From contig JAHCAL010000007.1 of NCBI GenBank assembly GCA_019634925.1, positions 62,001 to 126,000 on the forward strand: a stretch of DNA of 64,000 nt. The letters run 5' to 3'. Below, piece after piece: positions 1-64,000 of this stretch (the stretch's first letter is position 1; each line of letters opens with the position of its first letter). The position numbers and the translations under genes are program-made. This DNA is from Pseudomonadales bacterium. Its GTDB lineage: Bacteria > Pseudomonadota > Gammaproteobacteria > Pseudomonadales > Azotimanducaceae. A model generated the notes under the pieces. That model searched no databases. It saw nothing but the letters and a program-made list of their open reading frames with translations, and was not told the origin of the DNA.

Positions 1-474
1 GGTGCCGTTGACCACGTAGTCGTCGCCGTCCCGGACTGCGTTGGTCTTGAGGCTCGAAAGGTCGGACCCGGAACCCGGTTCGGAATAGCCCTGGCACCAG
101 TAGTGTTCGCCGGACAGCATGCGCGGCAGGTAGTGCCGCTTCTGTTCGTCCGTTCCGTAGCGGAACAACACTGGCGCGAGCATGCGCAGCCCGAGCGGAA
201 TGAGCCCCGGCGCGCGCGCCTTCGCGCACTGCTCGCCGAAGATGTACTTCTGCGTCGGCGTCCAGTCGGTACCGCCGTACTCGCGCGGCCAGGCCGGTAC
301 CGCCCAGCCTTTCTCCACCAGGATGTGCTGCCAGCGCATCGCGAGATCCTTGTCCGCGAAGACGGTCGTGGTGCGGCACGCCGCCTCGCGCATTTCCGGC
401 GTCAGCTTCACGGCCAGGAAACTGCGCACCTCCTCGCGAAACGCCTCGTCCGCGGCGCTGAACTCGAGCTTCAT
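1..474 (-). CDS. acyl-CoA dehydrogenase, N-terminal part (cut by window edge)
   Basis: Only the first 158 residues lie inside the window; the gene continues beyond base 1. The visible part is the helical N-terminal domain of the acyl-CoA dehydrogenase family. It includes the family hallmark with core SEPGSGSDLSSLKT, which lines the FAD and acyl-CoA sites. Family members form the alpha,beta double bond of acyl-CoAs and pass electrons to ETF. The ATG at 474 begins MKLEFSAADEAF, a typical start for the large catabolic subfamily used on branched or ring-bearing acyl-CoAs. It is the last visible gene of a minus-strand cluster and starts 38 bp after the VOC gene. The substrate is unknown. Confidence 0.9.
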   Translation of the reverse strand, partial: MKLEFSAADEAFREEVRSFLAVKLTPEMREAACRTTTVFADKDLAMRWQHILVEKGWAVPAWPREYGGTDWTPTQKYIFGEQCAKARAPGLIPLGLRMLAPVLFRYGTDEQKRHYLPRMLSGEHYWCQGYSEPGSGSDLSSLKTNAVRDGDDYVVNGT

Positions 475-512
475 CTGCTGCTCCTCAATGACCCGAACCG
501 CATCCCCACGCC

Positions 513-1019
513 TCAACCAAGCCGCCGCACCGGGTCTTCACCCTGCCAGCCGACCGACGCCGCCCGGATCATGTCGAAGAGCCCACGCATGCCCGCATCG
601 CGCTGGATCAGTTCGACCATGGTCCCGGGGTGCCCGACCGTATCGATGTAGCAGAAGTTACGTCCGTGCTGCAGGCGTTCGACCGGCGCCGGCAGCGCGG
701 CGACACAGGCTTCGATGTCGTCGACGAAGAAACCGACGTGATGGAGCCCGAGCCGTCCTTCGTCCAGCCACTCCCGATAAACGGATGGCGCCGCGTTCTT
801 CTGCAGCACCAGTTCGATCTGCAGGTCGCCGGAGTTGGCGAGCGCGATGCTGATCTCGGCGGCGCAGGGCTGTCCCCGGTACACCGGGTCGACCATGCGC
901 ACGTCCGGGATCACGAAGAACGGCCCCACCCCCATCACCTCGACCCAGTGCGCGATCGCCCGATCGAGATCGTCGACCAGGTATCCATTCTGCATGACCG
1001 GTCCGAACAGACGACTCAT
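513..1019 (-). CDS. VOC-fold (glyoxalase/dioxygenase superfamily) protein
   Basis: This 168-residue protein has two beta-alpha-beta-beta-beta halves typical of the vicinal oxygen chelate fold. The first half starts NGYLVDDLDRAIAHW and the second LHHVGFFVDDIEACV. It ends with a motif around GTMVELIQRD, where the Glu is the usual last metal ligand. Family members include methylmalonyl-CoA epimerase, lactoylglutathione lyase and extradiol dioxygenases, and none of these can be chosen from sequence alone. It sits 25 bp downstream of the aminotransferase-like gene and is probably co-transcribed with it. An epimerase or isomerase role in the surrounding acyl-CoA pathway is plausible but is inference. 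Confidence 0.82.
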   Translation of the reverse strand: MSRLFGPVMQNGYLVDDLDRAIAHWVEVMGVGPFFVIPDVRMVDPVYRGQPCAAEISIALANSGDLQIELVLQKNAAPSVYREWLDEGRLGLHHVGFFVDDIEACVAALPAPVERLQHGRNFCYIDTVGHPGTMVELIQRDAGMRGLFDMIRAASVGWQGEDPVRRLG

Positions 1020-1044
1020 ACGTCCCTCTCCTCCACCGCGGCAT

Positions 1045-2379
1045 TCACGCGAACAGACCCTCCGCCTGCACGTCGGCGAGCGACGCCTGGAATACTTCGA
1101 TCAAACGGTCAACTTCCGCCGGCCCGTGCGCGGCTGACAGGAACGCCCGCTGGGTGCCGGGCACCAGCACGCCGCGATTGAGGGCGTGCAGGTAGAAGGC
1201 CTTTTCCGCCGCCGTGTTGGCGGCCGTCACGTCGCGCATGCTCTCGAGCGGGGCGCGCTGAAAAAACATGTGGAACATGCTGCCCACATTTTTCATCTGG
1301 GCCGGGATCTGCCGCGCCTGGCAGAAACCATTGACCGCATCGGCGAGCCGGTCGCCGGCCGCGTCGAGCCGTGGATAGATCTCCGGATGCGCCTTCAGGT
1401 GCCCGACCGCCGCCGCACCGGCCTCCATGGTGAGCGGGTTGCCGGAAAACGTGCCGCCCGAGAAGATGCCGTTGCGCGCGCCGAGACCGGTGAACACCTC
1501 CATCAGGTCGGCACGCCCCGTCACGGCGCCGATCGGCAGACCGCCGCCGAGCACCTTGCCGTAGGTGGCGAGGTCCGGCGTCACGCCGAAGCGTTGCTGC
1601 GCGCCGCCGTACGCGACCCGGAACCCGGTGATCACCTCGTCGATGGCGAACAGCACGCCGCTCGCGCGGCAGACCGCGGCGAGTTCGCGCAGGAACTCAC
1701 CGGCGCCAGGCTGCGGATTGGAGCTCTGCACACCTTCGACCATTACCAGCGCGAGCTCCCCCGCGTTGGCACGTATGTGATTGAACGCCGCAGGATTTCG
1801 ATACGGCAGCAACATGACCAGATCGGCCAGCGCGCGCGGGATGCCGCGCCCCATCGGCAGCTTGCCGGGCACGTCGCGCGGGCTCGACGGGTCGGTGACC
1901 CACATGCCCCAGTCGTGCGCACCGTGATAGGCACCGTCGAACAGCGCGATCTTCTCCCGCCCGCTGAAACCGCGTGCCGCCCGGATCGCGTACATGGTGG
2001 CTTCGGTGCCGGAATTGCAGAACACCACCCGTTCGGCACACGGGCTCGCCTCGTGCAGCAGCGCGGCCAGCTTCATCTGGCTCGTGGTGTGGATGCCGAA
2101 CATCCAGCCGAGCTCGCTGCGCGCCTTGATTGCCGCCTCGATCTCCGGGTGGCGGTGGCCGAGCATGTGCAGGCCGAAGCCGACCGAGGTGTCGATGTAG
2201 CGATTACCGTCCGCGTCCCATACGTATGCGCCTTCGCCGCGCTCGATGAAGATCGGATGCGGCATCTCGAGGTTCGCGGCGAGGCCGGAATTGAGGATCT
2301 CGGCGCGTTCGTCCGCGATGGCCTGGGAGCGCGTGGTCCTGCCCAGGAGTTCGGCGCGGGCTTCGGCGAGCGTGGTCAT
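1045..2379 (-). CDS. class III (GSAM-like) PLP-dependent aminotransferase/aminomutase
   Basis: The 444-residue protein is of the glutamate-1-semialdehyde 2,1-aminomutase type within class III PLP enzymes. Visible elements are NSGTEA at about 122-127 (phosphate binding), DEVITGFR at about 247-254 (Asp to the pyridine nitrogen) and the Schiff-base lysine at about 275 in ATYGKVLGGGLPIG. The ATG at 2379 overlaps the stop codon of the upstream LLM gene in an ATGA arrangement, so translation is probably coupled. HemL itself usually lies in housekeeping contexts. The location here, among SDRs and an acyl-CoA dehydrogenase, argues for a catabolic amine or amino-acid substrate. An open frame continuing upstream of this start overlaps the LLM gene and is not coding. 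Confidence 0.88.
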   Translation of the reverse strand: MTTLAEARAELLGRTTRSQAIADERAEILNSGLAANLEMPHPIFIERGEGAYVWDADGNRYIDTSVGFGLHMLGHRHPEIEAAIKARSELGWMFGIHTTSQMKLAALLHEASPCAERVVFCNSGTEATMYAIRAARGFSGREKIALFDGAYHGAHDWGMWVTDPSSPRDVPGKLPMGRGIPRALADLVMLLPYRNPAAFNHIRANAGELALVMVEGVQSSNPQPGAGEFLRELAAVCRASGVLFAIDEVITGFRVAYGGAQQRFGVTPDLATYGKVLGGGLPIGAVTGRADLMEVFTGLGARNGIFSGGTFSGNPLTMEAGAAAVGHLKAHPEIYPRLDAAGDRLADAVNGFCQARQIPAQMKNVGSMFHMFFQRAPLESMRDVTAANTAAEKAFYLHALNRGVLVPGTQRAFLSAAHGPAEVDRLIEVFQASLADVQAEGLFA

Positions 2380-3341
2380 TTTCCGCTGAGCCGGGCCACC
2401 ACCGGCGCGAAGGCATCGAGCGCCGTCTCGCCGACCGTGACGTAGGAAATGCCGTGCAGCTCGCGGCGCCGCTCGAGCTCCTCGCAGACGGCATCCACCG
2501 AACCGAACAGCGCGTGCGGGTGCTCGCGCATGGCGGCCGGCGTCAGGCCGAACATCTGCGCGAAGTTGCCGAGTATCGGCTCCGCGTTGTCCATGACGAA
2601 GGTAAAGTAGGCACCGATCTCGATTTCGAGCGCGTCGAACCGCGCGCCGGCGCCTTCCCGCACCCAGCCGAGCTTGCGCTGTGTTTCCTCCTTCGAAGAG
2701 GTCGCGACCCCGTCCGGGCCGATCACGCCGGCGCGGTTGTTGAAGTTGAGACTGACGATGTCCGCTTCGCGACCCGCGAGCCGCAGCACCTTCGGGCTGC
2801 CCCCGCCGATCATGATGGGCACGCCCGACACCGGCCGCGGCACGCCTTCGAACTCCTGCCAATGCAGGGTCGAATTCTGCACGTCGAGCTGGCCGCCCGC
2901 GCGGAACGCCTTGACGCCTTCGATGACGTCGGCGAGACGGTCGATCCGCACGCCGGGCATGTCGAACGGCAGTCCCACCGCGGCGTATTCGTCCTTCAGC
3001 CACCCGGCGCCGAGACCGAGCTCGAGCCGGCCGTCCGAGAGCAGGTCGATGGTCATCGCGGACTTGGTCAGCACCAGGGGGTTGTGGTAGTCGATGCAGA
3101 ACACGCGGCAGCCGATCCGGATGCGCTCGGTCACGGCGGCGGCATATGCCATCGCCGGGATCGCCGCGAGGTTCTGCTCGGGGTGGTTGGTGCGCGTGAG
3201 CGCCGGACCCGGCCCGAGCAGGTGGTCGGCCAGGTGGAAGGCCGAGTAGCCGAGTGCTTCCGCCTTGCGCGCCTTGTCGGCCCACGCCTTGCCGGATTCC
3301 GCATTGAACGTCTGCAACCCGAACCGGAACGGTTTTTTCAT
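2376..3341 (-). CDS. LLM-class flavin/F420-dependent oxidoreductase
   Basis: This 321-residue protein has the luciferase-like TIM barrel. It opens with FGLQTFNAESGKAWADKARK and contains LGLGAGWLKDEYAAVG, the classic cofactor-phosphate loop. It resembles the mycobacterial MSMEG_2516-type subgroup annotated as F420-dependent. Whether it uses F420 or FMN cannot be seen from sequence, and F420 is uncommon in proteobacteria. It is translationally coupled to the GSAM-like gene through a 4-bp overlap and lies 36 bp after the ThuA-like gene. It is one of three LLM proteins in the window (see 31937 and 53951), each of a different subgroup. Confidence 0.88.
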   Translation of the reverse strand: MKKPFRFGLQTFNAESGKAWADKARKAEALGYSAFHLADHLLGPGPALTRTNHPEQNLAAIPAMAYAAAVTERIRIGCRVFCIDYHNPLVLTKSAMTIDLLSDGRLELGLGAGWLKDEYAAVGLPFDMPGVRIDRLADVIEGVKAFRAGGQLDVQNSTLHWQEFEGVPRPVSGVPIMIGGGSPKVLRLAGREADIVSLNFNNRAGVIGPDGVATSSKEETQRKLGWVREGAGARFDALEIEIGAYFTFVMDNAEPILGNFAQMFGLTPAAMREHPHALFGSVDAVCEELERRRELHGISYVTVGETALDAFAPVVARLSGK

Positions 3342-3377
3342 CTGGTCAGCTCCCCCACCCGTTCACGCACCCGTGGT

Positions 3378-4139
3378 TCATACCGCTGGCGCGGTGGCGC
3401 AGCAGTAGCGGATACCGCGCCGCAGCAGTTCGTAATACTCGGGCCGTTCCCAGCTGCCACGTTCGATCTTCGGGTAGTACGGGATTTTCAGATCCTGCAT
3501 GTCGTAGTGCCCGCGGCAGTGGCCGAGGTTGAGATAGACCACCTCGCCTGCGCCGACCCGGTTGATGTAGTACACGGGGCGCCGCTCGGCATCCGGCCAG
3601 TCCGCCTCGACGAACCCTGCGGCCGGGCCCGAGTACTCCGCGTGCAGCAGCATGTGCAGATCGCCGTGGACCCGGCACAGGTAGAGTTCGTCGTCGGTCT
3701 CGAACGGCTCGATGCCGCGCACCAGTTCGTGGCCGGGGTCGGTCACGTGCACGCGAAACGGCTGGATCGGCGGATGGGCGATGAACTGCGTGCCGAGCGT
3801 TTGCATGAACACCGGCGCCCGTTCCGGCGCGTCGACCCGCCCGTCGGCCAGGAACTCGAGGATCGAGTTGGTCCCGTGCAGGGCGAACCAGCGCTTGCCC
3901 GACGCAACCCAGTCGCGCAGCGCCACCTGCTCCGCGTCGCTCGGGATCACGTTGCAGGTGTAAGTGACGAGCACGTCGCTCGCGCGGATCGCGTCGAGAT
4001 CGCGATAGTCCGCGGCGACCCGGACCCGGATCCTCGGCTCCTCGGCCAGGAGTTTCAGCAACTCGAGGCGCGCGAAGTCGATGTCGTGGTACTGGCCGGC
4101 GGCCACCAGGTGGACGCGGATCACGCGATGTTCGGACAT
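3378..4139 (-). CDS. ThuA-like domain protein
   Basis: The 253-residue protein matches the ThuA (trehalose-utilisation) fold, which is related to class I glutamine amidotransferases. It has an N-terminal strand-loop ending VLVTYTCN, a segment with ALHGTNSI, and the family landmark ETDDELYL, followed by VYYINRVGAGEVVYLNLGHCRG. I chose the ATG at 4139, beginning MSEHRVIRV, because GGGGGAGAG lies just upstream. A start 22 codons earlier has no such site. ThuA proteins mostly lack a proven activity; some are linked to sugar-derivative metabolism. Placement between an LLM oxidoreductase and an SDR in a catabolic cluster is unusual. A second ThuA-like gene lies at 9498-10286. Confidence 0.8.
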   Translation of the reverse strand: MSEHRVIRVHLVAAGQYHDIDFARLELLKLLAEEPRIRVRVAADYRDLDAIRASDVLVTYTCNVIPSDAEQVALRDWVASGKRWFALHGTNSILEFLADGRVDAPERAPVFMQTLGTQFIAHPPIQPFRVHVTDPGHELVRGIEPFETDDELYLCRVHGDLHMLLHAEYSGPAAGFVEADWPDAERRPVYYINRVGAGEVVYLNLGHCRGHYDMQDLKIPYYPKIERGSWERPEYYELLRRGIRYCCATAPAV

Positions 4140-4176
4140 GCTCTCCCCCTTCTGCGGCGCGATCAGGACGCGATGA

Positions 4177-4935
4177 TCAGAACTGGATCCGCTTGGTGAA
4201 ACCACCGTCGATGACCAGGTTGGCCCCGGTGGTGAACGAACCGAGCGGGCTCGCCAGCAGCGCGATCTGCGCCGCGACCTCTTCGGCCGTGCCCATGCGC
4301 CCGACCGGAATCTGGGCGACGGTCGCCTCGAAGAACGGCGTCATGTGCTGCTTGATGCGATCCCACGAACCGCCTTCGATCAGGATCGGGCCGGGTGAAA
4401 CCGCATTGACGCGGATCTTCTTGGCACCGAGATCCTGGGCCAGCGCGCCGGCGTACTGGATGACTGCAGCCTTGATGGCGTTGTAGGCGCCAGCCGCGAT
4501 GAACTTCTCGAGCGCCGCGGTGGACGAGATCATGACGATGCTCGCGTTCGACGACTTCTCCAGATACGGCAGTGCCGCTTCCACGCAGCGCACGGTGCCG
4601 AGCAGGTCGTGCTCGAAGTTGGCGCGCCAGCCGGCTTCGCCCGGGGCATTGCCGCCGCTGACGTTGGAGACCATGCAGTCGATGCCGCCGAGCGCTTCGG
4701 CGGATGCCTTGATCCAGGCCTTCAGCGCGTCGCCGTCGCCGACGTCAACCGAAGCCCCGATCGCCTTGACGCCCTTGGCGGAGAGCGATGCCACCGCCGC
4801 GTCGATCTCGGCCTGGTTGCGGGCACAGATCGCGACGTTGCAGCCTTCCGACGCCAGCCGTTCCGCGATGGCGCGGCCGATGCCCTTGGAGCCGCCGGTG
4901 ATGAGTGCCTTGCCGCCTTTCAGTTGCAGATCCAT
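4177..4935 (-). CDS. SDR-family NAD(P)-dependent oxidoreductase
   Basis: This 252-residue classical short-chain dehydrogenase has the dinucleotide motif TGGSKGIG at residues 13-20. The catalytic Ser is at 137/138, and Tyr151-x3-Lys155 sits in AYNAIKAA. The C-terminus carries the usual GANLVIDGGF signature. It probably oxidises a secondary alcohol or reduces a ketone of a ring or acyl intermediate, with unknown substrate. It is the third of three SDRs in the same minus-strand cluster. It lies 92 bp below the Rieske gene and 37 bp above the ThuA-like gene. Confidence 0.92.
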   Translation of the reverse strand: MDLQLKGGKALITGGSKGIGRAIAERLASEGCNVAICARNQAEIDAAVASLSAKGVKAIGASVDVGDGDALKAWIKASAEALGGIDCMVSNVSGGNAPGEAGWRANFEHDLLGTVRCVEAALPYLEKSSNASIVMISSTAALEKFIAAGAYNAIKAAVIQYAGALAQDLGAKKIRVNAVSPGPILIEGGSWDRIKQHMTPFFEATVAQIPVGRMGTAEEVAAQIALLASPLGSFTTGANLVIDGGFTKRIQF

Positions 4936-5027
4936 GTGTCGATTCTCCCTTTGGGTTCGTTGCGCGCACCGGACGGTGCACGCTCAGCTCAGATTGAGTT
5001 CGGGACCGTACGCGCGGCAGACCGCGC

Positions 5028-5354
5028 TCAAGGCGGGCCCTTCGCGCGGACCCCGCCGACGGATACGTTGACCTTGCCGCCCTCCACGAAGACCCGGTAA
5101 GTCGGCAGGCCTTCGGTCGCGGGCCCCCGGACGCAGCGGCCATCGCGCACATCGAACCGCGCGCCGTGCAACGGGCAGGTCAGCTCGTAGCCGCGCAGGC
5201 GCCCCGTGTGCAGCGCCTGCCGCGCGTGGCTGCAGTAGTTGCCGACCGCGAAGAATGCACCATCCACACGGCAGAGCAGTACCTCCGTGCCGTCCACGCG
5301 CACCGGCATGGTCTGTCCGTCGCGCAACGCATTCATCGGTATGGACGTATTCAT
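5028..5354 (-). CDS. Rieske [2Fe-2S] ferredoxin
   Basis: The 108-residue stand-alone Rieske protein has cluster ligands Cys41-x-His43 (NYCSHARQ) and Cys60-x2-His63 (TCPLHGARFDV). This is the spacing of soluble ring-hydroxylating-dioxygenase ferredoxins of the BphF type. No oxygenase alpha subunit or dedicated reductase is in the window. The nearest oxygenases are the two P450s at 8186 and 13850. A Rieske ferredoxin as P450 partner would be unusual, so the partner is open. The gene lies 90 bp below one SDR and 92 bp above another, which fits one operon. Confidence 0.92.
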   Translation of the reverse strand: MNTSIPMNALRDGQTMPVRVDGTEVLLCRVDGAFFAVGNYCSHARQALHTGRLRGYELTCPLHGARFDVRDGRCVRGPATEGLPTYRVFVEGGKVNVSVGGVRAKGPP

Positions 5355-5444
5355 GCCAGCTGCACATCCCGCAATCGATCGACCCCCGGTCGCCGCCCGT
5401 TTGTATCACTCGCTTGCGGACATTGCCATCGCAGCACCTTCGCA

Positions 5445-6179
5445 TCACGGGCTCTGCAACGCACCGCCGTCGACCAGCAGTCCATGGCCGGTGATGAACG
5501 CCGCATCCGCCGAAGCCAGGAACGCGATCGCCGCCGCGATGTCCGCCGGCTGACCGAGCCGTCGCACAGCTGCCTTGTTGGTCCAGAAGTCGCGGAACGC
5601 CGCATCGGCTGCGAAAACGTCACGCGTGATGCCGGTGACGATCGCGCCGGGCTGCACGTAGTTGGCCGTGATCCCGAACGGCCCGAGTTCGAGCGCGAGC
5701 GTGCGGGTGAGCCCGGCGATGCCGTGTTTGGACACGGTGTAGGCGCCCATGCCGGCTGCCGCGTGGGTGCTCATCACCGAGCCGACGTTGACGATCCTGC
5801 CGCGTCCGCTCGCCTTCAGCGACGGGATCGCCGCCCTGCAGATGCGGAACACCGCGTCGAGGTTGATGCCGATCACCCGGTGCCACAGCTCGTCGCTGAG
5901 CGCTTCGATGGGGGCGCCCGCCGAGATACCGGCATTGTTGACCAGTACGTCGAGACCGCCCATGTGCTCTGCCGCAGCCTGCATCAACGCGGCCGGCGCA
6001 CCAGGGTCCGTCACGTCCAGCGTCAGGGCCGCGCGGGCGCCGATCGAATCGAGCGGTGCGCCATTGCGGTCGCACACCACGATCACGGCACCCTCTGCGA
6101 TCAGCCGTTCGGCGGTCGCCCGACCAATGCCGTCGGCGGCGCCGGTCACGATGCAGCGGATACCGTCGAATCGGTGCAT
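5445..6179 (-). CDS. SDR-family NAD(P)-dependent oxidoreductase
   Basis: This 244-residue classical SDR has TGAADGIG at residues 12-19 and NNAG at 81-84. Catalytic residues are Ser134, Tyr147 and Lys151 (AYTVSKHG), and the C-terminal tail contains LLVDGGAL. An acidic residue after beta-2 (CDRNG) suggests NAD rather than NADP as cofactor. It is the second gene of the minus-strand cluster, 36 bp below the first SDR. The substrate is unknown. The three SDRs of this cluster clearly differ from each other, suggesting three separate redox steps. Confidence 0.92.
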   Translation of the reverse strand: MHRFDGIRCIVTGAADGIGRATAERLIAEGAVIVVCDRNGAPLDSIGARAALTLDVTDPGAPAALMQAAAEHMGGLDVLVNNAGISAGAPIEALSDELWHRVIGINLDAVFRICRAAIPSLKASGRGRIVNVGSVMSTHAAAGMGAYTVSKHGIAGLTRTLALELGPFGITANYVQPGAIVTGITRDVFAADAAFRDFWTNKAAVRRLGQPADIAAAIAFLASADAAFITGHGLLVDGGALQSP

Positions 6180-6215
6180 GGCTTCAGTGGCCTGCCTGCA
6201 TGACCGGGACGACCC

Positions 6216-6986
6216 TCAGCGGGCCAGGAACCCGCCGTCGATCGGCAGCGCCACGCCGGTGACCCAGTCGGCGTCGGACGAGGCTAGATACAGGATGCCC
6301 TTCGCGATGTCCTCGGCCCGCCCGATGCGGCCGAGCGGATGGCTCGAGGCGAACTGTGCGAGCAGCGCTTCCCGGTCGGGGCCGTTGTCGAGATAGACGT
6401 CCACCATGGGCGTATGCGTGGCGCCTGGCAGCACCGCGTTGCAGCGGATCCCATAGCCCCGCTCCGCGCAGTGCAGGGCCGTCGAGCGCGTGATCGCGAG
6501 TACCGCGGCCTTGCTCGCCGAGTAGGCTGCATACATGGCGCCCGGGCGGGCGCCCAGGGTGGACGCGAGGTTGACGATGGCACCGCCGCCGAAGCGCTTG
6601 ATGGTGGCGACACCGTGTTTGCAGCCGAGGAATACGCCGTCCGCATTGATCGCCTGGGTCTCGCGCCAGAGCGCGAAGGTCGCGTCCTCGACGTTGGCGG
6701 GTACGCTGATCCCGGCCGAATTGACCAGCACGTGCAGCGCGCCGAGGGTCTCGACGGCGTGCGCGCAGGCTGCTTCCCAGGAGCGTTCGTCGGTGACGTC
6801 GAGCGCGACGCTACTCGCGGCCGAACCGATTTCGCGCGCAACGGCTTCGGCAAGACCGATGTTGCGGTCGGCGAGCAGCACCCGCGCCCCTTCCGCGGCG
6901 AGCAACCGCGCAGTCGCCGCGCCGATACCGCTGGCGCCGCCGGTAACCATGGCGCACCGGCCGTCGAAACGCCGCGCTCCGCTCAT
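6216..6986 (-). CDS. SDR-family NAD(P)-dependent oxidoreductase (first gene of cluster)
   Basis: This 256-residue classical SDR has TGGASGIG at 15-22. Asp40 at the end of beta-2 favours NAD(H). Catalytic Ser142, Tyr155 and Lys159 (YSASKA) are present, and the C-terminus contains GVALPIDGGFL. I placed the start at the ATG at 6986 (MSGARRFDG) because AGGGGAGGCGG lies immediately upstream. An open frame 23 codons longer reaches into the promoter region. It is the promoter-proximal gene of the nine-gene minus-strand cluster and is divergent from the medium-chain reductase gene at 7158. Confidence 0.9.
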   Translation of the reverse strand: MSGARRFDGRCAMVTGGASGIGAATARLLAAEGARVLLADRNIGLAEAVAREIGSAASSVALDVTDERSWEAACAHAVETLGALHVLVNSAGISVPANVEDATFALWRETQAINADGVFLGCKHGVATIKRFGGGAIVNLASTLGARPGAMYAAYSASKAAVLAITRSTALHCAERGYGIRCNAVLPGATHTPMVDVYLDNGPDREALLAQFASSHPLGRIGRAEDIAKGILYLASSDADWVTGVALPIDGGFLAR

Positions 6987-7157
6987 CCGCCTCCCCTGAC
7001 TCCATCCGTCTGCGCGGACACGATCCGCATCGGACGATCGAGCATAGGGAGGCAAAAACAGTCAGTCAAGACGGTTTATTTCCCCACCACCGGCCAGCAT
7101 AATTCCGGCCATGAATCGCCCGTCGTGTAGGGCCGGACAGGGGAGGCAGACCGCGCG
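6987..7157. promoter_or_regulatory. divergent promoter region with operator-like element
   Basis: This 171-bp spacer separates the minus-strand SDR cluster from the plus-strand reductase/P450 pair. It contains AAAACAGTC at 7055-7063, four further bases, then AAGACGGTT at 7068-7076. This is a diverged reverse-complement copy (9/9 and 6/9 matches in the two arms) of the element repeated at 13614 and 13743. GGGGAGG near 7140 is the ribosome-binding site for the gene at 7158. No clear sigma-70 hexamers were found. Confidence 0.4.
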
Positions 7158-8165
7158 ATGACCGAGAAAAACCGCCAGTTCCTGCTGGCCGCACGGCCGG
7201 TCGGCATGGTGAAGGAAACCGACTTCGAATACCGCGAAGTACCGGTTCCGGAGCCCGCCGAGGGCGAGGTCCTGATCCGGACCACCTATCTTTCGCTCGA
7301 CCCGTCCATGCGCGGCCAGATGGAAAATCGTGCCGACTACGTCGCACCGCTCCAGATCGGCGACGTCATGCGCGCCGGCGGCGTGGGCCGGATCGTGCGC
7401 TCGCGCAATCCGGCGTTCCCGGAAGACGCGCAGGTGAGCGGCACGTTCGGCATGCAGGACTACGTCGTCTCGGACGGTCGCAACGTGCCGTTCCGGGTGG
7501 TGGACGGCGCACTCGATCCGACCCTGGTCCTGGGGGTCCTCGGCGGCACGGGCATGACCGCCTTTTTCGGCCTCCTCGACCTCGGCAGGCCGCAACCCGG
7601 CGAAACGGTGGTCGTGAGCGGCGCGGCCGGCGCGACTGGCAGCGTGGCCGGGCAGATCGCGAAGCTGAAAGGCTGCCGGGTCATCGGTATCGCCGGCAGC
7701 GACGCCAAGTGCCGCTGGCTGACCGGCGAGCTCGGCTTCGATGCTGCGATCAACTACCGCACGGAGGATGTCGGCGCAGCCCTCGACCGGCACTGCCCGC
7801 GCGGCATCGACATCTACTTCGACAACGTCGGCGGCGAGATCCTCGATCTCTGCCTCGCGCGCATCGCCAACAATGCCCGGGTCGTGCTCTGCGGCGGTAT
7901 CTCGCGCTACAACGCGACCGGCCCCATTCCGGGCCCGAAAAACTACTTCAACCTCGTGTTCCGGCGCGCGCGCATGGAAGGCTTCATCGTGCTGGACTAC
8001 GCTGCCCGCTTCCCCGAGGCGATTGCGGAGATGCGGCGCTGGATCGACGCAGGACAGCTGAAGCAGCAGGTCACCGTGATCGAGGGGTTCCGCGAACTGC
8101 CGCGCGCGCTGATCCGGCTGTTCGAGGGCTACAACACCGGCAAGCTGATGGTGCAGACCACTTAG
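7158..8165 (+). CDS. NADP-dependent medium-chain reductase (CurA/PTGR/YncB-like)
   Basis: The 335-residue zinc-free medium-chain dehydrogenase/reductase has YLSLDPSMRGQM near residues 49-60, the signature of the leukotriene B4 dehydrogenase/curcumin reductase group. Its nucleotide loop is SGAAGATGSVAGQIAKL. Members reduce the double bond of alpha,beta-unsaturated ketones with NADPH. Here it would suit reduction of an enone intermediate. Only 20 bp separate its stop from the P450 start, so the two are probably one transcript. The ATG at 7158 has GGGGAGG about 11 bp upstream. Confidence 0.9.
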   Translation: MTEKNRQFLLAARPVGMVKETDFEYREVPVPEPAEGEVLIRTTYLSLDPSMRGQMENRADYVAPLQIGDVMRAGGVGRIVRSRNPAFPEDAQVSGTFGMQDYVVSDGRNVPFRVVDGALDPTLVLGVLGGTGMTAFFGLLDLGRPQPGETVVVSGAAGATGSVAGQIAKLKGCRVIGIAGSDAKCRWLTGELGFDAAINYRTEDVGAALDRHCPRGIDIYFDNVGGEILDLCLARIANNARVVLCGGISRYNATGPIPGPKNYFNLVFRRARMEGFIVLDYAARFPEAIAEMRRWIDAGQLKQQVTVIEGFRELPRALIRLFEGYNTGKLMVQTT

Positions 8166-8185
8166 GCTGATTGAGGAGACCTCGC

Positions 8186-9442
8186 ATGACGACGACCGAC
8201 GTTCTGCACGGACCGCTCGCGGCCACCACGCCGCTGAGCCCCGAGGTGCTCGCCTGCCCGCACGCATTCAACGAACGGCTGCGCCACGAGGCGCCAGTCT
8301 ATCGGTGCCCGCACACCGGCATCGTGTTCGTATCCGATTACGCGACCGTATGTCGGATCGCCAAGGACTACCAGACGTTCTCCAACAAATTCGGCCAGGC
8401 CATGCGCTCGGAGGGCGAAGTGGATCCGCGCCTGCGCGACGTACAGGCGCGCGGTTACCCACCGGTCGACACGATGCTGACCCAGGACCCACCCCTGCAC
8501 CGGCGTTACCGGGGGATGGTGAACGAGGCGTTCACCGCTCGGCGGGTAGCCACGCTCGAGCCGTACATCGAGCGCCTGTGCCACGAGCTGATCGACGGCT
8601 TCGTGGATGCAGGCCGCTGCGAGTTCGTGGAGGCGTTTGCCGAACGCGTGCCGATGACCGTGATCGCCGATCAGCTCGGCGTGCCGCTCTCCGACTACGA
8701 TCTCTTCAAGTCGTGGTCGGATGCCTTCGTCGCCCAGCTCTCGCGGCTCGCCTCGCCCGACGAGGAACTCGCCGCCATGAAGCTGATCGTGGACTTCCAG
8801 CACTACTTTGCCAACAAGCTCGAGGAACGACGCCACGACCGGCGCGACGACATCATCTCGGACATCGTGCACGCCCGCTTCGAGAACGAGCGCCCGCTCG
8901 ACGTGCCGGAGATGCTGTCGATCCTCCAGCAGCTCCTTGTGGCTGGCAACGAGACCACTACCCACAGCATCGCCGAAGGCGTCCTGCTGCTGATCGAAAA
9001 CCCGGACCAGCACGCCCTGCTGAAGGCGGATCCCGGCCTGATTCCGAATTTCACCGAGGAAGTGCTGCGGCTGTCCTCGCCGACCGCCAACATGTGGCGC
9101 GTCGTGACCCGCGACACCGAGATCAACGGCATCCCGGTCACCAAGGGCAGCATGGTGCAGCTGCGCTTCTCGTCCGCCAACCGCGACGAGGCGGTCTACC
9201 CCGCGCCGCATCGGCTCGACGTCACCCGCGACAATGCACGCACCCACGTCGCGTTCGGTCACGGCGTGCACATGTGCATCGGGGCGAGCCTCGCACGCGG
9301 CGAGCTGAACGTGGCGTTCCGGGTCCTGCTCGAGCGGCTCGACGATTTCGCACTCGACTGCCGGCCGGAGGAACTGGTCTACGCGCCGAACGTGCTGCTG
9401 CGCGGCGTTTCGAAACTGCCGATCCGGTTCCGGCGCCGCTGA
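8186..9442 (+). CDS. cytochrome P450 (class I bacterial type)
   Basis: This soluble 418-residue P450 has the I-helix oxygen-activation motif AGNETT at 253-258, the K-helix Glu292-x2-Arg295 and the haem loop FGHGVHMCIGASLA with Cys364 as the thiolate ligand. There is no membrane anchor. Electron donors are not encoded next to it. The Rieske protein at 5028 or ferredoxins elsewhere are candidates. I chose the ATG at 8186 because GAGGAG lies 8 bp before it; a TTG 15 bp upstream is part of that site. It shares long near-identical stretches around the I-helix with the P450 at 13850, so the two are paralogues. The substrate is probably a hydrophobic ring or alkyl chain, by inference. Confidence 0.95.
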   Translation: MTTTDVLHGPLAATTPLSPEVLACPHAFNERLRHEAPVYRCPHTGIVFVSDYATVCRIAKDYQTFSNKFGQAMRSEGEVDPRLRDVQARGYPPVDTMLTQDPPLHRRYRGMVNEAFTARRVATLEPYIERLCHELIDGFVDAGRCEFVEAFAERVPMTVIADQLGVPLSDYDLFKSWSDAFVAQLSRLASPDEELAAMKLIVDFQHYFANKLEERRHDRRDDIISDIVHARFENERPLDVPEMLSILQQLLVAGNETTTHSIAEGVLLLIENPDQHALLKADPGLIPNFTEEVLRLSSPTANMWRVVTRDTEINGIPVTKGSMVQLRFSSANRDEAVYPAPHRLDVTRDNARTHVAFGHGVHMCIGASLARGELNVAFRVLLERLDDFALDCRPEELVYAPNVLLRGVSKLPIRFRRR

Positions 9443-9497
9443 TCCGCCAGGGCCGGCACGGCCTGCGCGCAGGCCATCGGGGATCGGCTGCGCGCGT

Positions 9498-10286
9498 TCA
9501 GCTGCGCCGGGCCGCCCAGCGGATCGCGTTGCCGAGCAGCGTGCGGAAGTGCGGGTTCGCGTACGCGACCGGGTCGTCGCCGCACTGCAGGTAGACCACA
9601 CGCGTCGCGCCGATCGTGCGGGTCCAGCCAACCAGGTTGCTGCCCGGCGGATGTTCCCAACCGGTGTTGTCGTACATGCGGCGCTCGCGAACCACTTTCG
9701 CGGCGGAGTAGAAGTGGTCGCGGGTGAACGTATAGTCGCTCGCGAGCAGCGGCTCGACCGTGTCCTCGAAGACCTCGTACAGGTACAGCTCGTCGGTGAT
9801 GGAGAATTCCGCCGGCACACCCGCGGTCACTGGATGGTCGCGCAGCACGCGCACGGTGTGGGTCACGCCATGTCGATAGCCGGAGTCCTGGCGCGCGCTG
9901 CCGCGGAGTTCCGCGGGAAGGTACAGGAATCGCCCGCCGATGAGCTCACCATATTCGGGCCAGGCCGGCCAGCCGGCGATGGCATGGTGCAGGAACACGA
10001 ACCCGAAGCCCTGCTCGACCAGGGCGGCGAGGCGCTGCTTCAGGCGCGCGTCCGGCGCCGGGAAGTCCGGCGCGCGATCAGGATGGAATCGGATACCGGG
10101 CATGTCGTAGAGCACGAACGCATCGAATCGGGCGGCCTCCTCCGGCTCGAACAGCGCTTCGGCGGCGGGATGCTCGACGTGAGTCCAGCCGACGCCCGGC
10201 AGCGCATCGAAAGTCGCGAAAAGCGCCTCGCGCTCGAACGGATGTCCCCGCGTGAGAAGCAGCACTTCGGGATCTACGGAACGCAT
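9498..10286 (-). CDS. ThuA-like domain protein (second copy)
   Basis: The 262-residue ThuA-like protein contains the landmarks VLYDMPGIRF, FVFLHHAIAGWPAWPEYGEL and ITDELYLYEVFED. It ends with VVYLQCGDDPVAY and GNAIRWAARR. The HH pair and DELYL segment are the conserved face of ThuA proteins, but a canonical Cys nucleophile of class I amidotransferases is not evident. It is convergent with the P450 gene and divergent from the TetR gene starting 64 bp away, so that TetR may control it. It is only distantly similar to the ThuA protein at 3378. Confidence 0.78.
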   Translation of the reverse strand: MRSVDPEVLLLTRGHPFEREALFATFDALPGVGWTHVEHPAAEALFEPEEAARFDAFVLYDMPGIRFHPDRAPDFPAPDARLKQRLAALVEQGFGFVFLHHAIAGWPAWPEYGELIGGRFLYLPAELRGSARQDSGYRHGVTHTVRVLRDHPVTAGVPAEFSITDELYLYEVFEDTVEPLLASDYTFTRDHFYSAAKVVRERRMYDNTGWEHPPGSNLVGWTRTIGATRVVYLQCGDDPVAYANPHFRTLLGNAIRWAARRS

Positions 10287-10349
10287 CTTGCTTGCCGCCC
10301 CCGCCGCACGGCCATTACCATCGGGACGTTACCACATCGGGACCCGACG
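10287..10349. promoter_or_regulatory. divergent ThuA/TetR promoter with direct repeats
   Basis: The 63-bp spacer contains CATCGGGAC twice, at 10319-10327 and 10335-10343, with TTACCA preceding each at a slightly different spacing. The repeats lie directly before the TetR start codon. They are a plausible autoregulatory operator, though they are direct rather than inverted repeats. Confidence 0.35.
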
Positions 10350-10994
10350 ATGCCGCCCGCCGAAGCCGCCGCCAAGACCTGGCAGCAGACCAAGAGCGAG
10401 ATGACCCGGACCGCGATCCTGGACGCGGCGATCGACTGTTTCTACGAACTGGGGTTCGCGAACACCACCACCGAGAACATCGCCCGTGCCGCCGGTGTCT
10501 CGCGCGGCGCCATGCTGCACCACTTTCCGACCCGCTTCGACCTCATCAAGGCGGCGGTCGAGCATCTCGCCGAGGCACGCCTCGCGAGCTTCGCAGACGA
10601 GCAGACCCGCATCCAGCGCGGCGCCGAGCACAGCCGCATCGAGGAAGGCATCGATGCCTACTGGCGGCAGCTCAACACGCCGGCCTTCGTCGTCATGCAG
10701 GAACTGCGCATCGCCTCGCGCACCGACAAGGATCTCGAACAGATCCTCGCGCCGGCGCTCAAGGCGTTCAACAAGGCCTGGTACCAGGCGGTGCAGCAGA
10801 TCTTCCCCGACCTGGCACTTTCCGAAGCATTCATCCGCACGAGCTTCCTGACCCAGTACATGCTGGAGGGCATGGCAGCCGCCCGGCTGGGCGGCGGCCC
10901 GAAGGTACCGGAGAAGCTGATGCTCGATTGGCTGAAGCGTGAACTCAGGCGCAGCTACCAGGACGTGCTGACGACGGTGCGACGCACGACCTAG
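10350..10994 (+). CDS. TetR-family transcriptional regulator
   Basis: This 214-residue protein has an N-terminal TetR helix-turn-helix at about residues 39-62 (TTENIARAAGVSRGAMLHHF), followed by an all-helical ligand domain of normal length. The ATG at 10350 begins MPPAEAAAKTWQQ. A much longer open frame upstream overlaps the ThuA gene and is not coding. It is divergent from the ThuA-like gene. A ten-base-pair hairpin terminator follows. Likely targets are its own promoter and possibly the repeated elements near 13614 and 13743. The ligand is unknown. Confidence 0.92.
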   Translation: MPPAEAAAKTWQQTKSEMTRTAILDAAIDCFYELGFANTTTENIARAAGVSRGAMLHHFPTRFDLIKAAVEHLAEARLASFADEQTRIQRGAEHSRIEEGIDAYWRQLNTPAFVVMQELRIASRTDKDLEQILAPALKAFNKAWYQAVQQIFPDLALSEAFIRTSFLTQYMLEGMAAARLGGGPKVPEKLMLDWLKRELRRSYQDVLTTVRRTT

Positions 10995-11022
10995 CCTCGA
11001 GCAGGCGCCTTCCCCAATAGCA

Positions 11023-11046
11023 GAGGGCCGGCATTCGCCGGCCCTC
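11023..11046. terminator. perfect 10-bp hairpin between convergent genes
   Basis: GAGGGCCGGC, loop ATTC, GCCGGCCCTC form a perfect stem midway between the convergent TetR and TonB-receptor genes. The symmetry suggests a bidirectional terminator. The following T-tract is poor on both strands. Confidence 0.7.
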
Positions 11047-11076
11047 GACCTTCGTTTCCTGAAACGGGCCGCCGGA

Positions 11077-13524
11077 TCAGTTGTTCCAGACCAGTTCGAT
11101 CGCGTAGGTGCGCGGCGGCGCCCAGCCCTGGAAGCCGCCACCGGCGCCGAGGATCAGGGTCTGCTCACGGTATTCCTTGTCGGTCAGGTTCTTGCCCACG
11201 AGCGATACGACCACGTTGCGCTCGTCCGCGAGGCCGAACTCGAAGCTGACCCGCGCATCGACCAGCGTGTAGCCATCCTCGAACTCCGGCGTTACCGCCG
11301 TTGCGCCGCCGGAGATGACCCACTCGTCCTGACCACGGGCCGTCACGCTCGCCTGCAGGTAGTTGGGGCCGATCTCGCGCCCGTAGACCAGGGTCGACGA
11401 CCAGTTCCACTCCGGCGTCCGCGCCAGCGCACCGCCACCGATGGTGAGATCCGGGCAGTTGTTCGGGAACAGCGCGGGATTCTCCGCGGCGTTGCAGGCC
11501 GTGCCGGAGACCTGATTGAAGATCACGCGCCGCGAAGAGATCTGGAACCGGTCGCTCTTGTCGTCCTGGTACCCGGCAGTGACGATCAGCGAAAGTCCGT
11601 CCGACAGCACGGCGGTCATTTCCGCTTCGAGCCCACGGATCTCGATGTCGCCCTTGGCGTTGTTGACCAGCGTGTTGGTGCCCGGGCTGCCAGGGGTCTG
11701 CTGGTCGGTGAGGACCGAGGAGAACTGCGCGTTCTGCAGGATGTTCACGAATGCCGCGACATTGAGTCGCATGCGCCCGTCGAGGAACTCGTTCTTCGAG
11801 CCGATCTCCCAGGAATCCACGTTTTCCGGGTCGTAGGGCAGGAACTCGGCGAGAATCCCGCGGATCGAGAAGCCGCCGCTGCGGAACCCCTGCGAGAACG
11901 ACGCGTAGACGTTGCTGGTGTCACTCAGCGTGTAGGTGCCGGTCACCTTGAAGATCGTGTCGCTCCAGCTGTCCTCCTGCTTCGGCACGCTCAGGTTGGC
12001 CGCACCGGTGACCTGGGTGGGCGGCTCGATCGGGCCGCTCGGGACACCATTGAAGAAGGCCGTCTTGAAGTCCTTCTTGTCATCGATATAGCGCGCCCCT
12101 GCCGACAACTCGAGCCGTTCGGTCGCCTGCCAGGTGACGTTGCCGAAGTAACCGAGTGACTCGGTGTTCTCGGACGAGCGCTGACCGGCATAAAGCGAGC
12201 CGAACTGGCAGAGCGAATCGCCAACTGCGGGGTTCGGCACGAATCCGGGTATCGGCACGGGCACCGGCGCGATTCCGGCAACCAGACATCCCGGCGCGAT
12301 CGTGGCAGTCCCCGCGGGCAGGCCCAGCGCGCGATCGAATACGGGACCGAACGCCGGCGCGGGAAATTGCAGCACCTGATTGGTTCCCTGGGCGAAGTCG
12401 AGTTCGGTCTTCATGTAAAACGCACCCACCTGGTAGCTCAGGCGGTCGTTGATGTCTCCCGCCCAGCGGAATTCCTGGGTGAACGTGTCGTAGTCCTGGT
12501 CACGCAAGGTGTGCAATTGAACGAGCGGCACGGCAGTCGCGTTACGGTTCGATCCGTCGAAGTCCTGCCCGACGATGTCGGTCGACTCGACCAGGCCGGT
12601 GATCGACGTAAAGGTCCCCTGGTCGGTAACCCACTCGATCTGGAGGCCCCAGGAATCGGTATCTAGGTACTGGTACTCGTCGAAATCCCCTTCGTTGACG
12701 AAAGGATCCGGTCCGTTGTAGCGCGGATCCTGCGGTGGGATGTCGCCACGATCGCGGATCTTGTCGTAAGTCAGCTGAGCGGAGAACGAATCGGACGGCG
12801 CCAGCAGCATCGACGTGGTGAAGCTCTTGTAGTCGATGTCTCCGGCCGATCCGCCGCGATTGATGTTGCGGTAGTAGCCGTCCGACTCCTTGGCGATGCC
12901 GCCCACCTTGACGGCAAACATGTCATTGAACGGGAGGTTGACCCGCGCCTTCACGATCCGCTCGTCGAACCGGCCCGCCTGTGCGGCCACGTTGAATCCG
13001 AAACGCTCGGTGTTCGGCTTGACCCGGTTGACGACGATCGTGCCGCCAGTGGTGTTCTTGCCGTACAGCACGCCCTGCGGGCCGCGGTTGACCTCAACCT
13101 GTTCGATGTCGAACGTGTCGATCAGCTGGCCGGTGCTCGACGGCTGGAACAGCCCGTCGACGATTACGCCCACCGCGGAAGCCTGGGTTTTCTCGATGTC
13201 GGCGTAGCCGAGTCCACGGATGTAGATTGCGCCGGCGCTCGGGCCAGCCGTGTTCATGCCGATGAACACGTTCGGCATCAGCCCGTCGAAGTCACGCAGC
13301 GTCTTCGGCGCAATGCGTGCGATGTCTTCCTGCCGGAACGCCGTCACCGAGACCGGCACGTCCTGCAGCGATTCGGCGGTGCGCCGCGAGGTCACGATGA
13401 TTTCTTCGATCACCCCGGTCCGGTCGCGCTCGGCGGCGACGGCGGCGGCAACGGGCGTGAGGGTTAAGGCACCGGCCAGCGCGGACCACGCCGCGACGGC
13501 ACCCAGTGGCATCAGGATACGCAT
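11077..13524 (-). CDS. TonB-dependent outer-membrane receptor
   Basis: The 815-residue receptor has a Sec signal peptide (MRILMPLGAVAAWSALAGAL, cleavage probably near AVAAE). A TonB-box-like EEIIVTS and plug domain (DVPVSVTAFR, IYIRGLGY, VEVNRGPQGVLYGKNTTGG) follow. The rest is a 22-strand-type beta-barrel ending AIELVWNN. The plug and barrel resemble the proteobacterial group that takes up large hydrophobic or glycosidic compounds rather than siderophores; no siderophore genes are nearby. I chose the ATG at 13524 because AGGGGAGAGAG precedes it. The gene is divergent from a P450, so import and first oxidation of one substrate is a reasonable guess. Confidence 0.95.
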   Translation of the reverse strand: MRILMPLGAVAAWSALAGALTLTPVAAAVAAERDRTGVIEEIIVTSRRTAESLQDVPVSVTAFRQEDIARIAPKTLRDFDGLMPNVFIGMNTAGPSAGAIYIRGLGYADIEKTQASAVGVIVDGLFQPSSTGQLIDTFDIEQVEVNRGPQGVLYGKNTTGGTIVVNRVKPNTERFGFNVAAQAGRFDERIVKARVNLPFNDMFAVKVGGIAKESDGYYRNINRGGSAGDIDYKSFTTSMLLAPSDSFSAQLTYDKIRDRGDIPPQDPRYNGPDPFVNEGDFDEYQYLDTDSWGLQIEWVTDQGTFTSITGLVESTDIVGQDFDGSNRNATAVPLVQLHTLRDQDYDTFTQEFRWAGDINDRLSYQVGAFYMKTELDFAQGTNQVLQFPAPAFGPVFDRALGLPAGTATIAPGCLVAGIAPVPVPIPGFVPNPAVGDSLCQFGSLYAGQRSSENTESLGYFGNVTWQATERLELSAGARYIDDKKDFKTAFFNGVPSGPIEPPTQVTGAANLSVPKQEDSWSDTIFKVTGTYTLSDTSNVYASFSQGFRSGGFSIRGILAEFLPYDPENVDSWEIGSKNEFLDGRMRLNVAAFVNILQNAQFSSVLTDQQTPGSPGTNTLVNNAKGDIEIRGLEAEMTAVLSDGLSLIVTAGYQDDKSDRFQISSRRVIFNQVSGTACNAAENPALFPNNCPDLTIGGGALARTPEWNWSSTLVYGREIGPNYLQASVTARGQDEWVISGGATAVTPEFEDGYTLVDARVSFEFGLADERNVVVSLVGKNLTDKEYREQTLILGAGGGFQGWAPPRTYAIELVWNN

Positions 13525-13613
13525 GTCGACTCTCTCCCCTGCAGCAGGTTGCCCGGAATGGGCTCCCAGCCTGTTTTGTGCGCCGCGAAAACGCGACCGG
13601 TGCCGGCCCCTAA

Positions 13614-13635
13614 AACCGGCACCGGCGACTGTTTT
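13614..13635. promoter_or_regulatory. operator-like repeat, copy 1
   Basis: AACCGGCAC, four bases, GACTGTTTT. Both nine-base arms and the four-base spacing match the copy at 13743 exactly, and only the spacer differs. It lies about 90 bp upstream of the TonB-receptor start on the other strand. Confidence 0.5.
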
Positions 13636-13742
13636 AGTGTAAGCACCCGTTCGAGTCAATGGCCGCGCGCGCGTTCATCGCAGACTCATTCGCATGCCTC
13701 CAGTCCATCACTACCAATCCACCGGACGGGCCTGACCAGAAT

Positions 13743-13764
13743 AACCGGCACAGTTGACTGTTTT
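13743..13764. promoter_or_regulatory. operator-like repeat, copy 2
   Basis: AACCGGCAC, AGTT, GACTGTTTT. In this copy the centre forms a near-perfect palindrome, ACAGT-TG-ACTGT (13750-13761), the kind of short inverted repeat bound by TetR dimers. It overlaps a possible -35 element of the P450 gene at 13850. Confidence 0.5.
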
Positions 13765-13849
13765 TACCGATCGGGCACACTGCGGCGCAATCGGCTGCGC
13801 GACGATCGACTTGCGGGACACCGCGCAGGGCGGTCCAGGGGGGAGTGAG

Positions 13850-15091
13850 ATGGCGGCATTGCTGGACGAAACGTGTCTCGCCGATCCGGAAGTTCTGGAG
13901 CGTCCAGCCGACTACTACCACGCGCTCCATGAGCGCCCGATCCACTTCGACAAGCGGCTCGGCTTTTACATCTGCTCCACGTACGGGCTCATGCGCGAGA
14001 TTCTGCGCAATACGGAAGTCTTCTCCAGTGTCGACAGCCAGACGGTGGACACACTCCGCCCGCCCCCCGCAGAGGCTCTCGCGATACGACGCGCCAGCCA
14101 ACCGGCGGTCGCTACGCTCGTCAACAACGATCCACCGTCGCATACGCGGTTCCGCAGCCTGGTCGACGACCCCTTCCGCCCGCGCAGCATCGAACGCCTC
14201 ATAGGCCAGATCCGCTCGGTGGTCGACGCGACGCTCGACGCATTCATCGACCGGGGCGAGTGCGAAGTGGTCGCGGACCTCGCCATCCCGGTCCCGATCC
14301 GGGTCATCGCGGACATGTTGGGCATCCCCCGCGAACTGGCGCCACAGATCAAGGCCTGGTCGGACGCGTCGGTGGAGCCGCTCGGCATGCTGGCCGATGA
14401 CGCACGACTGATCGAGTGCGCACGCCTCCTCAAGGAATTCCAGGACTTCATGGTCGCGGAACTCGAGGCACGTCGCGCGCGCCCCCGGGACGATCTGCTC
14501 ACCCACCTGGTCGAGGCCCGCGACGCGGACGGCGCCGGCTTCACGATGCCCGAGATGCTCTCGCTTACCCAGCAGTTCCTGGTCGCCGGCAACGAGACCA
14601 CGACCAACGCGATCGCGGCCGGCGTGCAGCTACTGATCGAGAACCCGGACCTGCAGGCGCGCCTGGCCGCCGGCCGCGAACCGAACCGACTGCGTGTATT
14701 CGCGAACGAGGTGCTGCGGCTCGAGTCGCCGGTGCAGGGCCTGTTCCGCATCGTCACCCGCGACGTCGAACTCGAAGGCGTCAGGCTTCCGGCCGGCGCG
14801 CGGGTGATGGTCCGCTTCGCTGCCGCCAACCGTGACCCGACCAAGTATCACGATCCGGACAGCGTCGACCTCGACCGTCACAACGCGGGCACACACCTCG
14901 CATTCGGCGCCGGCATCCACCATTGCATCGGCGCCAACCTGGCGCGCGAGGAGCTGGTCTGGACGTTCGATGCCCTGCTCGGCCGCGCCAGGAACTTCGC
15001 TTTCGCCGAGGACCGCAACGACTTCCGCCATCATCCCTCGCTGATCCTGCGGGGACTGAAGCGTCTCTACGTCACCTTCGAGACGCGCTGA
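13850..15091 (+). CDS. cytochrome P450 (class I bacterial type), second copy
   Basis: The 413-residue soluble P450 has AGNETT at 246-251, Glu287-x2-Arg290 and haem loop FGAGIHHCIGANLA with Cys359. It is a paralogue of the P450 at 8186; both share the pattern around LVAGNETTT and LLIENPD. The ATG at 13850 is preceded by GGGGGGAG. It is divergent from the TonB receptor and convergent with the acyl-CoA synthetase gene. No redox partner is adjacent. The N-terminal substrate-recognition regions differ from those of the paralogue, suggesting a different substrate or position of attack. Confidence 0.95.
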   Translation: MAALLDETCLADPEVLERPADYYHALHERPIHFDKRLGFYICSTYGLMREILRNTEVFSSVDSQTVDTLRPPPAEALAIRRASQPAVATLVNNDPPSHTRFRSLVDDPFRPRSIERLIGQIRSVVDATLDAFIDRGECEVVADLAIPVPIRVIADMLGIPRELAPQIKAWSDASVEPLGMLADDARLIECARLLKEFQDFMVAELEARRARPRDDLLTHLVEARDADGAGFTMPEMLSLTQQFLVAGNETTTNAIAAGVQLLIENPDLQARLAAGREPNRLRVFANEVLRLESPVQGLFRIVTRDVELEGVRLPAGARVMVRFAAANRDPTKYHDPDSVDLDRHNAGTHLAFGAGIHHCIGANLAREELVWTFDALLGRARNFAFAEDRNDFRHHPSLILRGLKRLYVTFETR

Positions 15092-15136
15092 CGCAGGCCC
15101 ATGCGGGATCCGGTCGCAAGCAAGGGCGCGGTCGCA

Positions 15137-16669
15137 CTAAGCGGCCCAGTAGGGGGCGCGCAACGCGCGCTTGTTGATCTTGCCCATGGTGTTGCGCCCG
15201 AGATCGTCGACGTACTCGACCGAACGCGGGCACTTGTAGTGCGACAGGCGCGCGCGCACCCAGTCGAGCAGTTCGCGCGGATCGGGCGGTGCCGCCCGGT
15301 CGCGCGGGATGACCAGCGCCTTCAGTTCCTCGCCCATCTCCGCATGCGGTACGCCGATGCAGGCGACGTCCAGCACCCCGGGATGATGGATCAGGATCTG
15401 CTCGGACTCCGCGGGATAGACGTTGACGCCGCCCGATACCACCATGTCGCTGAACCGGTCGGTGATGTAGACGTAGCCCGCCTCGTCCATATAAGCGATC
15501 TCGCCGAGCGTGAACACGCCCGGCGCGATGTGCGCGGCCGCCGTCTTTTCGGGCGCGTTGTGATAGACGATTCCCCGACCGGTCGCGTCGCGGAAATACA
15601 GGCGTCCTTCCTGGCCCGGTCCGAGCGACCGGCCGTCGTCGTCCAGGATGAGCGCCTCGAACGGCGGCACCGCGCGGCCGACCGAGCCGGGGTGTGCCAG
15701 CCACTCCTCGGACGTGATCATGCAGGTGGTGCCGACTTCACTCGCGCCGTAGGCGTCGATGAAAACCGGTCCCCACCATTCGATCATGGCGCGCTTCACG
15801 TCGACCGGACACTTTGCGCCGGTATGGCTCACCCGCTTCAGCGAAGAGACGTCGTAACGTGCACGCACGGCTTCCGGCAGCGCCAGCAGGCGCACGAAGT
15901 GGGTCGGCACCATGACCGTACTGCCGATCCGGTAGCGCTCGATCGCCGCGAGCGTCTTCTCCGCATCGAATCGGCCGAGGATCACCGACGGCACCCCGGC
16001 CGCGAGCAGCCGCGCGCCGGACAGGGGCCCGGTGTGATACATGGGACCGACCACGAGATGCGTCCCGAAGGCCGCCTGCGGGTTCTGGGCGAGATTGGCG
16101 ATGTGTTCGGCGATCGTGGCACCGCCGGCAAACATGGTCGGCGGCAGCGGCGTGCCCTTCGGCCGTCCCGTGGTGCCCGAGGTGTACAGCAGGTTCGGCA
16201 GCGGCATGAGATCGGTCGGCGGATCGGCAGGCGACTGCGCCGCAAGCCAGGCCTCCCAGGGCTCGATGCCATCGGACTCCGCAGCACCCCACCCGACCAC
16301 GAGCGGCACGCCGGCCTGGCGCGCCGCTTCCCGGCCCCGCGCCGCCGTCGCGCCGTCGACGAACAACACGCGCACCGCCGCGTCTTCCAGAATGTAGGCC
16401 GCTTCCTCCGCGGTGAGGTGAAAGTTGACCGGGACCACGGACGCACCGGCCAGCAATCCGCCCAGGTTGGCCATGGCGGTTCCGATCGCGTTCTCGGCGA
16501 ATACCGCGACCCGGCGCGCGGGTCCGAGATCGCGGGCGAGCAGCCCGTTGGCGACCCGGTTCAGCACTTCGTCGACACGTTGCCAGTCCCACGCCTCACG
16601 CTCGTCGCGAATGGCGATCTCGCCGGGCCGCACTCGCGCCAGTTCTGCCGCAAAAGTCGTCAATTGCAT
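15137..16669 (-). CDS. acyl-CoA synthetase (AMP-forming)
   Basis: This 510-residue ANL-superfamily ligase has the P-loop YTSGTTGRPKG at about 162-172 and AYGASEVGTT. Its hinge region is GYVYITDRFSDMVVSGG. The C-terminal catalytic lysine lies in TMGKINKRAL. Such enzymes load a carboxylic acid onto CoA through an acyl-adenylate. The ATG at 16669 has GGGGGA just upstream; an open frame extending far upstream runs through the divergent E1 genes and is spurious. It is related to the synthetase at 23179 (both have KR-x-MI-x-WWGPV), so two related acids may be activated. It is divergent from the E1-alpha gene. Confidence 0.93.
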   Translation of the reverse strand: MQLTTFAAELARVRPGEIAIRDEREAWDWQRVDEVLNRVANGLLARDLGPARRVAVFAENAIGTAMANLGGLLAGASVVPVNFHLTAEEAAYILEDAAVRVLFVDGATAARGREAARQAGVPLVVGWGAAESDGIEPWEAWLAAQSPADPPTDLMPLPNLLYTSGTTGRPKGTPLPPTMFAGGATIAEHIANLAQNPQAAFGTHLVVGPMYHTGPLSGARLLAAGVPSVILGRFDAEKTLAAIERYRIGSTVMVPTHFVRLLALPEAVRARYDVSSLKRVSHTGAKCPVDVKRAMIEWWGPVFIDAYGASEVGTTCMITSEEWLAHPGSVGRAVPPFEALILDDDGRSLGPGQEGRLYFRDATGRGIVYHNAPEKTAAAHIAPGVFTLGEIAYMDEAGYVYITDRFSDMVVSGGVNVYPAESEQILIHHPGVLDVACIGVPHAEMGEELKALVIPRDRAAPPDPRELLDWVRARLSHYKCPRSVEYVDDLGRNTMGKINKRALRAPYWAA

Positions 16670-16795
16670 TCCCCCTGCTGCCGCGATTCCGCTATAAAGT
16701 ACGCGCACAGGGTAAGTCAGGAAACCGGACGACGCGACCGCCGCGGCGCGACCGTTCACAGTCCGCCCGTCCACAGTCAATGGGGAGAGACCAAC
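16670..16795. promoter_or_regulatory. divergent promoter, acyl-CoA synthetase / E1 operon
   Basis: The 126-bp spacer contains CACAGTC twice, at 16757-16763 and 16772-16778 (15-bp period). Each contains the ACAGTC core also seen in the elements near 7058, 13627 and 13756. GGGGAGA at 16781-16787 is the ribosome-binding site for the TTG start at 16796. Confidence 0.4.
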
Positions 16796-17767
16796 TTGAC
16801 CATCCAGATATCCGACGCAACGCTGCTCGACCTGCACCGGCGCATGGTACGCATCCGGATCTTCGAAGAAGCGGCCGGCAAGCTCATGGAAGACGGCAAG
16901 ATTCCCGGCGCGCTGCACCTGTACGTCGGCCAGGAAGCCGTGGCCGCCGGGGTGATGGTCCACCTCGACAACGCCGACTGGATCACCAGCACACACCGCG
17001 GGCACGGCCACCTGATCGCCAAGGGTGGCGCGTTCGATCGTATGTTCGCCGAACTGTTCGGCCGCGCGACCGGCTACTGCAAGGGTAAGGGCGGCAGCAT
17101 GCACATCTCCAACATGGAACTCGGTATGCTGGGCGCCAACGGCATCGTGGGGGGCGGTCCGCCGATCGCGGTGGGTGCCGCGTTCTCGAACAAGTTCCGC
17201 AAGACCCGCAACGTCGCGTGCACTTTTTTCGGCGACGGCGCGAGCAACGAAGGCGCCTTCCACGAGGCGGCCAACATGGCCGGGCTCTACCGGCTTCCGA
17301 TCGTGTTCGTCTGCGAGAACAACGGCTATGGCGAGTACACGGCGCAGGCCAACCACCAGGCGATCGTCGACATCGCCGATCGCGCGGCCGGCTATGGCAT
17401 GCCGGGCGTGATCGTCGACGGCATGGACGCGATCGCGGTCTACGAAGCGGCGGGTGCGGCGATCGAACGTGCGCGGCGCGGCGAAGGACCCACCCTCCTC
17501 GAGTGCAAGACCTACCGCTACTACGACCACGTCGGCGTGCGCGGCATGGGTCTCAAGTACCGCACCGACGAGGAGGTCGCGTACTGGAGAGGCCGCGACC
17601 CGATCAGGCTGCTCGAGAGCCGGCTGGCCGAACAGGGGATTCTGAGCGCCGAGGCGGCCGCGGCCGTGCACGCGGAAGTGACGTACGACGTGCAGGCGGG
17701 CATCGCCTTCGCCGAGTCGAGTCCGTCGCCGGATCCGTCCGCGCTGCTCGAGGACGTCTACGCCTGA
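16796..17767 (+). CDS. acoA: 2-oxoacid/acetoin dehydrogenase E1 component, alpha subunit
   Basis: The 323-residue thiamine-diphosphate-dependent E1 alpha subunit has THRGHGHLIAKG at about 66-77 and GKGGSMHI. The ThDP motif runs from GDG (146-148) to NN (175-176). The sequence is closest in pattern to AcoA-type acetoin dehydrogenases. The start is a TTG at 16796, with GGGGAGA 8 bp upstream; no ATG is available in frame before the conserved region. The product should pair with the E1 beta encoded at 17907. The exact substrate (acetoin, methylacetoin or another 2-oxo compound) is not certain, so the symbol reflects the family. Confidence 0.88.
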   Translation: MTIQISDATLLDLHRRMVRIRIFEEAAGKLMEDGKIPGALHLYVGQEAVAAGVMVHLDNADWITSTHRGHGHLIAKGGAFDRMFAELFGRATGYCKGKGGSMHISNMELGMLGANGIVGGGPPIAVGAAFSNKFRKTRNVACTFFGDGASNEGAFHEAANMAGLYRLPIVFVCENNGYGEYTAQANHQAIVDIADRAAGYGMPGVIVDGMDAIAVYEAAGAAIERARRGEGPTLLECKTYRYYDHVGVRGMGLKYRTDEEVAYWRGRDPIRLLESRLAEQGILSAEAAAAVHAEVTYDVQAGIAFAESSPSPDPSALLEDVYA

Positions 17768-17777
17768 CCGCTGGCAC

Positions 17778-17821
17778 GACGCCGGCAGGACGCCGGCAGG
17801 ACGCCGGCAGGACGCCGGCAG
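17778..17821. repeat. four tandem copies of an 11-bp unit
   Basis: GACGCCGGCAG is repeated four times without error in the 139-bp gap between E1 alpha and E1 beta. Each unit holds the palindrome GCCGGC. A regulatory or mRNA-processing role is possible; it may also be a simple slippage repeat. Confidence 0.9.
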
Positions 17822-17906
17822 TATGGTCCGCCCGGACCGCGTCGACGCCGATAGCATGCCCACTACTCGCCCACCCTTGGGCAATGGAACTTTCGAGGAG
17901 CCCGCC

Positions 17907-18905
17907 ATGGCCGAAGCACAGTCCACCACGCGCAAGCTGCCGTACGTGGCCGCGATCACCGACGGGGTGCGCGCGGTTCTCAAGGAATTCGACAATGCGT
18001 TCGTGATCGGCGAGGACGTCGCCGGCGCGGGCAGCGTGTACGGCTACTACAACGGTCTGCTGGCCGAGTTCGGTCCGGAGCGCATCTACGATTCGCCGAT
18101 CTCCGAAGAAGCGATCGTCGGTGTGGGTGTCGGCGCCGCCGCCACCGGCTGCCGGCCGATCGTCGACCTCATGTTCATGGACTTCATGGGCGAGTGCATG
18201 GACGAGATCGCCAACCAGCTCGCCAAGATGCGCTACATGTTCGGCGGATCGGCCAAGCTGCCGGTCACCATGCTGACCATGGCCGGCGCCGGCGCGAGCC
18301 TCGCCGCCCAGCATTCGCAGAGCCTGGAGGCCTGGGTCTGCCATGTCCCCGGACTCAAGGTGGTCATGCCGACCACGCCCTACGACGCCAAGGGCCTGAT
18401 CATCGCCGCCGCCCGCGACGACAATCCGGTCATCGTCATCCTGAACAAGATGTCGCTCGCCATGACCGGCGAGGTGCCGGTCGAGCCGTACAGCATTCCG
18501 CTCGGCAAGGCGAACATCGTCCGCCCCGGCACCAACTACACGATCGTGGCGCTCGGCCGCATGCTGCACGAAGCGCTGAAGGCCGCGGAGCAGTTGAAGG
18601 AGTTCGGCATCGACGCCGAAGTGATCGATCCGCGCACGCTGCAGCCGTTCGACACGACGACGGTCGTCGAGTCGGTGAAGAAGACCCACCGCGCGCTGAT
18701 CGTGCACGAAGCCGTGCGCTTCGGCGGCTTCGGCGGCGAAATTGCCGCCCAGATCCAGGAAGAGGCTTTCGACTATCTGGACGCGCCGGTGGTACGAGTC
18801 GGCGCACCGTTCTCGCCGGTACCGTTCAGCCCTGCGCTCGAGGCGCACTACGTCCCGAATGCCGCGCGGATCGTCGCCGCCGCCAAACAGCAACTGGGTC
18901 TATGA
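17907..18905 (+). CDS. acoB: 2-oxoacid/acetoin dehydrogenase E1 component, beta subunit
   Basis: The 332-residue E1 beta subunit has GEDVAGAGSVYG near the N-terminus, SPISEEAIVGVGVGAA, and the C-terminal half typical of transketolase C-domains (NYTIVALGRML, EVIDPRTLQPFD). With E1 alpha it forms the alpha2-beta2 decarboxylating component. I chose the ATG at 17907 (MAEAQSTTRKLPY) because CGAGGAG lies about 8 bp upstream. An ATG at 17823, immediately after the tandem repeat, would add 28 non-conserved residues. AcoX follows within 19 bp of the stop. Confidence 0.9.
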   Translation: MAEAQSTTRKLPYVAAITDGVRAVLKEFDNAFVIGEDVAGAGSVYGYYNGLLAEFGPERIYDSPISEEAIVGVGVGAAATGCRPIVDLMFMDFMGECMDEIANQLAKMRYMFGGSAKLPVTMLTMAGAGASLAAQHSQSLEAWVCHVPGLKVVMPTTPYDAKGLIIAAARDDNPVIVILNKMSLAMTGEVPVEPYSIPLGKANIVRPGTNYTIVALGRMLHEALKAAEQLKEFGIDAEVIDPRTLQPFDTTTVVESVKKTHRALIVHEAVRFGGFGGEIAAQIQEEAFDYLDAPVVRVGAPFSPVPFSPALEAHYVPNAARIVAAAKQQLGL

Positions 18906-18924
18906 CCCGCCTGTGGATCCACTC

Positions 18925-19968
18925 ATGGGCGCTCCGCGCGGCATCGTCGGCATCATCGCGAATCCCGCTTCCGGCAAGGACGTGCGGCGCCTCGTCGCGC
19001 GCGCCTCGGTGTTCGACAACCAGGAAAAACAGGCGATCGTCGGACGCCTGCTGCATGGTCTCGCCGCCACGGGCGCGCGCGAAGTCGCCTACCTGGACGA
19101 CCCGCAGGGCATCGTGCGCGGCGCACTCGAGGGTGCGCGGAGCGATTTCCATTGCCAGGCCGTGACCGCGACCCGCACCGCCAGTGCGCTCGACACCACC
19201 AGCGCCGCGCGGGCGATGCGCGAACTCGGCTGCGCGGTGGTGGTGACGCTCGGCGGTGACGGCACCAATCGGGCGGTCGCACTCGGCTGGCGCGACGCCC
19301 CGCTGCTGCCGATCTCCACCGGCACCAACAACGTCTTTCCGCGATTCGTCGAGGGCACCATCGCTGGCGCCGCAGCCGGCCTGGTCGCGACCGGCGCCGT
19401 GCCGATCCGCCGGGTGACGCGCCAGCGCAAGCTCATTCACGTCGCGATCGACGGCGAGCCCGACGACCTCGCGCTGATCGACGCCGTGTTGAGTCGTGAG
19501 CGGTTCGTCGGTGCACGCGCTCTGCTGACGCCCGAGCACCTGGTCTGCGCGTTGCTGACTCGAGCCGAGCCTGCCGCCGTGGGCATGACCGCGATCGGTG
19601 GTCTGATCGAGCCCCTCGGTGCACGCCGGCCGGGGGCGCTGTGGCTGGAACTGGGGCCCGGCGCCCGGATCGTCGAAGCACCGATCGCACCCGGTTACTA
19701 CCAGGACGTCGGCATTCGCAGCCATCGCCGCGTGCGTCAGGGCGAAACCATCGAGATCGAGGGACCCGGCGTGCTGGCCTTCGACGGTGAACGTGAACGC
19801 ACGCTGCGCGCCGGTCAGCGGGCGCGGTTGCGCGTCGAACACGACGGCCCACGCGTCGTCAGTGTTGTCCGAACCCTCAAACGGGCGGCCCGCCGGGGAC
19901 TGTTTCTGCGCACCCAGGAAACTACCCCATCGCAATCGGAACCATCGAACCGGACCGAGCTGGAGTGA
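18925..19968 (+). CDS. acoX: AcoX-like ATP-NAD-kinase-fold protein
   Basis: The 347-residue protein has the NAD-kinase/diacylglycerol-kinase nucleotide fold: NPASGKD at 13-19, GGDGTNR at 110-116 and TGTNN at 132-136. These are features of the AcoX family. AcoX genes accompany acetoin dehydrogenase genes in many bacteria, and the protein's role is still not well understood. Its presence here is the main reason for calling the cluster acetoin-type rather than pyruvate-type. The gene order acoA-acoB-acoX-acoC differs from the classical acoXABC. The start is uncertain: the ATG at 18925 has no clear ribosome-binding site, and an in-frame GTG lies at 18913. Confidence 0.85.
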   Translation: MGAPRGIVGIIANPASGKDVRRLVARASVFDNQEKQAIVGRLLHGLAATGAREVAYLDDPQGIVRGALEGARSDFHCQAVTATRTASALDTTSAARAMRELGCAVVVTLGGDGTNRAVALGWRDAPLLPISTGTNNVFPRFVEGTIAGAAAGLVATGAVPIRRVTRQRKLIHVAIDGEPDDLALIDAVLSRERFVGARALLTPEHLVCALLTRAEPAAVGMTAIGGLIEPLGARRPGALWLELGPGARIVEAPIAPGYYQDVGIRSHRRVRQGETIEIEGPGVLAFDGERERTLRAGQRARLRVEHDGPRVVSVVRTLKRAARRGLFLRTQETTPSQSEPSNRTELE

Positions 19969-19975
19969 CCTGAAG

Positions 19976-21397
19976 ATGCCCACACCGATATACCTGGTTA
20001 AGGTCGGCATGAACATGACCGAGGGCGTGGTCGAGGAGTGGTACATCGCCGATGGCGCGACCGTCGAGAAGGGACAACTGATCTACCGGCTCGAGACCGA
20101 GAAGGTCAATCTCGACGTCGACGCCGAGGCGTCCGGCGTGGTGCGCCACGTGGTCGGCGAGGGCATCACGCTGCAGCCGGGCGACATCGTCGGCTACATC
20201 TACGCGCCAGGTGAACCAATCCCGGATTCCCCGGTCGCGCCCGACGCAACGGCTGTGGTGGCAGCTGCACCCGCCGGCATGCCCCCGCCCACGCGTCCCG
20301 CCGCGGCCGCCGGTGCGGCCCCCGCGCGCGGCACCGGCGAGCGGATCCTCGCGTCACCCGCCGCCCGGCGTATGGCCGCAACGCTCCGGGTCGAACTCGC
20401 AACACTCGGCGGCACCGGCCCCGGCGGCCGTATCGTCGAGGCAGACGTACGGGCCGCCGCGGCACGCGGGAACGCTATCGAACCGGAGGATGGCGATCGC
20501 ACGGCACCCGCTTCGCCTTCGTCGCCGATCGCACGCAAGCTTGCGCGCGAACTCGGCGTCGATCTCGCCCAGGTCGATGGCACGGGCCCCGGCGGCCGGA
20601 TCACCAAGGAGGACGTCGAACAGGCCGCTGCACGCAAGGCCGCCACCGTACCGGAACCCGCCTCGCCCCCCGCCGGTGCATCGTTGCCAGCGGGTGGCCG
20701 CACGACCGCCGTCGATCGGACCGTGCCGATCCGCGGCATGCGTCGGACCATCGCCGCGCGCATGCACGAGAGCCTGGCCACCATGGCGCAGCTCACCATG
20801 AACATGGACGTGGTCATGGACGACGCGGTACGGCTGCGCAACCAGCTGCTCGCGGAATGGCAGGCGGAAGGGCTGCGCACGACCTATACCGACCTGGTCA
20901 TCCGCGCCGTCGCACGCGCGCTCGCGCAACACCCGGCCATGAACAGCGTGTTCGGGGAACGCGAGATCACCTACAAGGGCGAGATCAACGTCGGCATGGC
21001 AGTCGCCGTGGACGACGGCCTGCTCGTCCCCGTCGTCCGCCAGGCGAACCTGCGCGGCATGCACGAACTGGTCACGGAAACGGCACGCCTGGCGGCCGCG
21101 GCGCGCGACGGCAGGCTCTCGGTCGACGATCTGCAGGGAGGCACGTTCACGGTCACCGCGCTAGGCATGTATGGGGTGGATTCGTTCACGCCGATCATCA
21201 ACGCGCCCCAGGTCGGGATCCTCGGGGTCAACAGGATTCGCGACGAGGTCGCCTGGGACGGCGACCGGCCGGTGCGCCAGCAGCGCATGATGCTATCGCT
21301 GACGTGGGACCACCGGGCGCTGGACGGCGCGCCTGCGGCCGCATTCCTGGGTGCGGTGCGCGACCTGCTGGAATCGCCGTACCGGCTGCTGCTCTGA
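19976..21397 (+). CDS. acoC: dihydrolipoamide acyltransferase (E2) of the acetoin-type complex
   Basis: The 473-residue E2 has one N-terminal lipoyl domain with Lys43 in RLETEKVNLDV. Two consecutive peripheral-subunit-binding domains follow (about 124-158 and 182-215, both with GTGPGGRI). The catalytic domain ends with His446-x3-Asp450-Gly in WDHRALDG. The duplicated binding domain is unusual because most E2 chains have one. It begins 7 bp after AcoX with TGGAG upstream and completes an E1-E1-AcoX-E2 operon. A lipoamide dehydrogenase (E3) gene is absent from the window, so E3 must be shared from elsewhere. Confidence 0.92.
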   Translation: MPTPIYLVKVGMNMTEGVVEEWYIADGATVEKGQLIYRLETEKVNLDVDAEASGVVRHVVGEGITLQPGDIVGYIYAPGEPIPDSPVAPDATAVVAAAPAGMPPPTRPAAAAGAAPARGTGERILASPAARRMAATLRVELATLGGTGPGGRIVEADVRAAAARGNAIEPEDGDRTAPASPSSPIARKLARELGVDLAQVDGTGPGGRITKEDVEQAAARKAATVPEPASPPAGASLPAGGRTTAVDRTVPIRGMRRTIAARMHESLATMAQLTMNMDVVMDDAVRLRNQLLAEWQAEGLRTTYTDLVIRAVARALAQHPAMNSVFGEREITYKGEINVGMAVAVDDGLLVPVVRQANLRGMHELVTETARLAAAARDGRLSVDDLQGGTFTVTALGMYGVDSFTPIINAPQVGILGVNRIRDEVAWDGDRPVRQQRMMLSLTWDHRALDGAPAAAFLGAVRDLLESPYRLLL

Positions 21398-21439
21398 TGC
21401 GACGCACGGGTACCAGAAACGATTGAACGGAGGACTGTC

Positions 21440-23182
21440 ATGGCGCGCCGCCATCTGATCGTGCTGCTGCCGCTCGTGCTCGGCCACGGCTGCAGCGAAC
21501 GAGCGGACCATGCCCGCGAACCGGTCGACCTGATCCTGCACAACGGCACGATCCTGACGCTCGACGGCGAAGGCGGCCAGGGCAATGCGATCGCCGTGCG
21601 CGGCGACCGGATCGTCGCGGTCGGCGACGAACGCCTGCTGGTCGAATACTCGGCGACGCAGACCATCGACCTCGGCAATCGCACGCTACTCCCGGGCTTC
21701 GTCGACTCACACATCCATATCAGCGGCGCCCCCGCGCGCCACATCGATCTCACCGACGCGAAGTCGGTGCGCGAGATTCGCGAACGTGTCGCGTCGCGCG
21801 CGGCCGAGCTCGGCCCCGACGAATGGATCACCGGCTACGGCTGGTCCGAGGATGCGCTCGAGGAGCAGCGCCGTCCGCTGCGCGACGATCTCGATGCGGC
21901 CGCACCCGACAATCCGGTGGTCCTGACGCGCGCGGGCGCGCACAGCGCCGTGGCATCGAGCCGGGCCCTCGCGGCGGCCGAGATCGACGAGCAGACGCCG
22001 CAGCCGGAGGGCGGGGTCATCGAGAAAGGCCCGGACGGCAGGCTCAACGGCATCATCCGGGAACGGCACGGACTGGTCACGCAGCTCGTGCCGCCAGCAA
22101 CGGACGACGAGCTGCGGCCGAGCCTGATCGCCAACCTGCAGGCACTGTTCGCGCTCGGCATCACGTCGATCGTGCAGGCGGCGGACACCATCGAACACTA
22201 CCCCGAATGGGAGCGGATCTATGCCGAGCACCGCGGCGCCCTGCCCCGGGCGTCGGTGCAGGTCGCCTGGGCCGGGCGCGAAGCCATGGCTGCCTTCGGC
22301 AGGAAGACCGGCAGTGGCGACGAGCACCTCAAGGTCGGCGCCGTGAAGCTCTTCGTCGATGGCGGTTTCACGGGCCCGGCCGCGTTCACGCGCCTGCCGT
22401 ACAAGGATCAGGGCGAGTATCGCGGCGCGCTCAACCTGCCGCCCGAGTCCATCTACCAGGTCATTCGCGAAGCGCACCAGGACGGCTGGCAGCTCGGCAT
22501 CCATGCGATCGGCGACGCGGCCATCGAACTCGCGGTCGAGGCGCTCGCGGACGTGCTGGCCGAGTCGCCGCGCGACGACCACCGTCACTACCTCAACCAC
22601 TTCACCGTGATGCCCAGCACCGAGACCATGGCACTGATGGCCGGCAACGGCATCGCGATCACGCAGCAGCCGAACTTCACCTACACCCTCGAAGGCCGCT
22701 ACTCGACCTATCTGGACGGTGAACGGCTGGAGACCAACAACCCCCTGCGCACCCCGATCAACCACGGCATCACGCTGGCGCTCTCGAGTGACATCCTGCC
22801 GATCGGTCCACTGGTCGGGCTGTACGCCGCGGTCACGCGCAAGGGGATGAGCGGGCGCGAGTTTGGTCCGGGCGAGCGACTGACCATGCTGGAAGCGCTG
22901 CGCGCCTACACCCGGACCGGCGCGTGGCTGACCCGCGAGGAGGATCAGAAAGGCAGCCTCGAGCCCGGCAAGCTGGCCGACTTCATCGTACTCTCCGACA
23001 ATCCGCTCACCGTATCCGAAGACGAGATCCTCGCGCTTCGCGTTCTGCAGACGTGGCTGGGCGGACAACGGGTCTTTTCCAGTGGCGACTCCGACCCCAC
23101 TGACTCCGACCCCACTGACTCCGACCCCACCGTCGGCGACAGCAGTACCAGTACCAGCCCCGAAACGGAGGTCAGCCCATGA
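21440..23182 (+). CDS. YtcJ-like amidohydrolase (TIM-barrel metal hydrolase)
   Basis: The 580-residue amidohydrolase-superfamily protein has the metal-binding His91-x-His93 in GFVDSHIHISG. It also has FVDGGFTGPAAF and a late IHAIGDAAIE segment, as in the YtcJ/exoenzyme-regulatory group. The N-terminus (MARRHLIVLLPLVLGHGC) looks like a signal sequence, possibly lipoprotein, though the box before Cys18 is not ideal. The protein probably acts in the periplasm. The last 30 or so residues are a low-complexity Ser-Asp-Pro-Thr tail encoded by a 15-bp tandem repeat. The stop overlaps the next start in ATGA. The substrate is unknown. Confidence 0.87.
   Translation: MARRHLIVLLPLVLGHGCSERADHAREPVDLILHNGTILTLDGEGGQGNAIAVRGDRIVAVGDERLLVEYSATQTIDLGNRTLLPGFVDSHIHISGAPARHIDLTDAKSVREIRERVASRAAELGPDEWITGYGWSEDALEEQRRPLRDDLDAAAPDNPVVLTRAGAHSAVASSRALAAAEIDEQTPQPEGGVIEKGPDGRLNGIIRERHGLVTQLVPPATDDELRPSLIANLQALFALGITSIVQAADTIEHYPEWERIYAEHRGALPRASVQVAWAGREAMAAFGRKTGSGDEHLKVGAVKLFVDGGFTGPAAFTRLPYKDQGEYRGALNLPPESIYQVIREAHQDGWQLGIHAIGDAAIELAVEALADVLAESPRDDHRHYLNHFTVMPSTETMALMAGNGIAITQQPNFTYTLEGRYSTYLDGERLETNNPLRTPINHGITLALSSDILPIGPLVGLYAAVTRKGMSGREFGPGERLTMLEALRAYTRTGAWLTREEDQKGSLEPGKLADFIVLSDNPLTVSEDEILALRVLQTWLGGQRVFSSGDSDPTDSDPTDSDPTVGDSSTSTSPETEVSP
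23087..23131. repeat. three tandem copies of a 15-bp unit inside the amidohydrolase 3' end
   Basis: GACTCCGACCCCACT is repeated three times, the last copy ending ACC. It encodes an Asp-Ser-Asp-Pro-Thr tail. In-frame repeats at the very end of a gene suggest either recent slippage or insertion of an intergenic repeat that extended the frame. Confidence 0.9.
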
Positions 23183-24744
23183 CACACTTCGTCCGCCGCA
23201 TCGCCGAACAGCGCCCGCAGCAGGATGCCCTCGTCGACGAGCGCGGCGCCACGTCCTGGTCCGCGCTGAACGCGCGCACCAACCGCCTGGTGAATGCGCT
23301 GCGCGGACTCGGCCTCGGCGCTGGTGATACGGTCGCGATCTACGCGGGCAACTGCCGCGAGTACTACGAGATCATGCTCGCCGCGAATCACGCCGGCATC
23401 ATCTACGTGCCGGTGAACTGGCACTTCAGCCCCGAGGAACTCGCCTACGTGGTCGAGAATGCCGGCGCCAGGGTGCTGTTCGCGGAGGGTCAGTTCCTCG
23501 ATGCGGCGCGCGCGGCACTCGCTCGCGGCGAGACGCCGCGACTCGAACACGCAGTCGCGATCCGCGCGCCCGCGCATGAGCCCGGCTTCCACGACTACGA
23601 ACAGTTGCTCGCCGGATCCGCCGAGACCGAGCCGGACGCGCAGAGCGCCGGCGGGCCGATGTTCTACACCTCCGGCACCACAGGGCGGCCCAAGGGCGTC
23701 AAATCGACCACCTCGAAGCCGGGCGGTCCGCTCGCCGCACTCGAAATGATGGGGGCCGGGCTTTCCGGCATGCTCCGGATCCGCAATGACGGGACGACGC
23801 ACCTGTGCGGACCGGTCTACCACTCCGCACAGTGGGCGTTCTCCTTTCCGCCGCTCCTGACCGGCAGCCGCGTCGTGATGCGCCACCGGTTCGATCCGGC
23901 CGAGACGCTCGCGCTCATCGACACCCATGCGGTCACCAACATCCACCTCGTGCCGACCCAGTTCCATCGCCTGCTGCGGTTGCCCGATGAGGCACGCGCG
24001 CGGTTCTCGGGATCGAGCCTCGAGGTCGTCTGGCACGGCGCGGCGCCCTGCCCGCCCGAGGTGAAGCGGCGCATGATCGACTGGTGGGGCCCGGTCATCT
24101 GCGAGTACTACGGCTCGACCGAAGGCTCGATCGTCTCGACGGTCAGTGCGGCCGAGTGGCTCGAACGTCCGGGTACCGTGGGCAAGCCCACCCCGCTCGT
24201 CCAGGTCACCATCCGTGACGACGCCGGACGCGAACAGCCGGCCGGCACGTCCGGGCAGATCTACGTGAAGAGTGTCATGGGTTCGGACTTCGAGTACCAC
24301 AACGAACCGAAGAAGACCGCCGAGGTGCACCTCGAGCCCGGCACTTATACCTTCGGCGACATCGGCTACTTCGACGACGCCGGCTACCTGTACCTGAGCG
24401 ACCGCAAGATCGACATGATCATCTCCGGCGGGGTCAACATCTATCCCGCGGAGATCGAGGCGGTGCTGGTCAATCACCCGGCGGTGGAGGACGCCGCCGT
24501 ATTCGGCATCCCGAACGAAGAGTTCGGTGAGGAGGTCAAGGCCGCGGTCACGCTGCGGCCCGGCCACGCGCCGTCGGATACCCTGTCGGAGGCGCTGATC
24601 GCGCACTGCCGCGAACACCTGGCCGGCTACAAGGCACCGCGCAGCATCGACTACGAGCAGGAAATGCCGCGGCACGAGACCGGCAAACTCTACAAACGCC
24701 TGCTGCGCGACCGCTATTGGGCGGGCAGCGACCGGAAGATCTGA
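23179..24744 (+). CDS. acyl-CoA synthetase (AMP-forming), second copy
   Basis: The 521-residue ANL ligase has FYTSGTTGRPKG at about 157-168, EYYGSTEGSIVS, the hinge YLYLSDRKIDMIISGG and the catalytic lysine in ETGKLYKRLL. It is related to the enzyme at 15137 and resembles the group that activates bile-acid or steroid side chains and similar bulky acids. The start ATG overlaps the preceding stop, and the stop TGA overlaps the ATG of the methyltransferase gene. The genes are therefore translationally linked. Confidence 0.93.
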   Translation: MTHFVRRIAEQRPQQDALVDERGATSWSALNARTNRLVNALRGLGLGAGDTVAIYAGNCREYYEIMLAANHAGIIYVPVNWHFSPEELAYVVENAGARVLFAEGQFLDAARAALARGETPRLEHAVAIRAPAHEPGFHDYEQLLAGSAETEPDAQSAGGPMFYTSGTTGRPKGVKSTTSKPGGPLAALEMMGAGLSGMLRIRNDGTTHLCGPVYHSAQWAFSFPPLLTGSRVVMRHRFDPAETLALIDTHAVTNIHLVPTQFHRLLRLPDEARARFSGSSLEVVWHGAAPCPPEVKRRMIDWWGPVICEYYGSTEGSIVSTVSAAEWLERPGTVGKPTPLVQVTIRDDAGREQPAGTSGQIYVKSVMGSDFEYHNEPKKTAEVHLEPGTYTFGDIGYFDDAGYLYLSDRKIDMIISGGVNIYPAEIEAVLVNHPAVEDAAVFGIPNEEFGEEVKAAVTLRPGHAPSDTLSEALIAHCREHLAGYKAPRSIDYEQEMPRHETGKLYKRLLRDRYWAGSDRKI

Positions 24745-25361
24745 TGAACTGGTACAACCGCAAACTCCTGCCGCGCCTCATCGACCGGGCCTGCAGCCAG
24801 AAGCCGATGACCGCACTGCGCGCGCGTTACGTCACGCGCGCCGCCGGTACCGTGCTCGAGATCGGCATCGGCAGCGGACTCAATCTGGCCCACTACGGCC
24901 CTGGCGCCACGAGCATCACCGGCCTCGATCCGGCCGCCGAACTCACCGACATCGCGGAACGGCGTGCCCGCGACATCGCCCAGCCGGTCAGCCTGCTGCG
25001 CGTCTCCGGGGAGGAGATCCCGGCGGCGGACGCACAGTTCGACTCGCTGGTCTGCACCTGGACGCTCTGTTCGATTCCGAACCCGTATGCGGCACTGCGC
25101 GAGATGTACCGGGTGCTGAAGCCGGGCGGGCTGCTGTACTTCGTCGAACACGGTCGTGCACCGGATCCCGGGGTGGTGAAGTGGCAACGCCGCATCGAGC
25201 CGCTCTGGAAAAAGATCGGCGGCGGCTGCCACCTCACGCGCGCGGCCGACGAACTGATCGCCGGCGCGGGGTTCGCGATCATCGAGCGCGCCGCGGGCTA
25301 CGAGCCCGGCCCGCGCTGGGCGACCTACATGACCCACGGTGTGGCCGAGCGGCCGCGCTGA
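24744..25361 (+). CDS. class I SAM-dependent methyltransferase
   Basis: This 205-residue protein has the SAM-binding motif VLEIGIGSGLNLAHY at about 38-52, GLDPAAE (motif II) and YRVLKPGGLLYFVEHG (post-motif). It resembles the UbiE/thiol-methyltransferase-like group. The ATG at 24744 overlaps the stop of the acyl-CoA synthetase (TGATG). The next gene starts 2 bp after its stop. The acceptor substrate cannot be read from sequence; a small hydrophobic acid or thiol is possible. Confidence 0.9.
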   Translation: MNWYNRKLLPRLIDRACSQKPMTALRARYVTRAAGTVLEIGIGSGLNLAHYGPGATSITGLDPAAELTDIAERRARDIAQPVSLLRVSGEEIPAADAQFDSLVCTWTLCSIPNPYAALREMYRVLKPGGLLYFVEHGRAPDPGVVKWQRRIEPLWKKIGGGCHLTRAADELIAGAGFAIIERAAGYEPGPRWATYMTHGVAERPR

Positions 25362-25363
25362 TC

Positions 25364-26863
25364 ATGCGCGAGCGTCACACCGCCTGCATCCTGACCTGGG
25401 TCTGGATCCTGCTCGCGTGGACGGGCCATGCCACGGCCGGCGCGGCCGGCGCGCCCGGCGCCGCTGGGCCTGTGCGCCTGTCCGCCGACGTCGAGGGCGC
25501 GCTCGCACTCTTCGACCGCTGGCTCGATGCCCACCGTGCATATGCGGCGATTCCCGGTATTTCCGTGGGGATCGTTCTGGGCGACCAACTCGTCTGGCAG
25601 CGTGGCTACGGCCTCGCCAATCCGGCGCGCCGGCTCGCGGCCAACGCCGAAACCCTGTACAGCATCTGCTCCATCTCCAAGCTCTTCACCAGCATTGCGG
25701 TCATGCAACTGCGCGACGCCGGGGCGCTGGAACTCGACGACCCGGTCGCCCAGCACCTCGAGTGGTTCGCGATCGAACCGGACGGCCCGGTCAGCGGCCC
25801 GGTCACTATCCGTGGCCTCCTGACCCATGCGTCTGGGCTGCCGCGCGAGAGCCCCGGCCGCTACTGGAGCCCGCCGGACTTTCCGTTTCCGCCGCGCCTG
25901 GGTCTGATCGAGGCGCTGCCGCGGCAGGCCATGCTGTACCCGGCGTTCCACCGCCAGCAGTATTCGAACCTCGGCATGGTGCTGGCCGGTGAGATCGTCG
26001 CCGCGCGGGCCGGCCAGCCGTTCGAAGCCTATGTGCGCGCACGAATCCTCGAGCCGCTCGACATGCGGGGGACCGTGGCCGGGTTCCCGAGACGCCTGCA
26101 GGGCACCACGCTCGCCGTCGGCCACGGGGCGCGCGACCGCGATGGCCAACGGCCGGTGATGCCGCCCTTCGATACGGGCGCCCTGCTGCCTGCGGCGGGG
26201 CTCACGTCGAACGTGGTGGACCTCGCCCGCTTCGTCGCCTGGAATTTCCGGACCCTCGACGGCGTCCCCAACCCGGTGCTGGCAGCGCCGACGCTGCGCG
26301 ACATGCAGCGCGTGCACTGGACCGATCCCGACTGGACGACCACCTGGGGCCTCGGATTCGAGGTACGCCGGGTCGACGACCAGACGCAGGTCGGGCATGA
26401 CGGCGCCTGCCCCGGATTCAACACCAGCGTGGCGCTGCTGCCGGCGCACCGGCTCGGCATCATCGTGCTCACCAACGCGAGCGGCCACGACCCGCTGGTG
26501 ATCGTCGACAACGCGCGTGCGCTGCTGCTGCCGGCGCTCGACCGGGAGCCGACAGCGGCGGATCGCGAATCGGCACGGGATGACGCGCGCCGGCTCGGCC
26601 CCTACACCGGGCGGTACGACGGCCAGCCGTGGAGCGGCGAGGTCGTGGTGGTGCGCCACGGGGCGGAACTGCGGGTGGCCTGGCTGCCGACCGACGACGT
26701 GGCACAGGGGGCGCTGCGACTGCGCCACGTGGCCGACGACCGGTTCCGGCCGGTTCGCGACGACGACGGCCTGCCCGGCGAGGACTGGACCTTCGAACGC
26801 GACGCGGACGGCAACATCGTCGCCCTGCGCACGCACGCGCTGCGACTGCCGCGGATGCCCTGA
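25364..26863 (+). CDS. serine beta-lactamase-family hydrolase (esterase-like)
   Basis: The 499-residue exported protein has a signal-like N-terminus (CILTWVWILLAWTGHATAGA). Its serine beta-lactamase domain has Ser103-Ile-Ser-Lys106 and Tyr200-Ser-Asn202. A C-terminal beta-rich domain follows the catalytic one. Such class-C-like proteins are mostly esterases or peptidases rather than antibiotic-resistance enzymes. The ATG at 25364 follows the methyltransferase stop by 2 bp. A second, unrelated member lies at 32828-34003. Confidence 0.88.
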   Translation: MRERHTACILTWVWILLAWTGHATAGAAGAPGAAGPVRLSADVEGALALFDRWLDAHRAYAAIPGISVGIVLGDQLVWQRGYGLANPARRLAANAETLYSICSISKLFTSIAVMQLRDAGALELDDPVAQHLEWFAIEPDGPVSGPVTIRGLLTHASGLPRESPGRYWSPPDFPFPPRLGLIEALPRQAMLYPAFHRQQYSNLGMVLAGEIVAARAGQPFEAYVRARILEPLDMRGTVAGFPRRLQGTTLAVGHGARDRDGQRPVMPPFDTGALLPAAGLTSNVVDLARFVAWNFRTLDGVPNPVLAAPTLRDMQRVHWTDPDWTTTWGLGFEVRRVDDQTQVGHDGACPGFNTSVALLPAHRLGIIVLTNASGHDPLVIVDNARALLLPALDREPTAADRESARDDARRLGPYTGRYDGQPWSGEVVVVRHGAELRVAWLPTDDVAQGALRLRHVADDRFRPVRDDDGLPGEDWTFERDADGNIVALRTHALRLPRMP

Positions 26864-26912
26864 CGGTAGTAGCATCCCGGCTGAACCACACGGCTGCAGC
26901 GGGAGACATACG

Positions 26913-28214
26913 ATGGCCGATCTGCTTGCGCTTTCGACCGCGATCATCGACCAGGGCAAGGGCACCAACGAGGTGGGGCCGATCAACCGGATCAATCACC
27001 AGCTGTCCGTGCTCGGCGACCGCGTTGCGATGGTCGAGGCCTTCTCGCACTGCGTGCTGTTCGAGACCGACGACGGGCTGGTCGCGTTCGATACCTCCAA
27101 TCCGCAGGGCGGACCGCGCGTGGTCGCCGAGGCGCGCCGTTGGCGTGACCGGCGTTTCAATACGATCGTCTACACCCACGGGCACGTCGACCACGTGGGC
27201 GGCTGCGGCGCGTTCATCGAGGACGCCGCGGCGCGCGGCGAACCGCGGCCGCGCGTGACCGGCCACGAGAACGTCCCGAAACGCTTCGATCGTTACGACT
27301 TCACCAACGGCTACAACCTGGTCATCAACGAGCGCCAGTTCGGCCAGTTCCGCCGGCGCGGCTACGGCATCGCCGACGGCGACCGCTTCCTGCCAGCGAG
27401 CTCGCCGAAGCCCGACCTGACCTACCGCGAGCGGCTCGACCTCGACGTCGGTGGGCTCGGCATCGAACTGCACCACGCGAAAGGCGAGACCGACGACCAC
27501 ACCTGGGCCTGGATCCCGGAACACAAGGCGATCTGCGCCGGCGACTTCTTCATCTGGAACTTCCCGAACGCCGGGAATCCCCAGAAAGTGCAGCGCTACC
27601 CGGTCGAGTGGGCCGCGGCGATGCGCGCCATGGCGAACCAGGGTGCCGAGCTGTTCCTGCCCGCGCACGGCCTGCCGATCGGCGGTACGGCGCGAATCCG
27701 CGCGGTGCTGACCGACGTGGCCGACGCGCTCGAATTCCTGGTGCGCGAGACCATCACAATGATGAACGACGGTGCGCGGCTGAACGACATCGTCCATTCG
27801 GTGAAGATCGACCAGGCGGTACTCGAGAAGCCCTATCTCAAGCCCATGTACGACGAACCCGAGTTCGTGGTGCGCAACATCTGGCGCCTGTACGGCGGCT
27901 GGTACGACGGCAACCCCGCCAACCTGAAGCCGGCACCGGAACGCGCGCTGGCGGCGGAACTCGCCGACCTGGCCGGCGGCGCGCTACGCCTCGCGGAACG
28001 CGCGCTCGCGCTCGCCGAGACCGATATCCGGGTCGCCTGCCACCTGGCGGAACTCGCGGTGCAGGCCGAACCGGACAACCAGCGCGCACACGCGGTGCGG
28101 GCGGAAGTCTTCCAGCTGCGCCGCAACCGGGAGACCTCGCTCATGGCCAAAGGCATCTTCGGCTACGCGGCCAACGAATCGAAAAGCCGGGCGGGCGATC
28201 CGCCGCCGTCGTGA
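26913..28214 (+). CDS. metallo-beta-lactamase-fold hydrolase with alkylsulfatase-type dimerisation domain
   Basis: The 433-residue protein has the dinuclear metal motif THGHVDH at 88-94. A further His lies in HHAKGETDDHTW, and an Asp lies in ICAGDFF. A helical region after about residue 300 (RLYGGWYDGNPANLKP, then Ala-rich helices) matches the alkylsulfatase dimerisation domain. The C-terminal SCP2-like domain of full alkylsulfatases is lacking, so the reaction may be ester or sulfate-ester hydrolysis. GGGAGA lies 6 bp before the ATG. The stop overlaps the GTG start of dinB. Confidence 0.88.
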   Translation: MADLLALSTAIIDQGKGTNEVGPINRINHQLSVLGDRVAMVEAFSHCVLFETDDGLVAFDTSNPQGGPRVVAEARRWRDRRFNTIVYTHGHVDHVGGCGAFIEDAAARGEPRPRVTGHENVPKRFDRYDFTNGYNLVINERQFGQFRRRGYGIADGDRFLPASSPKPDLTYRERLDLDVGGLGIELHHAKGETDDHTWAWIPEHKAICAGDFFIWNFPNAGNPQKVQRYPVEWAAAMRAMANQGAELFLPAHGLPIGGTARIRAVLTDVADALEFLVRETITMMNDGARLNDIVHSVKIDQAVLEKPYLKPMYDEPEFVVRNIWRLYGGWYDGNPANLKPAPERALAAELADLAGGALRLAERALALAETDIRVACHLAELAVQAEPDNQRAHAVRAEVFQLRRNRETSLMAKGIFGYAANESKSRAGDPPPS

Positions 28215-29341
28215 GCGGCGCGCCGCGCCGCATCGCGCACCTCGACATGGACGCGTTCTTCGCGTCCGTGGAGCTGCTGCGGCGCCCGGCGCTGCGCGGC
28301 CTGCCGGTCGTGGTGGGCGGGCGGCGGGCGGGCGAAATGCGCCTCGCCGAATACACCGGCCGCGGCGTGGTCACCACCGCGACCTACGAGGCACGGCGAT
28401 ACGGTGTCGGCTCGGGCATGGGTCTGATGAAGGCTGCGGCACTCGCGCCCGACGCGATCCTGCTGCCCGCCGACTTCGATGCCTACCGGAGCTACTCCCG
28501 CCGCTTCAAGGCCGCGGTACGCGCGATCGCGCCGGTCGTCGAGGATCGCGGCATCGACGAGATCTACATCGATCTGACCGATCTGCCGGGCGCAACACGA
28601 CTGCTCGCAGGCCGCATCAAGCAGGCCGTGCGGGCGGCGACCGGGCTTTCGTGTTCCATCGGCGTGGCGCCCAACAAGCTGCTCGCCAAGCTCTCCTCGG
28701 AGCTCGACAAGCCGGATGGACTCACCATCCTGACCGAATCGGACCTCACCACACGGATCTGGCCGATGCCCGTGGCGAAGATCAACGGCATCGGACCCAA
28801 GTCGACGGCGCGCCTTGCCGAACTGGGCATCGGTACCATCGCCGAGCTGGCGGACGCGGATCCGGCCGTACTGATCACCGAATTCGGCCGCAGCTACGGC
28901 GCCTGGCTGCATGCGGTCGCGCACGGGCGCGACGACCGCCCGCTGGTCACCCATGCGGAACCCAAGTCGATCAGTCGCGAAACGACCTTCGAGCGCGACC
29001 TGCATCCACGTGCCGATCGCGCAGAGCTCGGTGAACGCTTCACCGAGCTCTGCGCGCGCGTCGCTGACGACCTCGAACGCAAGGGCTACCTCGGCCGCAC
29101 GATCGGCATCAAGCTGCGCTACGCCGATTTCCGCACCCTGACCCGGGACATCACCCTTCCGGCGCCCGTGGCGCGTGCGGCGGAGCTGCGCCATGCGGCG
29201 GGTCGGTGCCTGCGGCGGGTGCCGCTCGACCGCCGGCTGCGACTGCTCGGCGTGCGCGTGAGCGGCCTGATCCGCATCGATGAATTCACCATGGCGCGCC
29301 AGACTGCGTCGCCGCAGGCCGAACTCGCTCTCGGGGACTGA
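28211..29341 (+). CDS. dinB: DNA polymerase IV (Y-family)
   Basis: The 376-residue Y-family polymerase starts with AHLDMDAFFASVE (catalytic Asp12 region) and continues ARRYGVGSGM. The second acidic pair is in GIDEIYIDLT, followed by CSIGVAPNKLLAKL. The helix-hairpin-helix is KINGIGPKSTARL, and the little-finger domain is C-terminal. The GTG start overlaps the preceding stop (GTGA), so expression is tied to the catabolic chain upstream. No LexA-like box is visible directly before it. The C-terminus ends LALGD, without an obvious beta-clamp pentapeptide. Confidence 0.95.
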   Translation: MSGAPRRIAHLDMDAFFASVELLRRPALRGLPVVVGGRRAGEMRLAEYTGRGVVTTATYEARRYGVGSGMGLMKAAALAPDAILLPADFDAYRSYSRRFKAAVRAIAPVVEDRGIDEIYIDLTDLPGATRLLAGRIKQAVRAATGLSCSIGVAPNKLLAKLSSELDKPDGLTILTESDLTTRIWPMPVAKINGIGPKSTARLAELGIGTIAELADADPAVLITEFGRSYGAWLHAVAHGRDDRPLVTHAEPKSISRETTFERDLHPRADRAELGERFTELCARVADDLERKGYLGRTIGIKLRYADFRTLTRDITLPAPVARAAELRHAAGRCLRRVPLDRRLRLLGVRVSGLIRIDEFTMARQTASPQAELALGD

Positions 29342-29381
29342 GTGCGCGCCTCTGGCTCGCCAGGCGCACGAGCAGAGCGGG

Positions 29382-30581
29382 TCAGCCGACCAGCAGACGG
29401 CGCAGGTAATCGTTCAGAAACATTCCGTCCGGATCGAGCGCGGCTCGATGGCGCTGGAACGCAGCAAAATGCGGGTAGAGCGCCGCCAGGTCCCTGGACT
29501 CGAGCCGATGCAGCTTGCCCCAGTGCGGTCGTCCGGCGTGATTGCGGCAGATCGCCTCGGCGGCATCGAACAGCGGCCGGTAGTCGCGCTCCGCGCCCTG
29601 GTGGACGGAGAGCGTGACCGTCTCGCGGCCCTGCGCGGTGCTGAGCAGGATGTCGTCCGCCGCCAGCGTGCGGTATTCGATCGGCCACGGCAGCTTCGGG
29701 AAGTCGCGCAGCAGCATGGCGCGCAGCTCGAGAAAGCAGTCCCATCCCGACGCGAACGGTACCGAGTACTCCATCTCGTTGAAGCGTACGTCGCGCTCGC
29801 TCGGAAACGCCTGCCAGGCGGGCGCGATGTACTCCCGTTCGCCGAGCCGCGCCGGCGCGGCGTCGGTCTTGTTCAGCACCTTCATCTCGCAGGCATCGGT
29901 ACTCGGCGTCCAGAAGAACTCGAAGTGCCGGTTGTGCTCGATCAGCGCGGCATGCTCCGCCGCACACTCGGCGAACGGGCACGACCAGGTCCGCTCGTGG
30001 AGGTTGAAGGCTGGATCGAGTGCTACGGTTGCATCGACCATGATGCCGAACACCCCCTGGCCAACCTGCGCGGCCCGGAACAGCTCGCCGTCCCGCTCAC
30101 GGGTCAGCTCCCGCACGCTGCCGTCGGCGGTGACCAGCGTCATGCCGATGAGGAAGTTCGGCAGGCTCGGCAACGTACGACCCGTGCCGTGCGTGCCGGT
30201 CGAGAGCGCGCCGGCCAGCGACTGGCGGTCGATGTCGCCCTGCTGTGGCAGCGACAGGCCTTCCGCCCACAGCAGCGGGCCGAGCGCATGCAGCTTGGTC
30301 CCGGCGCCGATCGTCGCCGTGCGCCGCACGCGATCCACCGCTCGGATGCCGTCGAGCGCATCGAGCACCACGATCACATCGTCGGTCCAGAACGGCACGA
30401 AGGAATGCGCGCTGCCCACGCAACGGACCGTGCGAGCCGCGTCACGCGCCGCGTGCACGGCCGTGACCACCTGCTCGACGTCGGTCGGGGCGACGACCCG
30501 GGCGCGATGCCGCTGACTGCCGGACCAGTTGTGCCAGTCGGCTGGCTGCACCGCGGAGCTCGGACTCTGCGTCACGGCCAC
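29382..30581 (-). CDS. FAD-linked oxidase, aldonolactone-oxidase (ALO) family
   Basis: The 399-residue protein has an N-terminal PCMH-type FAD domain with VGSAHSF (the His is the likely covalent FAD attachment) and ALSTGTHGTG. The C-terminal ALO domain holds GRPHWGKLH. It matches the D-arabinono-1,4-lactone/L-gulono-lactone oxidase family in length and motifs. Bacterial members oxidise sugar lactones, alditols or other alcohols. The start is 5 bp below the stop of the substrate-binding lipoprotein gene, a surprising but firm operon link. The physiological substrate is unknown. Confidence 0.9.
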   Translation of the reverse strand: MAVTQSPSSAVQPADWHNWSGSQRHRARVVAPTDVEQVVTAVHAARDAARTVRCVGSAHSFVPFWTDDVIVVLDALDGIRAVDRVRRTATIGAGTKLHALGPLLWAEGLSLPQQGDIDRQSLAGALSTGTHGTGRTLPSLPNFLIGMTLVTADGSVRELTRERDGELFRAAQVGQGVFGIMVDATVALDPAFNLHERTWSCPFAECAAEHAALIEHNRHFEFFWTPSTDACEMKVLNKTDAAPARLGEREYIAPAWQAFPSERDVRFNEMEYSVPFASGWDCFLELRAMLLRDFPKLPWPIEYRTLAADDILLSTAQGRETVTLSVHQGAERDYRPLFDAAEAICRNHAGRPHWGKLHRLESRDLAALYPHFAAFQRHRAALDPDGMFLNDYLRRLLVG

Positions 30582-30586
30582 GGCCC

Positions 30587-31771
30587 TCAGTACGTGATCG
30601 ACTGTTCGAGCTCGACCCAGCGCCGGTTCTGCACCTGCGAGAGGACCGACTCCGATGCACCGCTGTGTTTGTCGGGCCCGAACGACAGCCGGTAGCCGAA
30701 CAGGTCGGTGTAGTCGTCGATGCCCTCCAGCGCAGCGAGAAAACCCTGCAGCGTCAGGTCACGGCCGGCCCGCTCCAGCGCCAGCACGAACACGTCGGCC
30801 GCGCGGTAACCCTCCATGGCGGCGAGGTCGGGTTCCTGACGATAGGCCGCCACGTACCCGTCCCACCAGGTCCGCACCGGCGCCGGCATGTCGTCGTCCG
30901 CATACAGCCGCGCCATGTGCACGAACGCGTAGTAGCCGTCGGCCGCCTCCGCATCCGCGATGGCCTGGGCGTAGGTCGCGTTGTTGCCGACCCAGTCGAC
31001 GTCCGTCCAGCCCATCTTGCGCGCGGCGTCGAGCACGAGAATCGTATCGCGATGGACCGTGCCCATCAGCACCAGGTCGCAACCGGCACGACGCAGGCGC
31101 AGGATCGCGGCGGTGAACTCGGTCTGGGTCGGATGGTGCGCACTGGTTTCCGCGATGGACAGGTTCATCGCTGCGACCTGGTCCTGCACGGCCTCGAGGA
31201 TCTCCTGGCCGTATTCGGTGTCCTGGTAGATCGCGCAGACGGCCTGCCGTCCGCGTTCCTCGACGAAGTATTTCACCGCCGCGCGGATCTCGTCGTAGTA
31301 GATGCCGCGTTGGGTGAACTTCAGCGGATGCAGTGGCTCGACCATGGAGCGCGCACCGGTGACCGGAAAGATATTGGGCACACCGGCTTCGAACTGCTGG
31401 GTCATGACCGCGTTGTTCATCGGGGTACCGACCGCCAGCAGCATCGCGAATATCCCGTCACGGTTGATCAGCTTGTTCGCCGCCTGCACCGCGCGCGGCA
31501 CCTGGTACTGGGCATCCTCGACCACGAAGCGGACGCGCCGGCCGTGCACGCCGCCCGCCGCGTTGAGCTCGTCGAAGCGCATGCGCGCGCCGTTCACCGA
31601 GCCCACGCCCCAGATCGCTGTGGCGCCCACGAGGTCGGTATGGGTGCCGACCACGATCTCGCCGTCGCTGACTCCACGGACCGACCCGCCACCGGCGGCA
31701 TTGCCGGAGGGAGACTCGCCACCGCATCCGGCCAGCGCAAGTACCACGACCACCAGCCATCGAACCGTCAT
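30587..31771 (-). CDS. ABC transporter substrate-binding lipoprotein (LivK-like)
   Basis: The 394-residue periplasmic binding protein of the branched-chain-amino-acid type has a lipoprotein signal peptide ending LALAGC (Cys16), then IVVGTHTDLVGATAIWG and the two-lobe periplasmic-binding type 1 fold. The livHMGF genes at 36933-40408 lack their own binding protein, so this one may serve them although it lies 5 kb away. Proteins of this subgroup often bind aromatic or fatty compounds rather than amino acids. It is the first gene of a pair with the FAD oxidase. Confidence 0.9.
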   Translation of the reverse strand: MTVRWLVVVVLALAGCGGESPSGNAAGGGSVRGVSDGEIVVGTHTDLVGATAIWGVGSVNGARMRFDELNAAGGVHGRRVRFVVEDAQYQVPRAVQAANKLINRDGIFAMLLAVGTPMNNAVMTQQFEAGVPNIFPVTGARSMVEPLHPLKFTQRGIYYDEIRAAVKYFVEERGRQAVCAIYQDTEYGQEILEAVQDQVAAMNLSIAETSAHHPTQTEFTAAILRLRRAGCDLVLMGTVHRDTILVLDAARKMGWTDVDWVGNNATYAQAIADAEAADGYYAFVHMARLYADDDMPAPVRTWWDGYVAAYRQEPDLAAMEGYRAADVFVLALERAGRDLTLQGFLAALEGIDDYTDLFGYRLSFGPDKHSGASESVLSQVQNRRWVELEQSITY

Positions 31772-31936
31772 CGCCCGCTCCCGTGCACACCCGCCGACCC
31801 GGCAATCGCCCGAAGCCTACACGCTGGCCGGGAGCGACGCCAACGCGGCTGGGGTTCCGGACACGATCCGCACTCGCCCTGCCCGCGTTCGAGTGCGATG
31901 ATCCACGCGACCGAACAATCCCAGGGAGCCAGGCAG
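31772..31936. promoter_or_regulatory. divergent intergenic region
   Basis: This 165-bp spacer separates the binding-protein operon from the LLM gene. AGGGAG near 31922-31927 is the ribosome-binding site for the gene at 31937. No clear operator or promoter hexamer was recognised. Confidence 0.35.
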
Positions 31937-32803
31937 ATGAAACTCGGACTCGTGCCCATCAACATCGGCGTCAGCGAACCCGCCCACATGATCGCACTCG
32001 CCCAGCGTGCCGAAGCGGCCGGGTTCGAATCCGTGTGGACGTTCGAGCACGTGATCGTGCCGCTCGACTACCAGTCGAAGTACCCTTACAACGCAACCGG
32101 CAAGATGGGCGTGGCCCCGGAAACACCCATGGTCGACCCGCTGGTGGCGCTGGCCGCCATCGCTGCCGCGACGAAGACGCTGCGCCTCGCCACCGGCGTC
32201 AACATCCTCTCGCAGACCAATCCGCTGCTGCTCGCCAAACAGGCTGCGAGCCTCGACTTCATGTCCGGCGGACGCTTCATGCTGGGCGTGGGAATCGGCT
32301 GGCTCGAGGAGGAATTCGTCGCCATGGGTACGCCGTTCGCGCGGCGCGGCGCGCGGTTCGACGACTACGTCGCGGCCATGCGCAAGGTCTGGTCCGGCGC
32401 GGTGGTCGAGCACAGCAGCGAATTCCTGGACTGGAGCGGGTTCAAGAGCTATCCCGTGCCCGCCCAGAACCCGCTGCCGGTCATCATGGGCGGCAACAAG
32501 GGCAAAATCCACGAGCGGATCGCGCGGCTCGGCAACGGCTGGTTCGTACCAGGCGGCGACCCGCGCGAGCTCGCGCCGCAACTCGCGGAACTTCGCGCGA
32601 CCTGCGACCGCGTCGGTCGCGACTTCGCCGAGATCGAGATCACCTGCATGTGGCCCGGCACCGGCGGCATCGAGGCACTCGATGCGTTGGCGGCAGCGGG
32701 CGTGCATCGCGCCGTGGTGCCGCTGATGGCGCTCGGCAGCGACCCGGCCGGCGCGATCGACCGGCTCGGAACCGAGGTCATCGCGCGCCTGCGTACCGGC
32801 TGA
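31937..32803 (+). CDS. LLM-class flavin/F420-dependent oxidoreductase
   Basis: The 288-residue luciferase-like protein begins MKLGLVPINIGVSEP. It contains SVWTFEHVIVPLDY and the loop LGVGIGWLEEEFVAMG. It resembles the Rv2161c-type subgroup annotated as F420-dependent. AGGGAG upstream of the ATG supports the start. The gene is alone on the plus strand between minus-strand genes. The cofactor (FMN or F420) and substrate are not deducible here. Confidence 0.88.
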   Translation: MKLGLVPINIGVSEPAHMIALAQRAEAAGFESVWTFEHVIVPLDYQSKYPYNATGKMGVAPETPMVDPLVALAAIAAATKTLRLATGVNILSQTNPLLLAKQAASLDFMSGGRFMLGVGIGWLEEEFVAMGTPFARRGARFDDYVAAMRKVWSGAVVEHSSEFLDWSGFKSYPVPAQNPLPVIMGGNKGKIHERIARLGNGWFVPGGDPRELAPQLAELRATCDRVGRDFAEIEITCMWPGTGGIEALDALAAAGVHRAVVPLMALGSDPAGAIDRLGTEVIARLRTG

Positions 32804-32827
32804 TCTGCCGCCACGCACGCGGCCTCA

Positions 32828-34003
32828 CTACGACGGGCGGGTCCGCCCGGGGGGCGACGGGCGGTCCCGCCCGAGGATCCGCAGGATGCGCGGTATCGTC
32901 CGGAACGGCACCGCGCCGGCAGTCGCCTGATTCACGGCACCGGCGATGAACACATCGAGCGCGGGACAGTAAAACGTCCAGGTGCCCGTGGAACCCGTGT
33001 GCCCGAGCACCGCAGGCAACGGGCGCAGCGGCGTGAACAGGCGCGGCAGCGCGAAGCGCATGATGCCGAGCGAGTACTCGATCGGCCAGGATGGCGCGCG
33101 CAGCGCCGCCCGGTCGCGCGGCAGGCCGAACCGGCGCCATTCCCCGCACATGACGCCCCACGTCCCCGGTGCTGCGAACAGAATGCCGCGGGTCAGTGCG
33201 CGCAGGAACCGGATCAGGTCGCCGCTCGTACTGAACACGCTGTCGAGCGAGGTCAGGAGCGCCGGTCGGTCGAGCGGAACCGCACCGGCCAGCACGGTCG
33301 CGGGCGCAGGGCCGGCGCGGGCAGGTCCTTCATGACCCATGAACCACGACCGTTCCATACCGAGCGGAACGAACAGTTCCCGGGCGAACAGCTCCGCCAG
33401 CGAGTCCCCGGAGACCGCCTCGAGCACCGCGCACAACAACCGATAGTTGGTGTCGCTGTAGCGCACGCGCGCACGCGGGTCGGAGCCTGACTGGGGTGGA
33501 AAGTGCGGTACCAGGTCATCGCGCACGCGCGCCACCACCGCATCGAGCGGGACCGCGCGATCCGCGCCGGCGAAGGCTGCCTCCACCAGGCTCTGGCCGC
33601 CGCGCGGCGCGTCCTCGAGGTAGTCGGCGAGCCCGGACGTATGCGACAGGAGGTTGCGCAGCGTGATCTGGCCGGTGCGGTCGCGCCCGTCCACCCGGTG
33701 CAGGCCGACCAGGGACGAGCCGTCGAGGTAGCGCACCAGCGGATCGTCGAGTGCGAACAACCCGCGCTCGACCAGCCGCAGAACGACGGTAGCCGTCATG
33801 AGCTTGTCGATGCTGGCGATGAAAAACGGCGTATCGTCGGTCATCGCGCGGTCCGGTGCCGCCTGACCGGCGGCACCGGACCACAGCACGGCACCTTCGC
33901 CGGACTCGACCCGCAGCACCGCATGCGGTAGATCGCGGCGCGCGGCGAGCCGATCGACCAGGACCTCCAGGCGCTGTGCCATGACTACGTCCATATCGCC
34001 CAT
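32828..34003 (-). CDS. serine beta-lactamase-family hydrolase
   Basis: The 391-residue protein has Ser-Ile-Asp-Lys in FFIASIDKLMTA at about residues 60-71, Tyr-Ser-Asp-Thr-Asn near VRYSDTNYRLL, and LGHTGSTGTWTFY as the third motif. There is no signal peptide, so it is probably cytoplasmic. This class-C-like family includes esterases such as EstB. The start ATG at 34003 has GGAGG and GGAG just upstream; two in-frame ATGs follow within eight codons. It lies 78 bp below rnk. Confidence 0.87.
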   Translation of the reverse strand: MGDMDVVMAQRLEVLVDRLAARRDLPHAVLRVESGEGAVLWSGAAGQAAPDRAMTDDTPFFIASIDKLMTATVVLRLVERGLFALDDPLVRYLDGSSLVGLHRVDGRDRTGQITLRNLLSHTSGLADYLEDAPRGGQSLVEAAFAGADRAVPLDAVVARVRDDLVPHFPPQSGSDPRARVRYSDTNYRLLCAVLEAVSGDSLAELFARELFVPLGMERSWFMGHEGPARAGPAPATVLAGAVPLDRPALLTSLDSVFSTSGDLIRFLRALTRGILFAAPGTWGVMCGEWRRFGLPRDRAALRAPSWPIEYSLGIMRFALPRLFTPLRPLPAVLGHTGSTGTWTFYCPALDVFIAGAVNQATAGAVPFRTIPRILRILGRDRPSPPGRTRPS

Positions 34004-34081
34004 GGCGCTCCGACCTCCCGGTTGCGCGTCGGTATCGCGGCAGCGGAAGGCCCGGCACTCGCGGCGCGCCGGGCGGACCGG

Positions 34082-34495
34082 CTAACGATGGAACTCGCCT
34101 GCACGCTCCGGCTGGTACGTGACCTCTTCGATCCGCACCCGCAGCACGCCACCACCCGGTTTCGGCCATTCGATCTCGTCGCCCTGCGACAACCCGAGCA
34201 GTGCGCTGCCCACCGGTGCGAGGATGGAGATCCGGCCGCTGCTGCCGTCGCTGTCGCGCGGATAGACGAGCGTCAGTTCGAACGCCTCGCCGGACGACGT
34301 CACGCGAAAGCGGACCGTGGAGTTCATGGTCACGACGGTCGGCGGAATCGCCCGCGGCTCGACGATCTCGGCCCGCGCCAGTTCGGCCTCGAGCGCGTCC
34401 TTCGCGGGAAAACTGCCGGGCGGCAGCGAATCGAGCAGCTTCTCGAGGCGCTCCGCATCGAGCGACGAAATGATGAGCTTCGGCCGGGTGTTCAC
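34082..34495 (-). CDS. rnk: Rnk-like nucleoside diphosphate kinase regulator (GreA/GreB C-terminal fold)
   Basis: The 137-residue protein matches Rnk in length and layout. A short N-terminal coiled region (RPKLIISSLDAERLEKLLDSL) is followed by a GreA/B-type C-terminal domain (FRVTSSGEAFELTLVYP, ISILAPVGSALLGLSQGDEI). Rnk binds RNA polymerase and affects NTP pools. The start is a GTG at 34495, chosen to match the usual Rnk N-terminus. A longer open frame upstream runs into the GNAT gene. It is probably not functionally tied to the neighbouring catabolic genes. Confidence 0.88.
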   Translation of the reverse strand: MNTRPKLIISSLDAERLEKLLDSLPPGSFPAKDALEAELARAEIVEPRAIPPTVVTMNSTVRFRVTSSGEAFELTLVYPRDSDGSSGRISILAPVGSALLGLSQGDEIEWPKPGGGVLRVRIEEVTYQPERAGEFHR

Positions 34496-34568
34496 GTCAA
34501 CCTCGCACGGGGCGGCAGCGGTGCCGCGGACCGCGCAGTCTACCATCCCGGGCCGGCGCTGGCCCCCG

Positions 34569-35105
34569 TCACGGCGGCCCCGCTCCGAGCGCAAGATCGC
34601 GCTGCCAGTACCCGACGTCGACCCAGCGGCCGAGCTTCCAGCCGACCGACCGGAACCGGCCGATCGGGGCGAAACCGAGCCGCTCGTGCAGCGCCACGCT
34701 GGCCGGGTTCGGCAGCGCGATGCCGCCGATCGCGCTCCGGAAACCTGCACTCCCCAGGCGCGCGAGCAACGCCGGATACAGCAACGTGCCGACGCCGCGG
34801 CCCGTCCATGCCGCGGCGATGTAGATCGAGGTCTCGACCGTGAACCGGTAGGCGCTGCGCGGCCTCCACGCGCTCGCGTAGGCGTAGCCGGCGACCGTGC
34901 CCGCCACCTCGGCGATCAGCCACGGGTACCGCGCAGTCACATCGGCGATGCGCCGCACCATTTCGGCGACGGCGACCGGCTCCTCCTCGAACGTGATCAC
35001 GGTACCGTTCACGTGGTGGTTGTAGATCTCCGCGACCGCCGTGGCGTCGGCCGCCGTCGCGGGCCGGATCATCACCTGCCGGGATTCCAGGCGTTCTCCG
35101 TTCAC
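34569..35105 (-). CDS. GNAT N-acetyltransferase, phosphinothricin-acetyltransferase-like
   Basis: This 178-residue GNAT protein starts its fold at MIRPATAADATAVAEIYNHHV. It has TFEEEPVAV and the acetyl-CoA loop WTGRGVGTLLY, as in the Pat/Bar/YwnH group that acetylates phosphinothricin or methionine sulfone/sulfoximine. The GTG at 35105 has GGAG 10 bp upstream. An ATG 11 codons later is an alternative start. It lies 16 bp below the long-chain acyl-CoA synthetase, so it may be the last gene of the liv operon. Confidence 0.88.
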   Translation of the reverse strand: MNGERLESRQVMIRPATAADATAVAEIYNHHVNGTVITFEEEPVAVAEMVRRIADVTARYPWLIAEVAGTVAGYAYASAWRPRSAYRFTVETSIYIAAAWTGRGVGTLLYPALLARLGSAGFRSAIGGIALPNPASVALHERLGFAPIGRFRSVGWKLGRWVDVGYWQRDLALGAGPP

Positions 35106-35121
35106 GGGTGCGTTACTCCGG

Positions 35122-36936
35122 TCAGTAGAGCGTCTCGATCAGCGCCGCGTATTTTTCGTTCACCACCTTGCGCTTGAGCTTCATGGTGGGCGTCAGCTCC
35201 TCGTCCTCGGGATCCAGCAGCTGATCGATCAGCGCAAACCGCTTGACCGTCTCGACGCGGGCAAACCGCGCGTTCACCCGTTCGATCTCGGCACCGATCA
35301 GGTCGATCACCGCGCTAGCATGGCACAGGCTCGTAAAATTGGTGAACGGCACGTCGTTGTCCTGCGCGAACTTGGTGACGTTTTCCTGATCGATCATCAC
35401 GAGACAGGTCAGGTAGGCACGGCGGTCGCCGATCACCACCGCGTCGCTGATGTAAGGGGAGAACTTGAGCTGGTTCTCGATTTCGCTCGGCGTGATGTTC
35501 TTGCCGCCCGCGGTGATGATGATGTCCTTCATGCGATCGACGATGTACAGGAAGCCGTCCGCGTCGATGCGGCCGACGTCGCCGGTATGCAGCCAGCCGT
35601 CGCGGAAGGTCTCCGCGGTCTTCACCGGTTTGCGCCAGTAACCCTGGATGACGCCTGGTCCCCGGATCAGGATCTCGCCCTCGGGCGACAGCACGACGTC
35701 GGTCCCCGGCGTCGCCCGGCCGATGCTGCCGACCCGGTGCGCGTGCGGCGTATTCGCGGTCGCAATCCCCGTGCACTCGGTCTGTCCGTAGACCTCGTAC
35801 ATGGGGCGGCCGAGCGCCCAGTACCACTCGATCAGGTCCGGCGCGATCGGTGCGGCAGCCGTCGAGAGCCAGCGGCACCGGTCGATGCCGAGCAGGATGC
35901 GGACGTTCTTCAGCACCAGGACGTCGAGCACCGCGTGTACGGCTCGCAGCCAGACCGGCGCCGGCCGGTCGGCCTTGTGGTAGGCGGCCATCCTCGTACC
36001 GGTGCCGAGCGCGAGATCGTAGGCAAACCGACCGAACCGCGTGCCTTCCTTCAGCTTGATGACGACGCTGGAAAACTGTTTCTCCCAGACCCTCGGTACC
36101 GCGAAGTGGATCGTCGGTGCGATCTCCTGCTGGTCCTGCAGGGCGGTCTCCTGGCTCTCGACGAGGTTAACGACGGAGCACGACTCGATCACGGCGAAGG
36201 TGTAGAACATCCGCCCGGCGACGTGCGCGAGCGGCAGGAACGCCAGCTGCTCGTCGGTCTCGCGGATGCCGTAGACCGCCTGCAGGTTGCGCATCATGTA
36301 CAGCATGTTGCGCTGGCTGATCATGGCGCCCTTGGGCGGACCGGTGGTGCCGGAGGTATAGGTGAGGATCATGAGATCGTCCGGCCGGGCGGCCGCGATC
36401 TCGCTCGTCCAGGCATCCGGATGCTGCGCCGCGTACTCGCGGCCGAGCGCCAGCAGTGCGGCGAAGCTCATGCACTGCGGATCACGCAGGTTGCGCAGGC
36501 CCTCCATGTCGAACACGATGATCCGCACCAGGCTCGGCGTGCGCGCGCGCACCTCGAGCACCTTGTCGAGCTGTTCCTCGTCTTCCGCGAAATAGAAGCG
36601 CGTACCGCTGTCGTTGATCAGGTATTCCACCTGGGTCGGCGAGTCCGTGGGATAGACGCCGTTCGTCACGCCGCCGACGCCGATGATCCCGAGGTCGGCG
36701 AACAGCCATTCCTTGCAGATCTCGGCCGCCACCGAGCAGACGTCACCGCGTTCCAGGCCCAGTGCCTTCAAGCCGAGCCCGACCAGCATCGCCTGCTCGC
36801 CCCAGTCAGCCCAGGTATATTCGTTCCAGATCCCGAGGTCCTTCTCACGCAGCGCGACCTTGGCGGCGCGTTCGTGCACGCGTTTCGCGAAGAGCGCGGA
36901 TACCGTCCGGCAGCCGTCGACGACCGGTTCGCTCAT
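35122..36936 (-). CDS. long-chain acyl-CoA synthetase (FadD15/FACS type)
   Basis: The 604-residue AMP-forming ligase is of the long-chain type. It has YTSGTTGPPKGAM near 194-206, EVYGQTECTGI, and the hinge GFLYIVDRMKDIIITAGGKN. The C-terminus ends with the usual LTPTMKLKRKVV. It is longer than the two ligases at 15137 and 23179 and belongs to a different branch. The start overlaps the livF stop by 4 bp. A CoA ligase inside a liv-type ABC operon suggests that the imported compound is a carboxylic acid activated on entry. Confidence 0.93.
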   Translation of the reverse strand: MSEPVVDGCRTVSALFAKRVHERAAKVALREKDLGIWNEYTWADWGEQAMLVGLGLKALGLERGDVCSVAAEICKEWLFADLGIIGVGGVTNGVYPTDSPTQVEYLINDSGTRFYFAEDEEQLDKVLEVRARTPSLVRIIVFDMEGLRNLRDPQCMSFAALLALGREYAAQHPDAWTSEIAAARPDDLMILTYTSGTTGPPKGAMISQRNMLYMMRNLQAVYGIRETDEQLAFLPLAHVAGRMFYTFAVIESCSVVNLVESQETALQDQQEIAPTIHFAVPRVWEKQFSSVVIKLKEGTRFGRFAYDLALGTGTRMAAYHKADRPAPVWLRAVHAVLDVLVLKNVRILLGIDRCRWLSTAAAPIAPDLIEWYWALGRPMYEVYGQTECTGIATANTPHAHRVGSIGRATPGTDVVLSPEGEILIRGPGVIQGYWRKPVKTAETFRDGWLHTGDVGRIDADGFLYIVDRMKDIIITAGGKNITPSEIENQLKFSPYISDAVVIGDRRAYLTCLVMIDQENVTKFAQDNDVPFTNFTSLCHASAVIDLIGAEIERVNARFARVETVKRFALIDQLLDPEDEELTPTMKLKRKVVNEKYAALIETLY

Positions 36937-37697
36937 CGCCAGGTCTTCCGCTGCTTCCAGCGTCGCACGCCGCGCACGCCGGCCTCTTTCTGGCCCAAGT
37001 AGAAGGCCTGGATGTCGGTGGCCTGCATCAAACGGGCGCAGGTGTCTTCCATGACGATACGGCCGTTTTCCATCACGTAGCCATAATCGGCGATCGCCAG
37101 CGCCATGCGTGCATTCTGCTCGACCAGCAGCACGGTGACGCCCTGTTCGCTATTCAGCCGCGTGACGATCGTGCCGATTTCCTGCACCAGTCGGGGCGAC
37201 AGACCGAGCGACGGTTCGTCGAGCAGCATGAGGCGCGGCCGCAGCATGAGCGCACGGCCGATCGCAAGCATCTGCTGCTGACCGCCGGAGAGATACGCTG
37301 CCTGACGCCGGGCGAGTTCGGTCAGCACCGGAAAGTACCCGTACACCATGGCGAGGTCCGCATCGATTCCGCGATCACGTCGCGAGAAGGCGCCCATGCG
37401 CAGGTTCTCCTCGACGGTGAGGAATGGAAAGACCTCGCGTCCTTCCGGCACGTGGGCGATGCCGAGCCGGGCGATGCGATCGGGGTCACGGCCCTCGATC
37501 GACTCGCCGGCGAACGTCACGACGCCGCGGCTCGGGTCCATCGCGCCGCTGATGGTCTTGAGCACCGTGGTCTTGCCGGCGCCATTGCCGCCGAGCAGCG
37601 TCACGATGCGCCCTGCCTCGATCTGCATGGAAACCCCACGGACCGCCTGGATGGGTCCGTAGTTGGTCTCCACGTTGCGCAATTCGAGCAGAGCCAC
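36933..37697 (-). CDS. livF: branched-chain amino-acid-type ABC transporter ATPase (LivF-like)
   Basis: The 254-residue ABC ATPase has Walker A GGNGAGKTT, signature LSGGQQQML, Walker B LMLLDEPSLGLSP and the H-loop region LLVEQNARMAL. These are diagnostic of LivF. It overlaps the acyl-CoA synthetase start by 4 bp and follows livG by 5 bp. A C-terminal extension of about 20 residues (Lys/Arg-rich) is unusual. With livG, livM and livH it makes a complete importer apart from the binding protein. Confidence 0.93.
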   Translation of the reverse strand: MALLELRNVETNYGPIQAVRGVSMQIEAGRIVTLLGGNGAGKTTVLKTISGAMDPSRGVVTFAGESIEGRDPDRIARLGIAHVPEGREVFPFLTVEENLRMGAFSRRDRGIDADLAMVYGYFPVLTELARRQAAYLSGGQQQMLAIGRALMLRPRLMLLDEPSLGLSPRLVQEIGTIVTRLNSEQGVTVLLVEQNARMALAIADYGYVMENGRIVMEDTCARLMQATDIQAFYLGQKEAGVRGVRRWKQRKTWR

Positions 37698-37702
37698 CGG
37701 TT

Positions 37703-38461
37703 TCAGTCCCCCAGGTACGCGCGCAGCACGTCGGGGTGGCGGCGCACCTCCTCGGGCGCGCCGATCGTCAGCAGGGCGCCATCGGCCAGCGCCATGACCC
37801 GGTCCGATGCACGCGCAACGAGGTTCATATCGTGCTCGACCATGATGACGGTGATGCCGAGTTCCTCGTTGATGTCCTCGATCCAGAATGCGAGGTCCTC
37901 GGTTTCCTCCGGGTTCAGACCCGACGAGGGCTCGTCGAGCAACAGCAGGCGCGGCTTGAGACAGAGGGCGCGCGCGACCTCGACCATCTTGCGGATCCCG
38001 TACGGCAGGTTGGCGATGACCTGATCCCGGTAGTGCTGCAGGTCGAGCAGGTCGATGACGTCTTCCGCCGTCCTGCGGAACGCGAGTTCCTGCCGGCGCA
38101 CGGCAGGCAGGAACAGCAGATCCTGCACGAGGCCGGTGCGCCGGTACACGTGACAGCCGATCAGCAGGTTGTTGAGCACGGTTTCGCGCTCGAAGAGTTC
38201 GGTGTTCTGGAACGTCCGTGCGATACCGCGTTCCGCCACACCATGGCGCGGGAGGCGCGTGATGTCGGCGCCGTCGAACAGGAGCCGGCCGCCGTCGACG
38301 TCATAGAACCTGCTGATCAGGTTGAAGATGGTGGTCTTGCCGGCGCCGTTCGGCCCGACGATGCTGAACACCTCGCCCGCCTCGACGGCGAACGAGAGAT
38401 CCTGCACGGCGCGCACACCGCCGAAGCTGACCCCGATCCGTTCCGCTACCAGGAGGCTCAC
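37703..38461 (-). CDS. livG: branched-chain amino-acid-type ABC transporter ATPase (LivG-like)
   Basis: The 252-residue ABC ATPase has Walker A GPNGAGKTT, the LivG-specific C-terminal end (EVRRHPDVLRAYLGD) and Walker B LLLLDEPSSGLNPEE. The signature region, PYGIRKMVEVARAL, deviates from LSGGQ, as in many LivG proteins. It overlaps the livM stop by 4 bp. It serves a liv-type importer whose ligand is not known. Confidence 0.93.
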   Translation of the reverse strand: MSLLVAERIGVSFGGVRAVQDLSFAVEAGEVFSIVGPNGAGKTTIFNLISRFYDVDGGRLLFDGADITRLPRHGVAERGIARTFQNTELFERETVLNNLLIGCHVYRRTGLVQDLLFLPAVRRQELAFRRTAEDVIDLLDLQHYRDQVIANLPYGIRKMVEVARALCLKPRLLLLDEPSSGLNPEETEDLAFWIEDINEELGITVIMVEHDMNLVARASDRVMALADGALLTIGAPEEVRRHPDVLRAYLGD

Positions 38462-39534
38462 TGCAGCCGCTCCGTGCGCAGGTACTGTTTCTGCCGCTTG
38501 TGGGTGGCGCGCCGGTACAGCGGGAAGGCGTCGAGCCAGGCACGTACCTTGATCCAGCGTCCGTAGATGCCGAGCGGTTCGTAGATCAGGAACAGGATCA
38601 GGATGAGTCCGAAGATGCCCGGCTCCAGGCCCGGCAGTTGCGCCACGGCAGGCGGCAGCGTATCGCGCAGCACGGCGAGTCCCTGCGGCAGCAGACCGAT
38701 GAAGATCGCGCCGAAGACCGCTCCGTGCAGCGAGCCGAGCCCACCGACCACGACCATCAGAAGGAGCTGGATCGAGATCAGGAAGGTGAACGCATCGGGC
38801 GCGAGGTAGCCGATCTTGTGCGCAAACAGCCCGCCGGCCAGACCCGTAAAACCGGCCGACAGCGCGAATGCGAGCGCCTTGGTGCGCGCGATGTGGATGC
38901 CCATGCTCTCCGCCGAGATCTCCGAATCACGCACCGCCAGCATGGCGCGCCCGCTCGGACTGCGCAGCAGGTTCAATGCGAGCCACAGCACCAGCACGAG
39001 CACCCCGAGGCACAGCAGGTAGAAAGCGGTCGGCCCGGTGAAGTCCATGCCGAGCCAGGTGGCCGCGGGTACCGCCATGCCGCGAAAACCGCCGGTGACC
39101 GAGGTCCAGTTCATGATCAGGTGCTCGACGATCACCGCGAAGGCCAGGGTGGCCACGGCCAGGTAGATGCCGGTCATGCGCACCGCCGGCAGGGCGACGA
39201 GCCCACCCACGGCCGCCGTGAGCAAGGTCGCGGCCGCGAGCGCCGCGGGGAACGGCCAGCCGCGCACGAGCAGATACGCCTGCGCGTAGGCACCGATGGC
39301 GAGGAACGCGGCATGCCCCAGGCTCACCAGGCCCGTGTAACCGACCAGCAGCATGAGCCCGACGCCGGCGATGGCATAGATGAAGACCAGTGCGAGTTCG
39401 CCGAGATAGAAACGGTCGAGCAGCAGTGGCGCGGCGAGCAGGACGAGCAGGAGCAGCCCGTACCAGAAGCGCTGGCCACCGTGGCGGAACAGCGCGAGAT
39501 CCTGTTCGTAGCGGGTCTTGCGGATGAAACGCAC
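38458..39534 (-). CDS. livM: branched-chain amino-acid-type ABC transporter permease (LivM-like)
   Basis: This 358-residue permease has about ten hydrophobic segments and the family landmark VSLGHAAFLAIGAYAQAYL. The EAA-like loop is LGSLHGAVFGAIFIGLLP. It lies 4 bp from livH and overlaps livG. Its C-terminal basic tail (RRATHKRQKQYLRTERLQ) is longer than usual. Confidence 0.93.
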   Translation of the reverse strand: MRFIRKTRYEQDLALFRHGGQRFWYGLLLLVLLAAPLLLDRFYLGELALVFIYAIAGVGLMLLVGYTGLVSLGHAAFLAIGAYAQAYLLVRGWPFPAALAAATLLTAAVGGLVALPAVRMTGIYLAVATLAFAVIVEHLIMNWTSVTGGFRGMAVPAATWLGMDFTGPTAFYLLCLGVLVLVLWLALNLLRSPSGRAMLAVRDSEISAESMGIHIARTKALAFALSAGFTGLAGGLFAHKIGYLAPDAFTFLISIQLLLMVVVGGLGSLHGAVFGAIFIGLLPQGLAVLRDTLPPAVAQLPGLEPGIFGLILILFLIYEPLGIYGRWIKVRAWLDAFPLYRRATHKRQKQYLRTERLQ

Positions 39535-39538
39535 GGCG

Positions 39539-40408
39539 CTAGACCTTCTTGCGGTGCATGGTGGCGAAGAGCCCCTGCGGACGCAGGACGAGCATGACCA
39601 GCAGGATCACATAGGCACTCATGTCGGCAAAGCCCGGCGGCAGGTACAGACCGGCGAACTGCTCGGCGAGCCCCACCACCAGGCCGCCGATGATCGCACC
39701 GGGCAGGCTGCCGAAACCGCCGACGATGGCGGCGGCAAAGGCCTTGATGCCGATGAAGCCCATCAGCGGGTCGACCAGCGACACCGGCGCGGTCAGAATG
39801 CCGGCGCAGGTGGCGATGACCGCCGAAAGCGCCCAGACCAGCGAGTAGATGCGCTTGACCGGAATGCCCACGTAGTAGGCCGCCAGCTGGTTCTGCGACG
39901 CAGCCTGCATGGCGATCCCGAGCCGGGTGAAGCGGAAAAAGCCGAACAGGAGCCCGCACAGCAGCAGCGTTCCGCCAACGATCGCGATGCTTTCGAATCC
40001 GATCACGAGTTCACCGATCTCGAGCACCCTGCCGGAGTACGGCGTCTCCAGCGGCCGCGGATTGCTGCCCCAGATGGCGCCCGCGATCGCACGCAGCACG
40101 AAACCGAGCCCGATGGTGAGCATGAGCACCGCGAAGTGCGGCTCGCCGATCATGGGACGCAGCAGCAGGCGCTCGAGCACCACGCCGATGACGGCCATGG
40201 CGACGAGTGCCGCCAGCACGCCGCTCAGGAACGGCATGCCGAGCACGTTGACGAAGGTGACCGCCATGAACGCGCCGACCATCATGAGGTCGCCCTGCGC
40301 GAAGTTGACCATCTCCGTGGCCTTGTAGATCAGCACGAAGCCGAGCGCGATCAGACCGTACACGCAACCCTGCGAGACACCGCTGACCAGCAGTTGGAAG
40401 ACTTCCAC
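39539..40408 (-). CDS. livH: branched-chain amino-acid-type ABC transporter permease (LivH-like)
   Basis: This 289-residue permease begins MEVFQLLVSGVSQGCVYGLI, typical of LivH. It has MVNFAQGDLMMVGAFMAV and the EAA-like segment GGFGSLPGAIIGGLVVGL. It is the first transporter gene of the operon, 51 bp below the GST gene, and is probably co-transcribed with it. Confidence 0.94.
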   Translation of the reverse strand: MEVFQLLVSGVSQGCVYGLIALGFVLIYKATEMVNFAQGDLMMVGAFMAVTFVNVLGMPFLSGVLAALVAMAVIGVVLERLLLRPMIGEPHFAVLMLTIGLGFVLRAIAGAIWGSNPRPLETPYSGRVLEIGELVIGFESIAIVGGTLLLCGLLFGFFRFTRLGIAMQAASQNQLAAYYVGIPVKRIYSLVWALSAVIATCAGILTAPVSLVDPLMGFIGIKAFAAAIVGGFGSLPGAIIGGLVVGLAEQFAGLYLPPGFADMSAYVILLVMLVLRPQGLFATMHRKKV

Positions 40409-40459
40409 GTGCAGCTTTCCCGAACCGGTCTGCCCGACCCTGCCTGCCCGACGCCGCGC

Positions 40460-41272
40460 TCAGACCGGGAACGGATCGATGAACCGGATGTTGCCTTTCG
40501 CGAGGCCGGCCTGGACGATCTCGATGCCCCCGGTCTTCACCATCCACTCCAGGCGATGGTCGCGGTACTCGCGCTTGAACAGGCCCTGCTCCATCGCCTG
40601 GCGGACGGCCTCGAGACTCACCGCGGCGCTGTCGAATCCGACCGCGGCGGCTGCCTTGGCGCACGCGGCGACGCTCTGGCGCTGGTTCGCCCGGGCAAGC
40701 CACTCTGCAAGGCGCGATCCCTGTGCCGGTCGATGGCCGAAGCCACTCGCGCCGTTGACATAAGGCACCACGGACAGGTCGCCCCAGCCGAATGCAGCGC
40801 CGTTGAACCAGGGTCGGTCGCCCAGCTGCGCCTCCAGCCAGCGGTACCAGTCGGCGATCTGCTCGCCGGCTTTCGCGAGCATGGCCTCCGCGAGTGCGCC
40901 GTTCGCGCGGCCGAAGTTGCGGATCTCGGACATGCCCCAGGTGATTGCCTCGAAGTGGGTGTCCATCGCTTCTTCCAGCATGCGCACGCGCGCACGCTCC
41001 GCAGGCAGAGCGGGCAGCAGCGGCGGCTCCGGCCAGCGGTCCTCGATATATTCGAGGATCACCGTAGAGTCGAACACCGCCACCTCGCCATCGACCAGCG
41101 CGGGCACCTCGCCGCGCGGGCTCACCCGGGCGAAGTCCCCGCCCGTGTTCCCGCTGCCGATATTGCCCGGGAGCGGCGCATCGAACGCGACGCCCTTCTC
41201 CATGAGCGCGATCTTGACCTTCTGTCCGTATGGCGACAGCGGATGATCGAAGACGATGACGGATGCGGCCAA
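40460..41272 (-). CDS. glutathione S-transferase family protein
   Basis: The 270-residue GST has an N-terminal thioredoxin-like domain with DHPLSPYGQKVKIAL (candidate catalytic Ser/Tyr) and PRGEVPALVDGEVAVFDS (the cis-Pro and glutathione gamma-glutamyl site). An all-helical C-terminal domain follows. It is longer than usual, with about 40 extra C-terminal residues. The start is 67 bp from the divergent halohydrin-dehalogenase-like gene. Since several GSTs open epoxides, a shared role is conceivable but unproven. Confidence 0.9.
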   Translation of the reverse strand: MAASVIVFDHPLSPYGQKVKIALMEKGVAFDAPLPGNIGSGNTGGDFARVSPRGEVPALVDGEVAVFDSTVILEYIEDRWPEPPLLPALPAERARVRMLEEAMDTHFEAITWGMSEIRNFGRANGALAEAMLAKAGEQIADWYRWLEAQLGDRPWFNGAAFGWGDLSVVPYVNGASGFGHRPAQGSRLAEWLARANQRQSVAACAKAAAAVGFDSAAVSLEAVRQAMEQGLFKREYRDHRLEWMVKTGGIEIVQAGLAKGNIRFIDPFPV

Positions 41273-41339
41273 GATGACTCTCCAGCTCAGGCGAAATCCG
41301 CGTAACCTTACCCCATCTGATCAGCGAAAGGAGCCATCC
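41273..41339. promoter_or_regulatory. short divergent promoter, GST / dehalogenase-like SDR
   Basis: This 67-bp spacer contains the palindrome CTGATCAG at 41317-41324. AAAGGAG follows as the ribosome-binding site for the GTG start at 41340. The short distance implies overlapping promoters and coordinated control. Confidence 0.4.
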
Positions 41340-42068
41340 GTGAGCGCCACCTCCGAACCCTCATCCGAACGCATCTCTGAACGCTCCGCAGCGCGCCTGT
41401 CCGGCCGGCGCGTGGTCGTCACCCAGGCCGACGACTACATGGGCCCGGACACGGTCGAGCTGTTCCGCGCGGAAGGCGCCGAGGTGATCGCGGACACACG
41501 CGACCTCACCCGGGCCGGCGCGTGCGAGGCCCTGATCGCGGAGGCCGGACACGTCGATGTCCTGATCGCGAACCTGGCCGCACCGAACTACTCGGGAACC
41601 CCCGTCACCGCGCTAGACGATGTGGTCTGGGCGCACGTGTTCGACGTGATGGTGCACCCGCTGCACCGCCTGACCCGCGCGGTGCTGCCGCAGATGATCG
41701 GGCGCCGGCGCGGCAAGATCGTCGTCTACGGCAGCGCCGTGGCGCTGAAAGGACTCAAGACCCTCGCCGCTTACAGTGCCGCGCGCGCCGCCCAGGTGGG
41801 GTACGTGCAGGCGGTCGGCGTCGAGGTCGCGCCGCACAACGTGCAGGTCAACCTGATCGCGCAGAACTATGTCGAGAATCCCGTCTACTACCCGGCCGCG
41901 CTGCGTGAAAAGCCGTCGTTCCAGCAGTCGCTCGCCCGCCAGGTACCGCTCGGCCGGCTCGCCACGGCACGCGAGGACGCGGCGTTCGCGCTGTTCCTGG
42001 CCGGTGACGAGAGCGACTTCTTCGTCGGCCAGGCCATCCCGTTCAGCGGCGGTTGGGTTCAACGCTGA
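41340..42068 (+). CDS. halohydrin-dehalogenase-like SDR (S-Y-R triad)
   Basis: The 242-residue SDR-fold protein lacks the Gly-rich NAD(P) motif. At the equivalent place it has Thr28-x4-Tyr33-x-Gly35 (VTQADDYMG). The catalytic residues read Ser132, Tyr145 and Arg149 (S-x12-Y-x3-R, in AAYSAARAA), with Arg replacing the usual SDR Lys. Thr-x4-Phe/Tyr-x-Gly plus S-x12-Y-x3-R is the published fingerprint of halohydrin dehalogenases, which close vicinal halohydrins to epoxides and open epoxides with halide, cyanide, azide or nitrite. QNYVENPVYYP parallels the halide-pocket loop of HheC. The start GTG at 41340 has AAAGGAG upstream. A Ser/Glu-rich N-terminal extension of about 20 residues precedes the fold. 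An inactive or differently acting SDR is the alternative. Confidence 0.82.
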   Translation: MSATSEPSSERISERSAARLSGRRVVVTQADDYMGPDTVELFRAEGAEVIADTRDLTRAGACEALIAEAGHVDVLIANLAAPNYSGTPVTALDDVVWAHVFDVMVHPLHRLTRAVLPQMIGRRRGKIVVYGSAVALKGLKTLAAYSAARAAQVGYVQAVGVEVAPHNVQVNLIAQNYVENPVYYPAALREKPSFQQSLARQVPLGRLATAREDAAFALFLAGDESDFFVGQAIPFSGGWVQR

Positions 42069-42149
42069 GCTGGATTACCATCGCCGGCAGGCGTTTTTCA
42101 TAACGCGTTCTGATCCGCAGCGCCACGCGTCCAGAGGGGGACAGCCAGC

Positions 42150-43541
42150 ATGATGACAGGCGACGAGTACCGGCGTTCGCTCGACGACGGCCGGGAAACC
42201 TACTTCGAAGGCCAGCCGGTGATCGACATCGCGAAGCACCCGATGCTCGGCATCACGGTCGACTCCGCGGCGGCCGGCTACGACCGGTTCTACGACCCGA
42301 CGCCCGGCGCGGTCGGCGCGTTCATGCATGTGCCAGGATCGGCAAAGGAACTGCGCGAGCAGGTGGAACTGCACGAGACCGTCGACCTGCTGACCCACGT
42401 CACCTACGCGTCGATCATGACCCTGCTCACCGCTGCCGACCGGATCGAGGCGACGCTGCCGGAAAACGCCGCACGCATCCGCGCCTGGGTCGCCGAGGCA
42501 CAGCGGCGCGACGTGCGCATCACGCAGTGCATCACCGATTCCAAGGGTGACCGGAGCCGCCGTCCGAGCCAGCAGGACGACCCGGACCACTACGTGCGCG
42601 TGGTGGCCCGGCGTGACGACGGCATCGTGATCCGCGGCGCCAAGCTGCACATCTCCGCGGCCTCCATGGGTCACGAACTCATGACCATCCCGACCAAGTC
42701 CATGAAGAGCGGCGAGGAGCAGTACTCGGTCGCCTGCATGGTCCCGGTCAACGCCCCGGGCGTGAAGATCATCAACACGACGTATGCGCCCCGCCACCAC
42801 GACACGCGCGACTTCCCCATCTCCGGGCGCCACCACACGCCGGAAGGCTTCGTGATCTTCGACGACGTATTCGTGCCCAACGAGCGTGTGTTTCTCGACG
42901 GCAATCCGGAACTCGCCGGCATCTTCGCGCACTCGCTCGGCCTGTGGGAGCGCCTGGGGGGACTCTCGTCCATGGCGACCCGCTACGAAGCGCTGGTCGG
43001 TTTCGCGCAGCTCATCTCCGAGGCCAACGGGCTCGATCGGGTGGGCCACATCAAGGAGAAGATCTCCGAGATGCTGATCAACGCGACCCTGATCCGCGCA
43101 ACCCTGGAGGCTGCGATCGAGAACTGCCACGTCACCTCGGACGGCGCGGCATTCCCGGACGAGCTCTACACGAACGCGGGCAAATACCACGGTGCGGCCA
43201 ACTGGTCGCTGATGGTGCGGCACCTGCACGACATCGGCGGCGGCAGCATCCTGACCGCGCCCGGGCACGCCGACTTCGAGAATCGGCAGGTCGGCCACCT
43301 GGCGCGCAAGTACATGGGCACCATGCAGTCGGTGGACGGGCTCTATCGCACGCGGTTGTTCCACGCGATCCGCGACCTCACGGCCGATGCGCTGGGCGGC
43401 TGGAACGCGGTTACCAACATCCAGGCCGGCGGCGGACTCTACGCCCAGCGCATCGTCTCGCGCCTGCACTACGACATGGACCGCGCGAAGGAAACAGCCC
43501 TGCGCACGGGCCACATGGAAGAGTTCATCGGCAAGGTCTAG
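42150..43541 (+). CDS. HpaB-family flavin-dependent monooxygenase/dehydratase
   Basis: The 463-residue protein is in the 4-hydroxyphenylacetate 3-hydroxylase (HpaB) family, which has an acyl-CoA-dehydrogenase-like fold. It has the N-terminal TGDEYRRSLDDGRETYFEG, TRDFPISGRHH and FDDVFVPNERVF. The 4-hydroxybutyryl-CoA dehydratase branch needs a Cys-x3-Cys cluster motif. Here that helix reads THVTYASIMT without cysteines, so a two-component FADH2 monooxygenase is more likely. No HpaC reductase is adjacent. GAGGGGGA before the ATG supports the start. It lies 81 bp below the halohydrin-dehalogenase-like gene. Confidence 0.85.
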   Translation: MMTGDEYRRSLDDGRETYFEGQPVIDIAKHPMLGITVDSAAAGYDRFYDPTPGAVGAFMHVPGSAKELREQVELHETVDLLTHVTYASIMTLLTAADRIEATLPENAARIRAWVAEAQRRDVRITQCITDSKGDRSRRPSQQDDPDHYVRVVARRDDGIVIRGAKLHISAASMGHELMTIPTKSMKSGEEQYSVACMVPVNAPGVKIINTTYAPRHHDTRDFPISGRHHTPEGFVIFDDVFVPNERVFLDGNPELAGIFAHSLGLWERLGGLSSMATRYEALVGFAQLISEANGLDRVGHIKEKISEMLINATLIRATLEAAIENCHVTSDGAAFPDELYTNAGKYHGAANWSLMVRHLHDIGGGSILTAPGHADFENRQVGHLARKYMGTMQSVDGLYRTRLFHAIRDLTADALGGWNAVTNIQAGGGLYAQRIVSRLHYDMDRAKETALRTGHMEEFIGKV

Positions 43542-43590
43542 CCCGCCCTGCCGGGGCGTCAGGCGCTACCGGGCTCGTCTCGCTTGCGGG

Positions 43591-45144
43591 TCAGGGCGCG
43601 GTCGCGGGCCTGGCCGCCGCCACGGCGGCACGGGCATCGACCAGTCGCGCTGCGTCGTTCAGCACCACCACGGTTCGCGATGCGCCGGGCTCGATGCGGC
43701 GCAGGCGCCGCTCGCCGCGCTGCCGCTGACCCTGGTCATCCAGCGTCTCGATCCGGACCAGGACGTCTTCGACGGCCACCGGCGTCCCGTTGGCGACGGT
43801 GAGCAGCAGCCGTCCGCGCGCATCCCGGTCCACCGCCGCCTGCAGGTAACGCGCCGGATTGCGTGGCAGATCGAGTTCGAGCGCGCGGGTGCGCGCGGCG
43901 ACGCCGGCCGGGCTTTCCGACTGAGCTGCGGCCTGGTAGAGCTCGAGCGCGCGCTCGACATTGCCGTCCGCTTCCGCGAGGCGGCCGAGCTGCTGGAAGG
44001 CGATGGCGGTCGGCAGGAGCGCCACCGAGCGGTCGAAGTCGTCGCGCGCCCCGGTGCGCGCGCCACGCTCGTTCCGCGCGAGGCCGCGTCCCAGGTAGTA
44101 CGCGAAGTACCCGTCGTCGCGGGCGATGGCAGCATCGTAGGCGGCGATCGCCCGGTCGAAGCGCCGTTCGCCGCGTTCGATGTCGCCGAGCAGGCCATGG
44201 AAGGCGGCCTCACGGTTCTGCAGCCGGATGGCCTTCTGCGCCGCGGTCCGGGCCGCCGCGTAGTCGCGTGCCGCCAGGGCCTTGCGCGCCTCGTCGGCGG
44301 CCGCGTAGGCGTCCGCATCCTCACGCAACTGGCGGAGCGCCGCCGTGTACGGCTCGACGCCCAGGTTGCCACCCTTGAACCCCTCGGCCCGCAGGGTCTC
44401 CACCAGGCGCCGGTTGTTCGCGACCCGTTCGGTCGACGGCGGGTGGCTCGCGAACAGCCCCTCGAGCCAGGACGTCGACCGGCCCTCGGACAACCGCACG
44501 AACGTCTCCTGCAGGGTGACCGCCGCCATCGGGTCGTAGCCGGCCGCGGCAAGGTAGCGTGTGCCGTAGTAGTCCGCTTCGCGCTCCGCATCACGGCCGT
44601 AGCGCTGGTTTACGAGCCCGGCAGCGAGTGCCGCGCCGCCGACCAGAGCCTGGCTGTACTCGGAGCGGTGGGTGCCGATGGCGACGCCGAGCAGTGCCAC
44701 CTGGGACAGCACGCCGCGTTCCACGGCCTTTGCGCCATGCCGGCCCGCGGCGTGCACGATCTCGTGCCCCAGCACGGCAGCCAGTTCCGCCTCGCTGCCT
44801 AGCTCGGTCAGCAGGCCCCGGTTGATGGCGAGCTTGCCACCCGGCATGGCCCACGCATTCGGTACGGAATTGTTGAGGACCACGAATTCGTAAGGCAGGT
44901 CGACCCCGCTGACCGCCGCCAGGCGCATGCCCACCGCGCGTACGTATTCGGTCACGCCTGGATCGACCTGGTACAGGCCGCCTTGCATCTGCTGGGCGGG
45001 CACGTAGTTGCGCTCACCCATGCTGATCTGCTGGGCTACCGAGATGAAACCGACTTCCCGCTCGCCGGTGACCGGATTGACGACGCAGCCCACCAGCGCC
45101 CAGGCGAGGCCAGCGGCAGCCAGAATGCGAACTGGTTCATACAT
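43591..45144 (-). CDS. M48-family metalloprotease lipoprotein with TPR region
   Basis: The protein has a lipoprotein signal peptide ending ALVGC (Cys20). The M48 zinc motif HEIVH lies at 127-131 with the third ligand in EREADYYG. Tetratricopeptide-like helical repeats from about residue 270 follow, then a beta-rich C-terminal domain. This architecture is that of BepA/LoiP-like periplasmic chaperone-proteases that check outer-membrane protein assembly. I chose the ATG at 45144 because it gives a 20-residue signal peptide. An ATG 11 codons upstream (45177) is the alternative. It is divergent from a 51-codon membrane-peptide gene. Confidence 0.88.
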   Translation of the reverse strand: MYEPVRILAAAGLAWALVGCVVNPVTGEREVGFISVAQQISMGERNYVPAQQMQGGLYQVDPGVTEYVRAVGMRLAAVSGVDLPYEFVVLNNSVPNAWAMPGGKLAINRGLLTELGSEAELAAVLGHEIVHAAGRHGAKAVERGVLSQVALLGVAIGTHRSEYSQALVGGAALAAGLVNQRYGRDAEREADYYGTRYLAAAGYDPMAAVTLQETFVRLSEGRSTSWLEGLFASHPPSTERVANNRRLVETLRAEGFKGGNLGVEPYTAALRQLREDADAYAAADEARKALAARDYAAARTAAQKAIRLQNREAAFHGLLGDIERGERRFDRAIAAYDAAIARDDGYFAYYLGRGLARNERGARTGARDDFDRSVALLPTAIAFQQLGRLAEADGNVERALELYQAAAQSESPAGVAARTRALELDLPRNPARYLQAAVDRDARGRLLLTVANGTPVAVEDVLVRIETLDDQGQRQRGERRLRRIEPGASRTVVVLNDAARLVDARAAVAAARPATAP

Positions 45145-45266
45145 CCGCACTACACGGCTCCATTTTGTCTTCAGCATTGCCCAGTGCCCTCGAGCACGAT
45201 TTCGCTACAATTCGTAACACAAAGAGAGGCGACACCGATCGCCCGAAGAATGCGAGATAGCAAGCC

Positions 45267-45422
45267 ATGTCAACACGAGTAGACTCCCACGGAATGGCGC
45301 GCACGTCATCCAACGGCGCATCGCACCGGGATGACCAGCGACTGACAGCCAGCGAATTCACCCTGCTCCTGGGCGGTTTCGCGGCGCTCGGCCTTTCGCT
45401 GCTGTCGTTCCTCGCCATCTGA
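45267..45422 (+). CDS. predicted 51-residue single-span membrane protein
   Basis: The reading frame ATG 45267 to TGA 45420-45422 encodes a polar N-terminus (MSTRVDSHGMARTSSNGA) and a hydrophobic C-terminal helix, FTLLLGGFAALGLSLLSFLAI. The layout (basic/polar cytoplasmic part, one membrane span, no tail) fits a small inner-membrane regulator. The ribosome-binding site is weak. It is divergent from the M48 protease and followed by a triple 12-bp repeat. I do not recognise a family. Confidence 0.45.
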   Translation: MSTRVDSHGMARTSSNGASHRDDQRLTASEFTLLLGGFAALGLSLLSFLAI

Positions 45423-45466
45423 CAGTTTCCACCGCGCAACGATTCGCGCGGGCTGGGCAGACGTGC

Positions 45467-45500
45467 CGGGAACCCGTTCGGGAACCCGATCGGGAACCCG
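45467..45500. repeat. three copies of CGGGAACCCG at 12-bp spacing
   Basis: CGGGAACCCG occurs at 45467-45476, 45479-45488 and 45491-45500, separated by TT and AT. Each unit is nearly palindromic (CGGG..CCCG). They lie 58 bp upstream of the glyoxalase-like gene and could be a regulatory array or part of a terminator for the small membrane-protein gene. Confidence 0.85.
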
Positions 45501-45558
45501 TATCAATCCCTGGCGGGCCCGCTAGAATGCGCCGAAAACGGTCAGGTACAAGGCGCAG

Positions 45559-45978
45559 ATGAAGTATTTGCATACCATGGTCCGGGTAACGGATCTCGAC
45601 GCATCGCTGCGTTTCTACTGTGACGCGCTCGGGCTTCGCGAGCTTCGCCGGCACGAGAATCCGGGGGGGCGGTTCACTCTCGTCTTCCTCGCCGCCCCCG
45701 GCGACGAGGCGGCGCAGGTCGAACTGACCTGGAACTGGGACCCGGAGGTCTACACCGGCGGGCGCAATTTCGGTCATCTCGCGTACGCCGTGGACGACAT
45801 CTACGCGACCTGCGCGCGGCTCGCCGACGCGGGCGTGGTCATCAACCGACCGCCGCGCGACGGCCGCATGGCGTTCATACGGTCGCCGGACGGCATCTCG
45901 GTCGAACTCCTCCAGCGCGGCGACGCCCTGGCGCCGGCCGCGCCGTGGAAGGATCTCCCGAACATCGGCACCTGGTGA
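45559..45978 (+). CDS. gloA: glyoxalase I-like VOC protein
   Basis: The 139-residue protein has the four metal ligands of lactoylglutathione lyase. They are His in KYLHTMVRV, Glu in QVELTWNW, His in FGHLAYAV and Glu in ISVELLQRG. The substrate-site segment LDASLRFYCDALGLREL is also present. It converts the glutathione-methylglyoxal hemithioacetal to lactoylglutathione. At 139 residues it fits GloA well. An alternative is a broader VOC lyase, but the complete ligand set favours GloA. Confidence 0.9.
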   Translation: MKYLHTMVRVTDLDASLRFYCDALGLRELRRHENPGGRFTLVFLAAPGDEAAQVELTWNWDPEVYTGGRNFGHLAYAVDDIYATCARLADAGVVINRPPRDGRMAFIRSPDGISVELLQRGDALAPAAPWKDLPNIGTW

Positions 45979-46009
45979 CCCCGGCCCCACTCCGCACGCG
46001 GAGGACCGC

Positions 46010-48217
46010 ATGCGTTTCCTGTCGAGCCTGATCCTGAGCACGGCGGTACTCTTTCCCGCCGCCACCGGCAGCGCTGCCGTCGGCGCGGACAGCCCGCCGC
46101 GCGCGACCCCCGGCGAACCACGCGTCATCCTCGTCCTGTCCGGCGGCGGCGCCAGGGGGGCGGCGCACATCGGCGTGCTGCAGGCGCTCGAGGAGCTCCG
46201 CATTCCCGTGCACGGCATCGTCGGTACCAGCATGGGTGCCGTGGTGGGCGCACTGTACGCATCCGGCCAGAGCCCCCAGTCGCTGGAGCGGCTGGCCGTC
46301 GGACTCGACTGGTCGGCGCTGTTCCGGGACGATCCGGCGCGCGATGCCTTCCCGGTGCGCTACAAGCAACAGGACGGCAAGCTGCTGGTCCGGGCAGCGT
46401 CAGGCGTCGACCTCGAAGGCCTCAGGTTTCCGCAAGGCTTCCTGCGCGGCCACAAGATGAAGGCGCTGTTCACCCGGCAGACCCTGCACGTGGCCGACAT
46501 CGAGCGTTTTGCCGAACTGCCGATCCCGTTCGCGGCCATGGCAGCCGACATCGGCACCGGCGAGCCGGTACTGCTCGAGCGCGGCGACCTGGCGGGCGCC
46601 ATGTTCGCGAGCATGGCGATCCCCGCGTTCGTCACGCCGCAGGCGCTGGATGGCCGTCTGCTGGTAGACGGCGGCGTGGCCAACAATCTGCCGGTCGACG
46701 TTGCCCTCGGCTGGGGCGCGGACGTGGTGATCGCGGTCGACATCAGCTCGCCGATGTATGCCCCCGAGCAGCTCACCTCGCTGCTGACCGTGACGGACCA
46801 GCTGACCAACCTGCTCACCCGGACCAATACCGAGGCCCGGATCGCACTGCTGCGTCCGCAGGACGTCCTGGTGACGCCCGATCTCGGCGGTTTCACGTCG
46901 GTCGACTTCGCCCGCCTCGAAACCGTCATTCCCGCCGGACGGGCGGCCGTGCTGGCCCTCGCGCCGGCGCTCGAACACCTGCGCCTGTCCGAACCGGCTT
47001 TCGCGGCACATATCGCGGCGCAGCGCCGAACGCCCGTCACCGAGATTCCCGTGGAGCGGGTGGAGGTGGTATCCGAAACCCTGCTCGACCCGCTGCGCCT
47101 CGCGGCACAGACCGGCCTCGAACCGGGACGCCTGCAGGTGGACCGGATCGAGCGCGCGACCGACCAGCTGTACGGACTCGAACTGTTCTCGGAGGTCCCC
47201 TACCGTTACCGGGACGGCACACTGACGCTCGCGCCGGTCCGGAAGGCGTGGGGACCGAACTACCTGCGCGCCGGTTTCGGTCTCGAGGACGATTTTGCCG
47301 GGCGCAATCACTACCGGCTCGGCCTCGCGCTGACCGCCACCGAACTCAATCCGGCCGGCGCCGAGTGGCGCACCGAAGCCTACATCGGCGACCGCCCCAC
47401 GATTGCGACCGAATTCCATCAGCCATTCGGCATCCGTGGCCAGTACTACGCACGTCCGTCGTTGGGCTGGCGCAGCTTCAGTCGCCCGGTATTCGACGGC
47501 GAAGACCGCCTCGCCGACTATCAGATCCGCCAGACCGGTCTCGGCCTTGCACTCGGCCGCACGTTCGCAACCAGCACCGACGCGCGGCTGGAGCTGAATA
47601 CCGCGCGGGGCAGCCGCGAGCGGCTGGTCGGCGCGCCCGAGCCGCACGATACGAGCGCCGACAGCGGCTGGGCCGCCATGCGCCTGTTGCATGATTCGCT
47701 CGACAACATCTTCTTCCCGCGCAGCGGGCGCACGCTCCAACTGGGGCTGCTGTGGTCCGACACCGCGCTCGGCGCCGGCGAAGACTATCGGGCTTGGACG
47801 GCCGAGTTGTCGCAGGCGCTCGCACGGGGCCAGCACAGCCTGGTGCTCGGCGCCGAATACGCCTCGGTCTACGACGGTACCGCACCGTTTCACGAGGCTT
47901 CGACGCTTGGCGGCTTCTTCCGCCTTTCCGGACTGCCGGTCGACGCGCGCATCGGCCAGCATCTCGCGCTGCATCGCGCTGCGTACTACTACCGCGTGCG
48001 CGAGAGCCCGATCGTGCCCATCTACCTCGGCGCAACCGCCGAGGCGGGACAGGTCTGGGCGGCGCGGGATCAGATCGATTTCGCGGAGCTCGACGTGGCC
48101 GGCAGCCTGTTCATCGGCATCGACAGTCCGATCGGTCCGCTGTACATCGGCGCCGGCCTCGCCGAGGGCGGCAACCGGTCCATGTACATCTTTCTCGGGC
48201 AACCCTTCCGGCGTTGA
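46010..48217 (+). CDS. patatin-like phospholipase fused to an outer-membrane beta-barrel (PlpD/type Vd)
   Basis: The 735-residue exported protein has a signal peptide of about 26 residues. Its patatin domain has GGGARG at 45-50, nucleophile Ser74 in GTSMG and Asp220 in DGGVANNLPV. A POTRA-like segment follows (about 345-415), then a 16-strand-type surface-antigen barrel ending MYIFLGQPFRR. This is the layout of PlpD, a type Vd autotransporter that exposes a lipase on the cell surface. The start lies 32 bp below gloA. The lipase may release fatty acids from host or environmental lipids. Confidence 0.92.
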   Translation: MRFLSSLILSTAVLFPAATGSAAVGADSPPRATPGEPRVILVLSGGGARGAAHIGVLQALEELRIPVHGIVGTSMGAVVGALYASGQSPQSLERLAVGLDWSALFRDDPARDAFPVRYKQQDGKLLVRAASGVDLEGLRFPQGFLRGHKMKALFTRQTLHVADIERFAELPIPFAAMAADIGTGEPVLLERGDLAGAMFASMAIPAFVTPQALDGRLLVDGGVANNLPVDVALGWGADVVIAVDISSPMYAPEQLTSLLTVTDQLTNLLTRTNTEARIALLRPQDVLVTPDLGGFTSVDFARLETVIPAGRAAVLALAPALEHLRLSEPAFAAHIAAQRRTPVTEIPVERVEVVSETLLDPLRLAAQTGLEPGRLQVDRIERATDQLYGLELFSEVPYRYRDGTLTLAPVRKAWGPNYLRAGFGLEDDFAGRNHYRLGLALTATELNPAGAEWRTEAYIGDRPTIATEFHQPFGIRGQYYARPSLGWRSFSRPVFDGEDRLADYQIRQTGLGLALGRTFATSTDARLELNTARGSRERLVGAPEPHDTSADSGWAAMRLLHDSLDNIFFPRSGRTLQLGLLWSDTALGAGEDYRAWTAELSQALARGQHSLVLGAEYASVYDGTAPFHEASTLGGFFRLSGLPVDARIGQHLALHRAAYYYRVRESPIVPIYLGATAEAGQVWAARDQIDFAELDVAGSLFIGIDSPIGPLYIGAGLAEGGNRSMYIFLGQPFRR

Positions 48218-48270
48218 TCGCGCTAGAATCGCTGCCTCGCCACATTCGTGCGTTCCAGAGGGAGAGTCTC

Positions 48271-48882
48271 ATGAAGTTCATCAATTCCGTCGGCCCGAAC
48301 CCGCAGGTGGTCCGCATGTTCGCCGCCGAACGCGGCATCACGCTCGACACCGAAACCATCGACATCATGGCGGGCCAGAACCGGCAGCCGGAATACCTGA
48401 AGAAGAACCCGGCCGGCCAGTCACCCTGCCTGCAGCTCGACGACGGGAGCCACATCGCGGAGATCACGGCGATCTGCGAGTATCTCGACGAGAAGTTCCC
48501 CGGCGATTCGCTGATCGGCAAGACGCCCGAACAGCGCGCCCAGACCCGCATGTGGACCCGGCGCGTGGACCTCAACATCTGCGAACCGCTCGCCAACGGG
48601 TTCCGCTTCTCCGAAGGTCTGCCGCTGTTCAAGGATCGCATCGTGACGGTCCCGGAGGCCGCCGAGGGACTGAAGCGCATCGCCCAGGACCGGATCCGCT
48701 GGCTCGATCAGCAGATCGCCGGCAAGCAGTTCCTGTGCGGCGACCGGATCACGCTCGCGGACGTGCTGCTCTACTGCTTCCTCGCGTTCGGCAATGCGGT
48801 CGGGCAGCCGCTCAATCCCGAGTTCAAGAACGTCAAAGCCTGGTTCGACCGGATGGCGGCACGGCCGAGCGCCAAGGCCTGA
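48271..48882 (+). CDS. glutathione S-transferase family protein
   Basis: This 203-residue GST has an N-terminal thioredoxin-like domain (MKFINSVGPNPQVVRMF, then NPAGQSPCLQLDDGSHIAE, which contains the cis-Pro and the gamma-glutamyl-binding residues). The helical C-terminal domain contains the N-capping GDRITLADVLLYC. GAGGGAGAG is a strong ribosome-binding site. It is a single transcription unit followed by a hairpin terminator. It is unlike the GST at 40460. Confidence 0.9.
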   Translation: MKFINSVGPNPQVVRMFAAERGITLDTETIDIMAGQNRQPEYLKKNPAGQSPCLQLDDGSHIAEITAICEYLDEKFPGDSLIGKTPEQRAQTRMWTRRVDLNICEPLANGFRFSEGLPLFKDRIVTVPEAAEGLKRIAQDRIRWLDQQIAGKQFLCGDRITLADVLLYCFLAFGNAVGQPLNPEFKNVKAWFDRMAARPSAKA

Positions 48883-48909
48883 ACGAACGCAGCGCACAAA
48901 ACCGCACTT

Positions 48910-48931
48910 GAAGGGGCCGCAAGGCCCCTTC
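48910..48931 (+). terminator. hairpin terminator after GST gene
   Basis: GAAGGGGCC, loop GCAA, GGCCCCTTC is a nine-base-pair perfect stem with a stable GNRA tetraloop, 28 bp after the stop. The downstream T-tract is weak (CGGCGTTTC). Confidence 0.75.
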
Positions 48932-48980
48932 GGCGTTTCAGGGCCGGGCACCATTTCACGCACCGGCGACATTCGATGCT

Positions 48981-48992
48981 TACACTGTATAG
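48981..48992. promoter_or_regulatory. TetR-operator-like/-10 element upstream of RND operon
   Basis: TACACTGTATAG contains the perfect palindrome TACA-C-TGTA and a -10-like TATAGA (48988-48993). Ten of twelve bases match TACACCGTGTAG at 57776-57787. GTTAC-N5-GTAAC at 49031-49045, just before the adaptor gene, is a second inverted repeat. Confidence 0.4.
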
Positions 48993-49071
48993 ATTGGTAG
49001 GACCAGTTCTGCTACCTTAGTCCGACTGTTGTTACTTTTCGTAACGCCAACCCTCGGAAGCGACCCTCATC

Positions 49072-50322
49072 ATGCGCGGCACCTATATCACGGCGATTGT
49101 CATCGCGACCCTGATCGGCCTGTGGCTGTTCTCCGGCCAGATGGGACAGGATCCGATGCCCGATCACCCGACCCTCGCGGACGCCAACAGCCGTCGGGCA
49201 GCGGCGGCCAGCGACGCGGAGCCGGTGCCGGTCCGTGCCCGCGTGATCCAGGCTTCGGCGCGTGTCGAGGAGGTGGTCCTGCGTGGCAAGACCGAAAACA
49301 AGCGCAGCCTGGAAGTCAAAGCGGAGACCAGCGGCCGCGTGATCGCGCGACCGGTCGAACGCGGCACGCGCGTGGCGGCCGGCCAGGTGCTGTGCACGCT
49401 CGCCGAGGATGATCGCAGCGCCAACCTGGAAGAAGCCCGCCAGGCACTGAACCAGGCACGCATCGACTACGACGGCAGCCTGCGCCTCAAGGAACGCAGC
49501 CTGCTCTCGGAATCGAGCGTCGCCCAGGCTCGTGCGCGGGTTGCGGCCGCCGAAGCCCAGGTCACGCGCCGCGAACTCGAAGTCGAGCGCGCACGCATTC
49601 GGGCGCCGTTCCCGGCAATCGTCGAGGACGTCCGAGTCGAGGTCGGCGATTTCGTCACACCCGGCTCGGTGTGCGTGACGCTCGTCGACATGGATCCGAT
49701 GCTCTTGGTCGGGCGCGTCTCGGAACGCGACGTGCAGGCATTACGCCTCGACCAGCCTGCCACCGGCATACTGAACGACGGTCGCACGGTATCCGGTACG
49801 CTGCGGTTCATCGGCCAGCAGAGCGATCCCGCCACACGCACCTACGCGATCGAGATCGAACTGCCGAACCCGGACCTCGCGCTGCGCTCGGGTATCACCG
49901 CCCGTATCCGCATTCCGACCGGGACCGTCATGGCGCAGAAGGTCAGCCCGGCGATCTTCGCGCTCGACGACGACGGCAACATCGGCGTGCGGATCGTGAA
50001 CGAACGCAGCCAGGTGGAGTACCTGCCGATCCGCATCGTGCACGACGACGTCGACGGCGTCTGGGTGACCGGGCTGCCGGAGGTGGCGAACGTCATCACC
50101 GTCGGCCAGGAACTCGTCGTGCCGGGTCAGACCGTACGGGTCACCTACGAATCGGGGGGCGCCATGCCCGCCGCGGCGCCCGCAACCGGCGCGCAACCGC
50201 GCAATGGCGACCGTGACGACGCGGTCGAAACCAGGGACCGCGCCGCGCCGACGACCGGCGCGAACGTAGGATCGAGCGCAACGGCCCTGACGCCGGTGGT
50301 CGCCGCGGTCGGGCAGCCATGA
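49072..50322 (+). CDS. RND efflux periplasmic adaptor (MFP)
   Basis: This 416-residue membrane-fusion protein has an N-terminal anchor (YITAIVIATLIGLWLFSG) and a first lipoyl half (EVKAETSGRVIARPVERGTRV). A coiled-coil hairpin rich in Ala/Glu/Arg follows, then the second lipoyl half (RAPFPAIVEDVRVEVGDFV) and beta-barrel domains. The C-terminal tail is Ala/Asp-rich and disordered. Its stop overlaps the permease start by 4 bp. No outer-membrane channel gene follows, so a TolC-type protein elsewhere must be shared. Confidence 0.92.
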   Translation: MRGTYITAIVIATLIGLWLFSGQMGQDPMPDHPTLADANSRRAAAASDAEPVPVRARVIQASARVEEVVLRGKTENKRSLEVKAETSGRVIARPVERGTRVAAGQVLCTLAEDDRSANLEEARQALNQARIDYDGSLRLKERSLLSESSVAQARARVAAAEAQVTRRELEVERARIRAPFPAIVEDVRVEVGDFVTPGSVCVTLVDMDPMLLVGRVSERDVQALRLDQPATGILNDGRTVSGTLRFIGQQSDPATRTYAIEIELPNPDLALRSGITARIRIPTGTVMAQKVSPAIFALDDDGNIGVRIVNERSQVEYLPIRIVHDDVDGVWVTGLPEVANVITVGQELVVPGQTVRVTYESGGAMPAAAPATGAQPRNGDRDDAVETRDRAAPTTGANVGSSATALTPVVAAVGQP

Positions 50323-53300
50323 ATTCGTTCGTCGACACCGCGATCGCCCGATCGCGCACCACCCTGCTCGTCATGCTGATGGTGATCATCGCGGGGCTCG
50401 CCGCCCGCAGCGCCATCCCCATTGCCAACGAACCGCACATCGAAGTGCCGTTCTTCATGGTCGGGATCTACCACGAGGGCATCTCGCCGGAAGACTCCGA
50501 ACGCCTGCTCGCGCTGCCGATGGAAATCGAACTGCGCAAGGTCGAGGGCGTGAAGGAACTCACCGCCTATGCATCGGAAGGTTCGGCCAGCCTGCTGGTC
50601 GAGTTCGACGCCGACTACGACCTCGACCAGGCGCTGCTCGACGTACGCGAAGCGGTGAATCGGGCCAAACCCAAGCTGCCGAGCACGGCGGAAGAGCCGT
50701 TCGTGCGCGAGCAGACCACCGACGACTTCCCGATCATCCAGATCAACCTGGTCGGCGACGACGTTCCGGAACGTACGCTCTACGACATCGCCCTGACGTT
50801 GCGCGACGACATCGAGGCGATTCCGAGCGTACTCGAAGCGGAAATGGTCGGGCATCGCGAGGAGGTGCTCGAGGCGGTCATCGACCCCACCGCACTCGAG
50901 GCCTATCGCATCTCCAACGAGGAACTCATCAGCACCCTGATGCGCAACAACCGGCTCATTCCGGCCGGGAGCATCGATACCGGGATGGGACGATTCTCGG
51001 TCAAGGTGCCGAGCATCATCGAGGACGCGCGGGACCTCTTCGACCTGCCCATCCGCGCGAGCGGCGACACCGTCGTCACACTGGCCGACGTCGCGACCAT
51101 CCGCCGGACCTTCAAGGACCGCGTGAGCTATGCGCGCGTCGATGGACGCAATGCGATCTCGCTCAAGGTGACCAAGCGCGCCAACGCAAACGTGGTCGAG
51201 ACCATCGACCTGGTCCGGCGTGTCGTCGAACGGCAGCGGCCCAGCATGCCGAGTGCCGTGGAGGTCTTCTATTCGCAGGACCAGGCGCCGTTCGCACGCT
51301 CGCAGGTTGCCGAACTGCAGGGCAACATCCTCACCGCGCTGGCGCTCGTGATGGTGCTGGTCGTGGCGGCGATGGGATTGCGCAGCGGAATCATCGTCGG
51401 CATCGGCATACCGATCTCGTTCCTGTTCTCGCTGATCTTCATCTATCTGCTCGGCTACACGTTCAACTTCATGGTCATGTTCGGCATGCTGCTCGGGCTC
51501 GGCATGCTGATCGACGGTGCGATCGTGGTCACCGAATACGCCGATCGAAAGATGACCGAGGGCTTCGATCGACGCGCCGCCTACGCCATGGCCGCCAAAC
51601 GCATGTTCTGGCCGGTGACCGCATCCGTCGCGACCACGCTGGCTGCGTTCCTGCCCCTGCTGTTCTGGCCCGGCATCCCCGGCAAGTTCATGCGTTACCT
51701 GCCGGTCACGGTATTCACCGTGCTGATCGGCTCGCTGGTGTATGCCCTGCTCTTCGGACCAACTCTCGGCGCACTGTTCGGCAAGGCCGGCGCGCGCGAC
51801 GCGAAGGCGATGGCGACGCTGAAGCAACTCGAGGAAGGCGACCCGACCCGGCTGCCCACACTGACCGGCCTCTACGCGCGCCTGCTCGCATATGCCACCC
51901 GCTACGCCATCGTGACCATGAGCCTGGTCGTCGCGATCCTGGCCACGACGTTCTGGGCGTACGGCCAGTTCGGCCGCGGCATGATCTTCTTCTCGGATCC
52001 CGACCCCAAGTTTGCCCAGGTCGCCGTGCGCGCACGCGGCAACCTGTCAGCCGAGGAGATCAACACACTGGTCTACGAGGTGGAGCAGGAAATCCTGCAG
52101 GTCCGCGGCATCAAGGGCATCAATACCCAGACGTTGCTCACGGGTGGTCCTTCGCGCAGCGGCTTCGACCGGATCGGCTCCGTCTTCATCGAACTGCACG
52201 ACGAGAACGAGCGCGATCGCAAAGGCGCGGTGATCTTCGACGAGATCCGCGCGCGTACTGCCGGACTCGCCGGCATCCAGGTCGAAGTCCAGAAGATGGA
52301 ACAGGGTCCGCCGGTCGGCAAACCGATCCAGATCCAGTTCTCGTCCTACAACCGCGCGCTGCTGGAACCTGCGGTCGCACAGGTGCGGGCGTTCATGGAC
52401 ACGCTGCCCGAGATCATCGACACCGACGATACACGCTCACTGCCCGGCATCGAGTGGCGGCTCACGGTGGACCGGGCCCAGGCTGCGCTCTACGGCGCAG
52501 ATGTTTCGCTGGTCGGTATTGCCGTACAACTGGTGACCAATGGCGTGCTGGTCGGTGAGTACCGTCCCGAGAAAGCCGACGACGCCGTCGACATTCGCGT
52601 GCGGTTTCCCCTCGAGGAACGCGGCATCAACGCCATGGACGATCTGCGCATCGCAACGCCCCAGGGACTGGTGCCGATCTCGAACTTCGTCACGCGTACG
52701 CCGAGCCCGAACGTCGACACCCTGCAGCGCATCAACGGGATTCCGGTCGAGTTCATCCGGGCCAACGTGGCGGAGGGCGTCCTCGCGGACAGCGTGGTCC
52801 GCGAGATCCAGGCCTGGCTCGAGGACCAGCCGTTCAGCCCGGCATTGACCATCCAGTTCCGTGGGGCGAACGAGGAACAGGAGGAGTCGATGGCCTTCGT
52901 CCAGGCCGCGTTCCTGCTGTCCCTGCTGCTCATGTTCGTGTTGCTGGTGACCCAGTTCAACAGCATCTACCAGAGTCTCCTGATCCTGCTGGCCGTGGTC
53001 ATGTCGACCGCTGGTGTGCTGCTAGGACTCCTGATCCTGAAGGCGCCGTTCAGCGCGATCCTGAGCGGTGTGGGCGTGGTCGCGCTGGCCGGCATCGTCG
53101 TGAACAACAACATCATTCTGATCGACACCTACAATCACCTGCGGCGTGAACATCCGCAGCTCGACTACGTGTCGCTGATCGTGCGCACGGGTGCGCAACG
53201 GCTGCGCCCGGTCATGCTCACGACGGTCACCACGGTGTTCGGTCTGCTGCCGCTCGCGAGCAACTTCTCCATCGACCTGGTCAACCGGACCATCGTGTAC

Positions 53301-53528
53301 GGGGGCCAGCTGTCGTCGTTCTGGGTGCCGCTGTCCCAGGCCATCGTGTCCGGGCTGACCTTCGCCACGCTGCTCACACTGATCGCGACACCGGCCATGC
53401 TGGCCCTGCCGCACCAGATCAAGGGGCTCTACGTGCAGACGCGCCGCCGGGTCCGCCGCCAGCTGCGCGCGCGTGGCTGGACGCGCAAGGAATCGTTCAC
53501 CACGACCAGCGAGTCGGCATCGGGCTGA
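50319..53528 (+). CDS. RND efflux transporter, inner-membrane permease
   Basis: The 1069-residue HAE-type permease has twelve predicted membrane spans and two large periplasmic loops. In TM4 the proton-relay segment reads LIDGAIVVTEY with Asp399 present. The second Asp of AcrB is Gly, as is common in this subfamily. TM10 has IVVNNNIILIDTYNH. It exports hydrophobic compounds with the adaptor encoded upstream. Given the context, it may protect against substrates or intermediates of the catabolic genes. Confidence 0.94.
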   Translation: MNSFVDTAIARSRTTLLVMLMVIIAGLAARSAIPIANEPHIEVPFFMVGIYHEGISPEDSERLLALPMEIELRKVEGVKELTAYASEGSASLLVEFDADYDLDQALLDVREAVNRAKPKLPSTAEEPFVREQTTDDFPIIQINLVGDDVPERTLYDIALTLRDDIEAIPSVLEAEMVGHREEVLEAVIDPTALEAYRISNEELISTLMRNNRLIPAGSIDTGMGRFSVKVPSIIEDARDLFDLPIRASGDTVVTLADVATIRRTFKDRVSYARVDGRNAISLKVTKRANANVVETIDLVRRVVERQRPSMPSAVEVFYSQDQAPFARSQVAELQGNILTALALVMVLVVAAMGLRSGIIVGIGIPISFLFSLIFIYLLGYTFNFMVMFGMLLGLGMLIDGAIVVTEYADRKMTEGFDRRAAYAMAAKRMFWPVTASVATTLAAFLPLLFWPGIPGKFMRYLPVTVFTVLIGSLVYALLFGPTLGALFGKAGARDAKAMATLKQLEEGDPTRLPTLTGLYARLLAYATRYAIVTMSLVVAILATTFWAYGQFGRGMIFFSDPDPKFAQVAVRARGNLSAEEINTLVYEVEQEILQVRGIKGINTQTLLTGGPSRSGFDRIGSVFIELHDENERDRKGAVIFDEIRARTAGLAGIQVEVQKMEQGPPVGKPIQIQFSSYNRALLEPAVAQVRAFMDTLPEIIDTDDTRSLPGIEWRLTVDRAQAALYGADVSLVGIAVQLVTNGVLVGEYRPEKADDAVDIRVRFPLEERGINAMDDLRIATPQGLVPISNFVTRTPSPNVDTLQRINGIPVEFIRANVAEGVLADSVVREIQAWLEDQPFSPALTIQFRGANEEQEESMAFVQAAFLLSLLLMFVLLVTQFNSIYQSLLILLAVVMSTAGVLLGLLILKAPFSAILSGVGVVALAGIVVNNNIILIDTYNHLRREHPQLDYVSLIVRTGAQRLRPVMLTTVTTVFGLLPLASNFSIDLVNRTIVYGGQLSSFWVPLSQAIVSGLTFATLLTLIATPAMLALPHQIKGLYVQTRRRVRRQLRARGWTRKESFTTTSESASG

Positions 53529-53574
53529 GAGGGGCCGCCAACCGAAGCGGGCGACCTTCGCGGAGAGAAGGAAA

Positions 53575-53618
53575 CCCCGGCGATGCTGGGGATTGGGGGT
53601 GGAGGGGCATCGCCGGGG
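53575..53618 (+). other. 12-bp perfect stem with G-rich loop (terminator, ncRNA or G-quadruplex)
   Basis: CCCCGGCGATGC (53575-53586) pairs perfectly with GCATCGCCGGGG (53607-53618). The 20-nt loop carries GGGG and GGGGG runs, so the segment from 53588 to 53618 has four runs of at least four G with loops of about 3 to 7. The hairpin and the quadruplex would compete with each other. Confidence 0.6.
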
Positions 53619-53622
53619 CAAA

Positions 53623-53653
53623 CCCGCAACACGAGGGGGGATCGGGTTGCGGG
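53623..53653 (+). terminator. second hairpin in the same spacer
   Basis: CCCGCAAC (53623-53630) and GTTGCGGG (53646-53653) form an eight-base-pair stem around a G-rich 15-nt loop, 4 bp after the first hairpin. It lies about 95 bp after the RND permease stop, in the position of a terminator. Confidence 0.45.
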
Positions 53654-53763
53654 CGGGCAGTGAGCACAAAGTGTCGCTGCCACGAACGATTGGGCACTGC
53701 CCCTGCGATAAAGTTCCCCTCGATCTCACCCGATCTGGAATCTTCACGCGGGGTCGCAACTAT

Positions 53764-53805
53764 TTTTCCCGATCTGCTTTTCCCGATCTGCTTTTCCCGA
53801 TCTGC
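53764..53805. repeat. three tandem copies of a 14-bp unit
   Basis: TTTTCCCGATCTGC is repeated three times without error. A related CCCGATCTG occurs about 40 bp upstream. The T4C3 runs spaced at 14 bp could bind a protein or reflect slippage. Confidence 0.9.
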
Positions 53806-53950
53806 CGCACCTCCCAAGCTGCCGCATCTCACGAGCCGCCGCGGCACGCTTTCCCTCCGATCGCCGGCTCGGGTATCCTGCGGCGCTCGGACGACGTGAC
53901 CCACGTCCCCGTTTCCATCAATCAATCCACGCGCTGGAGCGCCCGGCAGG

Positions 53951-54901
53951 ATGAGCATTGCCCTCGGAGTACATGTCGGCCAGCAGAATATGTCCATGGA
54001 CGACATGCGACGCCTGTGGCGCAAGCTCGACCAGCGCCGGGTCGACTGGATCTCCGCGTGGGATCACTTCTACGAGGCACCCCCCAAGGGCGGCACGCAG
54101 CCTCACTTCGAGGCGCTTGCCACGCTCGGTGCACTGGCCGCGGAGACCAGCCATGCCCGCATCGGCTGCCTCGTGTTCTATGTCGGCTATCGCAACCCGG
54201 CACTGCTCGCGAAAGCCGCCACCACGCTCGACCACATCACCGGCGGCCGCTTCGAACTCGGTATCGGCGCAGGTTGGCACATCTGGGAGGCTTCGGCCTA
54301 CGGCTACCCGTTTCCCGATATCGGCACCCGGCTCGACATGCTCGAGGAAGCCGCTCAGATCGTCCGCCGCATGCTGACCGAGGATCGCACGACGTTCTCC
54401 GGCAAGCACTTCCAGGTCGACGACGCGAGTTGCCTGCCGAAGCCGGTGCAGAAGCGGTTGCCGATCTGGATCGGCGGCGTGGGTGAAAAACGCACGCTCC
54501 GGATCGTGGCCGACCACGCCGACGGCTGGAATGCCGCCTACCTGTCCCCGGACGAGTTCGGGCGTGTCAATGCCGTGCTGAACCAATGGTGCGAAGAGGC
54601 GGGCCGCGATCCGAAATCGCTGAAGCGCGCGGTCAACGTCACGTTCAATCTCGCCCTGGACGAGGCGGGCGTCGCGCGCCAGCGCACGCTCATGGCCGAG
54701 GACTGGGGCCCGACCGCGGCGCGCATCGTCGACGGGGCACTGCTGTGCACGCCCGAACAGGCCCCCGAACGGATCATGGAGTATGCCCGCGCTGGCGCCG
54801 ACGAGGTGAACATCGCGCTGCGCGCGCCGTGGGACGAGGAAGCGCTCGATGCCTACCTCGAGACGGTCATGCCGGCCGTACGGCGCGAACTCGGCGGCTG
54901 A
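53951..54901 (+). CDS. LLM-class flavin/F420-dependent oxidoreductase
   Basis: This 316-residue luciferase-like protein has DWISAWDHFYEAPPKGG and the loop ELGIGAGWHIWEASAYGY. The cofactor segment is LPIWIGGVGEKRTLRIVADH. It resembles the Rv1855c-type subgroup annotated as F420-dependent. The ATG at 53951 begins MSIALGVHVGQQ. It is convergent with the CitE-like gene. It is the third LLM protein of the window and differs clearly from the others. Confidence 0.88.
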   Translation: MSIALGVHVGQQNMSMDDMRRLWRKLDQRRVDWISAWDHFYEAPPKGGTQPHFEALATLGALAAETSHARIGCLVFYVGYRNPALLAKAATTLDHITGGRFELGIGAGWHIWEASAYGYPFPDIGTRLDMLEEAAQIVRRMLTEDRTTFSGKHFQVDDASCLPKPVQKRLPIWIGGVGEKRTLRIVADHADGWNAAYLSPDEFGRVNAVLNQWCEEAGRDPKSLKRAVNVTFNLALDEAGVARQRTLMAEDWGPTAARIVDGALLCTPEQAPERIMEYARAGADEVNIALRAPWDEEALDAYLETVMPAVRRELGG

Positions 54902-54916
54902 GCGGCTGCCGACCGT

Positions 54917-55789
54917 TCACGGGCTGCGCGCGGCCAGCGCCGCCGCAAATGCCAGTACGCGCTCCGCCTCGGCAGCGTGGAGATTTTCGATCAGCTTGCC
55001 ATCCAGTTCCGCCACGCCCTGACCGGCGGCAACCGCGTCACGCCAGGTCTCGAGCACCCGACGTGCGTGCGCCACTGCTGCCGCGTCGAACCCGAACGCG
55101 GCATTGGCCGCATCGATCTGGGTGGGATGGATGAGCGTCTTGCCGTCGAAGCCCATGTCCCGCGCCTGTTCACAGGCCGCGCGGAACGATTCCTCGTTGC
55201 GGAAGTCGAGGTGCACGCCGTCGAGAATGTCGACCCCGGCGGCCCGCGCGGCCGTCAGGCAGCGCTGCAGCGCGTAGGCGAGGTTGGATCGCGACTCGAC
55301 GTGCCGGGCACGCAGGTCCTTGACCAGGTCACTGGTGCCCATGACCAGACAGGCAAGGCGTTTGGTGCGCTCGGCCAGCGCCCGTACGTCGAGAACGGCG
55401 CGCGGCGTTTCGATCATGAACCAGAGCGGCAGCTGCGTCGCACCGATGGCATCGACCGCGGCGACGATACCATCGACCGCCGCCACCGTTTCCACTTTCG
55501 GGAACAGCACAGCGTGCAACGGCAATTCCGCGAGCGCCGCGAGATCGTCCACGCCCCAGGGCGTATCGAGCCCATTCACCCGGACGACCAGTTCGCGATG
55601 GCCGTATCCGCCGGCGCGGATCGCTGCGACGACCTGGCTGCGCGCAAGCGCCTTTGCCGCCACCGACACCGCATCCTCGAGGTCGAATATGATCCCGTCA
55701 CAGGGCAGCGCACGCGCCTTGTCGAGTGCACGCGCGTTGGCGCCGGGCATGTACAGCACCGACCGGCGCAGCCGCAGTAGCGAGTTCAC
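54917..55789 (-). CDS. CitE-like CoA-ester lyase (HpcH/HpaI aldolase family)
   Basis: The 290-residue TIM-barrel lyase has LRRSVLYMPGANARALDKA, the metal-binding FDLEDAVSVAAK, MIETPRAVLDV and GTSDLVKDL. It belongs to the malyl-CoA/citramalyl-CoA lyase or thioesterase group. It cleaves or forms beta-hydroxyacyl-CoA bonds to acetyl- or propionyl-CoA partners. No CitD/CitF subunits are nearby, so it is not citrate lyase. It starts 12 bp below the small membrane-protein gene. Confidence 0.9.
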   Translation of the reverse strand: MNSLLRLRRSVLYMPGANARALDKARALPCDGIIFDLEDAVSVAAKALARSQVVAAIRAGGYGHRELVVRVNGLDTPWGVDDLAALAELPLHAVLFPKVETVAAVDGIVAAVDAIGATQLPLWFMIETPRAVLDVRALAERTKRLACLVMGTSDLVKDLRARHVESRSNLAYALQRCLTAARAAGVDILDGVHLDFRNEESFRAACEQARDMGFDGKTLIHPTQIDAANAAFGFDAAAVAHARRVLETWRDAVAAGQGVAELDGKLIENLHAAEAERVLAFAAALAARSP

Positions 55790-55801
55790 GAATAGTCCGG
55801 G

Positions 55802-56233
55802 TTACGGGTTGCCGCGCCGCACCTCGGCAGGCGCGGAAAAGAAACCGCGCTGGAGCCTGGCCTGCTCCTCGCGGCATTCGGCCTTGCAGCGGCAACTGAA
55901 GTCGGAAAGGATCGAGAGCATGGCGAACGCGCCGAACAGCATGCTGACCGCTGCCCAGGCTTCCTGGCGCGTATACCAGTCGGAGGCGAGTTTCGGGACC
56001 TCCATGAAGAATCCCGCGAAGAAGTAGAACAGCAGTACGGTCGTCGCGACCGCGAGGACCCGCGACAGCAGCATGTTCATGCCGCGGAACAGGGTCACGA
56101 ACGCGAGGAACGCACCGCAGGCATACGGGAACCAGATGTACGGCGTGGGATGCGGCACGTGCAGGAGTGCCAGCACGACGAACATCGTGCCGATCACACC
56201 GTGTACATACTGCATGCTTCGGGTCACGCGCAC
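55802..56233 (-). CDS. four-helix membrane protein with C-terminal cysteines (TMEM220-like?)
   Basis: The 143-residue protein has four hydrophobic segments at about 9-27, 32-50, 55-77 and 88-108. Its second segment region, LLHVPHPTPYIWFPYACGAF, resembles the conserved helix pair of the TMEM220 family; this match is by eye and tentative. After the last helix comes SCRCKAECREE, three cysteines within six residues, which could bind metal or form disulfides. The function is unknown. Its promoter region has two inverted repeats. It is probably co-transcribed with the CitE-like gene. Confidence 0.7.
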   Translation of the reverse strand: MRVTRSMQYVHGVIGTMFVVLALLHVPHPTPYIWFPYACGAFLAFVTLFRGMNMLLSRVLAVATTVLLFYFFAGFFMEVPKLASDWYTRQEAWAAVSMLFGAFAMLSILSDFSCRCKAECREEQARLQRGFFSAPAEVRRGNP

Positions 56234-56245
56234 CGCACCTCGCCG

Positions 56246-56272
56246 AATAACGTTATTTCAATACTGTGAAAT
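56246..56272. promoter_or_regulatory. two overlapping inverted repeats upstream of membrane-protein gene
   Basis: AATAACGTTATT (56246-56257) is a perfect 12-bp palindrome. It overlaps ATTTCA-N6-TGAAAT (56255-56272). Both are AT-rich in a GC-rich genome and lie 13-40 bp before the start of the gene on the minus strand, as expected of an operator. The rest of the spacer to 56387 shows nothing I can assign. Confidence 0.5.
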
Positions 56273-56387
56273 TGATCCGGCGGCGTCAACTGTTTCGTTA
56301 CCGATGGTGACGACTCTCGCCGCCGAGCGCTACCACGATACCCACTCATGACGCAAGGCGCCTGTAAGCGGGCCCTTACCCGGACGT

Positions 56388-57194
56388 TCAGCCGATCCGG
56401 GCCGACTGCCCCCCATCCACCGGCAGGCAGACCGCGGTGATGAAGCGCGCCTCGTCCGACGCGAGGAACAGCGCCGCATTCGCCACGTCCCAGGCGTCGC
56501 CCATGCCGCCGCGCAGCGGTACCTGCGCATCCCGCGCGCGTATGACGTCAGCACGATCGCGGCCGGTCGCCACGTAGCCCTCGATCGCCATCGGCGTGTT
56601 CATGAGCCCAGGCATGATCACGTTGGCGCGGATACCGTGCGCGGCGTTACCCATGGCGAGCGCGTGCGTGTAGGCGTTCAAGGCGGCCTTCGAGGTCTTG
56701 TAGGCGACCAGCCCGACCGAACAGACGGCAGCGACCGACGAGACGTTGGTGATCACCCCGCCGCCCTGCGCGCGCATCGCCGGCAGAGCGTGCTTGCAGG
56801 TGAACATCACCGACTTCAGATTCGTCTCGAAGATCCGCTCCCAGACCGCCTCGGTCATGCGGGTGGCACTCGTGTCGCCCGCGCCGATGCCGACGTTGTT
56901 GTGCAGGATGTCGATCCGGCCATGGCGTGCCATGCAGGTCTCGACGATGCGCCGGCAGGCGTCCTCGCCCGTGACGTCCGCCTGCCAGACACTCCCGCGA
57001 CCGCCGCGCGCCTCGAGCATTGCGAGCGTCTCCGCGGCGGAGTCGAGGTCGCGATCCACCACCAGCACCGTGGCGCCCTCTTCGGCGAAGCGGATGGCCG
57101 TCGCCCGGCCGTTGCCGATCGTGGCACCGGGCGTCTGCCCGGCGCCGACCACCACGGCGATGCGCCCGGCCAGCCGTCCGCTCACACGTCCCAC
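56388..57194 (-). CDS. SDR-family NAD(P)-dependent oxidoreductase
   Basis: The 268-residue SDR has an altered nucleotide loop, VVGAGQTPGATIGNGRATA (an insertion relative to TGxxxGIG). This is typical of a subgroup found in xenobiotic pathways. Asp after beta-2 (VVDRDLD) favours NAD. NNVGIG and Tyr-x3-Lys (AYKTSKAA) are present. The first GTG at 57194 has AAGGG 8 bp upstream and overlaps the preceding CMD gene by 13 bp. A second GTG at 57185 would give a 4-bp overlap. Confidence 0.9.
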   Translation of the reverse strand: MGRVSGRLAGRIAVVVGAGQTPGATIGNGRATAIRFAEEGATVLVVDRDLDSAAETLAMLEARGGRGSVWQADVTGEDACRRIVETCMARHGRIDILHNNVGIGAGDTSATRMTEAVWERIFETNLKSVMFTCKHALPAMRAQGGGVITNVSSVAAVCSVGLVAYKTSKAALNAYTHALAMGNAAHGIRANVIMPGLMNTPMAIEGYVATGRDRADVIRARDAQVPLRGGMGDAWDVANAALFLASDEARFITAVCLPVDGGQSARIG

Positions 57195-57736
57195 CCGGGC
57201 AGCCCTTCGTCCGGCTGTACGCCGAACGTGTTCAGCGCCATGGAGACCAGGTTGTACTGCCCGACCGTGAAGACCAGGTCCATCAGCTGCTGACGCGACA
57301 GGTGTTTCGAGAGCCCTGCCCAGGTTGCGTCGCCGACGTGCGCATCGGCATGCAGTTCGTCGGTTGCCTGGAGCAGCAGCCGGTCCAGCTCACTCAGGCC
57401 CGGCGTCCCGGGCCCGGTCTTCGCCGAACGGATCTCCGCGTCGGTCATGCCGGCCTGGCGCGCGATGAGCACGTGCTGGCCCCACTCGTAACCCGCCTGG
57501 CACAGGTAGCCGATGCGCAGGATGACGAGTTCGCGTTCGCGCGGCGCGAGCGTGGACTTGCCGAGAATGTGATTGCCGAATACGAGCCAGCGGCGCATCA
57601 GGTCGGGATGATGCGCGAGCGTCCTGAAGATGTTGAACACGCGCCCCTGTCTGACGAAGGGCGCCATGATTTCTCGGACCTCGTCGTTCCACTCATCTGC
57701 CTCGAGCGGTGCTACCCGCGGCGCTTTCAGTCGCAT
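57182..57736 (-). CDS. carboxymuconolactone decarboxylase (CMD/AhpD)-family protein
   Basis: This 184-residue all-helical CMD-family protein has LVILRIGYLCQAGYEWGQHVLIARQAG, the conserved helix pair with Cys and His in the AhpD-like active region (only one of the two AhpD cysteines is present). CMD-like proteins of this length are common in xenobiotic and steroid clusters, mostly without a defined role. It overlaps the SDR downstream. A TetR gene lies 101 bp upstream on the same strand, with an operator-like palindrome between them. Confidence 0.87.
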   Translation of the reverse strand: MRLKAPRVAPLEADEWNDEVREIMAPFVRQGRVFNIFRTLAHHPDLMRRWLVFGNHILGKSTLAPRERELVILRIGYLCQAGYEWGQHVLIARQAGMTDAEIRSAKTGPGTPGLSELDRLLLQATDELHADAHVGDATWAGLSKHLSRQQLMDLVFTVGQYNLVSMALNTFGVQPDEGLPGWDV

Positions 57737-57775
57737 CGTGCCTCCCCGTGCGGTTCGTTTGCGAGTTCAAGACTA

Positions 57776-57787
57776 TACACCGTGTAG
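57776..57787. promoter_or_regulatory. palindromic operator/-10 element before the CMD-SDR pair
   Basis: TACACCGTGTAG holds the perfect inverted repeat TACAC-C-GTGTA. Read on the minus strand, TATAGT (57772-57777) is a good -10 hexamer overlapping it, so a repressor bound here would block the promoter. It resembles the element at 48981. Confidence 0.45.
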
Positions 57788-57837
57788 CACCCGGCAGGCC
57801 GGTCGATGCCCGGCCGCACGGGCGGCGTGCGGCACGT

Positions 57838-58479
57838 TCAGCGGATGCCGGCGAACAGGACCCTGAGCGCGGCGGCGGGATCGGCCAGCATGCTGTGCAG
57901 CGAGACGCGCGGATCCTCCGGATGTTCGGAGATCCGGGTACCGCGGTGGTAGAGCAGGAGCGAGGCGACGCCGTGCACGGCCGCCCAGACCACGCCGCCG
58001 AGCCGGGTCGCCGAGAGCGGCGGCGACGCATCGGGCGACAGGCCTTCGGCGAGAATCCGGTAGAGCACGAGGTAGCAGCCCTCCCCAGCCTCCTGCAGCG
58101 AGCGGAATGGACTGAAATCGCCCAGCACCCGGCCGAACATGAGTTCGTAGGTGGTGGGATGCTCGAGCGCGAACTCGACGTACGCAACGCCGAGCGCGAG
58201 CAGGCGCTGCTCGAGATCCGGATGCGGCGCCGCCGCGACCGCGTCGAACCGCGCGCGCAACTCATGAAAGCCCTCCTCGGCGAGCGCGGCCAGCAGACTC
58301 TGCTTCGAGGGAAAGTGCCGATACGGGGCGGTCGGCGAGACGCCGGCCTCGCGCGCGAGCGCGCGCAGGCTGAGCTTCTCCGTGCCATGCGCCGCGATGC
58401 TGGCCAGCGCCGCCTGCATGAGCGTTTCGCGAAGCTCGCCGTGGTGGTAACTGCGCTCGAGAGTCTGGTTGCTGCTCAA
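57838..58479 (-). CDS. TetR-family transcriptional regulator
   Basis: The 213-residue protein has a TetR DNA-binding domain at about 12-62 (LSLRALAREAGVSPTAPYRHF). Its C-terminal TetR_C domain contains AYVEFALEHPTTYELMFGRVL, the WHG-type ligand domain. The start appears to be a TTG at 58479 with GGGGA about 12 bp upstream; no good ATG exists before the conserved helix. It lies upstream of the CMD-SDR pair on the same strand and may repress them through the palindrome at 57776. Confidence 0.87.
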   Translation of the reverse strand: MSSNQTLERSYHHGELRETLMQAALASIAAHGTEKLSLRALAREAGVSPTAPYRHFPSKQSLLAALAEEGFHELRARFDAVAAAPHPDLEQRLLALGVAYVEFALEHPTTYELMFGRVLGDFSPFRSLQEAGEGCYLVLYRILAEGLSPDASPPLSATRLGGVVWAAVHGVASLLLYHRGTRISEHPEDPRVSLHSMLADPAAALRVLFAGIR

Positions 58480-58594
58480 TTTGCCATCGATCCCCGGCCT
58501 GAGCGGACATCATAATTGAGCGGGGGAGTTCGAGGCGACCGGACTTTGCCGCACTGCAACAGCAGGGCCGGCAGATGGGCCCGGAGATCGCCGG

Positions 58595-59797
58595 TCAGGC
58601 CGGTACCCGGACCGCATAGCCGCGCGCCACCAGCGCGGCCCGGATCTCGCCCGCCTGCTCCTCGCCGCGCAGCTGCAGCAGCAGTTCCACCATGGTCGAA
58701 CGCACCGATCCCGAATCGAGCAGGCGCTGGTGGCGGATCTCCACGATGTTGCTGTCGAGGTCGGCGAGCAGACGCGTGAGATCGGCGAGCCCGCCGGGAA
58801 CGTCGGGCACCTCGACCTCGAGGCGCAGAAGCCGGTGCGAGCGCAGCATGCCGCGCTGCACGACCGAGGCGAGGATCATCATGTCGATGTTGCCGCCGGA
58901 GAGCACGAGCACCACCTTGCGTCCGGCGAACCGCGCCGCGTGGGCCACGACCGCCGCAAGCGGCGCGGCCCCGGCACCCTCGACGACGGTCTTCTCGATC
59001 TCGAGCAGCTGAAACACCGCCTGCTCGACCTGCTGCTCGCCCACCAGCAGCAGATCGTCCACGTGCTGCCGCAGCAGCGGGAGCGTGAGCCGGCCCGGAG
59101 TCTTGACCGCGATCCCTTCCGCGACCGTCGACAGGCCGCCGGACACCGCCTCGACACCATGGAAGGCGCACCAGGCGCCGGGGAAACGCTCCATCTGCAC
59201 GCCGAGCACTCGGACGTCCGGGCGCTCCGACTTCACCGCCAGCGCGACCCCACCGATCAGCCCACCGCCCCCGACCGGCACCACGACCATCTCGGTCTCG
59301 GGCAATTGTTCGAGTATCTCGAGTCCGAGCGTACCCTGGCCTGCGATCACCCGCGGATCATCGAACGGATGCACCAGCGTCAGGCCGTGTTCGGCGGCAA
59401 GCGCTTCGGTGAATGCCCGCGTCTCGTCGAACTCGTTGCCGTGCAGGTCGACGGTGGCGCCGAATACCCGCGTCTGCGCGACCTTGACGTTCGGGGTATG
59501 CCGCGGCATGACGATCCGGGCGGGAATGCCGAGCCGCGCGGCATGATAGGCCAGCGCCTGGGCGTGGTTGCCGGCGGACATGGCGATGACGCCGCGTCGC
59601 CGCTCTGCATCACCGAGGCACAGCAGGCAGTTCAGCGCGCCGCGCTCCTTGAACGAGGCGGTGAACTGGAGATTCTCGAACTTGAGAAACACCTGCGCGC
59701 CGACGATGGCCGAGAGCGTCCGGCTCGGGAGCAGTGGCGTGCGCATGATCTGGCCGGCGAGCCGATCCCTGGCGGCGGCGACCTCTGCTGGATTCAT
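58595..59797 (-). CDS. threonine ammonia-lyase (threonine dehydratase)
   Basis: The 400-residue fold-type-II PLP enzyme has Schiff-base Lys50 in TASFKERGALN, the phosphate loop VPVGGGGLIGG and SGGN near 300. A C-terminal ACT domain (LRLEVEVPDVPGGLADLTRLL) follows. It deaminates threonine (and serine) to 2-oxobutyrate. One ACT domain and about 400 residues fit the catabolic/biosynthetic TdcB-IlvA hybrid group. The ATG at 59797 begins MNPAEVAAARD; an open frame continuing upstream is not coding. Confidence 0.92.
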   Translation of the reverse strand: MNPAEVAAARDRLAGQIMRTPLLPSRTLSAIVGAQVFLKFENLQFTASFKERGALNCLLCLGDAERRRGVIAMSAGNHAQALAYHAARLGIPARIVMPRHTPNVKVAQTRVFGATVDLHGNEFDETRAFTEALAAEHGLTLVHPFDDPRVIAGQGTLGLEILEQLPETEMVVVPVGGGGLIGGVALAVKSERPDVRVLGVQMERFPGAWCAFHGVEAVSGGLSTVAEGIAVKTPGRLTLPLLRQHVDDLLLVGEQQVEQAVFQLLEIEKTVVEGAGAAPLAAVVAHAARFAGRKVVLVLSGGNIDMMILASVVQRGMLRSHRLLRLEVEVPDVPGGLADLTRLLADLDSNIVEIRHQRLLDSGSVRSTMVELLLQLRGEEQAGEIRAALVARGYAVRVPA

Positions 59798-59851
59798 CGA
59801 TGTTCTCCCATCGCCTCCGTATAATCGCACCGGGCGCTCCGGCCTGTCGTC

Positions 59852-60313
59852 ATGAAACATCTGCTCATCGTTCACCACAGCAAGACTGGCAACACCACAA
59901 ATCTCGCCCGCGCGGTTCATGCGGGCGCCACCGACCCCGCGGTCACCGGCGTCGCGGTGCGCTGGCTGACGGCGGCGCGAGCCGGGCCAGCGGACCTGTA
60001 CTGGGCGAACGGGCTCCTGCTCGGAACACCGGAGAACTTCGGCTACATGTCCGGCGCCATGAAGGATTTCCTGGACCGCACCTTCTACGAGGTCGAAGGA
60101 CGCCTGCCGCCGCTGCCCTTTGCGATCTTCGTCAGCGCCGGCAACGATGGCAGCGGCGCGGTACGGGCCATCCAGCGCATCGGCAACGGTTACCCATTCG
60201 TCGAGGTGCAGGCGCCGGTGATCGTGCGCGGAACGCCGGCTACCGCGGACCTCGCGCGCTGCCGGGAACTCGGGCTCGCGCTGGCTGCCGGACTCGATGC
60301 CGGGATCTATTGA
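59852..60313 (+). CDS. flavodoxin-like NAD(P)H oxidoreductase
   Basis: The 153-residue flavodoxin-fold protein has HHSKTGNTTNLARAV (FMN phosphate loop), LGTPENFGYMSGAMKDFLDR and VSAGNDGSGAV. It resembles the WrbA/flavodoxin-family small proteins. It may pass electrons to an oxygenase, but no partner is assigned. It is divergent from the threonine ammonia-lyase gene (54-bp spacer) and 68 bp before the next gene. Confidence 0.87.
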   Translation: MKHLLIVHHSKTGNTTNLARAVHAGATDPAVTGVAVRWLTAARAGPADLYWANGLLLGTPENFGYMSGAMKDFLDRTFYEVEGRLPPLPFAIFVSAGNDGSGAVRAIQRIGNGYPFVEVQAPVIVRGTPATADLARCRELGLALAAGLDAGIY

Positions 60314-60381
60314 ATGGCGACCCACGCCGGTACAGCGGCACACGTTCGCACCGCGGAATATCAACGGAACGGGAGACCGAA

Positions 60382-61584
60382 TTGAGCGAACCCACGACCC
60401 GGGTCGTGCACGACATCGGCACGATCGACGCGCGGGAATGGAATGCCTGCGCAAACCCGGGTGGCACGATCCCACACAATCCGTTCCTGCGTCACGAGTT
60501 CCTGCATGCACTGGAAGCCAGCGGCAGCGCGGTCGCCACCACCGGCTGGCGGCCGTATCACCTGGTCATGGAGTCCGCCGCCGGCTGCGTCGGCGTGGTG
60601 CCCATGTACCTCAAGGGCCACTCCCAGGGCGAGTACGTGTTCGACCATGCCTGGGCCGATGCCTGGCACCGCGCCGGCGGGCGCTACTACCCGAAGCTGC
60701 AGATCTGCGTGCCGTTCACCCCCGCCACCGGGCGCCGCCTGCTCGCGCGGGACGGCGCTGCGACCACCCAGGCGACCCTGCTCGCGGCAGCGATCGAGAC
60801 CGCGCGGCGCCTGGGCGTCTCGTCGCTGCACGCCACCTTCCTGACCGAATCCGAATGGACCCTCGCACGGGAACTCGGCTGCTTGCAGCGCATGGACCAG
60901 CAGTTCCACTGGCACAACCGCGGCTATGCCAGCTTCGAGGACTTCCTCGGCGACCTCGCCGCCAAGAAACGCAAGAACCTGAAGCGGGAACGGCGCGAGG
61001 CCCTCGCGGGCGGCATCGAAATCGAGTGGGTCACCGGATCGGAGTTGCGCGAGCATCACTGGGATGCGTTCTACCGCTTCTACATCGATACCGGCTCACG
61101 CAAGTGGGGCTCCCCCTACCTGACCAGGGAGTTCTTCAGCCGGGTCGGCGCCGCGATGCCCGAGGACATCCTGCTGATCCTGTGCCGGCGCGCGGGCCGC
61201 TACATCGCCGGCGCGCTGAACTTCATCGGCAGCGACACGCTGTACGGCCGCAACTGGGGCTGCATCGAGGACCACCCGTTCCTGCACTTCGAGACCTGCT
61301 ACTACCAGGCGATCGACTTCGCCATCGCGCGGGGCTTATCGCGCGTCGAGGCAGGTGCCCAGGGCGGGCACAAGGTCGCGCGCGGCTATCTGCCGCAAGC
61401 CACCTGGAGCGCACACTGGATCGCGCACGCCGGGCTGCGCGCGGCGATCGCCGAGTACCTCGACGAGGAACGCCGCTACGTCGCGCGCGACATGGCCTAC
61501 ATCGAAGCCCACGGGCCGTTCCGCGCCACGCTCGACCTCGGCACGGTCAGCGCGCCCCCGGCGGCGGAATCCGGATCCCCATGA
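60382..61584 (+). CDS. FemAB/GNAT-like acyltransferase (DUF482 type)
   Basis: The 400-residue protein has PFLRHEFLHALEASGS, PMYLKGHSQGEYVFDHAWADA and KKRKNLKRERREAL. The acyl-transferase core contains GRNWGCIEDHPFLHFETCYY. These are landmarks of the family often called peptidoglycan-related GNAT or DUF482. The start is a TTG at 60382 with CGGGAGA upstream. Its 3' end overlaps the convergent DUF3014 gene by 38 bp. The true acceptor is unknown. Confidence 0.85.
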   Translation: MSEPTTRVVHDIGTIDAREWNACANPGGTIPHNPFLRHEFLHALEASGSAVATTGWRPYHLVMESAAGCVGVVPMYLKGHSQGEYVFDHAWADAWHRAGGRYYPKLQICVPFTPATGRRLLARDGAATTQATLLAAAIETARRLGVSSLHATFLTESEWTLARELGCLQRMDQQFHWHNRGYASFEDFLGDLAAKKRKNLKRERREALAGGIEIEWVTGSELREHHWDAFYRFYIDTGSRKWGSPYLTREFFSRVGAAMPEDILLILCRRAGRYIAGALNFIGSDTLYGRNWGCIEDHPFLHFETCYYQAIDFAIARGLSRVEAGAQGGHKVARGYLPQATWSAHWIAHAGLRAAIAEYLDEERRYVARDMAYIEAHGPFRATLDLGTVSAPPAAESGSP

Positions 61585-62368
61585 TGCCCGCCAGGCGGCG
61601 CACGTAGGCCTGCAACCGCACCACGTTGCGCGGCCCGGTGCGCAGCACCTGTTTCTGCAGCGGCGACAGCGCCTCGAGGTCCGGATCGGCGTACTTGTAC
61701 AGAACGTTCGGCCGCACCAGCTCGATCTCGTCGGGCAGCGGCGGCAGGTCGAGCACGCGCGCGAACGCGGCGCCGAGCAGCTGGTCCGGGTCGGCGTCGA
61801 CCCCGAGTTCGGTCAGCGCCTGACGGACCAGCGGTTTCACGAACGTGAGGATACGCGCCAGCCGGTACGGGTCGATGCCTTCCAGGATGTCCAGCGTCGT
61901 GTCGAAGCGCGCGTAATTGGCGGGATCGAGGTACAGGCGCCCGTCCCGCTCGAGCACCGCGAACGGCGGACGCGGGACCAGGAACGCCACCTGTCGGCGC
62001 GGATACTCGCCGCGCGCGCCGTTCTCGAGCAGCACGGCGAGCCGCCGCACGAATTCCTCCTGCGCGAGCCAGCCCGCTGGCAGGCCGTCGTCCGCGAGCA
62101 GGTCGCGCAGGAACGCATCACTCTGGTCGAGCGTGGGGAGCGCCCAGTCGGGTTCGAGCGGCTGCACGGGCTCGATGCCCTCGAGCAGCGGTGTGCTCTC
62201 GACCGGCGCCGGGGATCGATCCGCCGGGCCGGCCGGCGCGTCCGGTGCGGCGAGCTGCGGCGGCGGGACAGCGGGCGACGCCGCCGGCGGCACGGCGCGC
62301 CCCAGCCAGAACCAGCCAGCCAGCCCGGCAGCGGCGACCAGCGCGACGGCCAGCACGACTTTCCACAT
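61547..62368 (-). CDS. DUF3014 membrane-anchored protein
   Basis: This 273-residue protein has an N-terminal membrane anchor (VVLAVALVAAAGLAGWFWLG) and a Pro/Ala-rich linker to about residue 70. A conserved globular domain follows, starting LPTLDQSDAFLRDLLAD, characteristic of DUF3014. It is probably in the periplasm. The function is unknown. It is convergent and overlapping with the acyltransferase gene and divergent from asnS. Confidence 0.85.
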   Translation of the reverse strand: MWKVVLAVALVAAAGLAGWFWLGRAVPPAASPAVPPPQLAAPDAPAGPADRSPAPVESTPLLEGIEPVQPLEPDWALPTLDQSDAFLRDLLADDGLPAGWLAQEEFVRRLAVLLENGARGEYPRRQVAFLVPRPPFAVLERDGRLYLDPANYARFDTTLDILEGIDPYRLARILTFVKPLVRQALTELGVDADPDQLLGAAFARVLDLPPLPDEIELVRPNVLYKYADPDLEALSPLQKQVLRTGPRNVVRLQAYVRRLAGIMGIRIPPPGAR

Positions 62369-62439
62369 GAACCTTCTCCCCTGCGGGCACGACCCGCGTC
62401 AGCTTGCGACGATTTCCATTATGATTCCAGCAACCCGCC

Positions 62440-63870
<1,431 letters not shown>

Positions 63871-63874
63871 CCTC

Positions 63875-64000
63875 GTGCTGCGCGCGCTCCTGCGACTCAA
63901 GCCGTTCCTGAAGCCGTATCGCTGGCGGCTCGGTTTCGGCATCGCCGCGTTCGGTGTCTCGCGCGTGCTCGAGGCCCTGGTGCCCTGGTTTCTCGCCATG
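63875..64000 (+). CDS. ABC-type exporter (MsbA-like), first 42 codons
   Basis: A GTG at 63875, 4 bp after asnS, opens a frame running off the window. The visible 42 residues, LRALLRLKPFLKPYRWRLG followed by a first hydrophobic helix, match the start of fused ABC exporters of the MsbA/multidrug type. No nucleotide-binding part is in view. Confidence 0.6.
   Translation, partial: MLRALLRLKPFLKPYRWRLGFGIAAFGVSRVLEALVPWFLAM

Follow-up and report, generated by a model that had tools for sequence, protein, structure and literature searches.

What is the purpose of a compact run of nine genes that brings together three short-chain dehydrogenase/reductases (SDRs), a ThuA-like protein, a luciferase-like oxidoreductase (LLM) and a GSAM-like enzyme, and do these nine genes constitute a natural unit? 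The run lies at one end of the window, by which we mean the entire stretch of 64,000 nucleotides analysed (contig JAHCAL010000007.1, 62001-126000), and belongs to a Pseudomonadales genome of 3.47 Mb that is 87% complete and consists of 12 contigs.

Layout of the locus

Open reading frames and profile matches bear out exactly the order and span that the first-pass annotation gave for nine same-strand genes. All are on the minus strand and comprise, in the direction of transcription, SDR_A (6216..6986; PF13561, E 6e-58), SDR_B (5445..6179; PF13561, E 3e-59), a Rieske [2Fe-2S] ferredoxin (5028..5354; PF00355, E 3e-18), the core short-chain dehydrogenase SDR_C (4177..4935; PF13561, E 2e-50), the core ThuA-like protein ThuA1 (3378..4139; PF06283, E 1e-17), an LLM of the TIGR03621 family (F420-type; 2376..3341), a GSAM-like class III PLP aminotransferase/aminomutase (1045..2379; PF00202, E 1e-58), a VOC (Glyoxalase_4) protein (513..1019; PF13669, E 3e-16) and a PimC-large-like acyl-CoA dehydrogenase (ACAD; -728..474, contig 61273-62474; PF02770/PF02771/PF00441). 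The last of these was completed by the leftward extension of the contig that had been proposed earlier, and reaches 728 bp beyond the window; it scores 355 bits on the PimC-large model TIGR03204, below the cut-off of 624. SDR_A starts at the ATG at 6986, which has a good SD, while a longer TTG frame reaches 7055. The intergenic distances from SDR_A to ACAD are 36, 90, 92, 37, 36, -4, 25 and 38 bp, as expected from the earlier description of gaps of at most 92 bp with one ATGA overlap, and the overlap translationally couples the LLM and GSAM-like genes. Since ACAD is followed on its 3' side by a long palindrome and then by an unrelated kinase/FGE-sulfatase gene, the nine-gene transcript probably ends there. 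A promoter and terminator scan returned one promoter-like site, 5' of SDR_A, but chance alone would be expected to give one such site.

The divergent enone reductase and P450 of the first-pass annotation are likewise present as a CurA-like MDR protein (7158..8165, plus strand), which fails the curcumin reductase cut-off of NF058644 (364 against 440 bits), and P450a (8171..9442, plus; PF00067). Past P450a are two genes absent from the earlier list, namely a second ThuA-like protein, ThuA2 (9498..10286, minus; PF06283, E 8e-24), and a TetR-family regulator (10350..10994, plus; PF00440). These are followed by a TonB-dependent receptor (11077..13659, minus; PF00593/PF07715), P450b (13754..15091, plus; PF00067) and acyl-CoA ligase 1 (15137..16690, right end approximate, minus), which is PRK12406-type at 417 bits, below the cut-off of the model. 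Next comes a group of plus-strand genes, all with approximate starts, for a TPP-dependent 2-oxoacid/acetoin-type dehydrogenase complex: E1 alpha (16790..17767; profile search), E1 beta (17900..18905; NF006667, 330 bits against a cut-off of 321; PF02779/PF02780), an ATP-NAD-kinase-like protein (18930..19968) and the E2 dihydrolipoyl acyltransferase (19976..21397; profile search). The kinase-like protein is AcoX-like by position and has no NCBIfam match in the window, and PF01513 is found in a relative (L067:701-1687). Acetoin dehydrogenase operons of the acoXABC type hold E1alpha, E1beta, NAD-kinase-like and E2 genes together, and this gene set is shared by the window, but its E2 reaches only 70 bits on the NCBIfam acetoin E2 model (cut-off 307). 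Acyl-CoA ligase 2 (23179..24744, plus; PF00501) is of uncertain membership in the locus.

Conserved core and variable flanks

Of 58 genomes searched with ThuA1, the host genome counted in, 21 have a close orthologue (59-100% identity). LLM orthologues (57-100%) were detected in 20, of which 19 are ThuA1-positive. At an identity of 68% or above, GSAM orthologues are found in 10 genomes and a Rieske oxygenase in 12, and every one of these genomes also carries ThuA1. The GSAM-like orthologues, at 68-84%, are furthermore confined to genomes with both ThuA1 and LLM. The corresponding Fisher p values, which ignore phylogeny and overstate the significance because the genomes are akin, are 4e-12 for LLM (19 genomes with both, 3 discordant, n=58), 7e-6 for GSAM and 3e-7 for the Rieske oxygenase, and the association with ThuA1 persists within the family (2e-7, 5e-4 and 7e-5, respectively).

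The same gene order was then sought more widely, which was the first-pass annotation's own refutation test, and synteny was found. Among 84,980 species genomes scanned, at least 550 relatives were found, and in the best 80 loci, where all neighbour counts are lower bounds since contig ends interrupt many of them, SDR_C is near ThuA1 in 71 and immediately upstream in 65, and LLM is near in 40 and immediately downstream in 37. Less frequent neighbours are TetR (30/80), Rieske ferredoxin (24/80), ThuA2 (24/80, usually adjoining TetR), ACAD (21/80), P450a (16/80), MDR, SDR_B and the TonB receptor (15/80 each) and GSAM (14/80); VOC is rarely found at these loci, as are SDR_A and SDR_B. Most carriers are Pseudomonadales genomes assembled from metagenomes; the others include Caulobacteraceae and further Alphaproteobacteria, Zoogloea, Aromatoleum, Pseudoduganella and one Myxococcales genome. 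Many of the carriers are uncultured bacteria of the sea or of soil.

The conservation is thus layered. The deepest layer is the tight SDR_C-ThuA1 pair, found in Alpha-, Beta- and Gammaproteobacteria and in Myxococcota. The second, in the window's own uncultured family, Azotimanducaceae, is [Rieske oxygenase]-Rieske ferredoxin-SDR_C-ThuA1-LLM-GSAM, flanked by CMD and ACAD after and by TetR, ThuA2 and MDR before, with P450s, a CoA ligase and the thiamine-dependent 2-oxoacid/acetoin-type dehydrogenase in a wider flank that is mostly present in the window, to about 24.7 kb. The relative L085 reads TetR-ThuA2-P450a-MDR-SDR_B-Rieske oxygenase-ferredoxin-SDR_C-ThuA1-LLM-GSAM, and the window has the identical order, minus the Rieske oxygenase and plus SDR_A ahead of SDR_B. 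The nine genes proposed as a unit are therefore real in their order, but the conserved core is SDR_C-ThuA1(-LLM-GSAM), with SDR_A, SDR_B and VOC rare in relatives; moreover, the Rieske oxygenase alpha gene of the relatives' core is missing, and the locus continues on the other side.

It might be argued that these are generic oxidoreductases with no shared pathway, forming a loose island in a genome rich in them, and indeed genes for SDRs, P450s and ACADs are numerous, and the gene content of the locus differs between genera. However, different genera share the SDR_C-ThuA1-LLM order, with identities of roughly 57-90%, and co-occurrence is strong, and given the adjacency of SDR_C and LLM to ThuA1 in the 80 loci and the co-occurrence of ThuA1 with LLM, the arrangement exceeds chance. 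A loose island is accordingly very improbable for the locus as a whole and largely refuted for the core, but it may still apply to SDR_A, VOC and the genes on the right-hand side.

The flanks also bear on whether the locus serves breakdown or synthesis. Biosynthetic pathways often employ P450s, SDRs, LLM proteins and PLP enzymes, so that tailoring of a secondary metabolite could be envisaged, but no synthase gene for a polyketide, peptide or terpene was detected next to the cluster. What recurs at the relatives' loci is instead genes for beta-oxidation, the TPP dehydrogenase, CoA ligases and the TonB receptor, and we consider a tailoring function highly unlikely. Acyl-CoA-forming and -oxidising genes (ACAD, CoA ligase, E1a/E1b) are found repeatedly in relatives; an orthologue of acyl-CoA ligase 1 is among them, and the E1 genes share a contig with ThuA1 or with LLM/GSAM, although the E1 complex is also present in four genomes without ThuA1 (G008, G010, G011 and G019).

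Candidate functions of the core enzymes

The Rieske ferredoxin has intact CxH and CxxH motifs in its sequence. In relatives it comes after a Rieske oxygenase alpha gene in 19 of the 24 loci bearing such an oxygenase (p 1e-9), and most ferredoxin-bearing relatives have the alpha subunit as part of their core. No alpha subunit gene is found beside the ferredoxin at the window's locus, and a genome-wide search returned only paralogues of 38% and 33% identity, both on other contigs. Since SDR_B and the ferredoxin are separated by just 90 bp, the oxygenase gene is cleanly absent between them. In the window two SDR genes precede the ferredoxin instead, with P450a on the far side of the divergent promoter. 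Relatives of SDR_A (46-54%) accompany P450a near SDR_C-ThuA1 in five alphaproteobacteria-type loci (p 0.0009, uncorrected), which suggests that a P450 version of the pathway exists. Compared over all loci, Rieske oxygenase and P450a show no tendency to exclude one another (both in 3 loci, about 4 expected, p 0.74), and replacement of the former by the latter is therefore claimed for the window's locus alone, by comparison with its relatives.

The LLM scores 268 bits on TIGR03621 (cut-off 213) and its nearest solved sequence is 9g64, an F420-dependent oxidoreductase. Since the genome furthermore carries the F420 biosynthesis genes CofD and CofH, less than 5 kb apart on contig C9, the LLM is plausibly F420-dependent; a literature search on F420 in marine gammaproteobacteria gave nothing relevant. 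The GSAM-like enzyme is probably not the housekeeping HemL, as it stays below the cut-off of TIGR00713 (336 against 527 bits) and a separate GSAM paralogue (41%) is encoded at C7:16184, as one also is in most relatives. It is among the less constant members of the locus, and the earlier suggestion of a nitrogen-containing substrate rests mainly on it.

That suggestion may be elaborated into a pathway for an N-containing cyclic or quaternary-amine compound, in which the relatives' Rieske oxygenase would be an N-dealkylating monooxygenase and the GSAM-like enzyme would move or remove an amino group. The relatives' oxygenase does have its best, though weak, score on the glycine betaine monooxygenase model, and the GSAM-like gene is translationally coupled to LLM and recurs in the relatives' loci at the count given above. 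This score of 118 bits is however far under the cut-off of 670 and close to the 103 bits obtained on a dioxygenase model, about half of the ThuA1/LLM genomes lack the GSAM-like gene, and a CoA ligase together with an ACAD would suit lipophilic carbon skeletons. A nitrogenous substrate of this kind is consequently rather unlikely in our view. The GSAM-like enzyme is on the other hand ill-suited to a pure hydrocarbon route.

ThuA proteins are widespread and their chemistry is poorly known. ThuA1 and ThuA2 both exceed the PF06283 cut-off of 33.4 bits (65.4 and 85.6, respectively), and neither gave a significant match in a sequence search against the PDB. The AlphaFold model of ThuA1 (pLDDT 96, pTM 0.93) has as its best solved fold 4e5v, a ThuA-like protein of Parabacteroides (TM 0.64, E 1e-11, 16% identity), and we are confident from this model in assigning ThuA1 a ThuA/GATase-like fold without a close solved relative. 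Among 53 homologues the invariant residues include H18, D21, Y60, H88, H122, H137, E151, Y153, H207 and D213. The loop past strand 83-86 is L87-H88-G89-T90 in all 53 sequences and, judging from strand order, would correspond to the nucleophile elbow. A class I glutamine amidotransferase was considered, but its catalytic cysteine has no match at the presumed elbow in any of the 53 sequences. Indeed no cysteine is invariant anywhere in this alignment, which disfavors a glutaminase; on sequence grounds ThuA1 is more likely to be an enzyme of the metal or acid/base type.

In ThuA/ThuB sugar utilisation a dehydrogenase is likewise paired with a ThuA protein, although ThuB is not an SDR and the substrates are disaccharides. 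The window resembles this system in pairing a dehydrogenase with ThuA, a likeness compared at the level of Pfam families only. It is conceivable, if speculative, that ThuA1 represents a new kind of ring-degrading enzyme which with SDR_C would form a portable ketone-making and ketone-opening module found in several proteobacterial classes, into which Rieske or P450 oxygenases and, in this family, an F420-dependent reductase would plug.

A putative catabolic route and its relatives

Taken together, we favor, at a probability of about one half, a reading in which the nine-gene run forms one arm of a larger catabolic locus, probably under TetR control, whose substrate would be hydrophobic and cyclic, terpenoid- or steroid-like. 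The order of the genes, their families and conservation, the presence of F420 genes and the lack of a Rieske oxygenase at the locus are observed, whereas the substrate class, the order of steps, the reaction of ThuA1 and the regulation are what we infer in the following route. The compound would enter through the TonB receptor and be hydroxylated on its ring by P450a here, or by the Rieske oxygenase in most ferredoxin-bearing relatives, whereupon the SDRs would oxidise the alcohols. SDR_C would yield a keto or hydroxy-keto intermediate as substrate for ThuA1, which by analogy with the ThuB-ThuA pairing in sugar catabolism may perform a hydrolysis, an isomerisation or a C-C cleavage. The F420-type LLM and the enone reductase may act on C=C bonds. 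An acyl-CoA could be made from the cleaved product by the thiamine-dependent E1/E2 complex and a CoA ligase, and the acyl-CoA dehydrogenase would start beta-oxidation. We can assign the GSAM-like enzyme no firm role in this route, and VOC is likewise not placed.

A catabolic logic is also seen on annotated plasmids that carry a Rieske oxygenase-ThuA pair with acyl-CoA genes, and the ThuA neighborhoods there look catabolic. On plasmid pNL2 of N. aromaticivorans, and also in N. humi, N. sp. ES2-1 and Croceicoccus marinus, the gene for a ThuA protein with 53-59% identity to ThuA1 comes immediately after that for a Rieske oxygenase, which it overlaps or abuts, and opposite three SDR genes. The pNL2 island (SARO_RS18540-RS18680), with its overlapping Rieske oxygenase-ThuA pair, resembles the window in its three SDRs, VOC, P450, ACAD, TonB receptors and E1alpha/E1beta/E2, and thiolase, ACAD and E1/E2 genes follow in the neighborhood of its ThuA gene. 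It differs in that its ThuA is only 55% identical, that no LLM or GSAM-like gene adjoins, that several Rieske oxygenases are present and that a LuxR gene is next to the ThuA gene; its function is not described in the papers examined. In Paracoccus pantotrophus, genes for a Rieske oxygenase, MaoC, two ThuA proteins, SDRs, a thiolase, a CoA transferase and ETF are found together.

Two characterized steroid clusters offer partial parallels. The edc estrogen cluster of N. tardaugens employs a P450 for the first hydroxylation, 2-oxoacid oxidation to acyl-CoA, an ACAD and a TonB receptor (PMC7793797), all with predicted counterparts in the window, but unlike the window it has an extradiol dioxygenase and a ferredoxin-type oxidoreductase, and ThuA is unmentioned in the text of that paper. 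The pdc cluster for progesterone in C. tardaugens (PMC12239570) includes an LLM that carries out a Baeyer-Villiger reaction on a cyclic ketone, and has a TetR regulator close by; an LLM and a TetR are found here too. The pdc LLM is however treated as a flavin-dependent type II BVMO, and the cluster is without F420, ThuA or GSAM. No extradiol dioxygenase is found among the scanned genes of our locus, in contrast to the Edc-type estrogen pathway. The only HsaC/TesB-type enzyme of the genome is on another contig, in an unrelated cluster where its neighbors are an LLM, a Rieske oxygenase and amidohydrolase-like genes and, upon inspection of the sequences, no recognisable steroid genes, and steroids are therefore not specifically supported as substrates. 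A link to tomatine through the Sphingobium Tom plasmids was likewise discarded, as the ThuA there has an identity of just 39% and the paper makes no reference to ThuA.

The enzymes are ordinary singly and a locus of oxygenase, SDR and acyl-CoA genes is of a known kind, but the ThuA-SDR-LLM-GSAM combination is undescribed in the open-access literature searched, and the original view of a catabolic cluster without a matching known pathway stands within that scope. The SDR-ThuA pair, conserved in groups as far apart as Pseudomonadales, Caulobacteraceae and Myxococcota and repeatedly in the company of oxygenase and acyl-CoA genes, provides a concrete two-enzyme test of ThuA chemistry, and the cultured carriers of ThuA genes, N. 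aromaticivorans DSM 12444, Aromatoleum toluvorans, Paracoccus pantotrophus and Pseudoduganella, make the question testable. If the favored reading is true, it would place coenzyme F420 in a gammaproteobacterial catabolic pathway.

Flank and relatives of the ThuA1 cluster

Between the acyl-CoA dehydrogenase gene on one side and the kinase gene on the other lies a perfect palindrome with two 37-base arms (GGGGTCAGAGTAAAAACCCGCC...; contig C10:61188-61263, roughly 740-813 bp beyond the window's left end). Its outer motif, GGGGTCAGAGTAAAA, turns up again as two inverted copies at a distance of 9.4 kb to the left. By its appearance the palindrome looks like a REP-type element, and it may serve as a terminator.

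The ThuA1 cluster is furthermore carried by two metagenome bins titled Klebsiella pneumoniae, L108 (CAMAVY010000162.1) and L141 (CAMAXE010000021.1), but these titles look wrong, since the hits in the two bins match genomes G030 and G044, assigned by the search to the same family and order as the window.

Other probable catabolic loci of the genome

An extradiol dioxygenase is found on another contig of the same genome (G000:C7:184841-185695; L165:10829-13544), accompanied by an LLM, two amidohydrolase-like genes and a pair reading as Rieske oxygenase alpha and beta subunits, and judged by sequence these genes form a predicted ring-cleavage cluster separate from the ThuA1 cluster. Within the window, a second F420-type LLM (53951-54901; TIGR03560, above cut-off) and the neighbouring genes at 54.9-58.5 kb, encoding a CoA ester lyase-like aldolase, an SDR, a CMD protein and a TetR protein, probably constitute another catabolic operon.

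Coenzyme F420 biosynthesis

This gammaproteobacterial genome also holds F420 biosynthesis genes, CofH-type and CofD, at G000:C9:113429-117418. The CofH-type sequence sits inside a 944-residue frame, and CofD scores above cut-off in 29 of the 38 relatives searched.
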